Of a stretch of DNA of 64,000 nucleotides, positions 1-64,000 are shown in pieces (position 1 is the first letter of the stretch; each line of letters starts with the position of its first letter). A model generated the notes under the pieces. It did no database searches and was not told the DNA's origin. It was given only the letters and a program-made list of their open reading frames with translations. This DNA is from Branchiostoma floridae (lineage: Eukaryota; Chordata; Leptocardii; Amphioxiformes; Branchiostomatidae): contig NC_049981.1 of assembly GCF_000003815.2 (NCBI RefSeq), positions 31,895,349-31,959,348 on the forward strand, given 5' to 3'. The translations under genes were made by a program, and so were the position numbers.

Positions 1-995
1 TGTCTGCAGAGGACGCTATTCATATCCCAGGCGATGCCTAACATCCCCCTGACAACACTGCCGGGCATCGTCTCCCAAACCCTGTCCCGCTGGACCCGCC
101 TGGCCGGCGCCTCCAGGGTTGGGTACTGCCGGCTGACTAACGTGCCGAACTCACGGAAGTCATCCTTGTTCTGGTCCAGCCAAATGACGTATCGAGGCTT
201 GTTGTTCCTCACGGCAGTTTCCAGTCCGACCGTGAGCGAGGACTGGTCAGCAAGAAGGTGTCTGCTGATCACGGGCACGACAAGTTTCACGCTGCCGTGG
301 GTCAGCAGGTCACCAGGAGTGCCTGTGACCTGCTGACAGATGTCTGTCTGGGGTAGGCTGTAATTCCCGGACAGATACCTCAACTCCCCCACTAGCCTCC
401 CGACGAAATCCAGATCTTCTGCTGCGTGCAGGAGGACAACACGTGGACCTGGTAGGGAATAACGGGTTCACAAATTGTAGTATGTTTTACTAAAGTATGT
501 TTGAAAAGTGTGAATTTTACATCAAACCAAGGACTACAAATTGGCAAACATAAACAGAATATATACATATACAACATATACGAAAATAGGCCAGGCAATT
601 TTATCTAGATATAAAAATCACTTACCAAAAAGTACCATTATTCTGATTAAGGGGTCGGCCTAGGTTTCTTCGTCTTTTAAACTCATCTTGTATGTTGATT
701 TTAAATGTGTGGCGTTAATATGTCAATAAAGATGATGTCAACCCCCCTTGCTCAGTAGACTAGCCTAGAGGCAAGTGCGATTTTTAATGAAGATGAAAGT
801 AAAACGGCAAAATAGAACAGATCATCTTGACAAAGATAAAAATTGACATGTTAAAAGTTCATGTAGACTTCAAATCTATCGTATGTTGATATGCTTTTTG
901 AGTCGAAATATCCCCAAGAATATTGCCGCTGAATGTTAAAAGCTATTGTTAACACTTTGAAGTGACAATTATCGAGATAGCTTACCTGTATCCAT
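1..995 (-). CDS. Copy C of the TIR-CARD-ROCO-GT4 family, 5' end (partial)
   Basis: Only the first two coding exons lie in the window. Exon 1 is 986-995 (ATG plus seven bases, coding M-D-T, then a GTAAGC donor). Exon 2 is the TIR exon, 1-448, cut by the left edge a few bases before its expected donor. The join gives a protein starting MDTGPRVVLLHAAED. The exon is open throughout and matches the TIR exons of copies A (16944-17423) and B (43628-44113). It has a 24-base in-frame deletion near 311-316 relative to both, removing eight residues after the TGTPGD motif. The aligned glutamate of the GLETA motif is kept. The start was chosen because the short first exon, its donor and the phase are the same in all three copies. 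The rest of the gene lies left of the window. Confidence 0.72.
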
Positions 996-2390
996 AGTGA
1001 CTGACGGATGACGTCAGCAAAGTTGTGACGTCAGAACAGAAATTCAAGACTGATCTGATCTGGATCTGACGAGACTGACAGACGACATCCCAGATCGCGG
1101 TGTTATACTGGATCTCATTTTCTACATCCCAAAAAGCAGTGCCATGTAGGGCCAAAGTTCAAGTACTTCGAGTTGAGTTGCTTCCTAACTATGGCGCTTC
1201 GTCACGAGGAAAGTTATGTCACATTTCAACTCATTACATGAGTATTCTTTACTTCAATTGTTGACAATTTTGTACCATACCGGATCTGTCTTCGGTACAG
1301 AACAGGGTATGGTCATAACTTCAATCCTTTCAAATCATCTTAAAAACTATCCAAAGTCGGCACCGTAACACAGGCTTTACTAACGGCTATAAACGGGACA
1401 CAGGAGCATCTAAGTTAACGTGATCATGAAGAGAACTAGCATGTTTTGGGCTTCTTAATTAACGTTGATTAGTCGTTACGGACGTCTTCAAGATCTATAA
1501 AGATCCCCGACGTTACGCTCAAGGACTGAGAAGAATCTCATTATTTGTTAAGTATAACATTGACAGACAGGTAAACTGTTATACTATGGTCAAACTGAAG
1601 GCTTGAAGACTTCAACTCTGCATTACCTTTTCTTCCCAGCGCCTTACTTCTCCATAATCGTTCACATAAAGTTGCTTCTGCGGGTTGGATTCGTGGTGAA
1701 ATCGTTGATACGGAAGTAAGATAAGGGTGGGCTCATTAAAATGAAGGGGGTGCAGGTTTGTAACAACTTGGAAACGTTGATATAATACACCGCAATGTAA
1801 GCTAATGTTCCCACAACTTTTAAATGTCAACCTTAACCTAGCGTGGTTTTTGTCTCGGCTGTTTAAAATCTATTACACGAGGAAATCACCTTTCTGTATC
1901 ACACACTTGGTTCGTCCCCGTGCACGCCATTGGTAAACACCTGTCGTGCCGTCAGCGGCCCCACCTTTGTTCCGTGACGTCACACCTGATGGCGACCTTG
2001 AGGTCAACCTGCCAGAACGGCGTGTTGTTGGTTCGCTTCGTTTTGTCACCTGTTGTAAAATATTGAATTGCCTTGCTATTGGAGCATAGGTCACCAAGTT
2101 TCCTCGATGTTTCATTAGCAGAGTATATTTTTAAAGGTGTTTACCGGATGAACTATGATGATTTTTAAAGGGAGGTTTATTTTTTCAATGGCTTGTTCAG
2201 TGCAAGGCCTTTACGACCACTTCTATGCAGTAAAATAAATAGATTGCATTGTATCAGTTCGCTTACTTGGCTCAAAATACGCCAGTCATCGCTGGAGTTT
2301 CAATGTTAGGCCTGAATTGATATCTTCAAACTAGTGGTTGCTGTCTACTATCTAATTGTGAATGCTGGTATGCGGATACTGTGGGATCTT
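996..2390 (-). promoter_or_regulatory. Upstream region of copy C
   Basis: This stretch lies directly upstream of the copy C start codon and aligns, with more divergence, to the upstream regions of A (17919-19360) and B (45057-46790). Two perfect TGACGTCA sites (1009-1016 and 1026-1033) lie 14 and 31 bases upstream of the ATG. No coding exon was seen. The 5' untranslated region and transcription start cannot be placed from sequence alone. Confidence 0.5.
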
Positions 2391-2469
2391 CAGATTTGAA
2401 AGAGGCACGCCTTGATTCCTTGCTGTTTTTTCCAGGTTTATCATTAGCAATATGATTATTTAGAAAGCA

Positions 2470-4691
2470 GGGCCATGACACATAAAAACTACCATATGAC
2501 AACTGCTTAAAAAAAAAACGTCATAGAAAACGGTGTCCTCTTAACCATAAGGTCTAAGGTAAGGTCTTAACCATAAGATGGGACATTTGTGTATCTATAT
2601 GGATAATACTGTGATGCTGCTGAATTAGATCCATTCTGACATGTGAGAAGGTCCTGAATTTTTGCCGACTGGGTGCGAAACGATCAGAAAATCACCCTGA
2701 CAACAACAGGCTTCACCACGTCTGTGTTTATTATCAGGAACGTCGGTCTGAGATCTTCAGCTAAGTTCCGAAATCCCCGGATGTATATTGTAACTGTTGG
2801 GCGTTGTTGCGTTGTTTATTTGCAGTGGGTTTCGAGGATTTTTTTTAGATCGTACTCGGCAAGTAACTTTGTTAGAGAGGGTTTGGAGGAGTGATGCAGT
2901 CAGGTGAGTACTGACATCTCTTCTCGTCACACAGATTAAGAGTTACGACGCCCAACGTTAGATACGGTGGGCAGATCAGATATCGCAGAATGTGCATTCA
3001 AGTTATGACTTATAAGCAATGAGGCTCCACATGGCTGTTTTTTTTTCGTCAAATTTCCCAGGCGAAGTGAACCAACTTATCAGCAATGCAATATTCACTA
3101 TTCATACCAGGTGTTTTATGTGACCACTTTTATCACTGAAAGTTAGTGAAAACAAACATGGTTGTCCGCCATTCTCTGTGTATCTAGCAGCCATGGTAAC
3201 GACAAATGCTCTTTTCTTGATCCCTATGATATGAACAATTCTATAATGCAGCTGACACAAGCCCCTTCTGGTATCTAAAGATGAGTGTAATGGTTACTGA
3301 CTGGGTTTGGGGAATCCATAGATTCACGTTTTTAGCGGCAGGTTGTTTAGCCTGTCTGACGTTACCGTTGTGTATTTGGTTACAAATCATCATGGAGGCA
3401 TTTGTGTGTTGGTAATAATGGCATTGGTATGCTAAACTTTCTTCCAAGACAAAGGTATAACGTTACCGGGATCAAAATGTCAATGACGAGTAGTCGTTGA
3501 AAATTTGATCTGTATTTAAGTTTATTTATTTATTTGCATTGGGGGTCTTCAATCCTGAGCACAAATAACATCGAGGAATGTCTTTCGTCAATAAATTGAG
3601 AAGTTTCAACAATTGTCAGGCATTAGTTAGGAAGGGCGTGTGGAGTTCTGGAGTGGAAGAGTGATATCTTTTATACAAAGAAATTGATTGTTTGAAAACC
3701 TTTAAACATTCCCAATGAATTGCCACACTTGCATCTTGTTTTCAGCTCGATTACGGCCTGTTCTCTCAACAGTCTTTTTAAACAAAGGTATGTACAAACC
3801 GCGTGGTACACATTTGCGGGTATTTAGCCTTCCCCTCTTTACTGTTCCATCTTAACATATTGATAGTCTAATATACTGCAAATATCTATCAGCCGTACCA
3901 CATTGAGGCAGTGAATACAGACAACAAAACATCGACCGCAAATTGACGTTTAATCTGATATACTGACACAAACATTTGATCAAGCGTTTTGAGAGTCTAG
4001 GCTTTACACAGATCCAAAATTTACATAACAATTCTTTTGGCTGTATCAAACAGCTTTGCAAGCCATTGGGTGTCATTTATATACCGAAGTTAAGTACAAT
4101 GTGATGTATCTATAGGCTGCAATTGAAATATATCTGGGATTGTTGGCGGTGTTATGTCCCTACATGTTAATTGATTACAGTTACAAAATTGGTACATGAG
4201 TTCCAAAAATGGTTTCCGTATTATTTTTGCACAAGCTGGCAAGTTGTTAAAGCATTTCTATGATCAGCAAATTAAATGTAAAATACTCTTCGTGACAAAA
4301 CAGTTATTCCTTGTCTAAGACTTATTTTCGCAATATGCAAATACCATTGTGAAAACATATACACACATTCATCATACAGATTAGATGCCTACAACATTAT
4401 AACTCCTTATGTCTATTATAAGTGCATTGTTACCCAAGTCGTTTATAAGTGCATTGTCCATTGTTTCAATAAACCTACAGGGTTAAATAGCAGCGTCATT
4501 ACTGCTGCTGATACTAGTAATAAACACAATTGTTCTGAAAGTCGCGCAGAGCGCTAGCATAGTGTCAGAGATGGGAGCCTACTGCATTACATGGTGTTAG
4601 TATTTACGGTTACTGACGTCGGTATCTTCCATTACATGACGTCAGTATCTACAGCTACATGACGTCAGCGATCTCTGCTGACGTCAGATCT
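2470..4691. other. Intergenic 3' flank of copy A
   Basis: No convincing exon is seen. The stretch aligns base for base, with gaps, to 27790-30073 downstream of copy B, so it belongs to the duplicated unit. Next to the stop codon (4585-4690) the sequence repeats short units containing TGACGTCA. It probably holds the 3' untranslated region of copy A, read leftwards. Confidence 0.5.
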
Positions 4692-4747
4692 TCAGTCCGA
4701 GTCCTCAGCCTCAGCACCTCCACCCTCCGCTTGGGAACTGCCGCCGT
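4692..4747 (-). CDS. Copy A terminal exon (acidic tail)
   Basis: The acceptor CACACAG is followed by a Gly/Ser/Glu/Asp-rich tail ending A-E-D-S-D and TGA at 4692-4694. The exon is 56 bases, the same length and phase as 30074-30129 of copy B, which is why I trust such a short exon. Confidence 0.65.
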
Positions 4748-7700
4748 CTGTGTGGGGTGGTTAGATTATGGGCAAAATTAGTATGGAAGGCGACGGATCG
4801 AGTGAAAGACGTTGGTGTAGATTTAATTGCCATGGAGAATCCATAGGAATCTAGGAACTTTTAAACTGTTACTCGCGACTAGTTTGTTGCTGGTGAGAAG
4901 CTTTTACACAGCATCTGCCATATTTCTGCAAAACCAGTATGGAAGGCAACGGACTGTCGTATGCTGTCAATATAGAAAACCTATTTAACCGAACCCTGTG
5001 TTTAGATGAACATAAAAAAAAATATGACCAAATTCAGCATGGACGGCAATGGATCGAGAAAAGACGTTGGTGTAGATTAAACTGCCATGGAGAATCCACA
5101 GAAATCTAGGATTTAATATGATATAACTAGTTTGCTGCTAGTGAGAAGCATTTGTATGGCATCCGCCATATTTCTTGACAATTCAGAGTTGAAGTAATAT
5201 GGCAGATGCCGTATTAATCCTTCTCACCAACAAGAAACTTAATCGGGAGTATCAGTTTACATTCCTAGATTCCATTAGATTGTAAATTTAAGGTGTTAAC
5301 TGTCAATTAAAACATTACAATGTCATCAATCCACCAGTAGTATCAGTCTTTGATAAAGTCGTGTGTTCTTACCAGTGATGCCACAGGCCTGTAGGAACGT
5401 CTGGTGAGACTCTTCCCAGTACTTGGAGGCCAGCAGTTTCTCCCGGAAGGCGCGTGCTTCCGCGAACTCTGACTTGGACTTCTTGAGGACGTCTTCGATT
5501 CTTTCTGCCCACTTCTCTACATCAGCGTCGGTCGCGGTGTCTCCCTTCATCTTGACGATACAGTGGCGGAACGTGGGCTGCCCCAGCCTGTCTGATAGCT
5601 CCTCTATCAGCTCTGCAAGGCCCGAGTGCTCTGAGATGAGGACGGGAACTCCTGCCGCGATGGCCTCCAGGCCGACCAGTCCGAACGGTTCGGCCCGGGA
5701 CGGCATCAGGACCAGGTGACAGTTCTCCATGTCTCGGCGGATCTCCTCTTGAGTTCCGTACGGAAGCAGGGTAGGTTTGACCCGGCCGGATCTCAGCTTC
5801 TCCTCCAGGATTCTCTTGCTATCCTTGAAGTCGTTCTCATCGATGCCGCGGACTCTCAGCCTCAGTGTGTACTGATTGTCAAGCCGCTGTGCCGCCTTGT
5901 CTATGGATCCTGCGGCCAGGTCATGACCTTTCAGCCTCTCCACATTCCGCACCCTGCCGATGGACAGAACCACTCTCTCTGGCTTTCGGACTTTCTTGCT
6001 TTCTTTCCCAAAGGTCACCTTTGCTTCACAGAACACCTTGAAGGTTCGGGTAGGAAGATGTGGTGAGTCACGTGTCGCTGTTGGAGGAACCTGTCGTAAT
6101 GGCGGTGAATGCGCGGTCCTACCGAGAAGACGACATCAGCCTCGCCAATGTCGTCCTGGATGCTGGCTTCCTTCCTCCCCACACCCAGGGCCTTCTCGTC
6201 ACTCTTGTAGTGCTCTGTCTCCTCTGGTGCCACGTGACCAAACATGGCGAGCTTGGCGTGTGGAAATCGCTCCTCTTTGATCTTCCTCGCTGCCCTGCTT
6301 GTGACGTCAACATGGCCCACAATGCAGCAGATATCTGCTGGGATGTGTGGAAAGTGAACGATGTGATACGCAGTCAGCCATTCTAAGGACGGCTTAGTGC
6401 TACTGTCGACATCAAGACGAGGCTTGAGGAGTCTCACTCCGTCTCGTTGTGCATCCTTCTCATCTTGATCACTCGCCTCCAACACGGTAGCATAGACCTT
6501 GGCTCCTGTGGCGGCGATCATACGCGCGACACTCAGGTTGATGGTGGAGATTCCGCCCTTTGACGTGCAGTATTCTTGGCTAACTAACAGGACTGAAACT
6601 CTGGCTGGAATAGAAAGCACAGGTCATTTCCATTTGTTTTTTTTGTAAAGAAGTTTTCTCGACTAAAAACTAAAAACCATGACACAACGGAATTTCAAGG
6701 GAATGTGTCTATACAAATACTCAATGAAATATTGAATGTTATATGTCAAGTAGTATGCATAACTATACAAACCGTGAATACATTGCAGTATTAGTCAAAG
6801 TTTTGAGTGCTGAAATTACTACGTCGCTTTCTGGGTATCATATTTTTCAAAACGATCCCTCCTGATTGTCAAAGATGTTGTCAATAGATTATGTTTAGTT
6901 ATTGACGAGACATTACTTCCAAATCCTCACCAGTTGAACGCTTCGCTTTTCTTTTCATAGAGGGCACGTCTGTGCCTCTCTGGTCTCCAAGTTTCATCTT
7001 CTTGCCTGTTGGGATGATATCAGAAAGAAAAGCATTTACATAAACACTGTTTTAGTTTGTATGTAATTGTAAAGTCGTCCGCATTAGGTTGGTCGTGATG
7101 CATTCAAAATTACGACAAGGAGGAAAAAGCTACGGCCTATAAGGGCACTAATGTTTACGTTGAGGTAAAGATAATAAAAACTCTCCAAGAATACAAGATA
7201 GGTGAATCGCTTTGGTTATCGATGTTCTTACCTTTCTCCGGCGTCCGGCTGGACTTCCTCTTCCTGCGGGTGTGAGCGGCAGACTCCGCGGCACGTCCGC
7301 TGTCTGGATGGGCGGAGCAGCCTGCAGCATCTGACTCAACCCTCAGTGCACGTCTTCCTGCTGGTGGGATATTATAAACAAGCTTTTCCAGATTTCGTTG
7401 CATTTTAGCTTTGTGTTAACACCTGGGGAAACTAAGGGACAAACTTGTCTTGCCTTTAAAGATCATGCACTGTAAATGAGCTATGCAAAAAAAACAGGGC
7501 AAAGGAGATAGAGAGCAGTTAGCCAAGAATGATATACACAGTGATCACCCATATCTTGTGAAACATGATGTAAAGTCAGTACATTATCGCTAGTGTGACA
7601 TGGGGTACAATATGTACCCACTAATCCACATGAGTTTTGACAACTAAAAACACAAGTAGATTATAGCATGTGTTGCTGCTTACCACACCGAGAGATAAGT

Positions 7701-10700
7701 AGATATATCTGATGATTTTATGGATAATACTTAAAGATAAGTACGTAACGAAGTTAGTTACGTATTTAACAAAAGACAGTCCTTACAGATGCCCGGCTCG
7801 TGACCTTCATCTCTCAGGAATGCTGCGCTCGCAGGCTCAGAGGACAACCCGCTGTCACTCTCACCGCTGTCGGTGTCCGAAAACTGCAGTCGTTGTCCTT
7901 TTTGGGGAAAAAGTGTTGAAGTAGTGACCAAATCTTGTGTTTCTAGTCAGTGCACAGAATCGCTTTGAAATATGTTCTGATGATGTAATCCAGGGGAACC
8001 TCTATTCTCGTGTGGCTCTAGTTCAAGACCTGTTTTGCATTAACTTACAAACAACAGCCATTATATGCACCAGTAAACATCGAAGAACAAATTTTCTTAT
8101 CGACCCGAATGTTGTTGACAGCCGTCTCCCTACCTTTGGTGGTGATGAACTGACAAACCGTCGTCCCGTCAGCATTCTTCAGCAGCATCTTGAACGCCGG
8201 CTGATACTTTTTCAATGACGTAACTTTCCTAAGGTCAACTTCCACCCGGAATTTCTTATAGAACTTGTCCGTCTCCAAAGTATCGTAGAAGATGAGACCC
8301 TGTAAAAAAGACCGTCGGGTACATTTAATTAACTCTGTTCATTAATATAGATTTACATAGTATTAGCAATGCAACGCAGTTTGGTGAACAGGTGGGAAAT
8401 GAAATAAAATTATCAATAGACTGGTGAGTACCTCAGGATTTGTAAGCATTGTCACGTCCTCTCCGTTTCTGACGGACACCTCGAGACGATACGTCTCTCC
8501 TGACTGTAGCACACACTGGTCGTGATCCCACCTGATGTAGTCATCTTCTGCTTCCTGATCTTTTAGAGTCTTCAAAGACAGGGAAAAGATATATTAGCGT
8601 ATAAAATATCCCTTGACAAAGCTCAGTGACGGAGAATAATACAGCTCAAGATGCAAACACCTGATACGATATACTGAGCAATTAAATCACATCACGCAGT
8701 ATAACTGTAGGGAATACCTAAAAGATTAATAAATAAATAAATCATGCGAAGACAAAGGCCTGAATGTCTGTATTTGAGGCAACTTCGAAAACGACAAAAC
8801 TTCATATCTTGTTGTTTACAGTACCTTTCCAAGGAAGTTACATACTGCACATCACACCATGATATGTCAATCAAATTTCTGTATTTGATCATGATGTGTA
8901 AAATATGAGTTCAACCATTAGACCTGAATCAATCACCTGAAGAGCTAGTTTGGCGTTGGAAGCAATGTAGACATGGATTTGACATTCTGGCATGACGTTC
9001 CGTGGTCCAAACACAATACAAAGACCGTTCCTTGGATAGAACTTGGCGGCAATCTTCTTCATCACAGGACCAAACAGGCTGCCCTTCTCAAATCTGGTGC
9101 TGATGTGGGTCGAAGTGATCTCAGAGACGGGTAGAAACTGGGCTTCACTGTCGACAACATGTACAATGCGCATGTCTGCTAGATCAGTCTCTGAAAAGGG
9201 ATTTAAATTACGTCAGGCTATTTAGATTTGCGGTTAAAACCTGGTAAAGATAAGGTGAAAACATGAGAAATTCATGATAAATGTAATGAAAACAAGAAAT
9301 CAGGATTGAAATGGTGAATAACTATCATAACTATAGGTATAAAGTTCTTTGAAGTGTTGTGGGCCAGAGTAGTCATTCTAAATTATGCACTGACCAGCAT
9401 CGTTTGTAATGTGCAGTACGTGCGGCAGTAAGATGTCCACCGGCCCCTCCACGTCCTCACACTGGATGGAGAAGAGCGGACCCACCGGCATCCATTCACC
9501 CACCTGCTGCCAGTTGTCGGACCAGTTCGCACTCCTGTAGGTCACATGCAGCGGGTAGGGTGTCACCACGCCCAGGTCGGTCCGTCTGCACAGGTACTTC
9601 CCTTCACCTGGCAGGCGGAGGGACCTGAGGAGATAAACACAGGTATTGTAGCCAGGTGTTCAAACATACAGGTGTGACACAGCGGGTAGGGCGTCACCAC
9701 GCCCAGATCGGTCCGTCTGCACATGTACTTCCCTTCACCTGGCAGGCGGAGGGACCTGAGGAGATAAACACAGGTATTGTAGCCAGGTGTTCAAACATAC
9801 AGGTGTGACACAGCGGGTAGGGCGTCACCACGCCCAGGTCGGTCCGTCTGCACAGGTACTTCCCTTCACCTGGCAGGCGGAGGGACCTGAGGAGACAGAA
9901 ACACGTAGGTAATTGTTGGTCATTCCTGTATGCCTACCTGACAAAGTATAGTAGGTTTTTAATATAGCCTTAAAAACTACGAGGTTATGGCTGGGACCAT
10001 GGCTACTCACCACTGCGTGTCTCCGGTCATCTCAGGACTGACCTCTTGTAACGGCAAGGCATCACGGTATTCCTGGATAGAACAGATGGTACGTTTACTG
10101 TTTGATATGGATATAACGGTTATGACAATTGTGTTTGATACATTCATACACTCAACCTTTGCATAGCGTAGACATGTATTGATAGATAATCAGCAATGTC
10201 TACATAGAAGTTTCAACAGCAATTTTCTTACAAAGTCAAACAAAGAAAAGTTTATCTTTTTTAGTGTGATCTGTTGCAGTTTGACTGGCTTTGACTTAGA
10301 AATATTTGATTAATAAGACTTCACTAACGCACCTTATACACCCCCTGTACATCTGCAGCCAGGTCTGGTTTGCCCATGTTCTGCAGTGTTTCCTCCAGCT
10401 GTGGCAGGTAGTGGAGCGGTCCGTGGGGGGTCTTGGTGCGCCACGCCTTCAGCACCTGGAACGCCACCTGCTTATTCTCGTAACGGTACTTCACCTCTAT
10501 GTTATCCAGCACGGCCCTGTTCAGCCCCAGATCCTGTCCCAGCCGGGTCCACAGCTCCCACTCCTCACCAACAGCCCTGCTGATCTGGTACAGCCGGTTG
10601 TCTGGGCAAAATGGGAATGAATTTTTTATGAATATACGAAAATATGTCAACATGTACATAATTGCCAATAAAGGTTATAATCAAGTCAATTAAACGTCAG

Positions 10701-13700
10701 TAAAATGCAATAAGATAATTTCTATGTTAAAGGTATTGGAGTTAAACGTATATTTTTTCAATGTGGTTATGAATGGTAAAATAAAATGGAAAGTTGGTGT
10801 TAAGATTAAGGAACCATTTATGTCAAATGTGTTATGATTCTATTATCCAGTATCTATCTATGTCCTTCGTCGATGTAGGTTAGACATCCAGGTAGATACG
10901 CCAAAAGGCGTTTCTCAAGCAACTGGATATGATTCAAACAACAGGAGCTAAATCACATTTCTCACGCGGCGGTCATTATCGACGTAGGACATATATAGAT
11001 ACTGGATGATAAAATCATAACAAATTTGACATAAATGGTGTATCAACTCATCAGCATCAACATAGTCTTAACTTGTATTACCTTTGTAGCTTTTGGACCT
11101 TAAAAGTTGTCTTTCACCCATTTTTGCATATTGATCCATAGAGTTAGGATAAACCTTCAACTAGATCTCTTTTACATATCAATTTACAGCTAGGATATAT
11201 AAACACTCTCCAACAAGATCTCTTCAGTGTCACTGACGAAAACTGTTGGATAGCAGCTGGAACATCTGACCGTTTCCAAAACTATATCCAGTTGCTTGAG
11301 TTACTAATTTTTGGCATATCTATGTCCTACTTTCCTTACTTGTAACTACGACTAAAAACTTACCAATAAAATACTTGCGCTGGTTAGTGACCTCCTCCAA
11401 AGTTCTGACGTCAGGAAGCTCGAGTGGCCGTTCCCAGTTTCCTTCAAACATCCTCAACAAGTCACCGGGCACGTGACGCCTCACAGCCTCTATAGTGAGC
11501 GACTTTGTTGTTTCTCCGCTTCCAACACTGTTACTGAAGTACAAGGCAGGAAACTCGTCCCAACAGGCCTCCATCACCTTCGCTACCGTCTGAGCCTGGC
11601 GCCACGCCTTCTCCGGCTCTCCCCGGATCCGGATTTCTTCTCTTGTAGGGAAATGGCGGTACATGACGTCTTCGGAGTTATCTCCAACATGAACAACAAC
11701 TGTGTCCTTGGTGAGGAGACGGCGTGTGGTCTGCTCCATGGACAGGATACGGGAGACCATGGTTTCCGGTAGACCCAGAGGAGGCTCTTGGCTGTACTCT
11801 ATAGTAACCGAGATATCCTTGCTGCCTAATGGAACAGCCTTTTTCCAGCAGCGCGCCACCTCGTCAGGCTGGGCGGCAGGAAGCTCTGTTGGAAAGATCA
11901 CCGACCCTGAGTAACACAGGCCGAAGTGCTTCATCAGGGGAAGGAGACTGTTGAAGGTGGCAATGTTGTCTCCAAGCAGGTTCTTCATGAAACTGTCGCT
12001 TGCCCTGCCCGTCTTTACGAAGGACGCCCTGTCTTCAGCAAATTGCGCCTTTGTGTGTTCAGAGAGAGATTCGTCTATACTGTCCAGATATGCCGGTAGG
12101 TCATGCCTGAAGATCTGCTTGAAGAGTGTGAGGATGATGGTTGGGTCCGGGAAGACGAGATCTTCCATCCCCCTGATGTGGTTGTAGAACAGGATCTGTC
12201 CGGTCACGTGCAGATAGCTGAGCGCGTTCAGAACGTCGGACTCCTTCATCCCTGCAGCTGCTCCGACGTCTTGACAAACCCTGAAATGAAGGTACGGCCG
12301 TCCTGAAGTCTTGATGTTTTCTGACAGTTTCGTCCAGGAAGTCGGCAGCTCTTGGCGGGCAGCAGGGAACAATCGCTCGTCCTTCACCATTTCTGCCATC
12401 TTGTCGCACAGAGCTTCGATACCCTGGAACGTCTTGCTGCTGACCGGGATAACCTGTACCTTTAACAGACCTTTGGGTCGTCCGTCAAGTAACTTCTCCA
12501 GTGACTCTTTCTTGGCCAAGATGTCGCCTCTCGTGAGACCGTAGAAATGTCCAGTCAGGTTTGATCCACCGTTCGCTGTATCCACCGCTTTCTGACAGAG
12601 TTGGATCTCTTCGTTCAGCTTGGTTTGTATTTTACACTCAGCGGCCTGGATGTCTCTCTGGATGGAGGACAAGCTGCTGCTATCATCTCCTCGGCCTTGT
12701 CTGGCGGGAACAGGTCGACTTTGGTTCCTACAACAAGGACAGCCGGGTTGAACACGTGGGAAGTCACGGATGTTAGCCACGTTCCCACTCGTTCCTGGAA
12801 CTCTTCTGACTTGTATCCTGGCAGGTCTACATTGAGGATGTGCAGGGCCTGACGTGTCAGGAAGAACCGGTGCGTGTAGTGGTAGATCTGGTGACCTCCG
12901 AAGTCGTACATCTCGTACTTGACGTTATTCTTGGTGTCATGGTAAGTGATGACGTCAACACCGATGGTTCTGTTAGTTTCAGACTCCACGTGACCTTGAC
13001 CCTTCATCATACATTTGAGCAGACTGGTCTTTCCTGCCTCAGTCAGTCCCAGAATCACACACTTGACTTCGGAAGGTGTTGTGACGTCATCCGCATGCGT
13101 CCCGAATGCGGAATGGCGTAGATATTTTTGCATGGTTGCTAGTAAGAGTAACAATTGACAAATACATGTTAAGTACTATAAGTACAGAAGATAATACATA
13201 AATTGTTGTAGATAAATTGGCTATGACTGATGGACAGTTTGAAATCTATTTTTTTCTGACCCGATTGAAGATAAGGATAATCTGTTCTCTATAGGTAAGC
13301 AGAAAAGAAGTAACGGGTATTAGAGGTGTAACAAGTGAGACAAAATCTATGCGGAAATGAAATTACTGTTAGCGTCAAATTTCGTAATCAAGTACTAACT
13401 GGAGATTTCCCGTTACAAAAAATCTCGTATAAGAAGTACGAATATCATTGTGAACCTCTGGTGAGTTGTGAACAGAAATGATCAAACACCGTTCTTTTAC
13501 TTAATGTGCGACGGTAAGTTTAGACCTCGACTTTGAAATTTCACCTTAAAACTCTGTATTGGGGGCCTTATAACTGTGTCTACATTGACGAAAATTATGA
13601 TTACTGTAACCGTAGACAGTTCATTCATGGCTGTGAGTATATGGGCAATGTAAAATAACCTGTTTTAACCTATCTTAAGATGATCCGTCCTGTATGAAAG

Positions 13701-16700
13701 CAGAAGAGAAGTATTCGGTAATGTGTAACTAGTGACACAGAAATGTACGCAGAGATAACATGCTGAAAACGGCAAGTTTCTCAATCAAGTATCAAAGGAT
13801 TTTACCCATCGTAAAAAATTTCTGTGAGGTATAATGGTAAAACAGCCAAGTGTGCGATTTTCTGGTGACTTGTGAGTATATATAGGATGAATGGATGTAC
13901 GGATTTTAAAGACGCCACGACCGAAAACTATGACAATATGGAGCTGGAAGATCTCAAATTTTGAAATATGGGAGGTATTGATGCTTTGGCAACGAAATAG
14001 TCATAGCTACGTCTACCTTGACTTTCTTGTGCGAAATGTTCTCTCTGTGACGTTTGTTGACCAGGTTGATCCGCCTGCTGTTCCCCGATACCGAAGTACC
14101 GCTCCTGGTCCCGCTCGTGTTCCTCCATCTCCTCCACCAGGAAGTCCTGTCCTTTCTCTCGCAGGACCCGCACTAACCAGTCGTACGGCTCCTGCCGACT
14201 CCTGTCCCGCAGCATCCTTACCAACCGCTCCCCCCTGCTTACTGGTGTCGGCTCCGCCTGGGGGACGGGACATAGGCAGGGAAGGTGAGCTCACAGCAAC
14301 TACTTTTGCATTTGCTTTATCTTTTATCTCTGGTTGTTAGGTTTCAATCAGTGAATAATTAATAAAGAGCACGAACTAGGTAGGCTTATAAATATATATG
14401 TAAACATACAGGTACACAATTATACTAGTCATCCTCAAGTGTATTGTCAATTGATCATCAACACGCACAGGGCGCAATTTTATACAAGATCCCACCTGCA
14501 TGTACCGCTTAATCTGTAGCAAGTTTTCCAGGATACTAGTATACTGCGTATGTTGGCAGCCTAGAAGATGGTAAATATCTGTCTATTCTAATCTTAGCAC
14601 ATATACCATGTGTTGAAAAGTATAGAAGTACTTGGCTCTAACTTGTGTTGGAGCGCAGTTTTGGCATCTACAATAAGCGACACCTAGCAGCTATGATGAA
14701 AAGTACAGTCAATATTTTTGCACCTTTTTATGTCGTTTCTTATTGCAAAAACACTTTCACTTTCACAGTAACAATTGAAGGGTATGATTACTGACCCTGT
14801 ATTTGTGAATCATCATTCATGATGTTTGTAATTTCTAAACCATATACTTACTAGACTTATTAGTGCAAATGGCTATTAGGTCTACCGACGATCGCGCGAA
14901 GAACAGCACATTGCTCTGGAGGTGGAGGTGTAGTCTAGTTCAGAAAGTATTATATAAACCTCATATTTCTCTTCGCCAAGAAGAGTATGTTTTTGCTCGA
15001 CTTGGGTTTGTATGTAGGTCAATAGCATATAACTCGAGAAATTGTGGATGGAACTTTGTGATTTTTGGTAGGTGTGTAGCGGTTGTCGAAAGGCATGCCA
15101 AGTTCGAAAATGGTTTACCTGGTGTTTTCCTACGGTACTGCAGCGAGCTTGGTATGTTTTTTGCGTTTTTTTTTGGGGCAGCATAAGTCAAAATGCAGCT
15201 GGGCGATTTCCACGATACTTGGTAGGTGTGTAGCGCTTTTGGAAAGGAAGGTCAAGTGCGAAAATGGTTTACCTGGCTCTTACCTACGGCGCTGTAGCGG
15301 GATTTGTATGTAAGTGCATTTGTCTGTATGCAAGATAACTCGAGAACCCTTGAATGGATCCTGATTATATTTGGTAGGTGGGTGGGGGTCAGGAAAACGA
15401 AGGTCAAGTTCGATGATGGGCCCCCTAATGACTGCCTTAGGTACTGCAGCAAAACTTTTAATTTTGACACTTCGTGTTTTGGACATGCTGTGGTCATGAT
15501 TTTTGAGTCATGATAGCCCTTGGGGCAGAGATTAAGTGGTGTGAGTTTGGACCCCCTAGCGGCTTTTTGGGAACTGCAGGCACCGATTTCCTTTCAAACT
15601 TTGAACGAGAATAACTCGAGAACGTGTTGACGGATCGTCAGGATTTTTGGTATGTAGATAGAATGAGTCATGACTTAAACAATCTACATGGAAAGATGCA
15701 TTCATTTGTAATCAGTGGCCAATTAACAGAAATAAACTGTTTTGTATATACATGTATCTCATTTGACCTATATCTATGGACACAGCTGTTTCACACATGT
15801 TTTTCTGGAGGACACACTGACAGGAGCGTGAGCTGGACTGAAAAGCATGAAATTCTGATTGACCAGGGATGCTAGAAGGTCATCTATGTACAATCAGGTC
15901 TTGTTTTGGTAGCATTTGTGGGGTTGTGAGGAGAACACAATTCATGCGCAGTCATTATTGGGGTAGGTACTATTTAGTAATACATGAATTCTTAAAGTCT
16001 TAAATAAAGGCATGATTATTTGGCGAAGAGATGTGTTCGTCGAACTCTAGTTATTTTTGTTCTTGATGAAACTACACCGCGTCCGTACCTAAAATTTACA
16101 AACTTATCGCAATTTAATCATAAAAAACATATCGCAAAGTCTGTGGTATTGTGTGTTGGGTGGCTCCAAATGGAACACAAATAGAGAATGTTCGGCCCAT
16201 GCACTGAACTTTGTGCTAAATATAGATCAAGGCAGACGTATCAAAAGCCTATAAAACTGTGTGAATGTAAAGTACAAGTGGCAGTGATGTTGTTATCCCG
16301 ATTTTGACAACTGCCGCTTCCACCATCACCTTACCTGGATATCCCGGACCTCAGCCGGACTCAGCTGGTTCTCCTGTTCCAGCCGTGTGAGAACAGCTGG
16401 GAGGTTCATGTTGTCAGCCAGGAACGCACGCGTGAAGTTCAAGACCCCCCTGCACGGCAACCTCAGTTCACCTGTGGAGATTTCATTTTCATTTCATTTA
16501 TTTCATTTATTTATTTAGCCAGGGACGACATATCGCCACTACGGACAGACAAACGGCACACGTCAGTCTAACCGGGTTCGGACTTTGTAGGAACATCATA
16601 TCAGTAGTTGATGAAGTGTCTGAATAACTCACTACGACAAAGAAATGCATTCACGACAATACTAATTTTTCTGTAAACGAAACAACCGTAGCATCTGTTC

Positions 16701-17918
16701 TACAAGAACACTTATCATTCCGTTGTTCTATCAGTGCAAAGGGGTCATGACTGCAGGTGACATTTCGGTTAAGATGCCGTCCAAATATTCAAGCAAAGAA
16801 GAATCTACCCCACAGGTTTATTCCAAGCGTAGTGATATAAGATGAAAATGATTCAGTTATACGACAGACTTGACGTGATTGTACGGTTGTTTCTACAGTC
16901 CGCTGATTACATTATGTAACAGCCATGAAATATCCATCCTCACCAGTTTGTCTGCAGAGAGCGTCACGCACATCCCAGGCGATGCCTTCCATCCCCCTGA
17001 CAACACTGCCGGGCATCGTCTCCTCAACCCCGTACCGCTGGACCCGCCTGGCCGGCGCCTCCAGGGTTGGGTACTGCCGGCTGACTAACGTGCCGAGCTC
17101 ACGGAAGTCATCCTGGTTATGGTCCAGCCAAATGACGTATCGAGGCTTGTTGTTCCTCACGGCAGTTTCCAGTCCGACCGTGAGCGAGGACTGGTCAGCA
17201 AGCAGGTGTCTGCTGATCACGGGCACGACAAGTTTCACGCTGCCGAGGGTCAGTGTGGACGTGAGCTGTGCGCGACTGACGTCACCAGGAGTGCCTGTGA
17301 CCTGCTGACAGGAGATGTCTGTCTGGGGTAGACTGTAATACACGCCCAGATCCCCCAGCTCCCTCACCAGCTCCCTGACGAACTCCCCATCCTCTGCTGC
17401 GTGCAGGAGGACAACACGCGGACCTGGTAGGGAACAACAGGTTTACAATGTCAATATGTTTGATCCAAGCATATTTCAAAATTGCGAATATTTTATCTTG
17501 CCATTGTTAAGAATGTGCCACGTGCATAGAAACTAGACCAGACAATCTCGTTTAAAAGTTAACCTTACGAATCCTAGTGACTAGTTGTAAGATACCAAGT
17601 AAAAGTACCTAAACCAGTCAGATAGAATTTGGAGAAAGTGAAAGTTGATTACACAATATATAAAGGCTCATGAGGGAAAAATGGAAACATTATTGCAATC
17701 TCATTTCACCGGTAGTTAGGATATGTTGCTGTATTTTTAAGTAATTCATGGTGAAATCAAGGCATAATAAATGCCATGCGGTAAAACGTTGTCAATGACA
17801 GGCATAGTATAATAAACTCGGGTTGAAAGCTATTAAGTTGGACTAATAGCACTGAAAGATAAAAGCCATTGTAAACACTTTGATGTAAAAGTGACCAATG
17901 TTACTCACCTGTTTCCAT
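4692..17918 (-). CDS. Copy A: TIR-CARD-ROC-COR-Death-ZU5-UPA-GT4 gene, disrupted by two frameshifts
   Basis: Seventeen coding exons were placed from splice sites and alignment to copy B: 17909-17918, 16944-17423, 16335-16471, 14496-14543, 14017-14257, 11364-13138, 10333-10601, 10011-10072, 9395-9624, 8937-9190, 8432-8569, 8134-8299, 7787-7897, 7232-7360, 6931-7005, 5373-6604, 4692-4747. Phases are consistent except inside two exons, where one base is missing relative to copy B: about 12669, at the end of the ROC GTPase, and about 6042, in the middle of the glycosyltransferase. Read as written, translation would stop at 12615, leaving TIR-CARD-ROC of roughly 500 residues. Either the gene is decaying or truncated, or these are single-base assembly errors; the rest is open and well conserved, which leaves the second possibility alive. 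It differs from copy B in three linker exons instead of one, and in a diverged UPA region. Confidence 0.75.
5090..5275. repeat. Foldback inverted repeat in the last intron of copy A
   Basis: The left arm (about 5121-5176, containing gtgagaag...ggcatccgccatat) and the right arm (about 5197-5245) are inverted copies and would form a hairpin. A third, lone left-arm-like copy lies at about 4878-4930. The same hairpin is in copy B at 30215-30400, so it predates the duplication. It is probably a MITE-type remnant. Confidence 0.6.
5373..6604 (-). CDS. Copy A GT4-type glycosyltransferase exon (frameshifted)
   Basis: The exon encodes a GT-B fold, GT4-family-like domain. The N-terminal half has the CTSKGGIST glycine-rich motif and a GRKEASIQDDIG segment; the C-terminal half has SIGRVRN, LKGHD and AEPFGLVGLEA, which holds the E-x7-E motif typical of retaining GT4 enzymes. 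Copy B reads through as one frame. Here one T is missing (plus-strand ccttgaagg at 6037-6045 versus ccttagaagg in B), so the N-terminal frame ends in a stop after about 10 altered residues and the C-terminal half lies in another frame. Six extra bases nearby are in-frame. The donor is 5371-5372. Confidence 0.75.
6931..7897 (-). CDS. Copy A linker exons (DSG motif and basic, NLS-like)
   Basis: Three small phase-1 exons (7787-7897, 7232-7360, 6931-7005) link UPA to the glycosyltransferase. The first has repeated D-S-G motifs (DSGESDSGLSS), the second a basic run TRRKRKSSR, the third GKKMK and MKRKAKR. Copy B has only one exon here (32134-32241), which shares just the DSGLS core. The basic clusters resemble a nuclear localisation signal, and DSGLSS fits the DSGxxS phosphodegron pattern; both readings are inference. 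The acceptor of the first exon (ending CCAAAAAG) is weak but is the only one that keeps frame. Confidence 0.55.
8134..9624 (-). CDS. Copy A ZU5 and UPA exons
   Basis: The four exons are 9395-9624 (ZU5, starting SLRLPGEGKY, with CEDVEGPVDILLPH), 8937-9190, 8432-8569 and 8134-8299 (rest of ZU5 and UPA, with the KGSLFGPV motif). Lengths and phases equal those of copy B exactly (230, 254, 138, 166 bases). The first exon is almost identical to B, while the next three are strongly diverged in protein, keeping mainly the HVV, TRF-KGSLFG and RNGL landmarks. ZU5-UPA modules occur in UNC5, ankyrins and PIDD1, where they mediate intramolecular packing and partner binding. Confidence 0.7.
9549..9895 (-). 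repeat. 131-bp tandem repeat across the ZU5 exon acceptor (copy A)
   Basis: There are three direct copies with a period of exactly 131 bases (the landmark cagcgggtag starts at 9549, 9680 and 9811). The leftmost contains the real start of the ZU5 exon; the two to its right repeat the acceptor, the first ~75 coding bases and the adjoining intron. Each copy keeps a usable CTCCTCAG acceptor, so alternative splicing is possible, though 131 is not a multiple of three. Confidence 0.85.
10011..10072 (-). CDS. Copy A small exon between Death and ZU5
   Basis: The 62-base exon codes EYRDALPLQEVSPEMTGDTQ plus the first two bases of the next Trp codon. It sits between a CTATCCAG acceptor and a GTGAGT donor. 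Copy B 36470-36531 has the same length and phase. Confidence 0.65.
10333..10601 (-). CDS. Copy A Death domain exon
   Basis: The exon is 269 bases (phase 1 to 0). The peptide has the Death-domain pattern: AVGEEWELWTRLGQDLGL, a helix with LDNIEVKY, then AFQVLKAWRTKTP and a final LEETLQNMGKPDLAADV helix. The W-x-x-L-G-x-x-L signature and the I-x-x-I-x-like helix 3 position are visible. Position after COR recalls the ROC-COR-Death order of DAPK1. Copy B is 37579-37847. Confidence 0.8.
10813..11039. repeat. MITE-like inverted repeat in copy A, absent from copy B
   Basis: The ends are inverted copies of about 58 bases (left accatttatgtcaaa; right tttgacataaatggt), total 227 bases, inside the intron before the ROC-COR exon. 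The matching intron of copy B is only about 330 bases and lacks it. A separate 17-base inverted pair (ctcaagcaactggatat near 10913 and atatccagttgcttgag near 11284) shows nested insertions in the same intron. Confidence 0.7.
11364..13138 (-). CDS. Copy A ROC-COR GTPase exon (frameshifted)
   Basis: One large exon carries a Ras-of-complex (ROC) domain and its COR dimerisation domain. GTPase motifs visible are the P-loop GLTEAGKTS, DFGGHQ (G3) and GTKVDL (G4). COR follows with PYLHFRVCQDVGAAAG, LHVTGQILFY and DPTIILTLFKQIF. About 30 residues after G4 one A is missing (near 12669; ggaggacaag versus ggaggaacaag in copy B), moving the COR part into another frame. The exon is 11 bases longer than in B: 12 inserted in-frame minus the one missing. 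Confidence 0.82.
13139..14016. other. Intron of copy A between CARD and ROC exons
   Basis: 878 bases, AT-rich, with no exon seen. It is shorter than the corresponding interval in copy B (39945-41747), which has gained repeats, palindromes and an N gap. Confidence 0.45.
14017..16471 (-). CDS. Copy A CARD-like death-fold exons
   Basis: The exons are 16335-16471, 14496-14543 and 14017-14257. The first codes FLADNMNLPAVLTRLEQ and ENQLSPAEVRDIQ, the last RQEPYDWLVRVLREKGQDF. This L-x-x-x-N...VLxxLxxxxxLSxxExxxI...ydwLvrvLrexGqdfL pattern is that of a CARD six-helix bundle, split by introns. For the 48-base middle exon, the acceptor TACGCAG keeps frame in A; copy B must use a different acceptor (next AG), because the same one would read TAG. 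Confidence 0.7.
14967..16050. mobile_element. About 1.08-kb insertion specific to copy A
   Basis: Alignment to copy B breaks after 14966 (tcatat) and resumes at 16051 (ttatttttgttc), so this block was gained by A or lost from B. Near its ends lie perfect 12-base inverted repeats, tctcttcgccaa (14968-14979) and ttggcgaagaga (16020-16031). Inside are three related units with ataactcgagaa and ttggtaggtg motifs, the same family as at 54700-55050 and 60920-61270. No transposase reading frame is visible. Confidence 0.65.
16944..17423 (-). CDS. Copy A TIR domain exon
   Basis: The 480-base exon joins exon 1 (17909-17918, coding MET) to give METGPRVVLLHAAEDGEFV. TIR features are the opening beta strand VVLLHAAED, a box-2-like GTPGDVSRAQ, VVPVISRHLLADQSSLTVGLETA and YVIWLDHNQDD. 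The Glu in GLETA aligns by pattern with the catalytic Glu of NADase TIRs (inference). The exon ends C-R-Q-T with a GTGAGG donor. Confidence 0.72.
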
Positions 17919-19360
17919 AGTGATGGAACAGATTACGTCAGATAAGTGGTTACGTCACAACAGGTATTTCAGACTGCCGATCTGATGAGACGGACAGACG
18001 ACATCCCAAGCTTTGGTGTTGTACTGGAGGGACAGGTAAACAGGACCGTTATGGATGTCATTTTCTACATCCCAAAAAGTAGTGCCATTTAGGGCCAAAG
18101 TTCAAGTGCTTTGGGGTGAGTTGCTCACTAATAATGGCGCTTCGTCACGAGGAAAGTTCTGTCACATTTCTAATCATTCGATGAGTATTGTTTACTTCAC
18201 AACAATTTACTTGTATGATTTCGGATCCATCTTAGGTATAGAACAGGCTATAATCATATTGTCAACCCTCCAAGTACAGCTGCGGAAGAAAATCTTTCAA
18301 AGCTTGAACCTTAACACAGACTCGGGTGATACTTACTTATATAATAGCTATCCACGGGACACAGAGGCGGTTAGTTGTAGTGAAAAGATCTAGCAAGTTT
18401 TAGCCTTGCTAAAGATCGTTATTCAGTCGTTCGATACATCTTCAAACCAAACCACAAGATAGATCTACCAACATTCCCCAACGTCACGCCCAAGGACCGA
18501 GAAGAATATTTCATGCTAACTTCCGTACTGTTTGCTTCGCATGGCTTTTCGCATACAGGTGTAGACTGTTACACTATGGTTGCACTGAATGTCTTGAAGA
18601 TTATAACTCTGCCTTACCTTTTCTTCTTAGTATCCTATTTTTCCATAAGAGTTCATATAAGGTTTTTTTCCGCGGATTGAATTCGTGGTCAAACCGTTGA
18701 CAAGGAACTAAGACGATAAGGACGGACTCATTGCAGTAAAGGGGGTGCAGGTTGGTAACGACGTGTAAATATAAAGAACAACTTTATAGTGCACCGCAAT
18801 GTAAGCTAATGTAACCACAACTATTCAACGTCAACCTTACCATAACGTTGCTTCTGTCCCGACTGCTTCTAGCCTGCTACACAGAAAAACACCCCTCTTT
18901 GAGGCGAACTTGGTTCGTCTCTGTCTGCGTTAACGGCAAACACCTGTCGCGCCGTCGGCATTCCCACCTTTGTTCCGACCCCGTATCACGTAACGACGCA
19001 CCTTGTGGTGACCTTAGGGTCAACCTGCCAGAATGGCATGGTGTTGGTTCGCCTCCTTTTGTTACCTGTTGTCGCAACCCTTGTGGCACGCAGGTCACCA
19101 AGCTTCCCCACTGTTTCAGTAGCAGGGTATAATTTTACAGGGAGGGTTTGCTAGCGCCCTTCCCCGGTGGTTGCTTGCCTGGCGCAATAACAGTCCTCTC
19201 TGAAGTTTAACTGGTAGACTTGGATGGTTATTTCCACTTACAGATGGATTATTACAACTTAACGAGATAGTCCCATAGGCCGTATGGGAATTAAGTAGGT
19301 TGTTATGCACCGTGTCTAAGGCACGGTATTGGGACGCGGATAAAGTGCAAATACGGAGCA
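17919..19360 (-). promoter_or_regulatory. Upstream region of copy A
   Basis: The region is almost identical to 45057-46500 upstream of copy B. The CRE-type sites next to the start are TTACGTCA at 17933-17940 and 17950-17957, so the perfect TGACGTCA of B and C is altered here. Short open frames are conserved only because the duplication is recent; I see no coding signal. Confidence 0.5.
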
Positions 19361-20267
19361 AGAAAAGTATCTAAAAGGTTATAGCTCACGTTTTCCAGTC
19401 GGGACAAATCATAGACAAGTAATCATTTTCTTTGTTCGTTTGTTTGCTTCATATTGATTGAAATGTGTTGAAACCAATCTTTAAAGAGATTCCTTTTCAT
19501 CGTGTTTCACCTAATATGAGCTAAGAAATATTGCAGCGATTGTGCAAAAGTACTTTTTAAGACTTTGATTCAACGAAAAATGCAACGATGTTTTAGTCAA
19601 CTATACGTTTATTTTCCTTTCCAACCGCTGTCATCTGTGTGAATTTCTTTAGCAATATAACATGGTCTGAAGGAGGCAATTTACATCAGGGCACATCAAC
19701 CCTCACTGAACCGTGACAGTGGTACATTCCGTCTTCCCGCCACTTTGATTCGCTCCTGACGTCACTTCCGACTTCCGGAACGTCAGTGCAGTGATTGAGG
19801 TAGCAGAACACAGTTTTCGGCCTATGGGGATTTCTATAGTTAAGGACCACAAGGTGACTGACATCGACGCTGATAAAATCATAGCAGGGTGCAGTTTTCA
19901 AGCACGACAAACTAATATGTTGAAGTCGAGGGTATAACCTACCAAAATAATTGAAAAACAGAAGACCTCTTTTAAATGGGGTCATGCGGGGCCATGCGGA
20001 ACTGCAGCCGGCTCACAGGGGCAGGCAGCTGTAAAGGTCACGCGCATTTATACACCAAATGGACAAACATCAAAACCTTACACATACCACCTGAAAGTCG
20101 ACTCCGTATACTACCATATAGCAAAGCTCATCCTCCGCTGTCTTTCACGTTACGTTGTTTACAGGCGCTTCCAGATTTCGGCCGCACTACTTTTTTTACC
20201 CCTACGTAATAGACCACGGGGGTCGCTGATAAATACTGAGGGCTGCGACCTTAAATTAGCTATCTGA
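19361..20267. other. Spacer with no recognised feature
   Basis: Unique-looking AT-rich sequence between the duplicated promoter of copy A and the piggyBac-like element. No exon, tRNA or clear repeat is seen. Confidence 0.4.
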
Positions 20268-21237
20268 TTAACCCTCAAACCACAGTATGGGGTCAAAACT
20301 GACCCCAGACGTATATTAATATGTGCCATTATGACATGTCTGGTTGAAAACAAATTTCCTTCTATGAGTTTGTTTGTATATATGTCTTGTAACTTCTCAT
20401 ACGTTTTTACCGAGATTGGCTCATTGTTGATTAAGTTATCGTAGAAAGTTTATGTATGGTCCAGTGGGGTCAAAACTGACCCCAGCATTTTTTTAAGCAA
20501 ACTTCTGGAACCCACGCCTAAACTACTTATCGTATGATCACAAAATTTTCAGAGAATGATGTACATGTGCAACGAAATTATGGTAACAACTTTTGTGTCA
20601 TTATCATGTTATATGACGACGCCATGACGTAATTTAGCTTAAATTGGCCGCCATCTTGGATTTTGACTGATGACGACATCAAATTAGCATAAATTATGAA
20701 TATTGAATTATGAAAATTACGTTGAACTTTATAAGATGTCATGAACAAATGTGGTTTACCAAGAAAACCTTAAAACTTGAATGTTTAAGCCAAAATTAGA
20801 AAATTGCGTAATAAATATGCCTGTCAGAATTCCGTTGCCATGGTAACATGAAAAATGATGAACTTTTTTATTCACTTAAATTGCTTGCTATCAACATTTT
20901 CTCAAAAGGGACCAAGTTTGGTGGCCCTAGCATAAGCTATTCAGGGGCTATGTGACTTTGAAGTTGGCGCAGGCATTAAAAAAACTTACCCGGTCTGAGT
21001 AGCGTTATTGCAAAATGTGGTCCTCATGATCTTTTGCATAAATTATGATAATGAGCTAGAATTATTCTCACCTAATCATGTCAAACTGTCCCACATAGAT
21101 CAATGAAGCTATACATATATTCAAATCACAAAAAGAGTAACCAACAAAAACTGTATTTGTACAAAACGTTATGGGGTCAGTTTTGACCCCATACGGTAAT
21201 CTACGTCACAAAAAAGGTACGGTGGTTTGAGGGTTAA
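20268..21237. mobile_element. Non-autonomous piggyBac-like element
   Basis: It begins TTAACCCTCAAACCAC (20268) and ends with the inverse GTGGTTTGAGGGTTAA (21237). TTAA is the invariant target of piggyBac transposons, and the ends then read CCCTCAAACCAC. Subterminal inverted motifs ggggtca-aaac-tgacccc occur at about 20289 and 20465, with the opposite orientation at about 21173. Between the ends is about 960 bases of AT-rich DNA with no transposase, so it must have been moved in trans. Confidence 0.82.
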
Positions 21238-21258
21238 GGTCGGCGAGATCGACTGAAA

Positions 21259-21420
21259 ATTTCTGGAGAGTTTCCCTTGTGTTGGAACAAAGCTTACAAT
21301 TCCTGGAGAGTTTTCCTTGTGTTGGAACAAAGCTTAAACTTCCTGGTGAGTTTTCCTTGTGTTGGAACAAAGCTTAAACTTCCTGGTGAGTTTTCCTTGT
21401 GTTGGAACAAAGCTTAAAAC
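21259..21420. repeat. About 40-bp tandem repeat, four copies
   Basis: The unit is ttcctggtgagttttccttg followed by tgttggaacaaagcttaaac. The last two copies are identical, so it has been homogenised recently. Confidence 0.9.
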
Positions 21421-21809
21421 TGTTCAACTGTAGATTCTACCAACACAGACGAGTCTTTATTCGAATGCCCTGTACTATGATATTTCCATGTAAATCTACT
21501 ATTATAACTCTCACTCAGCTCAACCGCGAACACATCATAAACACCGCACCTTCATTCCTAATGTGGGTTTAATGTCAATGTCCAAATTTGGATTTGTAAA
21601 TAACGAACTGATCCTCATGTTATCAGATCCGCAGAGTTCCAGTTTACAACTTCTATTCAATCTGTCATACAGACCAGGTTCACCAATGTGGCTTCTTCAG
21701 TGGTCCAGGCTCAAATGAGCAGTCTACAAACTTTGGTGTACAGCGAGAAAATCTCTATAACTTGTTTAACGTTTGTAACAAAGGAACTTACACCAATAAA
21801 TACCATATC

Positions 21810-22082
21810 CTCCTACACAGGGACATCCAACAGCCAAACTGCCTGTCTGGGTGAACCCTGCTCTTTTAACCGTCACTGTTCCTGTGGACGTCCCCCCCCC
21901 CAAACAAGCTGTCAGCCAATCAGAGAATAGGCTTTCCGTTTTCAAAAGCTGTCTCGCATGTATAAGGGTAACCTCATTAATATTTATAAGCAGGGCGGTC
22001 AGGAACTAAGGGTGACGGTTGAAAGAGCAGGGCACATCCAGACAGGCAGTTTGGCTGTTGGATGTCCCCGCGTAGGAGGTCA
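21810..22082. mobile_element. MITE with about 65-base inverted arms
   Basis: The left arm starts cctcctacacagggacatcc and the right arm ends ggatgtccccgcgtaggagg; the arms run on through ccaaactgcctgtctgg and tctttaaccgtcac-like sequence. Total is about 270 bases with no coding capacity. It is absent from the duplicate at about 27265, so it inserted after the duplication. Confidence 0.8.
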
Positions 22083-22315
22083 ATTTGCTTCAACAGAGGG
22101 GAGTCAGCCTACTATAAAATTAACGAAGTAACATGTTGTAACTGAAGTTCTACATTTTGTCTGTCCTGTCCTTACAGCATTTTGTGAGAAACACCCCAAA
22201 ATAAGAAATGCACTTGATGCAGTCAAATAAGAATGGCCAGACGGCCAGACGGAAAACAGCTTGAATGTTCTTCAAGGAAAGGCACTCCAGGCTAATGCGA
22301 AAATATATACAAGCT

Positions 22316-22334
22316 CTCTCTCTCTCTCTCTCTG
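22316..22334. repeat. (TC)n microsatellite
   Basis: A run of about nine CT dinucleotides. Confidence 0.9.
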
Positions 22335-22666
22335 TGTGTGAACTTCCGCGTGACTACAGTAAGTGCTTCATTGCTCTGGTGCCCATTCACTATTCATTTC
22401 GTTGGTTTTCTCTTAAACATATTACGGAAACTGATTTGACCTTTGTTATATTCACGTTTTGCTGGTTAGTTTACTGCGGATTGCCGGAGAGCCGCTGTAC
22501 AGTGGTGATGAGAGTTCCGCCTGTCGCCTACGGACGTCTTGAAAAACATGAACACAAATGGCAGGGATGAGATGTGGAGGGATGTGTTTTGACATGGTTA
22601 ATAAGAAGAGTATCGATGGTAACGTGCTTGGTCAGATCAAGGAGGTCTTGGATACTTGTGGCATGT

Positions 22667-23109
22667 TTAAAAGAGGAAATGGTGTGAGGAAATGGGACGG
22701 TGCGATCCAGTACCTGGGACAGCCTGGCATATGAAGCGGCACGTAGAGCCGCATGAGTAATCGTGCCACGTGTTTTCGTTCATTGTGTGGTAACAAACGC
22801 ATTCTTCGCGGCCACCAACGTTGTTCGGTTGTCCCTGACCCCAGGAGTTGTAGGTCCCAAGTGCAGAACCATCCAACCACTCAAAGCGTCCCTCTTCGCG
22901 CCGATCGTGCAGGCCGATCCAGAAATTCCCCTTGTCGCTCACGGACATGTACAAGGAGATCAGGAAGGCGTCTGTCTCAGCGTCTCGGGGCATGGCGAGG
23001 GTGCCGCCGTCTTCACCACAGGCCACGGCCGCATCACCGAAGGTCTTACGTGTGTTGAAGGCTTTGTAGCAGATTTCACGCCACATTGCGTAACCTTCAG
23101 GACAAGATG
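22667..23109 (-). CDS. C-type lectin domain exon
   Basis: Single exon with the canonical CTLD marks: CPEGY, a CYKAF strand, W-I-G-L (FWIGLHDRREEG), the Ca-site loop QPN (WGQGQPNNVGGREECV), and TWHDYSC in place of the usual W-N-D. Six or more cysteines fit the standard disulfides. EPN usually marks mannose and QPD galactose specificity; QPN is intermediate, so the ligand cannot be assigned. TAG/TGA-type stop at 22667-22669. Confidence 0.88.
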
Positions 23110-26100
23110 CTGGAAAACAGCGAGTCAGCAACACGCGTAGGAAAAGATAGTGGTGATGATATTAGAAATGTTCCAGACTTTCATTGCTGACAAGCCATTA
23201 CTGCATCAGAAGGCCATATCTCCCATTAGTTTTATTCAATATCAGCATAAGTAGTAAATAATATAAGTTAGTGAAACACTACGTAAAACGTAACATCGTA
23301 CACATATACATGTAATTACATTATTGATGAAGTAAATAAGATGATAATGAATACCACACGTGTACTTAACAACTGTACGTGCTCCATTTATGCTAGGCAA
23401 ATCCTGCAGGCATAGGAATTATTGATACGGTAAATAGTATCATTCAATGAAATAATGATAGTCACAAATTGTTCTGCTATTGTACTTCTGACATTGCCAT
23501 CACAAATTGTATATTTGACAACTAAAATACCAACCTACCTGGCCACTTACTCATCTCGTGAAGACGCTGCTCCAAGGCGGTGGTTCGGTTTCGCTCCTTG
23601 TCTAGATCGAGTTTCAAGGCGTCAACAGTAATGGACATGTCATCTTGGTCGCGCTTCAAGGCGTCAACAGTGGTGGACAGTTGGCGTATGTCGTCTTGGT
23701 CCCGCGTCAAGGCGTCAACAGTGGTGGACAGTTGGCGCATGTCGTATTGGTCGCGCTTCAAGGCGTCAACAGTGGTGCACAGTTGACGCATGTCGTCTTG
23801 GTCGCATTTCAAGTCGTCAACAGTTGTGGACATGTCTTGGTCGCGCTTCAAGGCGTCAACGGTGGTGCACAGTTGGCGCATGTCGTCTTGGTCGCGCTTC
23901 AAGGCGTCAACAGTGGTTGCCAAATCAGATATCTTCTACAAACGTGAAGATTGCAAGATAGAAAAGCAGAAACTTATGGATTGATAGACTTAATAAACAG
24001 AACAGAAGCAGTATCGGAAAAATTGCTTTACAAGAGGCTTTTGTGATACAAGAGCGTTACCTCATTGTTGAAGAACGCCAGGAGGGCGAGTCCCATAGCA
24101 ACCAGGCTTAGCAGCACGGCAATGCCCGTGGCGATGTAGGTAAGCTTGGAGCGGATGAAGCTACAGAGAGCACGGCGGCCACTTGCTCCACCCGGATACG
24201 TGCGGTCTGTTAGAAAACAAAAGAATTAAAGCAAAAAATTATTTTCAATACTTTGAACTCTAATTTCCAACGCGAGAATTGAACACGAGAGTTCTGATTG
24301 TCCAACTCCGGTCTTTGTCAAGGAATTACAAAGACTGAAAAAGACTGGAGATGGACAGTCAAAAATTTGTGTAACTTCAATTTTCGTGCTGGAAATTACG
24401 TACATAGCTTTACTGTTATCTAGAATAGACAAATCGGCGCTAACACTCAATAAGTTACATAATAGTAGAAGACCAATGATGACTTAATTAGTGACAGGGC
24501 TGTCAAGTAGATTGATACGACCAACAGCACGGTCGGTACAGGTTCATTCGCTAAGCTATTAATCTATTTCATACTACTATAGTACTGTACTATGATTACT
24601 ACCAACACAAATGAGCTACCATGATAAGCAATCTATTTATTTTATCTATTTCTGTTTTATTTAACATACAAATAGCTAACCAATCTTGCCTATATTATAA
24701 TTGCCTCTTTAAAACAACTAAACAACATTAATACGGGTCACTTCTGACGCCTTGGCACTAAACATTGTTCTTGAAACAAAGCAGTCTGCCAAAAGAAGTA
24801 TTGATTATTGCATTATGTGCACTTTAACCTTTTTGGCCTGTTTGTTGCAGTTTGATCGATCGATCGATTGTTTAATAAATCAGATTTGTCTATATTGCAT
24901 TCGAGTTAATATCATAGCGAGAGTTTACGACGGAGACACAGTCGTCGTGGGTTGTCGTACGATTCTGATGTCGCAGAATGTTCAAGCAGTCTAGGACAGT
25001 AGCAACCGCCGACAACGATCTAAGGCATTCTTTTCTGTAACATAACGGCATCATTTTGTACGACAGCTGCACGACTATCTCAGGAATGCAATCGTATGAC
25101 AGTCACACGACAACACACGACAACCGTACGACAATTGTACGACGGATGTGACCAAACCCAGCAGGAAGAGAAAAGGACATCAGCAGAAACGAAAAGGCAG
25201 GATTACAAAGTTTTACCTGCTCTGGAGACGTACAAAGCGTTGGGTATGCTCGCAGTGGCGTCCGCAATGGACCGCCAATCAGTCTGCGGCTGCTGCATGG
25301 GAGCACTTTTGGTGTCTGGAGGAAAATTACAAAAGTTATACTACAGATCATACACTAAGAATTATAAAATCGAGGAGACAAGAATAGTACGCTGTAGGCG
25401 GGCTTGAAAGATAGTTTACCTTCTTCGGAGGCGTACATAGGGTTGGGTACACGCGCAGCGGCAGCGGCACGTGCCTGCCAACCAGTCTGCTGCTCCTGCA
25501 CAGGTGTGGTGCCTGGAGAAAAATTTTAAATTAAAATGGCGCCGACGGTATGTACTCAGGAGAACAGTCGGCTAAATATTTCATAAAATCAAAATACAAC
25601 ATCATTTTTACAAAAAGATCTTCAATACATATGAATGTATCATTTCATAAACAACAGTCAACACAAACGCGTCTGTGGCTCTGTGGCAAATTGCAATTGC
25701 ACATTGCACCATCCAAAATCGTTCTTCAGACTCGAGTTATTTTGTCGTGAGGTAATCCTATGATGGCTGGTGATGACGTCACAGTAAACGTAATGACTGG
25801 TTAGGAAACCTACATCAGGGTTCATATTTCTGGGAAGAAAACATTGCTTGATCATCGTGGCAACCTTAAATTATGCGATATCCCCATGTTGCATACATTG
25901 CATGGCTTTTAATTGTACGTTTCACCTTGAGCAGCGATGCTGGGTTTCAAACTGATTATGTTTTCAGCCAAATGCACCTGCTCTTCTCGATAATTGACCC
26001 GGGTTCTTTAACGTGCAAAAGTTTGACGACCTAAGACTGGCTTAACGCCCGAGGTACGATGTTTCTTCACCATCGGGAATGGTGAATCAGCCCTCATCAC

Positions 26101-26549
26101 GCCACTCCGCAAGCGGGGTTGGCACTTGGTCCATATGGCGAGGTAGTTCCCTACAACTTGCGCGAGGCTTGACGACAGAGGACGAAAGTTTAGCGCTGGT
26201 GCTTCCCATGTACGGGGTTTTACTTTACCATCCGAAATGTTGGATGCAACCCCCATTACGCCATTCCGCATGCGCTAGCGGGGTTCGCACTTGACCCATA
26301 TGGCTAGGTAGTGGGGGTACCTACACTTGCGCCCCTCGGAGATAGAGAAAATACTATCATGGAAGTGCATTTTCCAGGCTTCACCAAATGCTATTTGGAA
26401 GAATGAAAATATAAAATAGCGCGGCACTGGGGAATTATAAACCTTAGAGTTGTCAATTTTTTAACAAATCCTCTTGGCCACTGACATATGTAGAGAGAAG
26501 ATATCTTACCTTTGTCACCAGCCTGGGATCGCTGGTGCCCTCCCGGCAT
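22667..26549 (-). CDS. Type II membrane C-type lectin with repeat coiled coil
   Basis: Six exons: 26510-26549, 25420-25512, 25217-25315, 24061-24206, 23539-23935, 22667-23109. They total 1218 bases, predicting 405 residues, with all phases agreeing and GT/AG at each junction. Order: short cytoplasmic start (MPGGHQRSQAGDKG), two related tyrosine-motif exons (PNPMYASEE and PNALYVSRA), a transmembrane segment at about 97-120 (YIATGIAVLLSLVAMGLALL), an extracellular stalk of repeated T-T-V-D-A-L-K-R-D-Q-D units (127-258), and a C-terminal C-type lectin domain (259-405). There is no signal peptide; the N-terminal side is basic before the membrane, hence type II. It probably binds sugars at the cell surface; the tyrosines may couple it to signalling or endocytosis (inference). 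The gene lies between copies A and B of the ROCO-type cluster, flanked by a direct duplication. Confidence 0.85.
23539..23935 (-). CDS. Lectin stalk exon built of 51-bp repeats
   Basis: About seven units of 17 residues (consensus TTVDALKRDQDDMRQLC), with two 13-residue variants, in one exon. DNA repeats have a 51- or 39-base period, so length changes stay in frame. Spacing of hydrophobic residues suggests a coiled-coil or helical stalk that could trimerise the lectin heads. Confidence 0.8.
24061..24206 (-). CDS. Lectin transmembrane exon
   Basis: Codes DRTYPGG, a basic juxtamembrane stretch (GRRALCSFIRSK) and about 22 hydrophobic residues ending FFNNE. The acceptor is TTTTCTAACAG and the donor GTAACG. 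Confidence 0.8.
24880..25150. repeat. CGAC-rich inverted repeat in a lectin intron
   Basis: Motifs such as gtcgtacgattctgatgtcg and, inverted, cacgacaaccgtacgacaat occur at both ends. It is probably a degenerate foldback element. Confidence 0.4.
25217..25512 (-). CDS. Two paralogous cytoplasmic exons of the lectin
   Basis: Exons 25420-25512 (31 codons) and 25217-25315 (33 codons) share the plan T..P.Q.Q..W...A.A..PN..Y.S..G and the same phase (1-1), so one arose by duplication of the other. The first holds NPMY, an NPxY-type motif; the second has NALY. Confidence 0.72.
26060..26345. repeat. Imperfect tandem duplication in lectin intron 1
   Basis: Two units of about 175 bases share cgccactccgcaagcggggtt / cgccattccgcatgcgctagcgggg and ccatatggcgaggtag / ccatatggctaggtag. 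Confidence 0.6.
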
Positions 26550-26904
26550 GGTGCGACTTGTCAGGTTTCTGCACAGCTAAAACACACGTCCTACGCCAGA
26601 CCGGCGGCCGAAACACAATGCGAAATAGAACCTTCCACTGAAGAAATTAGAAACCAAAAGAAACCAAAGATGAACGAAATCATGGGTAACAAACGACGCA
26701 CGTTTCCAGACAAATCAGATTAAACACGTAATCGTTTTCTTTGTTTGTTACATATAGAAAGACAGGTATCGAAAACAATTTCTAAATACCTAGAGGCAGA
26801 CCATTTTTCTGGGAAAAGAAGCTAACCTTGGGGGCTGGGAGGTCGAGGTGGAAACATGGAGAATATGTTACAAGGTAACAGAGAACGTCAGAAGGCATGC
26901 AGAT

Positions 26905-27780
26905 CTACTAACATAAGTCATATTCAGCTCAACCGCTAACACATTATAAAGCGCAGCACCTTCATGCCTCATGTGGTTTAAATGGTCAGTGCCGAAATTT
27001 GGATAACACATATATGGAGCGGAATGATCCTCATGCTAACCGACATCTTTCTCACCACAGCCACTCCTCAGTAAGACAGCCGCAGCCGCAGAATTCCCGT
27101 TTACAACTTTTATTCAGTCTGTCACACAGACCGGTTTCACCAATGTAGCTTCTTCAGTGGTCCAGGCTCAAATGAGCACAGTCTACCAATATTAGAGAAC
27201 GGCAAAAAATCTCTTTAACTTGGTCCAGGCTTGTTACAAAGGAAATTCCATCAATAAATACCAGCATTGTGCTTTGTTTCGTCCGTTTACTACAACAAAT
27301 CTGTCTATTGTGAAAACAATGAGGTTTAAGTAACGTATTATTATCATTATTAGTGAAGTTGTGTTTACATTTTGTTTGCCCAGTCTGTTCAGCATTTTGT
27401 AAGAAACAGGCAACAGACTTGATGCGGTCAAACCGGAGGAGTTACCCTTTCTAGAGTGTTCGCATGAAGGAATTCCTGGCTAATTCGATAAGATCTGTAA
27501 ATTCTCTCACTTTAATAGACGAAGTAACTACCATTGTACAGTTAACTGATCCATTGCTTTGATGCCCATTCACTATGTCTTCTGTTAGTTTTCTACTCGA
27601 CTTTTAAACAGGTTCAGAGTCCGGACAACGTGCTGATTTCCTCTGTTGCTATAAATTCAGGTTTCACGTTTTGCTGGTCAGTTTAACTGCGGATGGTCGG
27701 AGAGCCGCTGTACAGTGGTTCCGCCTGTCACCTACGGATGTGCTGGAAAACATGAACAGAAATGGCAGGGATGAGATGTG
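26905..27780. repeat. Direct duplicate of 21430-22600 (right flank of the lectin gene)
   Basis: See the left flank entry; this copy lacks the MITE and the (TC)n run. No exon is seen. Confidence 0.7.
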
Positions 27781-27789
27781 GAATGATAT

Positions 27790-30073
27790 GTTTTGACATG
27801 GCATATAAAAACTACAATTTGTCAATTGCTTCAGAAAACAAGAAAATTGTGTTGATTTCAATGGCTTCTTATATAAAGTCACCTGGTGCAAAACGGCGTC
27901 CTCGTAACCATAAGATGGGACATTTGTGTATCTCTATGAATAATACTATGATTCTGCTGACATAGATTCCGTCTGGTGTCTAAAAAGTTTGTAAATTTTT
28001 GCCGACTGGGTGTGAAACGAGCAGAAAATCGCACTGACAACAACAGGCTCCACCACGTCTGTGCTTATTACCAGGAACGTCGGTATGATACCTTCAGCTA
28101 AGTTCCGAAATTCCCGGATGTACATTGTAATTGTTGGGTGTTGTTGTTTATTTGCGGTGTGTTTCTAGGATTTGTTTAGATCGTGCTCGGCAAGTAACTT
28201 TGTTATAGAGGGTTTGGAGGAGAGATGCAGTCAGGTGAGTACTGATATATCTTCTCGTAACACAGATTAAGAGTTATGGCGTCCAACGTTTGATACGGGT
28301 GGGCCTATCAGATATCGCAGAATGTGCATTCAAGTTATGATTTATAAACAATGTACCTCCACAACATGACTGTATCTTTTTTTTTCAGATTTCTTACGCG
28401 AAGTGAACCAACTCATCAGCAATATTCACCATTAATACCTGGTGTTTTGTGTGATCAATTTTATCACTGAAAACAAACATGGCTGTCCACGATTCTCTCA
28501 ATGTATCCGGTAGCCATGGCATTTACGGCAAATGCTCTTTTTTGTGCCTCTATGAACAATACTGTGATGCAGCTGACATGACAGAAACCCCACTGGTATC
28601 TAAAGATGAGTGTAATGGTTACTGACTGGGTTTGGGGAATCCATAGATTCCCGTTTTTAGCGGCAGGTTGTTTAGCCTGTCTGACGTAATCATTATGTTT
28701 TTGTTACAAATCATCATGGAATCATATTTGTGTGTTGGTTGCAATCATAGTGCAATGCTAAACTTTCTTACAACACAAAGAAATAACGCAAAATTTCAAC
28801 GACCAGTTGTCGTTGAAAAAAATTCATCTGTGTTCATTTTTTGTTATATCAGTGGTCTTCAATCCTGAGATCAGCAAATAACATCGAGGAATGCCTATCG
28901 TCAATAAACTGAAAAGTTTCAACAATTGCTCGGCATAAGTTAAGGAGGGCGTGTGCAGAGTTCTGGGACGGAAGAGTGCAGTGATGACACGAGCAGAACA
29001 GGAAGGTCAGTTTATAGGATATCTTTTATGCAAAGAAATTGATTCTTTGCCAACTTTCAAACTTTTCCATTGAATTGCTACAATTACGTCCTGTTTTCAG
29101 TTAGAATTACGGCCTGTTCTCTCAGTAGTATTTCCGACCAAAGGTACAATCTGCATGAAACACATTCGCGGGTATTTTTGTCCCCCTCTTTACGTTTCCA
29201 TCCTAAAATATCACACCATGAAATATTCATCAGCCGTAACATATCGAGGCAGTGACTACAGAAAACGAAACATCGACCAGTCGCAGATTGACGTTTAATC
29301 TGATATATTGACATAAACATTTGGTCAAGCGTTTAGAGAGTTTAGGCTTTACTCAGATCCACAATTCACATGGCAATTCTTTGGGCTATATCAAACATCT
29401 TTGCAAGTCATTGGTTGCCATTTTATACCGAAGTAAAGGAGCATGTGATGTATCTGTAGGCTGTGATCGAAACGTGTGGGATTGTTGTTGGTGTTATGAC
29501 CCTACGTGTTAATGAAGTACACTTACAAAATTTATACATGACTTCCAAAAATGGTTTCCATATCATTTATGCATACGCTGGCAAGTTTTTAAAACATTTT
29601 GGGATCAGCAAATGAAAGGTAAAACATTTGTTCCTTGTGAAAGACATACTTACTTACAACATGCAAATATCATTGTGAAAACATACACACACAATCATCA
29701 TACAGATTAGATGCCCACAACAACATGTTAATCCCTCATGTCCATCTAAACTGCATTGCTGCTCACGACTTTTATGACTGCATTGTCCATTGTTTTCGAA
29801 AACCGGGGTTCATTCGACAGTATCAGTAACAGCGTCAGTAACAGCGTCATTACTGCTGCTGATTCTCGTAATAAAATCTCAGAATTGTTCTGAAAGTCTA
29901 CGCGCAGAGCGCCAGCATAGTGTCAGAGATGGGAGCCTACTACATTACATGGTGTTAGTATGTACAATTACATGACATTAGTATTTACAATTTCATGACA
30001 TCAGTATCTACAATTACATGACGTTGGTATCTACAATTACATGACGTCAGTGGTCTCTGGTGACGCCAGATCT
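27790..30073. other. Intergenic 3' flank of copy B
   Basis: Aligns to 2470-4691, with no recognisable exon. Directly after the copy B stop codon (29940-30073) there are about four 26-base units like attacatgacgtcagtatctaca, probably 3' untranslated region. Confidence 0.5.
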
Positions 30074-30129
30074 TCAGTCCGAGTCATCAGCCTCAGCACC
30101 TCCGCCCTCCGCTTGGACACTGCCGCCGC
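30074..30129 (-). CDS. Copy B terminal exon (acidic tail)
   Basis: Codes GGGSVQAEGGGAEADDSD, with TGA at 30074-30076, after a CCGCACAG acceptor. Same length and phase as in copy A. Confidence 0.7.
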
Positions 30130-33100
30130 CTGTGCGGGGTGTTTAGGTTATGAGCAAAATCAGTAGGGAAGACAAAGGATCGATTTAAAGGCGTTGGTGT
30201 AGATTAAACTACCATGGAGAATCCATAGAAATCTAGAAATTTCAACTGATACGACTAGTTTGCTGCTGGTGAGAAGCTTTTATACGGCATCCGCCATATT
30301 TCTTTGACACTTCAGGGCTGAAATAATATGACAGATGCCGTATGAAAGCTTCACACCAACAGCAAACGTAGTCGGGAGTATCAGTTTCCTATATACCATA
30401 TATATATCCCAAGTGGATCGTTGGATATTGTCAATATGCAATATGCAAAACCATCACTACCATCCGCTAAATTGAAAGACAAAACCATATTCTACTGTCG
30501 AATAAAGCATTAAATTGTAAAGATATTCTACTATCAATATCATTTGAAACATTTGAATGGCAACCATACATCCACATTATCGGTCTTTGATGAAGTAATT
30601 TCTTACCAGTGATGCCACAGGCCTGTAGGAACGTTTGTTGAGACTCTTCCCAGTATTTGGAGGCCAGCAGTTTCTCCCTGAAGGCGCGGGCTTCCGCGAA
30701 CTCTGACTTGGCGTTCTTGAGGACGTCCTCGATTCTGTCTGCCCACTTCTCTGCATCAGCGTCGGTCGCGGTGTCTCCCTTCATCTTGACGATACAGTGG
30801 CGGAACGTGGGCTGCCCCAGCCTGTCTGATAGCTCCTCTACCAGCTCGGCAAGGCCCGAGTGCTCTGAGATGAGGACGGGAACTCCTGCCGCGATGGCCT
30901 CCAGGCCGACCAGCCCGAACGGTTCGGCCCGGGACGGCATCAGGACCAGGTGACAGGCCTCCATGTCTTGGCGGATCTCCTCTTGAGTGCCGTACGGAAG
31001 CAGGGTGGGTTTGACCCGGCCGGATCTCAGCTTCTCCTCCAGGATTCTCTTGCTATCCTTGAAGTCGTTCTCATCGATGCCGCGGACTCTCAGCCTCAGT
31101 GTGTACTGATTGTCAAGCCGCTGTGCCGCCTTGTCTATGGATCCTGCGGCCCTGTCATGACCTTTCAGCATCTCCACATTCCGCACCCTGCCGATGGACA
31201 GAACCACTCTCTCCGGTTTTCGGACTGTTTCTTCTTCAAAAGTCACATTTGCTTCACGGAACACCTTAGAAGGCTCCGGTAGGAAGGTGTGGTGAGTCAC
31301 GTGATTCCGACGGAGGAACCTGTCGTAATGGCGGTGAATGCGCGGTCCTACCGAGAAGACGACATCAGCCTTGCCAATGTCGTCCTGGATGCTGGCTTCC
31401 TTCCTCCCCACACCCAGGGCCTTCTCGTCACTCTTGTAGTACTCTGTCTCCTCTGGCGCCACGTGACCGAACATGGCGAGTTTGGCGTGTGGAAATCGCT
31501 CTTCCTTGATCTTCCTCGCTGCTCTACTAGTGACGTCAACATGGCCCACAATGCAGAAGATATTTGGTGGAATGTGTGGAAAGTGATGTTTGTGGTACAC
31601 AGTCAGCCACTCTAAAGACGGCTTCGCGCTGCTGTCGGGATCGAGACGAGGTTTGAGGAGTCTCACTCCGTCACGTTCTGCATCCCTCTCGTCTTGCTGA
31701 CTTGCCTCCAACACGGTAGCGTAGACCTTGGCTCCAGCGGCGGTGAGCACTCGCGCGGCATTGAGGTTGATGGTGGAGATTCCGCCCTTTGATGTGCAGA
31801 ATTCATCTCCAACCAACAGGACTGATCCTTTTCCTTGAAGATAATTTCGTTTGCAAAGGGAAAGAAGAAGCATACATGAAGTGGCATTGAAAAACTGACC
31901 CATATTAACTATATCTAAGATTGAACTGAAGATACTTATGAAATAGTATAAAAATATTTCCCTGCTTTGTTGGTCTGGCTGAAACTTTACATAAAACAGC
32001 CAAGGTTGTCAACTTTAGTATCCATACCTGTAATGTAGTTGCTGAGTCTCTTCGTTCTATTTGTGTAAAGGACTAACCCTGGGAAAATAGAATGATTACA
32101 CAATCAATACGTTACAACGTAAAAAAATAATACCGGTAATGTTTGAAGATTCCAGTTGTCGCCTCACAGACTCCACCAACTCCGTGGGTGTGGAAAGGCC
32201 GCTGTCAACATCTTCGGCAGTGTTGCCTCGCTTGTAGTGGCCTGGGAGGATTATAAGAGCCGTAAAGAGGGACGAATGATTATATTTTGTGGCCATTGTT
32301 TAGAATTGATTTTAAAGTTTTGTAATTATATGTCTAGGACATTTGATACTTCAAAAATATTTGTAACACTGTTTCAACTTTATAAATATTTCCCTGGTCC
32401 TGTAAAACTTTGGAAATATTCATCGTGTGGAATTGGATACTTCTAATGGTTTCTAAATAATGATAACAGCATTCTACCATTATTTACCATTTTCTACCAT
32501 TTTCTACCATTTTTTGTAAATGGTTCAGTGGGCTGGAAAGATAGAAATTCACACATTCTTGCAAAGTATGGTTGGGTGCCATGCAACAATGGCCCACCAC
32601 AAAGGATTCACCAGTGCCCAGCAGTGAAATCTAAAAATATACAAATACAACATTAGGGCTTACTTTTATGGGGGCAATAAACTAATTTAACCATTTGGCC
32701 AGGTTTACCATTTTTTGTAAATATTTGTAAATGTGAAATAATCACACAGAGGTTTTACAATTATTCTAAATAAAGATATTTTTGTACAGTTACTTTCTAA
32801 ATGTTTCTAAAATATTCAAAGGAATTCAAATATATGAGTACTTTCTCAGTCATTTTTTAAAAAAATAATTTAATTATTGTGGCTCAGATATTCTTTTATT
32901 CAAAATAATTCAGACTAATTATAAATATCGCCTAAAAACCCTCATGGTGTCTTGGAATGGACTCTACGTTAGTTCACCAATATTTTTTTTCTATTTACTT
33001 TTGGACAGACGAGGACAATGTGGCGCTGCACTCAAGTTTTTTGTAACTTATATTAACAGTGCCACATACACGGTACAGACAGAAGGTAAAGGTAGTCTGT

Positions 33101-36100
33101 TACGTCCCCGACGGAGACAGGTACCCATTTTTACACCTGGGTGAAGTGAGGAAGGTCGTGTAAAGTGCCTTTGCCAAGGACACAACGTCGGAGGCACCGC
33201 CATTATATCAAGATCGAAGTAGCCCAGAAATAGCTCTGCAACAGACAGCTGGATCGGAATCATTTAGGTAAACGTCCGGAACCTTTTCTGTATACGTTAC
33301 GTTTACCGATATTGATGACTTGTATAAGATATCTATCCTATTTCAAGGATATGATAACACTTTTACTTACATGTCATGCAATAATTTTCCATTCTATAAA
33401 GATTGAAATTACCCAGGGTTAGCTCTGCAACATGTTCTTTTGCATCATTGTTGACCTCCTTGAGCAGTTCCAGGCTTAGTCGCGAGGTGGTGCTGCTGTT
33501 CCAGATGTCGGACGTCACTTCCACCCTGAACGGCTCGTAGAATTTGTTCGTGTCGAACGTGTCTTCAAACATAAGGCACTACAATGTATGGCAAGTGGGA
33601 CGATTGTTAAAAATTCTGTGACCAACATGCGGAACCTACAAATGTAAGATCACGAGCAAACACACAAATGCATATACACATGCATACATTCACACTTTAG
33701 TTTTAGTCCCAGATATGCTTGTGCTCTCTTGGCACGCCTTCGCATTGGCACCTGCAGCTTGAATGGCAGTCTTTTCAGTCGTGGGCTAACTGGTAGTCCA
33801 GCCTGTAGCTGCGGGTGCCAATGCGAGTCGATTTCTCATTTCCTACTTCACTGCCCATTACATAACAATTCTCGTCACACTCTCTTCGGCAAACTTTTTA
33901 GGATCGTAGGACATCTTTTCCATATTTTCTCTCTTTCTGATGGTGAAATCAAATATTCACTACTTTTTGGTACTTCCCTTTGCAACTATTCCACAAACTG
34001 TTTGATTATGTCTTCAACTCAGAACTTCATTGTGCAAACTGGCCGTTTCTAACCATGTTTTTTTTCCGTGTCCTACCAAAATTTCCGGGGGGGGGGGGTA
34101 CTAGGACTTGCGCTTCCACCAGTCAATACACTAGTATACTATTTGTACAGATTTACTGCACCTTGTCAATCATATGTTATTTTTCTTTTAATAGCGGCAC
34201 CGATATAAGTTGTCTTAACTTGAGTGGGCCGCTACTTCTCTGTTATTTTGCCTTTATGTGTTTGTTCAATAAAAAAAATCACACACATTGACACACACAC
34301 ACACTCTTATACACACATGCATAAATACATATATGCGCGCGCACACACAAACACAGACACACACACATGCATTCACTGACACACACAAGCAGGGACATAC
34401 AAACGAACATGCACGCACACATATCCACGCTGCCACATGCGCAGGCACACTCACACACACTTATCACGCATCAAATGTTTTGATTATGTAGCAATATCAG
34501 CCTAGGAAAGTCATTGGTCAAGAATATAGTAGCATTTCTAGAATTAGAAAAAAATTTCAACAGACCTGGGGAGATGAAGACACAGACATGTCTCTGCCGT
34601 TTGTAATGCTTCCTTCTAGATAGTAAACAGCACCTGGCTTTAGCTCACAGGTCCTGTAGTCACATGGTGCAAAGTTCCACCCTTTCTCGTTCTTTTGAAG
34701 GGACTGTCGGGGCAGAGTGGACATATATTTAGGATCTATAAAACGAGCGACATTAAAACAGGCCTCCCACCCATGCCCAACTTGCCTCGCCAATTACCAG
34801 GACGTCTAGTGACCAGGTATGTATTTAGGTAAAAGCAAGTACCCTGCCAGGTGTCATAGGGTGAAGATCTAGAGTTTTATATTTACTCGTTTCTCTCAAG
34901 GAAGGGTCCATATGACTAAACTACCCTTGTCTTGATAAGCAACATTAAAAATGGAAAATGACATCGATTTGAATGCAATGATGGTCGAACGGTCAAAAAG
35001 TTGGGTAAGTCAATTTTTTGTGTTGGAAATTACTGTTTAACTTTATCAACTATGACCTTTATGACCTACCTCATGCATGATGGTAGTGTTGGAGACAATG
35101 TAGACTTTCAACCTGGAAAAGTCGGACTCATTCACAGCAGCAAAAGCCGTCAGCAGCCCGTTCCTGGAGATGCCCAGGACTTTTTCTGTCCTCCCCACCG
35201 CCCCAAACAGGCTGCCTTTCTTGAACCTGGTCACCGCGTGGGAGGGGGTGAGTTCTGTAACCGGCAGCAGCTCGGGGGAATCTCCAACCACGTGCACGAC
35301 TTGGAGGTCTTCTGGGTTGAGTTCTGGAAAAAACATGTGAAGACAATGTAAGTATATCATACTGACATCTTCACATGTTTTTGATAAAAATTATGTAAAA
35401 GAGGAGCAATAGGAACATAGCTGTGGTGAGATCTTGAAAAAATGTAAGGGACCGTGATGACCGTTTTGGACAAAGTGGCATTGTGTTAAAGATTCACAAA
35501 TTGAAAAAATGAATTTTTAGCTTCAATTTTCCTTACCAGTTGCATCAGCCAGGCACAGCACGTGCGGCAGTAGGATGTCCACCGGCCCCTCCACGTCCTC
35601 ACACTGGATGGAGAAGAGCGGACCCACCGGCATCCATTCCCCCACCTGCTGCCAGTTGTCGGACCAGTTCGCACTACTGTAGGTCACGTGCAGCGGGTAG
35701 GGCGTCACCACGCCCAGGTCGGTCCGTCTGCACAGGTACTTCCCTTCGCCTGGCAGGCGAAGGGACCTGAGGAGATAAACACAGGTATTGTAGCCAGGTG
35801 TTCAAACATACAGGTGTGACACAGCGGGTAGGGCGTCACCACGCCCAGGTCGGTAGGTCTGCACAGGTACTTCCCTTCACCTGGCAGGCGGAGGGACCTG
35901 AGGAGATAAACACAGGTATTGTAGCCAGGTGTTCAAACATACAGGTGTGACGCAGCGGGTAGGGTGTCACCACGCCCAGGTCGGTCCGTCTGCACAGGTA
36001 TTTCCCTTCACCTGGCAGGCGGAGGGACCTGAGGAGATAAACACAGGTATTGTAGCCAGGTGTTCAAACATACAGGTGTGACACAGCGGGAAGGGCGTCA

Positions 36101-39100
36101 CCACGCCCTGGTCGGTCCGTCTGCACACTCAGGTACTTGCCTCCGCCTGCCTTACCTGAGGAGGTAAACACTGACTTGAAAATCCTCCAACTCAGCAGTA
36201 GTGTATGGCAGATGCATATGAAAGATGCTTGTTCACTCACTAAAGATGTAGCACTAAAAGCCCGGGTTTCTCTCAACTGCATTGAACGCCAAGCCTAAAG
36301 ACGGCAATAACCACATGCGTCTGCTTGGATAACCGCCAATGATTTTTGTACTAAGTTTTGTAAATAGGAGTGCAATGATAATATGGCATTACCACTGTCT
36401 TAACTTCTGAAAGTTATAACGTACCATTACCATAATTGCTGGTGGTTGCATGTTGAAATGGCTACTCACCATTCGGTGTCTCCGGTCATCTCAGGACAGA
36501 TCTCTTGTGACGGCAAGGCATCACGGTAGTCCTGTATATATGGGATATTGGAGAAGCTGGTCAGAAACATATATGTGGAGAGTCCGCTTGACCATTCATG
36601 TACAGTACCATGCGTTAGACTTATTTCAGACTTTTCAAGAACGAACACGGGAAGAAAAGGCTATGAGTGATGTCATTCCAAATTCGTAACCAATTAGTGG
36701 CATCATCATTACATACAACATAATTCAGATAAATCACTATCATCCGGTAGGTTATACGGTCCTTATTACCCAAAAAGGCTTGTATCAGAAATTCTTTTCT
36801 CCTGTATCATGACACAGAAGTTTTACTTAACTGAGCACACCCCAGTTCTTCCGCGACCGGGTTCCGCGGGTTCCTCGAGGTAGTTTGCGGCAAAACATGT
36901 GACGAAAGGCTTTCTAGGGTCTATGGTTGAGTTTACATTTCTCATTATTTACTGCGAAATGACATTAAACACTTACATGGCTGAAAAGCGTAGGAAATGG
37001 CGTGTTTTTGGTGCAAATTGTGTTTCGACCCTGATATTCTTGCGCCTTGAGTGTAAACAGGCTCCGTGACCCAGATAGATCTGTTAGGTGCTGTGTAAGC
37101 GAAATTGCAATGCCGCACGCCGTGGATGATTCAAAAACTGCAGTATTAGAATTTTCTTTATAATTGGCTCGATTACTCGCAAGCTATCTCTTTCTGACAG
37201 TATCAGTCTTGTTTGTTGGAAAAAATTTTAATGGGTTTTATCCAATGCGAAAATGCGCAATTTTGTGCACTATTTTTGACATGAAAATAACTTTTTATCC
37301 CTCTATTCTTTTAAATCAGAGAAGTTAAAAGATCGGAACTCAGTAGGTCTTGTAGCTGAAGGAATATCCTCTCGCCCCATATACAGTTATTTTGTTTCAG
37401 GATAATTCCCTGGTAGAGATGGTCGCTAGACTTCAGGGTGCACCGCCTCCAATTGAAACCCCAAATAAACTTAAGTCATGAAGTGGGTCGGCGGGGGGTG
37501 TTCGTTCTTTAGTTCACATTGTATATATCCCCCGTACATCTGCAGCTAAAAAATTCAATTCGGAGTTCATTGACGAACCTTATACACCCCCTGTACGTCT
37601 GCAGCCAGGTCCGGTTTGCCGATGTTCTGCAGTGTTTCCTCCAGCTGCGGCAGGTAGTGGAGCGGTCCGTGGGGGGTCTTGGTGCGCCACGCCTTCAGCA
37701 TCTTGAACGCCTGCTGGGTTTCCTGGAAACTGTACTTCCCCTTTATATTGTTCAGCACGGCCCTGTTCAGCCGCAGCTCCTGTCCCAGCCGGGTCCACAG
37801 CTGCCACTCCTCACCAACAGCCCTGCTGACCTGGTACAGCCGGTTGTCTGAACAGAACGGAAATCAATTTGTAGACTGAAATATACAAGACAGTAATTTT
37901 AAAAAAGATGTTTCCGAGGAAATGTATCTTTATGCTATGTAATGAGATGACAAGAAAAATACATGGGAAGCACTGATAGCGGTACCACTTGATAAAAGGA
38001 GAGAATATGGGCATTTTTCAAAAATGAAATTGAAAATAAGATATAGGAAGCATTAAGTGGAATGAATTATATCTTTGGCAATCAAGTACGTTCTATATAG
38101 TATCTATATTAGACATACATTCCTTATATGTACCTACCTATAAAACCATGATATTCCTTTACTGTATATTTCGTACTTACCGATGAAGTACTTGCCAATG
38201 ACGTCCTCTGACGTTCTGACGTCAGGAATATCGAGTGGCCGTTCCCAGTTTCCTTCAGATATTCTCAACAAGTCACTCGCCACGTGACGCCTCACAGCCT
38301 CTATAGTGAGCGACTTTGTTGCTTCTCCACTTCCAACACTGTTACTGAAGTACAAGGCAGGAAACTCGTCCCAACAGGCCTCCATCACCTTCGCTACCGT
38401 CTGAGCCTGGCGCCACGCCTTCTCCGGCTCTCCCCGGATCCGGATTTCTTCTCTTGTAGGGAAATGGCGGTACATGACGTCTTCTGCGTTCTCTCCAACA
38501 TGAACGACAACTGTGTCCTTGGTGAGGAGACGGCGTGTGGTCTGCTCCATGGACAGGATACGGGAGATCATGGTTTCCGGTAGACCCAGAGGAGGCTCTT
38601 GGCTGTACTCTATGGTAACAGAGATCTCCTCGCCGCCTGATGGCACAACCTCTGGCCAGCAGCGCGCCACCTCGTCAGGCTGGGCGGCAGGAAGCTCTGT
38701 TGGAAAGATCACCGACCCTGAGTAACACAGGCCGAAGTGCTTCATCAGGGGAAGGAGACTGTTGAAAGTGGCAATGTTGTCTCCAAGCAGGTTCTTCATG
38801 AAACTGTCGCTTGCCCTGCCCGTCTTCAGGAAGGACTCCCTGTCTTCAGCAAAATGCGCTCTGGTATGCTCAGAGAGAGACTCGGCTATGCTGTCCAGAT
38901 ATGCCGGTAGGTCATGCCTGAAGATCTGCTTGAAGAGTGTGAGGATGATGGTTGGGTCCGGGAAGACCAGATCTTCCATCCCCCTGATGTTGTTGTAGAA
39001 CAGGATCTGTCCGGTCACGTGCAGATGGCTGAGCGCGTTCAGGACGTCTGACTCCTTCATCCCTGCAGCTGCTCCGACGTCCTGACAATCCCTGACATGA

Positions 39101-42100
39101 AGGTACGGCCGTCCTGAAGTCTTGATGTTTTCTGACAGTTCCGTCCAGGAAGCCGACAGCTCTTGGCGGGCAGCAGGGAACAATCTCTCGTCTTTCACCA
39201 TTTCTGCCATCTTGTCGCACAGAGCTTCGATACCCTGGAACGTCTTGCTGCTGACCGGGATAACCTGTACGTTTAACACACCTTTGGGTCGTCCGTCAAG
39301 TAACTTCTCCAGTGACTCTTTCTTGGCCAAGATGTCGTCTCTTGTGAGACCGTAGAAAGGTCCGGTCATGTCTGATTTACCGTCCGCTGCATCCACCGCC
39401 TTCTGGCAGAGTTGAATCTCTTCGTTCAGCTTGGCTTGTATTTTACTCTCAGCGACATGGATGCCTCTCTGGATGGAGGAACAAGCTGCTGCTATCATCT
39501 CCTCGGCCTTGTCTGGCGGGAACAGGTCGACTTTGGTCCCTACAACAAGGATAGCCGGGTTGAACACGTGGGAAGTCACGGATGTTAGCCACGTTCTCAC
39601 TCGTTCCTGGAACTCTTCTGACTTGTATCCTGGCAGGTCTACATTGAGAATGTGCAGGGCCTGACGTGTCAGGAAGAACCGGTGCGTGTAGTGGTAGATC
39701 TGGTGACCTCCGAAGTCGTACATCTCGTACTTGACGTTATTCTTGGTGTCATGGTAAGGGATGACGTCAACACCGATGGTTCTGTTAGTTTCAATCTCCA
39801 CGTGACCTTGACCCTTCATCATACAGTTGAGCAGACTGGTCTTCCCTGCCTCAGTCTGTCCCAGAATCACACACTTGACTTCGGAAGGTGTTGTGACGTC
39901 ATCCGCATGCCCGCCGGGATGACGTAGATGTTTCTGCACGGCTTCTATAGCAGAAAAAGTTACTACATTAATTTGCGGCGTCCTCAGCATGCGTACCGGG
40001 GCAGTGCAGATGTTTTTGCATGGATACTGGAGTAGAAACGGACACATCAAGAATACAGATAACAATACAACAGTAGACAGCACACAATTTAGCACGTAAA
40101 TTGGCTATGATTATGGACAGTTCAAAATAACCTGTTTCTTACATGATAATGTGTCCTTCTATGAAAGCAGAAGAGAGGTGACGGCCGCGGGAATTTGAGG
40201 CGTAACAGGTAAACAACAGNNNNNNNNNNNNNNNNNNNNNNNNNNNNNNNNNNNNNNNNNNNNNNNNNNNNNNNNNNNNNNNNNNNNNNNNNNNNNNNNN
40301 NNNNNNNNNNNNNNNNNNNGAAGGCCAGACCAATGTCATAACCAATATATATTATCATATAGCCAGGCGCCGCGGACCAATCAGAAGGCCCCGTTCCACG
40401 TTGGTTATGACGCCGTAACACGCAGATTCAGGCCAGGCAGGTGGGTATCGCTCCCCTGATTGGTCAGAATGAATCGACACCGGCACCGGCCTGAATCCAC
40501 GTGTTACGGCGTCATGCGTCAGCAGAAAGGAATGCTTTGTACAGTGTGCAGTCCATGTTAGAGTTACATGGGGACCAAGTCTATTGTGATGGTCCAGTTG
40601 CATTTAACAAGTAACATCATCTTTGTTAGTATTTAAAGCCTTGAAACCGACCTTGATCCAAACATTAACATTATTACTGTTCACATTCCTTCAAATTTAT
40701 TGAATATGTACAACTATAACTTAGGATTAAATAGCAACACACTTGTCCCAGCAGAAAGTAAAGCTTTGTACAGTGTGCAGTCCATGTTAGAGTTACATGG
40801 GGACCAAGTCCATTGTAATGGTCCAGTTCCATTTAACAAGTAACATAATGAATCGACATCTTTGTTAGTATTTAAAGCCTTGAAACCGACCTTGATCCAA
40901 ACATTATTACTGTTCAAATTCCTTCAAATTTATTGAATAGCAGCACACGTGTCCCAGCAGAAGGGAATGTGTCATTATGTCAAGCCTTGGAAGTCTTGAA
41001 TAAAGGATGTATGTATTATAAAGGAATTTGTTGCTTAAATGGGGCATTAACCCTTTAATATTCGTGATATTTATAGATAAGCTATTTTAGACATCGACTT
41101 TAAAATTACACATTAAAACTTTATATTGGAGATATCGGGTTGACTTAGGCCCGATTTAGACAAAGGTCGCTTTAACCGATCGCGACCTGTGTCGGTTAAC
41201 CGTCATATGACGGTTAACCGACCTGTGTCGGTTAACCGTCATATGACGCTTAACCGCCACCGGTCTACAGAGGAAATAAGGGGCGTATGACGGTATTTCC
41301 GCGAACCGACCTGAGCCACCTCCGGACCTGCTCCTGGGTCGGTTCAGCGGGGGGCCCGTGGCGGTTTCTCTCGCGTGTAAAGAGAAACCGTCACCGGTGA
41401 CGGTAATAGGAGGTCATGGATCATATGCTAATGATATGCTAACGAGCCCGTAGCAATGGTTACTAGAGTAGAAACGGACACATAAAGTACGATTAGTTAC
41501 ACAGAAGACAGCATTTAAGTGTGGCACACTACAGCAGTCACATCAAGAATGATTACTACACCAGTGTGAGAACCTTGCGACTTGCGAATAAAATGATTAA
41601 TAGAAATACGAGGCATGATCAAACACCGTATTTTGTTTACTTTGCGTACGAAGCTAATTTAGACCTCGATTTTGCAATTACACATTAAAACTCTGTAATG
41701 GAGGTATAAAGGTTTAAGGGTAAAAATTATGCAATAACTGTGCCGACCTTGACTTTGCTGTGAGAAATGTTCCCTCTGTGCGGTTTGCTGACCAGGTTGT
41801 GCCGCCTGCTGTTCCCCGATGCCGAATTCCCGCTCCCAGTCCCGCTCCTGTTCCTCCATCTCCTCCGCCAGGAAGTCCTGTCCTTCCTCCCGCAGGACCC
41901 GCACTAACCAGTCGTACGGCTCCTGCCGCCTCCTGGCCCACAGCATGTCTACCAACCGCTCCCCCCTGCTTACTGGTGTCGGCTCCGCCTGGGGGAGGGA
42001 ACATCGGCAGGGGCGGTGTGAGCTCACAGCAACAACTATTGTATAACTGTATTCTTTCTTTGTGAATAAAGAGGAAGAACTAGGTAGGCGCATACATATA

Positions 42101-45056
42101 TGCTAATGTACAGGTACACAATTACACTAGTCATCCTCATGTATATTGTCAATGGATCATTGCTAAGCAACACGCACAGGGCGCGATTTTATACAACAAG
42201 ATCACACCTTCATGTACCGCTCAATCTGTTGCAGGTATTCTGTAGCACGTTTTTCCAGGATCTACTGCGTATGTTGGCAGCCTAGAAATTGGTAAATATC
42301 TGTCTATACTAATCCTAGTACATGTATCAATAGAATTCATTTTCTCTTACATGTGTCGGAGCGCAGTTTTGGTATCTACAATAAGCGACACCTTGCATCT
42401 CTGATCAAAAGTACAGTCAATATTTTTGCAACTTTTGACGTCGTTTCTTATTGCGCAAAGTTGAAACACTTTCACTTTCACAGTAACATTGAAGGGATGT
42501 GATTACTGACCCTGTATTTGTCAATCAGAATTCATGGTGTTTGCTGACGATATCTATAATTTCTAAATCTAAACCATATAATTAATAGACTTATTAATGC
42601 AAATGAGCATTAGGCCGACGAACAACAGCTCATAACTCTGGAGGTGTAGTCTCGCTCAGACAGTATTATATAAACCTCATATTGATTTTTGTTCTTAATA
42701 AAACTATACAGCGTAGGTACCTAAAATTTACAAACTTATTTCAATTTAATTATAAAAACATATCGCAAAGTCTGTGGTGTTGTGTGTTGGATGGCTCCAA
42801 AAGGAACACATATAGAGAAGTGTGTGCTGCTGCGGACCATGTAATGAACTTTGTGCTAAATACAGATCAAGGCGGACGTATCAAAAGCCTATAAAACAGT
42901 ATGAATGTGAAGTACATGTGGCAGTGATGTTGTTATACCGACTCTGATAATTGCCACTTCCACCATTACCTTACCTGGATATCCCGGACCTCAGCCGGAC
43001 TCAGCTGGTTCTCCTGTTCCAGCCGTGTGAGAACAGCTGGGAGGTTCATGTTGTCAGCCAGGAACTCACGAGTTAAGAGCAAGGCCTGCCAGCACGGCAA
43101 CCTCAGTTTACCTGTGGAGATGGACAAAGGCACACGTCAGTCTAACCTGGTTCGGTCTATGTAGAAACATCATATTAATTTACAGAGTATCTAAATTTGT
43201 CACATTGCTCCAACAAAATACACAACAAAGAAAACACTACATGCTCTGCAGTAACACCAGTTATTCTATCGCCTTTAATCAGTTCAAATTACTCATCACT
43301 GCAGATAGAATTTCGGCTGACAAGCCGTCTAGATAGTGAAGCAAATACCCACAGGTGTCTATGCATAGTGCTAATATCAAATAAAAATGATGAAGATTGA
43401 TGAGATTGTTGATCTGTTTCCACAGTCCGCTGATTACATTGTGCACGTCATAGAGTGGAGTGGAGCCATATAGTTCCCGTTCCTTTAGTGACGGGTTGAA
43501 TGAAATTTCTAAACTGGAACCATGCGGCTCAAGATGTCTTACTGAGGGACGGCAGCGGTGCGAAAGATGTCTGTAGTTTGAGGAATGAGTCTACATTATG
43601 TACCAGCCATGATATGTCCACCCTCACCTGTTTGTCTGCAGAGCGCGTCACGCACATCCCAGGCGATGCCTCTCATCCCACTGCCAAAAGCACTGCCGGG
43701 CATCGTCTCCTTAACCCTGTCCCGCTGGACCCGCCTGGTCGGCGCCTCCAGGGTTGGGTACTGCCGGCTGACTAACGTGCCGAACTCACGGAAGTCATCC
43801 TTGTTCTGGTCCAGCCAAATGACGTATCGAGGCTTGTTGTTCCTCACGGCAGTTTCCAGTCCGACCGTGAGCAAGGACTGGTCAGCAAGCAGGTGTCTGC
43901 TGATCACGGGCACGACAAGTTCCACGCTGCCGAGGGTCAGTGTGGACGTGAGCTGTGCGCGGCTGACGTCACCAGGAGTGCCTGTGACCTGCTGACAGAA
44001 GATGTATGTCTGGGGTAGTTTGTAGTAATCTGATGCCAGACCCATCAGCTCCTCCGCCAGCCTCCTGACGAACTCCCCATCCTCTGCTACGTGCAGGAGG
44101 ACAACACGCGGACCTGGTAGGAAACAACAGCATCACATTGGTAATATGTTTCATTCATGAATATTTCAAAAGTTTGAATATTTTATCATAACATTGTTAA
44201 GAATGGTGAGATCGTGTGGTGCAGCGGCGGCATTTGTGCCTCGTGACCGAGAGGTTGCGGGTTCGAATCCGACTGCGTGTCACCGATCTTGTGCCCTTGG
44301 GAAAGGCACTTTACACGGCTTTCCTCACTATACTCAGGTGAAAATGAGTAGCCGGTGCAATGGCCTAGTGGGTAGAGTGTTCGCCTTGTATTCGGAAGGT
44401 CGTGAGTTCGATCCCGGCCGAGTCATACCAAAGACTTTAAAAATGGTACATGCTCCTTTCTCTGCTTAGCACTCAGCATTCGGGAAAGAGTATGGAAGTT
44501 GAACACACACCACTACCAGTGGACTAGCCCCCTAGTAATTGTAGTAATTGCGTTGTGTGTGGCCCAGGGCTAATGAAACAGAGATGGGCACCGCCCTATG
44601 CGCCATCTTGGCGCGGGAAGGGTTTAACTTTTTAAACTTTTAATTGTTAATTGTGCCACGCGTATAAAAACTACACCTGGCAATATTAGTTAAACGTTAA
44701 CCTAACCAATCCTAGTACCTAGATGTAAGATACTAAGTAAAAGTACCTAAACCAGCCAGATAGAATTTGGAGAAAGTGGAAGTTAATTACACAATATATA
44801 AAGGCTCATGAGGGAAAAATGGAAACATTATTGCAATCTCATTTCACCGGTAGTTATGATATGTTGATGTGTTTTTAAGTAATTCATGGTGAAATCAAGG
44901 CATAATAAATGTTATGCGGTAAAATATTGTCAATGACAGGCATAGTATAATAAACTCGGGTTTAATGCTATTAAGTTGGACTAATAGCACTGAAAGATAA
45001 AAGCCATTGTAAACACTTTGATGTAAAAGTGACCAATGTTACTCACCTGTTTCCAT
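30074..45056 (-). CDS. Copy B: complete TIR-CARD-ROC-COR-Death-ZU5-UPA-GT4 gene
   Basis: Fifteen coding exons: 45047-45056, 43628-44113, 42975-43111, 42208-42261, 41748-41988, 38181-39944, 37579-37847, 36470-36531, 35537-35766, 35070-35323, 34566-34703, 33413-33578, 32134-32241, 30607-31833, 30074-30129. All have AG acceptors and GT donors; the sum is 5202 bases, so 1733 residues plus stop. Approximate domains: TIR 5-130, CARD 165-290, ROC 330-490, COR 500-890, Death 898-987, ZU5-UPA 1008-1270, linker to 1306, GT4-type glycosyltransferase 1308-1700, acidic tail. No signal peptide or membrane segment, so likely cytosolic. ROC-COR-Death recalls DAPK1 and ZU5-UPA-Death recalls PIDD1 and UNC5, but I know no characterised protein with this whole set. 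A role in immune or death signalling is inference. Weakest junctions: the 54-base exon and the GTCGGC donor at 41746-41747. Confidence 0.85.
30215..30400. repeat. Foldback inverted repeat in the last intron of copy B
   Basis: Arms of about 70 bases around tttgctgctggtgagaagct (30250) and its inverse agcttcacaccaacagcaaa (30346), loop of about 20 bases. Orthologous to the element at 5090-5275. Confidence 0.65.
30607..31833 (-). CDS. Copy B GT4-type glycosyltransferase exon
   Basis: One 1227-base exon codes a full two-lobed GT-B domain of about 400 residues. Seen: VLLVGDEFCTSKGGIST (N-terminal nucleotide/acceptor loop), FCIVGHVDV, FGHVAPEE, ASIQDDIGKADVVFSVG, then the C-lobe start VLSIGRVRN, LKGHD, LLPYGTQEEI, CHLVLMPSRAEPFGLVGLEA and GVPVLISEHSGLAEL. 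E1610 and E1618 form the E-x7-E motif of GT4-like retaining enzymes, which contacts the sugar-nucleotide donor. Motif retention suggests an active or ligand-binding enzyme; substrate unknown. GT4 domains like this are far better known in bacteria and in dedicated metabolic enzymes than fused to animal signalling modules. Confidence 0.82.
32134..32241 (-). CDS. Copy B linker exon
   Basis: 108 bases, phase 1 to 1, coding GHYKRGNTAEDVDSGLSTPT and then a charged helix-like stretch ending SSNIT. It shares the DSGLS core with the first linker exon of copy A but lacks A's two following basic exons. Confidence 0.65.
32460..32850. repeat. AT-rich repeat with ttctaccatt units
   Basis: Short tandem copies of ttctaccatt and ttaccattttttgtaaat lie in a copy B intron; the same interval of copy A is unrelated sequence. 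Confidence 0.5.
33085..33200 (-). mobile_element. SINE fragment (3' core) in a copy B intron
   Basis: ggaaggtcgtgtaaagtgcctttgccaaggacaca is an inverted relative of the shared SINE core at 44285-44345 (cccttgggaaaggcacttta and cacggctttcctcac). Confidence 0.6.
33413..35766 (-). CDS. Copy B ZU5 and UPA exons
   Basis: Exons 35537-35766 (ZU5 start, SLRLPGEGKYLCRRTDLGVV), 35070-35323 (LQVVHVV, TRFKKGSLFGAV, RNGL), 34566-34703 and 33413-33578 (end of UPA, CLMFEDTFDTNKFYEPFRVEV). Exon lengths equal copy A exactly. The introns here hold a LINE fragment, microsatellite and SINE core that copy A lacks. Confidence 0.72.
33695..34275 (+). mobile_element. 5'-truncated LINE: C-terminal end of reverse-transcriptase ORF plus 3' end
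   Basis: The plus-strand frame to the stop at 34050 reads ACALLARLRIGTCSLNG, then CSCGCQCESISHFLLHCPLH, the cysteine/histidine tail found at the C terminus of many non-LTR retrotransposon ORF2 proteins. A short 3' region follows, ending AATAAA at about 34268. It is antisense to copy B, inside an intron, and not present in copy A. Confidence 0.75.
34279..34465. repeat. CA-rich microsatellite
   Basis: Long runs of (CA)n with interruptions, directly after the LINE 3' end. Confidence 0.9.
35691..36165 (-). repeat. 131-bp tandem repeat across the ZU5 exon acceptor (copy B)
   Basis: The landmark cagcggg starts at 35691, 35822, 35953 and 36084, so there are four units of exactly 131 bases, the last diverged. 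As in copy A, each repeats the CTCCTCAG acceptor and the first ~75 coding bases of the ZU5 exon. Confidence 0.87.
36470..36531 (-). CDS. Copy B small exon between Death and ZU5
   Basis: 62 bases coding DYRDALPSQEICPEMTGDTE plus two bases. Same length and phase as 10011-10072. Confidence 0.65.
36660..37560. other. Intron of copy B with no recognised feature
   Basis: No exon or defined repeat seen. Much longer than the matching copy A intron (10073-10332), so mostly inserted sequence. Confidence 0.4.
37579..37847 (-). CDS. Copy B Death domain exon
   Basis: 269 bases, coding DNRLYQVSRAVGEEWQLW, TRLGQELRLNRAVLNNI, QQAFKMLKAWRTKTP and LEETLQNIGKPDLAADVQ. Matches the six-helix Death fold pattern; likely a homotypic interaction module. 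Confidence 0.8.
38181..39944 (-). CDS. Copy B ROC-COR GTPase exon
   Basis: Single open exon of 1764 bases. P-loop GQTEAGKT at residues 338-345, DFGG at 386-389, TKVD at 446-449, so the GTP-binding motifs are intact. COR follows: PYLHVRDCQDVGAAAG, HVTGQILFYNNIRG, DPTIILTLFKQIF, and a basic PTREEIRIRGEPEKAW stretch. ROC-COR is the dimerising switch of ROCO proteins (LRRK2, DAPK1, MFHAS1). There is no kinase domain here; the effectors seem to be the death-fold, TIR and GT4 parts. Confidence 0.87.
39955..40035 (-). repeat. Degenerate copy of the ROC exon start
   Basis: On the minus strand, ccatgcaaaaacatctgcac and acgcatgctgaggacgcc resemble the first ~50 bases of the ROC exon (39944 leftwards, and copy A 13138). 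It looks like a local duplication of the exon 5' end within the upstream intron; no frame is kept. Confidence 0.5.
40220..40319. other. Assembly gap (100 N)
   Basis: Exactly 100 N bases inside the intron upstream of the copy B ROC exon; real length unknown. Confidence 0.99.
40405..40516. repeat. Inverted repeat next to the gap
   Basis: atgacgccgtaacacgcag...attcaggcc (from 40407) and its inverse ggcctgaatccacgtgttac...ggcgtcat (to 40515) form about 28-base arms. Confidence 0.8.
40530..40960. repeat. Tandem duplication of about 230 bases
   Basis: The block starting ctttgtacagtgtgcagtcc (40533) recurs at 40762 and runs on through ccttgaaaccgaccttgatc and caaatttattgaat, with small indels. It is specific to copy B. 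Confidence 0.85.
41160..41420. repeat. Cluster of perfect palindromes
   Basis: 41191-41222 is a perfect 32-base palindrome (gtcggttaaccgtcat and its complement), partly repeated 36 bases on. It is followed by a hairpin cggtttctct/agagaaaccg and the perfect palindrome accgtcaccggtgacggt. The cluster is absent from the matching copy A intron. Probably the terminal region of an unrecognised DNA element. Confidence 0.75.
41748..43111 (-). CDS. Copy B CARD-like death-fold exons
   Basis: Exons 42975-43111 (FLADNMNLPAVLTRLEQ, ENQLSPAEVRDIQ), 42208-42261 (ILEKRATEYLQQIERYMK) and 41748-41988 (GERLVDMLWARRRQEPYDW, LVRVLREEGQDFLAEEMEE). Together they fit the six-helix CARD pattern, including the YDWLVRVLRE-G-DFL end typical of CARDs. 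A Gln-rich tail follows. CARDs pair with other CARDs of caspases and adaptors. Confidence 0.72.
43628..44113 (-). CDS. Copy B TIR domain exon
   Basis: With exon 1 (45047-45056) it gives METGPRVVLLHVAEDGEFV. TIR marks: strand A VVLLHVAED, box-2-like TGTPGDVSRAQ, VVPVISRHLL, GLETA with E90 in the position of the NADase catalytic Glu, and YVIWLDQNKDDF. Acceptor TTTCCTACCAG, donor GTGAGG. Residues after 130 link to CARD. Confidence 0.72.
44205..44650 (+). mobile_element. Composite tRNA-derived SINE in intron 1 of copy B
   Basis: Two tRNA-like heads lie in tandem. The first has A box tggtgcagcgg and B box ggttcgaatcc (44212-44280), the second tggcctagtgg and gagttcgatcc (44360-44425), separated by a core with cccttgggaaaggcacttta. 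Copy A reads straight through the site (17519), so it inserted after the duplication. Flanking ttgttaa copies may be the target-site duplication. Confidence 0.8.
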
Positions 45057-46500
45057 AGTGATTGACGGATGACGTCATATAAGTGGTTACGTCACAACAG
45101 GTATTTCAGACTGCCGATCTGATGAGACGGACAGACGACATCCCAAGCTTTGGTGTTGTACTGGAGGGACAGGTAAACAGGACCGTTATGGATGTCATTT
45201 TCTACATCCCAAAAAGTAGTGCCATGTAGGGCCAAAGTTCAAGTGCTTTGGGGTGAGTTGCTCACTAATAATGGCGCTTCGTCACGAGGAAAGTTCTGTC
45301 ACATTTCTAATCATTCGATGAGTATTGTTTACTTCACAACAATTTACTTGTATGATTACGGATCCATCTTAGGTATAGAACAGGCTATAATCATATTGTC
45401 AACCCTCCAAGTACAGCTGCGGAAGAAAATCTTTCAAAGCTTGAACCTTAACACAGACTCGGGTGATACTTATATAATAGCTATCCACGGGACACAGAAG
45501 CGGTTAGTTGTAGTGAAAAGATCTAGCAAGTTTTAGCCTTGCTAAAGATCGTTATTCAGTCGTTAGATACATCTTCAAACCAAACCACAAGATAGATCTA
45601 CCAACATTCCCCTACGTTACGCCCAAGGACCGAGAAGAATATTTCATGCTAACTTCCGTACTGTTTGCTTCGCATGGCTTTTTTCATACAGGTGTAGACT
45701 GTTAAACTATGGTTGCTCTGAATGTCTTGAAGATTATAACTCTGCCTTACCTTTTCTTCTTAGTATCCTATTTCTCCATAAGAGTTCATATAAGGTTTTT
45801 TCCGCGGATTGAATTCGTGGTCAAACCGTTGACAAGGAAGTAAGACGATAAGGACGGACTCATTGCAGTAAAGGGGGTGCAGGTTGGTAACGACGTGTAA
45901 ATATAAAGAACAACTTTATGGTGCACCGCAATGTAAGCTAATGTAACCACAACCATTTAACTTCAACCTTACCCTAACGTTGCTTTTGTCCCGACTGCTT
46001 CTAGCCTGCTACACAGAAAAACACCCCTCTTTGAGGCGAACTTGGTTCGTCTATGTCTGGGCCAACAGCAAACACCTGTCGCGCCGTCGGCATTCCCACC
46101 TTTGTTCCGATCCCGTATCACGTAACGACGCGTCCACACCTAGTGGTGACCTTGGGGTCAACCTGCCAGAATGACGTGTTGTTGGTTCGCTTCCTTTTGT
46201 TACCTGTTGTCGCAACCCTTGCGGCACGCAGGTCACCAAGCTTCCCCACTGTTTCTGTAGCAGGGGTATAAGATTTACAGGGAGGGTTAGCTAGCGCCCT
46301 TCCCCGGTGGTTCGCTTACCTGGCACAATAACAGTCCTCTCTGAAGTTTAACTGGTAGACATAGATTGCTATCTCCAGTCTACTTGTTGCTGTCTACCTA
46401 ATAATTAACTACTAAATAGAATATTTATTAGTAGCCCCATAGCCTTTTTACTTTTTGGCCGTATGGGCAGTAGGTTGTTATTCACTGTGTCAATAGGGCA
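45057..46500 (-). promoter_or_regulatory. Upstream region of copy B
   Basis: Nearly identical to 17919-19360. It contains a perfect CRE TGACGTCA at 45070-45077, 14 bases from the ATG, a TATA-like cttatatg overlapping it on the minus strand, and TTACGTCA at 45087-45094. Transcription start not determined. Confidence 0.5.
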
Positions 46501-46544
46501 CGGTATTGGGAGGCGGGTCCCAACTCTTTTCTTACACCACCTTT

Positions 46545-46562
46545 TAACACCACCACCCCCCC
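46545..46562. repeat. Poly-C run
   Basis: About 16 C with one break; a likely slippage site. Confidence 0.85.
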
Positions 46563-46599
46563 CCCCCCCACCAAACGAAGTCAGATAACCATTTTTTTC

Positions 46600-46737
46600 T
46601 TCCCTGGGACCTGGAATAAGGAAAGCCGTGTAAAGTGATTTTCCCAAGGGCACAAAATCGGCAGCATGGCAGGATTTGAACCAAGAACCTCTGGCTTCTG
46701 TGATGAACACCCTGTGGTTACGCCACACGAACCCACC
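46600..46737 (-). mobile_element. tRNA-derived SINE, minus strand
   Basis: The reverse strand reads a head with ggcgtaaccacagggtgttc and B box ggttcaaatcc, then the cccttgggaaaatcacttta core, as in the SINE at 44205. Confidence 0.7.
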
Positions 46738-46799
46738 TAGCTGTCTACTTCCTTAATCGTTAAGGCTGGCATGCGGAGATGTAAACCGAAGCACAAGTG

Positions 46800-49700
46800 A
46801 GCACCATCCGTTGTTATCACACAATTAGGCCTCAGTATATGCTGCGATGTTTTACAAAATAAATAATTCTCAATAGGCTAAGATGTTTCACAAAAAAGAT
46901 CATTTTCATTCTCTTATAACTGCAATTGATACTGGGGATGTTCCGTTGAAAATGTGACAATAGAACACATGAAGCTAATACATTCGCTGGTAGCGAGAAT
47001 TGTGTTGATGACAATTAATGATTTCATAAGATAAACAATGCAAACAAGGAGAAAGAAACGCATGTGAAACGTCATTCAACTTCGGTGGATCTTTTCTTTT
47101 TTTATCAGTTCTGCATTTGTCACTTCCCTTTGTGCTTTGATGTAAATGCCCGATGTATTGTACAGGTAGACGTACAGATACAACTGAAACACATTTTAGT
47201 AGACAACAGTTCATGCATTTTTCTTACCCTATTAATTTTGCCATAAACGCGCACATATGCCACATACACGCGTACAAGCACATCCAACCCAAACACTGCT
47301 GCCGTGGCGCTGTTAACGGAAGTTTATTTCCAAAGTTTTGGTACATGTGCCAGGGCGATTCCAACCCTTCTTCCATGGGGTTAGGTTGTGGGGGATCACA
47401 TTTCTTCCAAACGTGATGACTTTACAGAATATAGTCTACCTCTACAAGCGGCAACACACTTCGGATATGTTCAGCATGGAAACAGTTAAAACTCTCACAA
47501 ACTGAACCGAAGGGATTCTATAACAAAGTAGCTCAGTCGCTATATATACTTATACAGATACATTTATACCCAGTAACATAGAACTCTTTGAAAATCCTCT
47601 CAGAGGAGCCAGGTTCTCTCTGTGTTTCCCGTCAGGTTTGACTAGTAAATGTTGACGTGACATTTCCACAGTTTGATGTGACGATTGCAGCCAGGAAACG
47701 AAAATAAAATCGTACTTGTGACGTATATGATGTAACATGAATGTTTGGGCAAGTAATACCCAGTGAACACATGTACATGGGTACTTACACTGCAATCGGT
47801 CATGTGATCGTGTTGTATTAAAAAAACAACTCTTTCCATAATCAATATTTCCTAACATGTTAGATAAAGGTAACTAATGCCTGTCATAATCTACTGTATG
47901 CTTTACAAAAACATTGCATACACATGGGCAACCGTGAAACCATTTAATGTGGCCGGACTGTACAGTTATTACTAAACTCCCTACTTTTCTTGTGATTTCA
48001 ACTTTCTCGTAATGGAACTCAGTGTAAAATGTTGACATTTTAAAGTTTTACATTTCAGCAGGAAATAACTATTCATCAAAGATGTTTACCTAAACTTGGT
48101 AGAATTTCTTGACCTCCCCAAGTTGCTTTGTAGATAGTCCATTTAAAACAAAAAAATATTCACAGTGGTGTAGTTGTAGCAGCAACAACCTTACATGGAC
48201 AGCTCCAGTCAGAAAGTTCAGGAGAATCTTCTTTCTTTAAAGAAAACAATGAGTATTCCTTCCTTCACCTGCTTTTCTTCATAAAATCGGATTTTATTCT
48301 TCCAAATGTCTGAACGCAAGATTTTTTCAGATCAAGGCGTCCTCAAAACTTCGTCAAGTGGAACCATCCAATCAGCGTCACGGCATTGTTAACCAATGAT
48401 CGTCAGTATTTCAGTCAGACAATGAAATGACAGGATCAGCTTTGGCCAATGAAATGAAAGCACTGAAGTTAGCCAATGAAATAACAACACTGAATCCGGC
48501 TCGTAATGAAAACAAACATAAGATAACAAATACAAAACGACACAATAAAATACAGGGGATAAAGTGTATCTTAATGATATCATTCTGTTCCGCTATCTAC
48601 TTGCAACATACTGGTTTTCTAATTCGGAATTAAAACAGCAATACAAAATTGTGTGGAGACAGTAACGTGCATTTTCACTTACAAAACATGCTATTCTTAG
48701 AAAAGGCGAAATTTACCACTTTGCCAAATTTCCAATTCAAACTGAAAGTTTTAGTTTACAAAATTAAAACAAATGGACGGCATGCTAAAGACGTGAAATT
48801 GAATCCACACTTTTTGTCTCTACGTCTGTACCATCTCATCATTGATGTAAAGCATTGGCACAGCCCTAAAGTGTATCGCTGCGCAGAGAAATGGTAGGGA
48901 TGGGAAATACCAGGAAATCTGCATTCTGATTGGCTGTAGTTCAGCGGCGTGGACTGTCATTGGTTCACATATCAAGTTGTTTAAGGAAAGCTTCACTCTG
49001 ATTGGTTAACACGGATTCTGTATTGTCCTTAGGAGTTGTCTCAACTTTAGAGCCAGACGAGCGATTCAAAACCTTCTAAGAAATCCTTTCAAACGATGTC
49101 GATAGTGAATACATAAAACCATCATTGTTAAAGAAAAGCTGTTTCAAAGCTAGTCAAAAGCAAATTTTGTTAAGAAATAGATCTGCATCAACAGGTTTGT
49201 GGTAATGATGACTTGGTGCAGGGAAAGCAACACTGTGCAGAAGGCCTGGTGCCTCACCAAACCTCGGTAGAGTCTCTCTTATTTACAGTCAGGAAATGTT
49301 ACATGTTTCTTATAACAACCTAACATCTGTTTTCTGTACACTTGGCAACGCTTAGTCAACATTCAAACTACTCATACTCTTCTGTTATTGGCTGTTGTAA
49401 AACGGCAGTTAAGGCTTATAAGATAGTGTAACACGTGATGTGATGACATATACACAGCAGGTATTCCAGCCTTCTTTTTACATGTATTTATACCTTCTTT
49501 CTGCTTTACGAATTCAATTTGATACAACGTACATTGAATCATTTGTAAGAGATATGCAAAACTATTAATACATAACACATATATATCTATTCATATATAT
49601 TACGGACATATTTTCTTTTGTGTATCTAAGACGCTATAACTACTGTACTTTTATACAGTTATTTCCCTTCAGGACAAACTGAACACGTACATTCAGTAAG

Positions 49701-52224
49701 GTAACAAAAATATGACTTCTGCTGCAATAAAACTTTAATATTGCATTGCACTAACAAATCTTTAAAAACTCTGTACACATAAGCTCCAGGTGGGCCAGTA
49801 AGTAAAGGACAATAAAACAGTATGACAGAAATCTAAAACAGGATTTACCGAATTCTCTGCTGCTATTGGTTAGTTTTATATCTATCAGATCTGAATTGAT
49901 TAGAGCATAGGTTAGCTGGGTGTCCTATGACTGCATTCCTGTCCATGTACGCAATTAGTTACTCTAATACTGCAGCGTTGAAAAAAAAGGTTTTATTTGG
50001 GCTTTCTCTAGAATGTCCTGAACACCTGGATATTTGTGCCAGTGGATTAATTAATCTGCACTTAGTATATCTAGATAATGTTACCTTATTTCTAAATGAG
50101 GCAGTTTCAGTATACCAACAGAATTATGAGATGGTGAACAGACAGTTACAATGGTCTACATTCAACCTAGTGAGGAATTATGATTGAATTTGTTGTTTCG
50201 ATGGGTGCAGAGCATTTAGCATTTGTGCAACTAGGTAGACTTGCAGTTTAAATGTTATACAATTGCAGAGAACTGACATCAAACCAATCTAAAACATTAT
50301 CAACTTCTCAGCTCCAAAGTGTCATTCTGACCAAACTTGTTCCAACATGCAAACATTTCTTCATTAAAACACAACATTTCGGTCTGTACAAACAAAAAAA
50401 TGAATATTCAGATGACCTCAGAAGAACTTGGATTTGATTGTGTACACTTGAAAACAATGTTACACTCTTAAAATTCTATGAGTGCTTAAAAAAACTTAAC
50501 TACCTCGTCTATGATATACATTTTGCAACATTCAGAACCAGCTGATGAAAGTTAACAAAGACTATTTCCACTTTTTTGGTTGATGTATGGGTTTATGTCT
50601 GCCATTGGTGTCCTTGTACTCACAACAACAACAAGTCTCACAGTAACAAAACAAGGTTGGGAACACACCAGTTGATCAGTCTTCAGTTGTCTGTGTCTCT
50701 GAAACTGGGATTGCTACCTGTAAAGCCAGTCATACATTACTAGACAGTTGACATAAGTTTTACAGAATCTGAAGATCAATCAGCCAGACTCCATCAGACA
50801 TGTGCTAGCTTAAAAATAGTAAAATGTAGATTTAGTCATGTAAATTTCCATGTAGGAGAATAATTTGCCGCTCACTCTTCACTTATTCTGACCTAGGATA
50901 AAAATGCTGTTTCCTGTTTCAGTTCTGACAAAATAGGGTCGGTAGGTAGGGATCATGTTTTTTAAAATCTATGTCAAACTTTGGCCAAATAGTGATACAA
51001 TACATAAGGACACTTATATTTTCAATGTCATACTTTGATTTTTTATGCATGATGGTTTCAAATCTGTGGATACATTTATCCTTAATTAGAAAGGACAAGC
51101 AGTTTATGTTTACTTGAATAGGAAGCGCAGGATGAACAAAAATTCTAACTGGAAACAATGTGAATCAACTGCCCAACCAAAAAGCTAAGGTTTTCTAAGG
51201 TGGGTCAGGAAACAAGAAATGCAACATTTTTCCTAGGCCTCACCTCTTTCCTGTCTCATTACTTAGAACCCAACTCCTTAGGAATGGCTGGTGGAAACTA
51301 TGAGACAAGCTGAAACACCTACTCTGTATTTAACATGGGAAAATGCCTAATAATTCCCCGGCTCCTTTGCTTTTGGCCACAATGATAGACATGAGGGGGA
51401 GGGGGGCGTTACATATGGCACATTGGATCACATTGAAATATCGGAGCTGAGCGTGAGATCTAGTAGTACACATTGTGTCATGGCACGTGAATTCATGTAG
51501 CTTTTTTCTGTACATATGGCTTTGGACATCTTGAAGTGAGTATCAATACAACACCACCACGTTTCTTTTACGTTGCTTCGTCCATAATCCGGTTACAAAC
51601 TTCCTTCCGTTAAAACATCTCATCATCGCCTGCGCATCCTAAAACTGACCCTGCTTCTCACATATTGCGTGCTGTTGCCATGGCAACAGATGCCATGGCG
51701 ACAGGTACTGCATTGCATTTATTATTATTATTAAGTCTTGACAGGAAAAATCAGATCGTTGACCTCTTTGACATGTAAGTGAAATTTGATTGGCTAGTGC
51801 CCATGGAATCTAGTGTTGTCATTGGTCAATCTACACATTGATCTAATTGGCTATTGGAGCAAGGCCTCTGATTGGCTATAACGACTGCAAACTCTGATTC
51901 GTTACCGAAACATTTTCAGCATGGCTTGTGGTTGGTTGGTTGGTTGACTCTACCGGCAAGACATCTCATTGGTTGCTTCTAAAAATCTCCTCACGACTTA
52001 AGTTGCCCTTTCCAGCCACTTTTCACTTGCTCCATGGAAGTAGACTCCTTGTGTTGCTCTTTCCGTTGCTTTACCTGTCAAAACTCGATTGATCCACAAC
52101 ACGGCTTCTTATCATTAAAAATCCTTTGCCTTTCTTGCACCAAAGTTTAAAAAACGCCTCTTTATCCTTCCCTGTAGATTATGAAACCATTCACTACACA
52201 ACTGTGTCTCGTGGCTGGCAGTTT
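46800..52224. other. Gene-poor stretch downstream of EFA6/PSD
   Basis: I see no convincing exon on either strand; open frames are short and AT-driven. Part may be the 3' untranslated region of EFA6/PSD (stop at 52725). It holds groups of CCAAT boxes (48360-48490 in one orientation; 48920-49010 and 51780-51990 in the other) and a perfect RFX X-box-like palindrome gttgccatggcaac (51674-51687). Confidence 0.45.
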
Positions 52225-52460
52225 CCAGGGCTGGCGGGAATTTCCAGTAGATTTCTAATTGTTGTTTCCAGTAAATTTCCGGGAAGTTTCCACTGGATTT
52301 ACAAGAAGTTTCCAGTAAATTTCCAGTAAATTTTCAGGAAGTTTCCAGTTAATGTAAATTTCTGGGAAGTTTCTGTGAAATCTCTAGTAAATTTCCAGTA
52401 AATACCCTGAAAGCTTCCAGGAAATTTTCGGGAAGTTTCCAGTAAAATTCCAGGAAGTCC
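52225..52460. repeat. Degenerate tandem repeat of ttccagtaaattt
   Basis: Many variants of tttccagtaaatttccggga and agtttccag over about 230 bases, just downstream of the EFA6/PSD stop. Confidence 0.8.
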
Positions 52461-52724
52461 AGTCTCCGTCCGGTGAGATGCGGTGGTGGCGGCAGCACTC
52501 CCTGTCTCCTAACTGTACAAAAGTGCGGGGAGTCCTTGCATAATGCTGCGGGGTCATTTGTACAGGTGGGTCAGCGAGCTGCCTGTCCGCAGGGAGCGTG
52601 GACCGTCTGGAGAAACGGCCGACTGACCGAGGTCCTACTTTATATCATACATCGTCGGGCGGTTGCTATGTTCCGGCCTGGTTGCCGTGGTGTCCCCGGG
52701 ATGTGGTTGCTATGGCGACGGTTG

Positions 52725-52864
52725 CTAGGGGCCGTCGGGGTTACTGTTCATGATGGCCTGTCGGTAGCTGTAGCGGTCGGACATGCTGCGGTGCACTTTG
52801 GGCGGCCTCTGCCGGGTGGAGACGGTCGAGTGGGATTTCTTCAGGCCTTCCCTCCTGGCCTCTC
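52725..52864 (-). CDS. PSD: EFA6/PSD last exon
   Basis: Acceptor CCCCCCTACAG, then (G)[18 protein letters not shown] ending NSNPDGP, TAG at 52725-52727. The GLKKSHS motif matches the family C terminus, and phase fits the donor at 57215-57216. Confidence 0.8.
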
Positions 52865-55800
52865 CTGTAGGGGGGAGGGGGGCGAGAATGATGTTACTGA
52901 GACTGCAGTGGTTAGGCCACCAGGATTTCTTGGTTCTCACTTCTCAGATTTTAAAAAATGCCTAACTGAAAAAAAACATCATGAAAACGAAGCCAGAGGA
53001 CCAGGTTTGTGCCTTGGTGCACTCGGTTTGTGTTAATACAGTCATATTCAAGTTTTCCAACCTGCCCTATGCATTTCATGATGTCTGATTGCTATATCTT
53101 CACTTTAAGATATCTGAGAACGGACAGATTAAATTGGTGTGGCCTTACAGTAATACAGTGTCTACATGCACATGTACCTAAGGGGGCAGAGATGGCACTG
53201 ACAATTGTGAATGGTTTGAAATTAGGTCAGTAAATCACTGGAGTTCTTCATATACAACCAGAGAGTTACTAATGCCTAGATAACCTCACAGTTACCATCT
53301 TTCATCTTTTTCAGGGCAACGAAATGAAGCTGCAATGCAAAGTAGCACCATGGTCACTTATCATTGCCCTGAGTGAGGTGACAGACAGACGGTCACAGAA
53401 AGGTCAGCAAAGCAACAACTCACTCACTGGTTGGGTCTGAAGAGCTTTGTCACAGGTGTATAGTGTCTGCACGTATATGCACCTTATAGGTTGGACAGAG
53501 ATGCTTCTGACACCCGAGTTACTTTTGTCATCGAGAAAGGAAATCATCTGGTAACAAAGTTTTTTGTACAAAACCTGAAAGTTCATAAACAGCAAAGTTG
53601 AACCTTTCAGTGACTGTCTGATCTAAGTAAGTCTAGACCTATCATAGATCATGTTAGTTCACATGTAATTGTAACATAGAAAGTAACAATGTTTAGTGTG
53701 TCAGTTGTCAGTATACAGAGGAGAGACTCAAATTAGTAAATAAGTTAGTTGTTATGGCACCATTAAACTTTTGAAGAGCACTACAAATATTGACCATATC
53801 AGGACAATACATGTACATGTGGCTCTATTCAATGAGCTTTAAGATACAAGCTGCATGGTCTAGCTTGAATCAACTGCAACAATTTTGATAGATCCATTGT
53901 CACTATAACTGAATATTGGAAAGACTCAGTCATATTTTATCTAATTTCAATGATTAGCAAATACTGGAAAAAAGATGATACCAAAATCCATTGTTTGGAA
54001 GGACACATTTTGACCTGGGGCATAATTTATAACATCAAACCACAACAAAACCGCGACCCTTTTTCACAAATGCTGCATTTCTGTTCTGCAAACTCATATA
54101 GTGGGCCACATTGGTAGTTAATAATTACATTATGCGTTAATATCATTAAGTGCACGATACATGAAGCAACCAGTGACGAGAAAACAAATCACATGACTGT
54201 ACACGAAAAATAAATTACACAAAAAAAATTGCCCCAATAGAAGAAATATTTAACCCGAGGAGGGAAGTTGGGGAGACATGGATGTTGTTTGTATACCTTC
54301 CCACCCTTCCCAGAATGCCTTGTGTTGCCCTAAGAAAATCCGGTTGGTTGGTGGGACCTCCGAGCGACAGGGCCAGCTGTGGGCGGGCGTGAGAGGCGAG
54401 GGAGGAGAGATCGATGAAGTGATGAATACAGCGAAGGAGGCAGGTGTAAAATCTACTAACTAAAGAAAAGGGAAATAATCCTACTCCCAAGCCCAGCCTA
54501 TCATAATAAAAATGTAGAGATGCAAAGTGTAAAACATACAAATTTGAATGACATGCAGCACCTCTCTCAACCTTGGTTAAAGGGCTAATTGCTGTTCTCT
54601 CATTGGTTGAATAGCTGATTGTAATGGCTAGTCATTGTTGGTCTGTTCTGTGGGTTTGACGAACTTGGCATTAGGTTGAGAACTTTGAAGCTGGACGTTT
54701 TCACCTCCATCAAATATTCACGGAGGTTATATTTTCACTAGCGTTTTGTGTGTGTGTGAACAAGATAACTCAAAATCAGCTGGATGGATTGGTTTCATAC
54801 TTGGTGTGTTGGCGGGGTGTAATGAAAGCTGGAAAGGATTAAATTTCGGCCACCTAGCGTATTCCCTTGGTACTGCAGCAGAACTTTATGCTTTGATAAA
54901 TTGTGCTCTGAACAAGCTATGGTCACGATGATTGGGTGTTAGATAGCCCTTGTGCTTGGGAAGAAGGATGTAAGCTTGGACCCTCTAGTGGACAGGTTTG
55001 GATCTGCAGGGTCCTTTTGTAAAAAAATTCTGAAGAGGATAAGTCAAGAAAGGAGTAATGGATTACTACTCTCACAGTTTATCATAGTGTTACAAGATTT
55101 GGAGGGACCATTTTATTGAAAACGAAAAAATGTTGACAAGGACAAAGCGACACGGGACCCTAAAGTTAAACAGCTAACATTAACAGTGCAACTTAATTTC
55201 AGTTACCAAACAAAACAAAACAGACACTTGTGATCACTGACAACAAATCTCACTGTGTTTGTGTTAGTGAGCAAGAATCACTTCAATCATCAGACATTTC
55301 TGAAAGCATGCAAATTTCCAGGACAGTGACATTGCTGGTCTTGATTGGAAAAATGTGCAGCACGTGTGGTTGCCATAGTTACCTCAGAGCCAGGTTGCCA
55401 TGGTGACAGTATAGCTACCTGTCTTGTCTAGAAGAGGGGACAGAGGTGAATATCTATTCTACAGGCAACATAAGCAAAGAAAAAATAATTAGTAACACAA
55501 AAATAACTAATAAGATAAATAAAAAGGGAACTAAAGACAACATGTCACACTCTTTGGACTACTGTTTTTGCCACAGGGAAAACCGAATGTAATGATTGAT
55601 GACAACTTTTGTTTCTTTTTGGTTGTTTGAAATTCTGTGGCACGATTCTAAATTTTTGTTGTTGTTTATCCCAATATTCATAGCAACAGAAAAAAACATT
55701 CTGCAGAAATTAAAGGAAATGCTAAAAAGGACGTTTGAAGTCAAAATAATGGTTGTGGTTTAATTCATTTGGCTAAGTGGACAATGAAAGTCATAAACAG

Positions 55801-58800
55801 GAAACTTATTCTTTGACATCTATGACAAATTCAGGACAGGACAAGATCTCATAACTATGAGCATTACAGGTTCTATTTTGGTGATGGATTTTGTGGGGAA
55901 AGTACAGTTCAAAGAGGTTTCACTAGAGGGAGCAGTTGCAGCAGAAATGAAACTCAAGGTAACGAGAGAAAAAACAGAAAGGAAAGCTAGACTAGATAGA
56001 AATTTATCTATAGTTATAGTCAAATAAAAACAAACATAAAATTTAGATATCAGATTTAAATTTCAAATCCCTTGTCATTGGTATTCTTTTTTTACATTTA
56101 ATGTCCAGTTTGGGCTTTTTTAGATCATTGAATATACTATAAAATTTTCCTTTTTGCCTGTGTTGTATGTGTAGTGAACATGACCAAATTTTAAGAAAGC
56201 AGGGAACATTATGAATCCAGTTAATCCTTTTCAAAGTTACATTCAAATTATCCTAAGAGGTTCTCCAGAGTTCAGGATGCTTTGCACTGCAAGTCCAATT
56301 TTCTCCATGGTATACCATAATTATAATTGCTCCTTACATTTGGGTAAAATGTACATTATATGGCATCATGTAAAAATGTAGTTTATTTCCAATACTAGCA
56401 AGAATTGTAAGATAGAGGAACAGCTTTAAGAATAGACTCTAGGAAGTAGGACAATAACACTGGATTTACTCTACTTATAAGAAGTGCAGTCACTGCAATC
56501 AAATCATTACTGCAAACCTACAGCAAATTGTTCATCAGTGGGTTACAAATTAGCCATGTTGTGTCACACGTGCACTGTAATCATCTGAGTGATTAAAGGT
56601 AAATCATGTACATGTGGTACAGTCAAACCTGGTTGGACAACTACCTTTGGTCATCAGCCAGTTTATATCAGTCCTGTTAAACCCCCTCCCCTAAACCATT
56701 TTTCCTCAGACCCTCGGCAGTTGTTGACACCAAGTTTGACTGTACCAATGAAAAGTGCATCTCTTCACAGTAAAAAAAAAACAACAACTTTAAAAGAGGT
56801 CAGTTTTGCTATGGCAGATCCACATTAAAGGTTTGAATCAGTCTGTATGTACATATATGATTGACAAGAGATGGAATTACCGTAGCAACAGTTGCTAAGC
56901 AACATGTCTGGTTGAATCTGGTTGGCATGGAGGTTCAATGTGGTCTGCCAACAACAAAAATAACCTCAATCAAATTTACTAATCTGATCGACAAATGATG
57001 GAATCGCCATAGCAACGGTTGCTAAACAACTGCCTGGTTGAATCTGGTTGGCATCGAAGCTGGAGTGTTACGCCGAAGGGTGATTATACCAGCTATATAG
57101 ATACAGATACAGGCAGGAGGTTCAATGTGGTCTGCCAACAACAAAAATAACCTCAATCAAATTTACTAATCCGATCGACAAATGATGGCATAGCCCTAGC
57201 AACAGTTGCTAAGCACCTGTCTGGTTGAATCCGGTGGGCATGGAGGTTGTTCCGCTGATGGGGCGCATCATGGCGGTCTCCTCGTCCTGCGCGATCTTGG
57301 ACTGGAGCAGGTACACGTACGTCTTAAATCTGGTGATCTGGGGAGGAGACAAGCATGTTTGTTTGTTTGTTTGTTTGTTTGTTTGTTTGTCTTGGACTGG
57401 AGCAGGTACACGTACGTCATAATCTGGTGATCTGGGGAGGAGACAATCATGTTTGTTTGTTTGTTTGTTTAGGATATCCATATGTATCGAATGTCATAGT
57501 TACTATTCCTCCGTCACGAATTGTTTGTTTTCAGATCTAGAAAAGCCTTGTAAGTTTCTTTACTGTCTTCATGAAGACCACCTACGTAAGAAGACCACTT
57601 TTCCCGGGTCCCTTGAGTGGTCTCTGTATCCAGGTTTGACTGTAATGCTGAATAAGAAGTTCAACATATTATTCTACCTTTTGTATTCTGTATTTTGCGT
57701 GAGACATCACCAATTTGCCTACAGTGTAAAGGTTTCAAGCAATGCCAATAAAGACATTGAAGACAAACAGAATCTGAGGAGAATCTGTACCTTGGTTTAG
57801 GGAGTTTCAGGAGTTGCAAAGACAGCCAAACAATATTCCAGTTTTACTCCATTACTATGATATGTCCAGAACATAGTGGTCCAGTCTAAAGATAAGATAC
57901 TGTCAATGAGATACAAAGTCCTAACCTGACACTGGCCCCTATAATGTTAAGACAACCATGTGCCAAAACATCAACCCATGGCCGCTTTCCAATTTGACCT
58001 AATTGTTACCTTTTTCAAATCAAAAGGCAAACTTTATCCAACAGAATTGCCATCAAGCTTGTCTGAATGATATGTGAACAATTGAACAACGTTTTCTTCA
58101 TAACGCAATCTTCTTTAATTCTTCAGTAAAATTTTCCACAACCATCTGTTGCCTTCATCAGTACAAAATGAAACAAATGCTTTGTACTGATGAACGCGAC
58201 AGATGTTTATCGAAAAGTTTATTAAAGAAGGTGACAAAGAAGACTTTGTTGAATTGATCTACCGACCTGACGAAACTATTTATCAATAGGGACATGTGAA
58301 CATGTTTGGTTGTGCAACTGTTTGATGTTGCTGGCAGGCTCACCTCAAACTCCAGGTAGTTGTGCTTCTCGTGCCACTCCCGTATGACGTGTGACCTGGC
58401 GCGCTTGTCCGGCGCGTACTGCCTGTGTTCCGCCAGCTCCTGCTCAAGTGACTGAACCTGTGGGTGGAGGATGTTATCGTCTTAAGAACCGAGAAATACT
58501 TCTGCAAGTGGCAGTGCTGTTATAGAAACTGAACATGGATGTTGAGGAATATCTTAATACAATTACTGATGAAGTCTTCTTCAAAATTGACAACATTTAG
58601 TCAAAGAGACTGAAAGTGTTCTCATGGTGCTTGTTCTGTATGGTACTACAGCAATGTGCTGTAGCTGTTCTGTAGTTGTTCTGTAGGATTCTACAGACTT
58701 ACCTTGTTCTCATGGTGCTGCAGTTGTTCTGTAGGAGTTAGCCTGTAGTTGTTCTGTAGTTCTGTAGACCTTACCTTGTTCTCATGGTGCTGCAGTTGTT

Positions 58801-61800
58801 CTGTAGGAGTTAGCCTGTAGTTGTTCTGTAGTTCTGCAGACCCTACCTTGTTCTCATGGTGCTGCAGTTGTTCTGTAGTTGTTCTGTAAGGTTCTCCAGC
58901 CCTTACCTTGTTCTCATGGTGCTGCAGCTGTTCTGTAGTTGTTCTGTAAGGTTCTCCAGCCCTTACCTTGTTCTCATGGTGCTGCAGTTGTTCTGTAGGA
59001 GTTAGCCTGTAGTTGTTCTGTAGTTCTGCAGCCCTTACCTTGTTCTCATGGTGCTGCAGCTGTTCTGTAGCTATTCTGTAGTTGTTCTGTAGTTCTGCAG
59101 ACCTTACCTTGTTCTCATGGTGCTGCAGCTGTTCTGTAGCTATTCTGTAGTTGTTCTGTAGTTCTGCAGACCTTACCTTGTTCTCATGGTGCTGCAGCTG
59201 TTCTGTAGCTGTTCTATGTAGTTCTGCAGACCCTACCTTGTACTCATGGTGCTGTAGTTGTTCTGTAGTTCTGCAGACCTTACCTTGTTCTCATGGTGCT
59301 ATAGCTGTTCTCTAGTTGTTCTGTAGCTGTTCTATGTAGTTCTGCAGACCTTACCTTGTTCTCATGGTGCTGCAGTTGTTCTGTAGGAGTTAGCCTGGTG
59401 GGTGCCACGGGCATGACCGGTCTGCGGAACTTCTTCTGGGAGCCAATGGCTGCGGGAAGCGGTGGAGATGACAGAGAAGCTGCGGCCAGATTGATCATCG
59501 TCATCCAGTCCTGCATTTCTTCCTGGTCACTGTGGGCGGCGAGTTACAACATTAAACATGCTTCTGGATAGCGAAGTTATCTGTACATTAACTATACCTC
59601 ATTTTCTTAAGTCTTCATAGCCATGAGGGCTACACACATCTGGTGTATGAAATAGAAACACAGTATTTTCTGCAACTTGGTTCACATGGTTAAACCATAT
59701 ATTGTTACTCAAATGCAAAAGATGTTAGTAGTGGCTTAATTTTGACCTTGGTGCTGATTTTTGTGTTGTTGTTAAGTTTTTGGCAGCTATTGTGCAATGT
59801 GCCTTGCTACCACTCATGTTTTCAGCCAAGAACAGTGGGTCACCCGTACTCCTTTTCATCATGATCAGTGTGTTGGGTTCTTTGAGGCAAGCATACTTGC
59901 CTAAAAAGACTGTAGAGAAGCATACTTAGGCCAAACTTAGGCTTACACCAAGTCAATTCATTTGTTCTTGGATTTTAAAGTGACAGTATATATAGCAAGT
60001 GGACATCAGAAAAAGCAAAGGGCAGGCACATTGAATATGACTGTATTTATTCCATAAAACTGAGTGCACCAAGGCATAAACCTGGTCCTTGAGATTTATT
60101 GGCGACGCCTGATTGGCGAGCCTAATAGTATAGTGAGCGACCATTTGCAAAGAATTCTAAAAACTGTACAGGCATCTCAGGAATTTTTTTTCCGCGCATC
60201 ATGCCGCGCATCATGCCGGACTGAACCATTACCTCCACGGGTATGCTTTCCAGACGTGTGCACAGCAGTGTATTCTCGCGAGGCGATTTTCGATTGATCG
60301 CCGTGCAAAATTGAGAAAAGCGTAGGACTTCAGACGTACCAGAATTGTAGTATGTAGTATGGTGGTCATGGAAATGTAAACATTTGAAATAGAGGATAAA
60401 GGATTGTTGAAATATGTTCCTCGGAAAATGACCCGTGAGTCGTGGAAATCACTTCCGGGTTTTGCCGCGCATCATACCGGACTGAACCATTACCTCCACG
60501 GGTATGCTTTCCAGTACCAGGTACCAGGGCACATATACGTGTGCACAGCAGTGTATTCTCGCGAGGCGATTTTCGATTGATCGCCGTGCAAAATTGAGAA
60601 AAGCCTAGTTCTTCAGACGTACCAGAATTGTAGTATGTAGTATGGTGGTCATGGAAATGTAAACATTTGAAACAGGGGATAAAGGATGGTTGAAATATGT
60701 TCCTCGGAAAATGACCCGTGAGTCGTGGAAATCACTTCCGGGTTCGTTCGTTTGGAGTTTGGAAAGTTTGGTGCGGCCTTCTTCACCTTTGATATCTTTG
60801 TTTCAAAAATGCAAACTAATGTGTGAAACAAGCATTGTTTGAGCTTAAATGATGTATAACATGTGGGGTTGTGAGATAGCGATGTGATAGTTAACATCGC
60901 CATTAAAGAACGTTATATTTTGGGTAGCGTTTGTATGTGTGTCTGTTTGTAGAAGACCACCATAACTCTAGAACGCCTGGATGGATTGTATTGATATTCG
61001 GTATGTGGGTAGGTCTTGTTGAGACCTGGAAACGATTAGATTTTGGGTCCCCTAGCGGCCTGTTACGGTACTGCAGCGGAACTTCCTGGTTTGATATCTC
61101 GAGTTCTGGACATGTCGCGGCTATGAATTTTAAGTTGTAGACAGCTTTTGATGCCGTGAGTAAGTGGTATAGGTTTGGGCCCCCTAGCGGCTTGTTTTGG
61201 AACTGCAGGACAGGTGTAGTGTCAGACTTTGAAAGGGAATAACTCAAGAAGGGGTTGACGGATTGTTATGATTTTTAGTATGTGGATAGGTTACGTGATG
61301 CTTCATATAATTCTATATCAATTATGCAGATTGGAAGCTAATTTGCATAATTGATTGGAAAATCGTCTAAACATGCTCAGTTCAATTATAGGACCATTGC
61401 AACATGTGACCTTTGTAACTTAAAAAGAGAATATTGATAGATATATATTGTGCAAAATAAAGATCTAATTTGCATAATTAATGAGAAAATGCTTTCATGT
61501 CATTGTGGTAAATGGCGGGAATTTCATACTTGTAGCATTTGGAAGTTATGTACAGGTGAACATCGTTGTATATTGATTATGCAAATGAGGTCCTTATTTG
61601 CATAAATTATCAGAAAAAGCTACAAAATCCTCCTTTCTTAACATATATTGCGCACGTCTGTTTGGTGAAGGAGATGATCAAGTTATATAATTTATGCAAA
61701 TCAGAGCCTTATTTGCATAATTAATGACGAAGGTATGGGGTCGTGGAACTCTAGTTCAACATGTGTGACTTGCTCTAAGTGGTGCGCCGCATCCGGACTA

Positions 61801-63970
61801 TGAAAAACGGCCGTATCTAGAGGCGTAAGTGCGCGTATGACTCTACATCAGTTATCAATTCATAGCCGCGTAATAGGACACTCAGTCAAACATATAGCAT
61901 ATGCAATTTAAAAATAGAGAAATATAGATAGACATAAAATGATACAAATTGTTATCTAATTTGCATAATCATTGAGAAATTGTTATAATATCAAAGTGGT
62001 TGATGATGATAATTTCATTCTTGCAACATTTGGCAACTACGATATTTGAACGTTATTAGACATACATCAAGTAAATTAGGGTCTCATTTACATAAATTAT
62101 TAGAAAATACTACAATAGCTTTCTTTGCTAAGACTTTGATATTTCTAGCATATTGTTATTTAGCTAGAGAAGATGATCAACTGATGATATGATTTATGTA
62201 AATGAAGGTCTGATTTGTAAAATTGATGAGAAGCATTCACATTATTAGTTCACCCTTCACTCACAAGAGAACCCCTTTTGACAGCAATCCTCTCTAAACA
62301 TTAATCGCCAGGCGAATGGAATACGACTATTAAAACCCATTGATAACAACAATCCTTGATATTTATAAACAATAAAACCGTCGCCATGGCAATAATTTTA
62401 ATTGCCACACTTTTTTTTATGTTTTTCCAGTTTAGTCTTATTTCTCTAAAATATGACAATCCACAAATCAAATTGGTACGGCCTTAGAAAACATACAAAT
62501 TCCAGTGAAATGGATATCAGGAAACAGCAGACCTGGCTTGGAACAGAAAAATCCTCCACTCTGCTGTGCGTAATCTGAAGACATTGGGCCTTTTCTTGTA
62601 GTCGGTGGCCTTGCTGGCCAGCGAGTGGTGAATACTGATGGAGTTCCTAATGTCTTCAGTGTACACTTGACGCTCGTATCTGTACTCCTCCTAAAATCAA
62701 TTGTCAATATCCAATTATCGTCAATGATCTATAATATCTGTACTGCAAATACTTGTCAATATTCAATTATTGGCAATCACTTAATATTGTACCTGTACTA
62801 CCTCTTACAAATAATTATCAATATTCAATTATTGTCAATGATCTATCATATCTGAACTCCTACAAATAATTGTCAATAATCATCAATAATCTATCATATC
62901 AGGAAAACTACAAATAATCATCAATAATCAATAATCTTCATAATTGTATCTACATTCTCTCCCCATACAAATAATCTATTATCAACAGTCCACACATGTA
63001 ACATATCTGTACTCCTTCAATAAATAATCGTCAATGATCATTATTAGCCAATTATGAAGCACAAATCTGTATCAGCAAAAGCGGAAATAATCAATGAGAG
63101 GCTGGAAATGAAAACCAGTTTGGCCTAATTACAACTATGTGTAGAAAAGAAAAATTATGCAAAAGAGCTGGAAGTATGAGATTCTGAAGACAGGCAAACA
63201 TAACTTCAACGTCATGGAAGCACTATGACAGTTACTTGCCTCTTCAGGTATATCTTCTTCTGTCTTGGGTTTCTTGTCATGCAATGTTGTTAATACAAAC
63301 GCAAAGATGAGTAAGGAAACAAGACATGAACATCAAAATCACTTGTAAACAAAACTGTATGTGGAAACTTTCAAACACAAGTGGAAAACTACATGTATAA
63401 AATAAAATGTGCAATGGCAAAAGATGAAAGTTCATTCCTTCTTTCTTTCTGTGAAACATTTCCTGACAGCTATGACCTCTATAACTCATGTCATGTTGAT
63501 TTGATTATATGGATAACATCCTCTGGAAACCTCAAAACCTATGAGAGTGTGCAAATAAAAAAGTTTGGCCCCAAAAAAGTTGCTTTCATTATGAAATCTC
63601 AGTGGTTTGGAAGGTTGAACAAATGACCAAATACAAAGTAAGGAATACCTATTACTAGATTCTTTACTTTTTGTTTTCATATCTTCTTTGACGATGACAT
63701 TAGTATATGTTTTCCAATAATATTATACATATTTTTCTTTCACAGCATATTTTTGCTCCTTTTGCAGCTGTTTTGTATGATTTAAAGCAGGGTTGAAAAC
63801 TTTTTATCTATTTTTGGAAATGGTCGAAATTGAGGTCATCCATATTATCAAATCAACATGGCCTTACACGGGAAGACATCAGAAGAAGAAGGACCTCACC
63901 TTATGCATGAAGAGTATGAGCCCCTTTAAGGAGGCGTAGAACATCTTCCAGCCTCGTTTGCCCAGAGGTG
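52725..63970 (-). CDS. PSD: EFA6/PSD (PH and SEC7 domain protein), 3' part
   Basis: Exons 63900-63970, 62533-62690, 59355-59529, 58344-58457, 57217-57337 and 52725-52864, all phase-consistent with GT/AG sites. They code the PH domain from [21 protein letters not shown] through [53 protein letters not shown] and [20 protein letters not shown], then the helical [31 protein letters not shown], and a Ser/Arg-rich end [17 protein letters not shown]. This is the distinctive PH and C-terminal region of EFA6/PSD proteins, plasma-membrane exchange factors for Arf6. The SEC7 catalytic domain should lie right of the window. The gene is convergent with nothing seen; introns are long and repeat-filled. 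Confidence 0.9.
54700..55050. repeat. Interspersed repeat (aagataactcaaaa family)
   Basis: Motifs gataactcaaaatcagctgg, atggattggtttcatacttg and ggtactgcagcagaactt are shared with 14990-15660 and 60920-61270. Non-coding; several genomic copies in one window. Confidence 0.65.
56870..57240 (-). repeat. Triplicated exon end and donor region of EFA6/PSD
   Basis: The end of exon 57217-57337 (minus strand atgcccaccggattcaacca) and its following intron (gcttagcaactgttgctagg) recur as relatives at about 56885-56945 and 57000-57055. Two long direct units (caatgtggtctgccaacaac, from about 56937 and 57124) surround them. Confidence 0.75.
57217..57337 (-). CDS. PSD: EFA6/PSD penultimate exon
   Basis: 121 bases coding [20 protein letters not shown] and a Thr/Met/Pro-rich stretch to FNQT; donor GTGCTT. 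If the donor is not used the frame stops two codons later (57209), giving a possible short isoform. Confidence 0.82.
57340..57475. repeat. (GTTT)n repeats and duplicated exon start
   Basis: Two (gttt)n runs flank a second copy of the exon 57217-57337 acceptor and first ~45 coding bases (57388-57448, with tggtgatctggggaggagac). Confidence 0.85.
58075..58260. mobile_element. Hairpin MITE-like element in an EFA6/PSD intron
   Basis: Inverted arms of about 85 bases: cttctttaattcttcagta...catcagtacaaa on the left and tttgtactgatgaacg...tattaaagaag on the right, with almost no loop. Confidence 0.75.
58344..58457 (-). CDS. PSD: EFA6/PSD helical exon
   Basis: 114 bases, phase 0, coding [20 protein letters not shown] and the rest to [10 protein letters not shown]. 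The ELAEHR and YLEFE motifs are the family's post-PH helical region. Confidence 0.85.
58690..59350 (-). repeat. Minisatellite of about ten copies of an EFA6/PSD exon end plus donor
   Basis: Units of 48-72 bases, each containing on the minus strand a copy of the exon end coding EQLQHHENK followed by the GTAAGG donor. The true exon end is the rightmost copy (59355). Landmarks ttaccttgttctcatggtgc lie near 58700, 58771, 58903, 58963, 59036, 59104, 59173 and 59351, with variants at 58843, 59233 and 59281. Confidence 0.88.
59355..59529 (-). CDS. PSD: EFA6/PSD exon: end of PH domain
   Basis: 175 bases coding [19 protein letters not shown] to [10 protein letters not shown]. The conserved PH-terminal helix with tryptophan and the SSPPLPAA-x-x-S-x-K-K-F-x-R-P motif identify the family. 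Confidence 0.9.
60194..60743. repeat. Two-copy tandem duplication of about 280 bases
   Basis: Both copies contain gcgcatcatrccggactgaa, gattgatcgccgtgcaaaat and gacccgtgagtcgtggaaat. Recent, as differences are few. Confidence 0.85.
60920..62240. repeat. Interspersed repeat followed by octamer-rich units
   Basis: 60920-61270 is the family seen at 14990 and 54700. From 61300 degenerate units of roughly 180 bases follow, each with paired ttatgcaaat and atttgcataa motifs. No coding sequence. Confidence 0.55.
62533..62690 (-). CDS. PSD: EFA6/PSD exon: middle of PH domain
   Basis: 158 bases coding [36 protein letters not shown] and [13 protein letters not shown]. Direct joining to the 63900-63970 exon aligns without gap to the family pattern. 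Confidence 0.9.
62700..63060. repeat. Degenerate AT-rich tandem repeat
   Basis: Variants of tacaaataattgtcaatatt and caattattgtcaatgatcta recur through the stretch. Confidence 0.6.
63900..63970 (-). CDS. PSD: EFA6/PSD exon: start of PH domain
   Basis: 71 bases coding [23 protein letters not shown] after a TTCTTACCAG acceptor, with a GTGAGG donor. The RGWK-x-F-x-A-x-L-x-x-L-x-L pattern is the second and third PH strands. Confidence 0.87.
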
Positions 63971-64000
63971 CTGGTAAGAAAAACAGTCTGATGTAAGTAT

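What the first reader, a model, noticed from the sequence alone, without database searches (positions are those of the whole stretch)
30074..45056. An eight-module TIR-CARD-ROC-COR-Death-ZU5-UPA-GT4 protein in one open gene
Copy B joins three death-fold or TIR signalling modules, a ROCO GTPase switch, a ZU5-UPA module and a complete glycosyltransferase-type domain in one 1733-residue reading frame. All 14 junctions keep phase, and copy A repeats the same exon plan, so the joining is not an artefact of adjacent genes. Families known separately: DAPK1 (ROC-COR-Death), PIDD1/UNC5 (ZU5-UPA-Death), TIR NADases, GT4 enzymes. I know no described protein with all of them. A cytosolic sugar-transferring effector driven by a GTPase and death-fold hub would be a new type of immune or death machine.
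Basis: partly seen in the sequence, partly recalled or inferred. Interest (0 to 1): 0.92.

Follow-up and report, generated by a model that had tools for sequence, protein, structure and literature searches.

The report
Lancelet GTPase-switch glycosyltransferase immune-type gene
One animal gene, in an expanded tandem family, appears to join a degenerate TIR, CARD and Death domains, a GTPase switch and a FIIND module to an intact bacterial-type sugar transferase; it looks like an immune receptor whose weapon is a glycosyltransferase, a kind already proposed in print but in a combination I did not find described.

Summary
On the minus strand 45056-30074, 15 exons with 14 phase-consistent GT-AG introns read as one 1732-residue frame: TIR-like, CARD, ROC-COR, Death, ZU5-UPA of the FIIND (NLRP1/CARD8) type, GT4. 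The GT4 exon matches Pfam GT4-conflict (4e-82) and keeps its EX7E motif.

The join recurs: the same genome has 13 TIR>ROC>GT4 triplets on this contig, 12 with FIIND in between, and a second cluster with ROC-COR-Death-FIIND-GT4 (ROC 43-44%, GT4 47-50% identical).

Corrections: copy A is frame-broken in two exons. The TIR lost its catalytic glutamate (Gly in 15 of 15 copies), so an NADase is unlikely. The FIIND cleavage motif is K-G-S instead of S-F-S, so self-cleavage is doubtful.

It is not a wholly new kind. Kaur et al. 2021 (eLife) described GT4 effectors fused to immune modules in lancelets, and bacterial LRR-ROC-COR-GT4 proteins; this genome also has an LRR-ROC-COR exon with a GT4 exon downstream. 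I did not find this exact architecture in print, but could not see their figure or source data. Extra: two hypervariable patches in the TIR exon, while GT4 is under purifying selection. Function is inferred only.

The parts
45047..45056 (-). exon 1, MET + 1 nt (start codon)
   Evidence: ATGGAAACAG|GTGAG occurs in 11 of 18 fetched TIR loci exactly, in 3 more with 1-2 changes, none found by that pattern in 4 (two of the 4 overlap)
43628..44113 (-). exon 2, divergent TIR domain, phase 1-1; catalytic-Glu column is Gly; two hypervariable patches
42975..43111 (-). exon 3, first half of CARD
   Evidence: Pfam CARD 2.8e-7 when joined to exon 4
41748..41988 (-). exon 4, second half of CARD plus linker
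38181..39944 (-). exon 5, ROC-COR GTPase in one exon, phase 1-1; P-loop GQTEAGKT, DFGG, TKVD present (by eye)
   Evidence: Roc 1.7e-17, COR-A 1.7e-7
37579..37847 (-). exon 6, Death domain
   Evidence: Death 4.2e-7
36470..36531 (-). exon 7, linker into ZU5
   Evidence: conserved in L061, 75% of 20 residues
35537..35766 (-). exon 8, ZU5 (FIIND) first half
   Evidence: FIIND 6e-33
35070..35323 (-). exon 9, ZU5 second half with K-G-S where CARD8 has S-F-S, then start of UPA
34566..34703 (-). exon 10, UPA
   Evidence: UPA-FIIND 1.3e-5
33413..33578 (-). exon 11, UPA
32134..32241 (-). exon 12, UPA-GT4 linker
   Evidence: in frame in L061, dN/dS 0.40 on 36 codons
32028..32078 (-). exon 13, small linker, phase 1-1, possibly optional or not real
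   Evidence: no convincing match in L061
30607..31833 (-). exon 14, GT4-conflict glycosyltransferase in one exon, phase 1-1
   Evidence: PF20706 4.4e-82; EX7E in 24 of 24 full-length copies examined
30074..30129 (-). exon 15, C-terminal tail and stop
   Evidence: also in copy A
4695..17918 (-). copy A, tandem duplicate with the same order; frames broken in the ROC exon (near 12.7 kb) and the GT4 exon (near 6.05 kb); ZU5b 40% identical to B and different linker exons
3..449 (-). TIR exon of a third copy at the edge of the window
   Evidence: 76% identical

Best explanation
It is one gene of a tandemly expanded lancelet family encoding a cytosolic immune-type receptor/effector. Shown by sequence: the eight domains in one frame, GTPase motifs, the GT4 active-site motif, a TIR without its catalytic Glu, a FIIND without the canonical cleavage dipeptide, repetition of the plan at 12 of 13 sister triplets and in a second cluster, purifying selection on GT4. 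Inferred: the N-terminal TIR-like and CARD domains (the TIR with two variable patches) recognise or recruit; binding changes the nucleotide state of the ROC-COR switch; Death and CARD drive assembly; the FIIND holds the GT4 in check without obligatory self-cleavage; assembly lets GT4 move a sugar from a nucleotide-sugar onto a pathogen or host target, blocking it or triggering death.
For: Gene model and phases; domain matches; 13 co-oriented TIR>ROC>GT4 triplets on C3, 12 of 13 with FIIND between ROC and GT4; L061 has the same coding exons from TIR to GT4 except exon 13, with the same phases and 0 stops in 1664 aligned codons, dN/dS 0.47 overall and 0.31 for GT4; B against 9 other GT4 copies 0.24-0.36; C191 locus L062 has ROC-COR, Death 1.8e-9, FIIND, GT4-conflict 4e-73; in 10 of 14 C3 GT4 loci no in-frame Met precedes the first strand of the domain, so there the exon needs an upstream one; GT4 proposed as conflict effector in print (PMC8195603).
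Against: No transcript, protein or activity data. 7 of 13 triplets have at least one of the three big exons broken or truncated in the assembly, including copy A. One of 13 (ROC at C3:32284743) has no FIIND match before its GT4. Copy B itself has two in-frame ATGs 23 and 13 codons before the GT4 match, inside the preceding intron, so a separate GT4 start cannot be excluded for this copy. COR-A and UPA scores lie below their curated cut-offs. An immune role rests on domain company and expansion only. Substrate and sugar unknown. Poly(A)-like hexamers occur in two UPA introns, so shorter isoforms are possible.
Confidence: 0.6

Rival explanations
1. As above, but the FIIND self-cleaves at G|S and the UPA-GT4 fragment is released when the N-terminal part is degraded, as UPA-CARD is in NLRP1/CARD8.
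For: FIIND match 6e-33; the nucleophile Ser aligns with the CARD8 Ser and K-G-S is kept in B, A, L061 and L062, 4 of 4 examined.
Against: The motif is K-G-S; in print SFS is called completely conserved in FIINDs and the F296H mutant of CARD8 severely defective (PMC3210808, passages).
Confidence: 0.2
2. Two genes: a TIR-CARD-ROCO-Death-FIIND gene followed by a separate GT4 gene.
For: Many GT4 exons occur without ROC in the genome; close GT4 relatives on C5 (L010, L011) have no ROC match nearby; copy B has in-frame ATGs in the intron just before GT4, as have 3 of 13 other C3 loci examined.
Against: 10 of 14 C3 GT4 loci have no such ATG; the linker exon 12 is in frame and conserved in L061; GT4 follows FIIND within 1.35-3.3 kb at 18 of 20 FIIND places on C3 and C191.
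Confidence: 0.08
3. A decaying, functionless array of duplicated gene fragments.
For: 7 of 13 triplets broken or truncated in one of three exons; copy A broken in two.
Against: 5 of 13 read through all three exons and a sixth is interrupted only by an N gap; dN/dS 0.24-0.36 for GT4; EX7E in 24 of 24.
Confidence: 0.1
4. The TIR is the enzyme (NADase) and GT4 a sugar-nucleotide sensor.
For: TIR domains often cleave NAD+ (recalled).
Against: The catalytic-Glu column, aligned to AbTIR, is Gly in 15 of 15 copies while 7 of 7 aligned TIR relatives elsewhere in the genome keep W-x3-E; GT4 keeps EX7E.
Confidence: 0.02

Closest known systems
Metazoan GT4 conflict/immune proteins (Kaur et al. 2021, PMC8195603)
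   Same: GT4 fused to immune or apoptosis modules, expanded in marine animals, GT4-TRADD-N in cephalochordates; proposed as conflict effector
   Different: The text names GT4-TRADD-N-LRR fusions; here TIR, CARD, ROC-COR, Death and FIIND precede the GT4. Figure 6A and its source data were not readable, so this architecture may be in them
Bacterial LRR-ROC-COR (AP-GTPase) conflict proteins with GT4 (same paper)
   Same: ROC-COR switch followed by GT4 in the C-terminal effector position; lancelet locus L063 has LRR-ROC-COR with a GT4 exon downstream
   Different: TIR-CARD instead of LRR, and Death-FIIND before GT4
NLRP1 / CARD8 (FIIND inflammasome sensors)
   Same: ZU5-UPA of FIIND type followed by the output domain; CARD8 is the best solved relative (1.9e-6)
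   Different: Output is GT4 instead of CARD; cleavage motif not canonical; ROCO GTPase instead of NACHT
DAPK1 / other ROCO proteins with Death domain (recalled)
   Same: ROC-COR followed by Death
   Different: No kinase; FIIND and GT4 follow
PIDD1 / UNC5 (recalled)
   Same: ZU5-UPA with a Death domain
   Different: Death lies before, not after, ZU5-UPA; ROCO and GT4 added

Membership tests
GT4-conflict glycosyltransferase (PF20706) | profile match above curated cut-off over the whole domain | tested here: met
   276.6 bits against 26, positions 1-383 of 385
GT4-conflict glycosyltransferase (PF20706) | retaining GT4 motifs (EX7E, GR...K; recalled) | tested here: met
   EX7E in 24 of 24 full-length copies, B included; my GR..K pattern matched in 20 of 24, B included
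GT4-conflict glycosyltransferase (PF20706) | sugar transfer activity | not testable with these tools
   needs biochemistry
ROCO GTPases | ROC followed by COR | tested here: met
   Roc 64.2 bits against 27; COR-A 31.7 bits, below cut-off 35.3 but 1.7e-7 and in the right place; sister locus L062 passes COR-A (35.9)
FIIND (NLRP1/CARD8-type ZU5-UPA) | FIIND profile match | tested here: met
   113.7 bits against 25.8
FIIND (NLRP1/CARD8-type ZU5-UPA) | SFS/HFS self-cleavage motif | tested here: not met
   K-G-S; Ser kept, Phe missing (motif from PMC3210808)
TIR domain | TIR fold | tested here: inconclusive
   no direct Pfam match; via a joint profile with TIR_2 relatives, PDB TIRs at 4e-11; no structure model (tool off)
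TIR NADase | catalytic glutamate | tested here: not met
   Gly in 15 of 15 copies
CARD | profile match | tested here: met
   30.9 bits against 23.9 for exons 3+4; not listed in the scan of the whole first model
Death domain | profile match | tested here: met
   30.4 bits against 22.6 for the exon alone; not listed in the scan of the whole first model
Metazoan GT4 immune fusion proteins of Kaur et al. 2021 | GT4 fused to death-fold/immune modules in one animal polypeptide | tested here: met
   polypeptide inferred from the genome only

The most novel reading that the evidence does not exclude
The catalytically dead TIR has become a variable recognition head: at least 15 tandem paralogues share a near-invariant TIR exon that differs mainly in two short patches, wired through a GTPase switch and a non-cleaving FIIND to a conserved glycosyltransferase weapon. 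That would be a germline-diversified 'one warhead, many heads' receptor family in a chordate.
Probability: 0.2. Interest if true: 0.85.

Novelty: new variant of a known kind. Interest (0 to 1): 0.58.

Why it matters
It ties the inflammasome-type FIIND module and a ROCO GTPase to a bacterial-type glycosyltransferase effector in what is most likely a lancelet, and the same genome holds both this form and an LRR-ROC-COR plus GT4 form like the bacterial one. That gives a concrete series of genes for asking how bacterial conflict systems were rebuilt into animal immunity, and a GT4 exon product on which the untested 'cytosolic glycosyltransferase effector' idea can be assayed directly.

Tried and rejected
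Structure prediction of the TIR exon: tool switched off, so no fold search. Two scans of prokaryote genomes for GT4 relatives found none, perhaps because the peptide patterns were too specific; tblastn against plasmids gave 20 records, best 27-28% identity over 96-98%, one of them the C-terminal domain of a 1637-residue protein with otherwise only weak NACHT-like matches. Family search PF20706 with control genomes did not complete. I first modelled 16 exons, then dropped the 54-nt exon. 'TM' for the 51-nt exon was a working label of mine and is not supported. I first took the lack of an early Met in the GT4 exon of copy B as proof against a separate GT4 gene; one search showed in-frame ATGs in the intron just before it, so that argument now rests on the 10 of 14 C3 loci without one, and the two-gene rival was set from 0.07 to 0.08. 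In the GT4 tree (24 copies and one bacterial outgroup) the ROC-linked clades C3, C191 and C14 do not form one clade, so a single origin of ROC-GT4 is not shown; L019 is mislabelled noROC there and belongs to the C3 triplets. The Fisher test used patches chosen by eye; the fairer test is the shuffle of columns (2 of 5000 reach the observed 10-column maximum). Synonymous diversity is also raised in the patches (pS 0.31 and 0.18 against 0.05), so uneven gene conversion can explain part of the pattern. The TIR copies broken in frame (L046, L047/L048) were left out of the 15. The most variable 10-column window of the GT4 exon (4.78, 10 copies, one with an N gap there that inflates it) is about as variable as the TIR patches (4.92), so a variable patch as such is not unique to the TIR. 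Counts of genome matches are lower bounds (the tool scores only the best candidates).

Full report
What is there. The minus strand of 45056-30074 holds 15 exons that splice, phase-consistent at all 14 junctions, into 5199 nt and 1732 residues with a single terminal stop. The order is TIR-like, CARD, ROC-COR, Death, ZU5-UPA, GT4. Pfam adds two precise names: the GT4 is the family 'GT4-conflict' (4.4e-82), and the ZU5-UPA is a FIIND, the module of NLRP1 and CARD8 (6e-33; CARD8 is the best solved relative, 1.9e-6). Three large modules (TIR 486 nt, ROC-COR 1764 nt, GT4 1227 nt) are each one exon with phase 1 on both sides, which is what exon shuffling needs.

Is it one gene? The window lies in a 513-Mb genome of 431 contigs; size and count match what I recall of Branchiostoma floridae, but no call names the species. 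GT4 exon matches merge to 84 loci, ROC to 58, TIR-like to 49, all lower bounds. On contig C3, 13 places run TIR, ROC, GT4 on one strand in that order, and 12 of the 13 have FIIND matches between ROC and GT4. GT4 follows FIIND within 1.35-3.3 kb at 18 of 20 FIIND places on C3 and C191. Paralogue L061 keeps the coding exons from TIR to GT4, except exon 13, with the same phases; over 1664 aligned codons there is no stop and dN/dS is 0.47. Locus L062 on C191, where ROC is 43% and GT4 49% identical, has ROC-COR, Death, FIIND and GT4; 4 of 4 ROC-GT4 loci of C191 have FIIND between. In 10 of 14 C3 GT4 loci no in-frame Met precedes the first strand of the GT4 domain, so the exon there depends on an upstream one. 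Against: copy B itself is one of the 4 that do have such an ATG, in the intron before GT4; 7 of 13 triplets have one of the three large exons in pieces or truncated, copy A among them; no transcripts were available; the CARD-ROC intron holds a 100-N gap in copy B, but not in A or L061.

What still works. The ROC keeps its P-loop, DFGG and TKVD (by eye). GT4 keeps EX7E in 24 of 24 full-length copies examined, and GT4 dN/dS of B against nine other copies (seven on C3, two on C5) is 0.24-0.36. The TIR is different. Alone it matches no Pfam family, yet it is 40-41% identical to seven other loci of this genome, three of which were scanned and match TIR_2 (3e-11 to 3e-10), and their joint profile finds bacterial TIR structures (4e-11). 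In the alignment with the NADase AbTIR the Glu of the W-x3-E motif, which I recall as catalytic, falls on a column that is Gly in 15 of 15 C3 copies and Glu in all seven relatives outside C3 that were aligned. So this TIR is very probably not an NADase. The FIIND cleavage position aligns with CARD8: S-F-S there, K-G-S here, kept in B, A, L061 and L062. The literature says SFS is completely conserved and that F296H is severely defective (PMC3210808, passages). Self-cleavage is therefore doubtful, though the Ser is kept.

A second observation. Among 15 C3 copies (of 17; the two frame-broken ones left out) the TIR exon is almost uniform except for columns 25-34 and 144-152, with up to nine different residues in one column and in-frame indels. 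Nucleotide diversity is 0.34 and 0.29 there and 0.04 in the rest. A shuffle of columns reaches the observed concentration in 2 of 5000 trials. Between A and B the stretch upstream of the TIR exon (mostly intron 1; 1067 of 1499 nt aligned) is 94.2% identical but the TIR exon only 92.0%, with 14 of 31 amino-acid-changing differences inside the 19 patch columns. Against a simple selection story: synonymous differences are raised in the patches too, in the other 13 pairs compared the upstream stretch is more diverged than the exon, and the GT4 exon also has a variable stretch. Uneven gene conversion is a live alternative to positive selection.

How it may work. The arrangement is head (TIR-like, CARD), GTPase switch (ROC-COR), assembly domain (Death), tether (FIIND) and enzyme (GT4). 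The best guess is a cytosolic receptor that assembles on recognition and turns on a glycosyltransferase which modifies a pathogen or host molecule. Every step after the domain order and the motifs is inference.

Compared with the known. Kaur et al. 2021 (eLife; start of abstract, passages, and section 15 whole) proposed GT4 as an effector in bacterial and animal conflict systems, with GT4-TRADD-N fusions in cephalochordates, hemichordates and cnidarians, more than 500 GT4 paralogues in a coral, and bacterial LRR-ROC-COR proteins with GT4 in effector position. In this genome L063 (C14) has LRRs, ROC and COR in one open frame of at least 1249 codons (it runs off the fetched stretch) with a GT4 open frame 1.3 kb downstream, that is, the bacterial order; I did not model the splice between them. 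The C3 gene can be read as that order with LRRs exchanged for TIR-CARD and Death-FIIND inserted; the GT4 tree does not prove such descent, because ROC-linked GT4s are not one clade. A lancelet pangenome paper reports Death and TIR domains over-represented among dispensable genes of two Branchiostoma species (PMC12373286, passages), which fits an immune role for such families; the passages seen do not name this one. Listings for the architecture in print showed nothing closer than Kaur et al., whose Figure 6 and source data I could not see. Hence: a new variant of a known kind.

Noticed in passing
window 44113-43628 and L031-L048: Two hypervariable patches in an otherwise near-uniform TIR exon across tandem paralogues (dN/dS of B against eight other copies 1.0-2.1, GT4 0.24-0.36).
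   Followed up: partly
L063:2-6396 (C14): LRR-ROC-COR in one open frame of at least 1249 codons with a GT4 open frame about 1.3 kb downstream, the order known from bacteria.
   Followed up: partly
L010, L011 (C5) and L013 (C18): GT4 exons 84-89% identical to copy B without ROC or TIR matches nearby; L013 has a coiled-coil-like ORF upstream. They may be recent moves of the GT4 exon to other genes.
   Followed up: no
window 35691-36127 and 9523-9890: The first part of the ZU5 exon with its acceptor is tandemly repeated (131-bp unit, 3.3 copies) in copy B, in copy A and at several other C3 loci.
   Followed up: partly
C17, C5: FIIND followed by GT4 within 1.7-8.4 kb at four places without a ROC match: FIIND-GT4 recurs on its own.
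   Followed up: no
window 6940-7370: Copy A has lysine/arginine-rich linker exons before GT4 (nuclear-signal-like, by eye) that copy B lacks.
   Followed up: no
window 22670-23935: C-type lectin domain (2.7e-21) next to a repeated coiled-coil-like ORF, lying between copies A and B on the same strand.
   Followed up: partly
L060:999-3061: CARD (8.8e-19), TIR_2 and a below-cut-off TRADD-N-like match in adjacent ORFs: another TIR-CARD combination in this genome.
   Followed up: no
window 58694-59290: In-frame repeats of an HHENK-type unit of unknown nature.
   Followed up: no
window 17960-18500 and 45100-45700: The 5' flanks of copies A and B look nearly identical (by eye), so the duplication probably included the promoter.
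   Followed up: no
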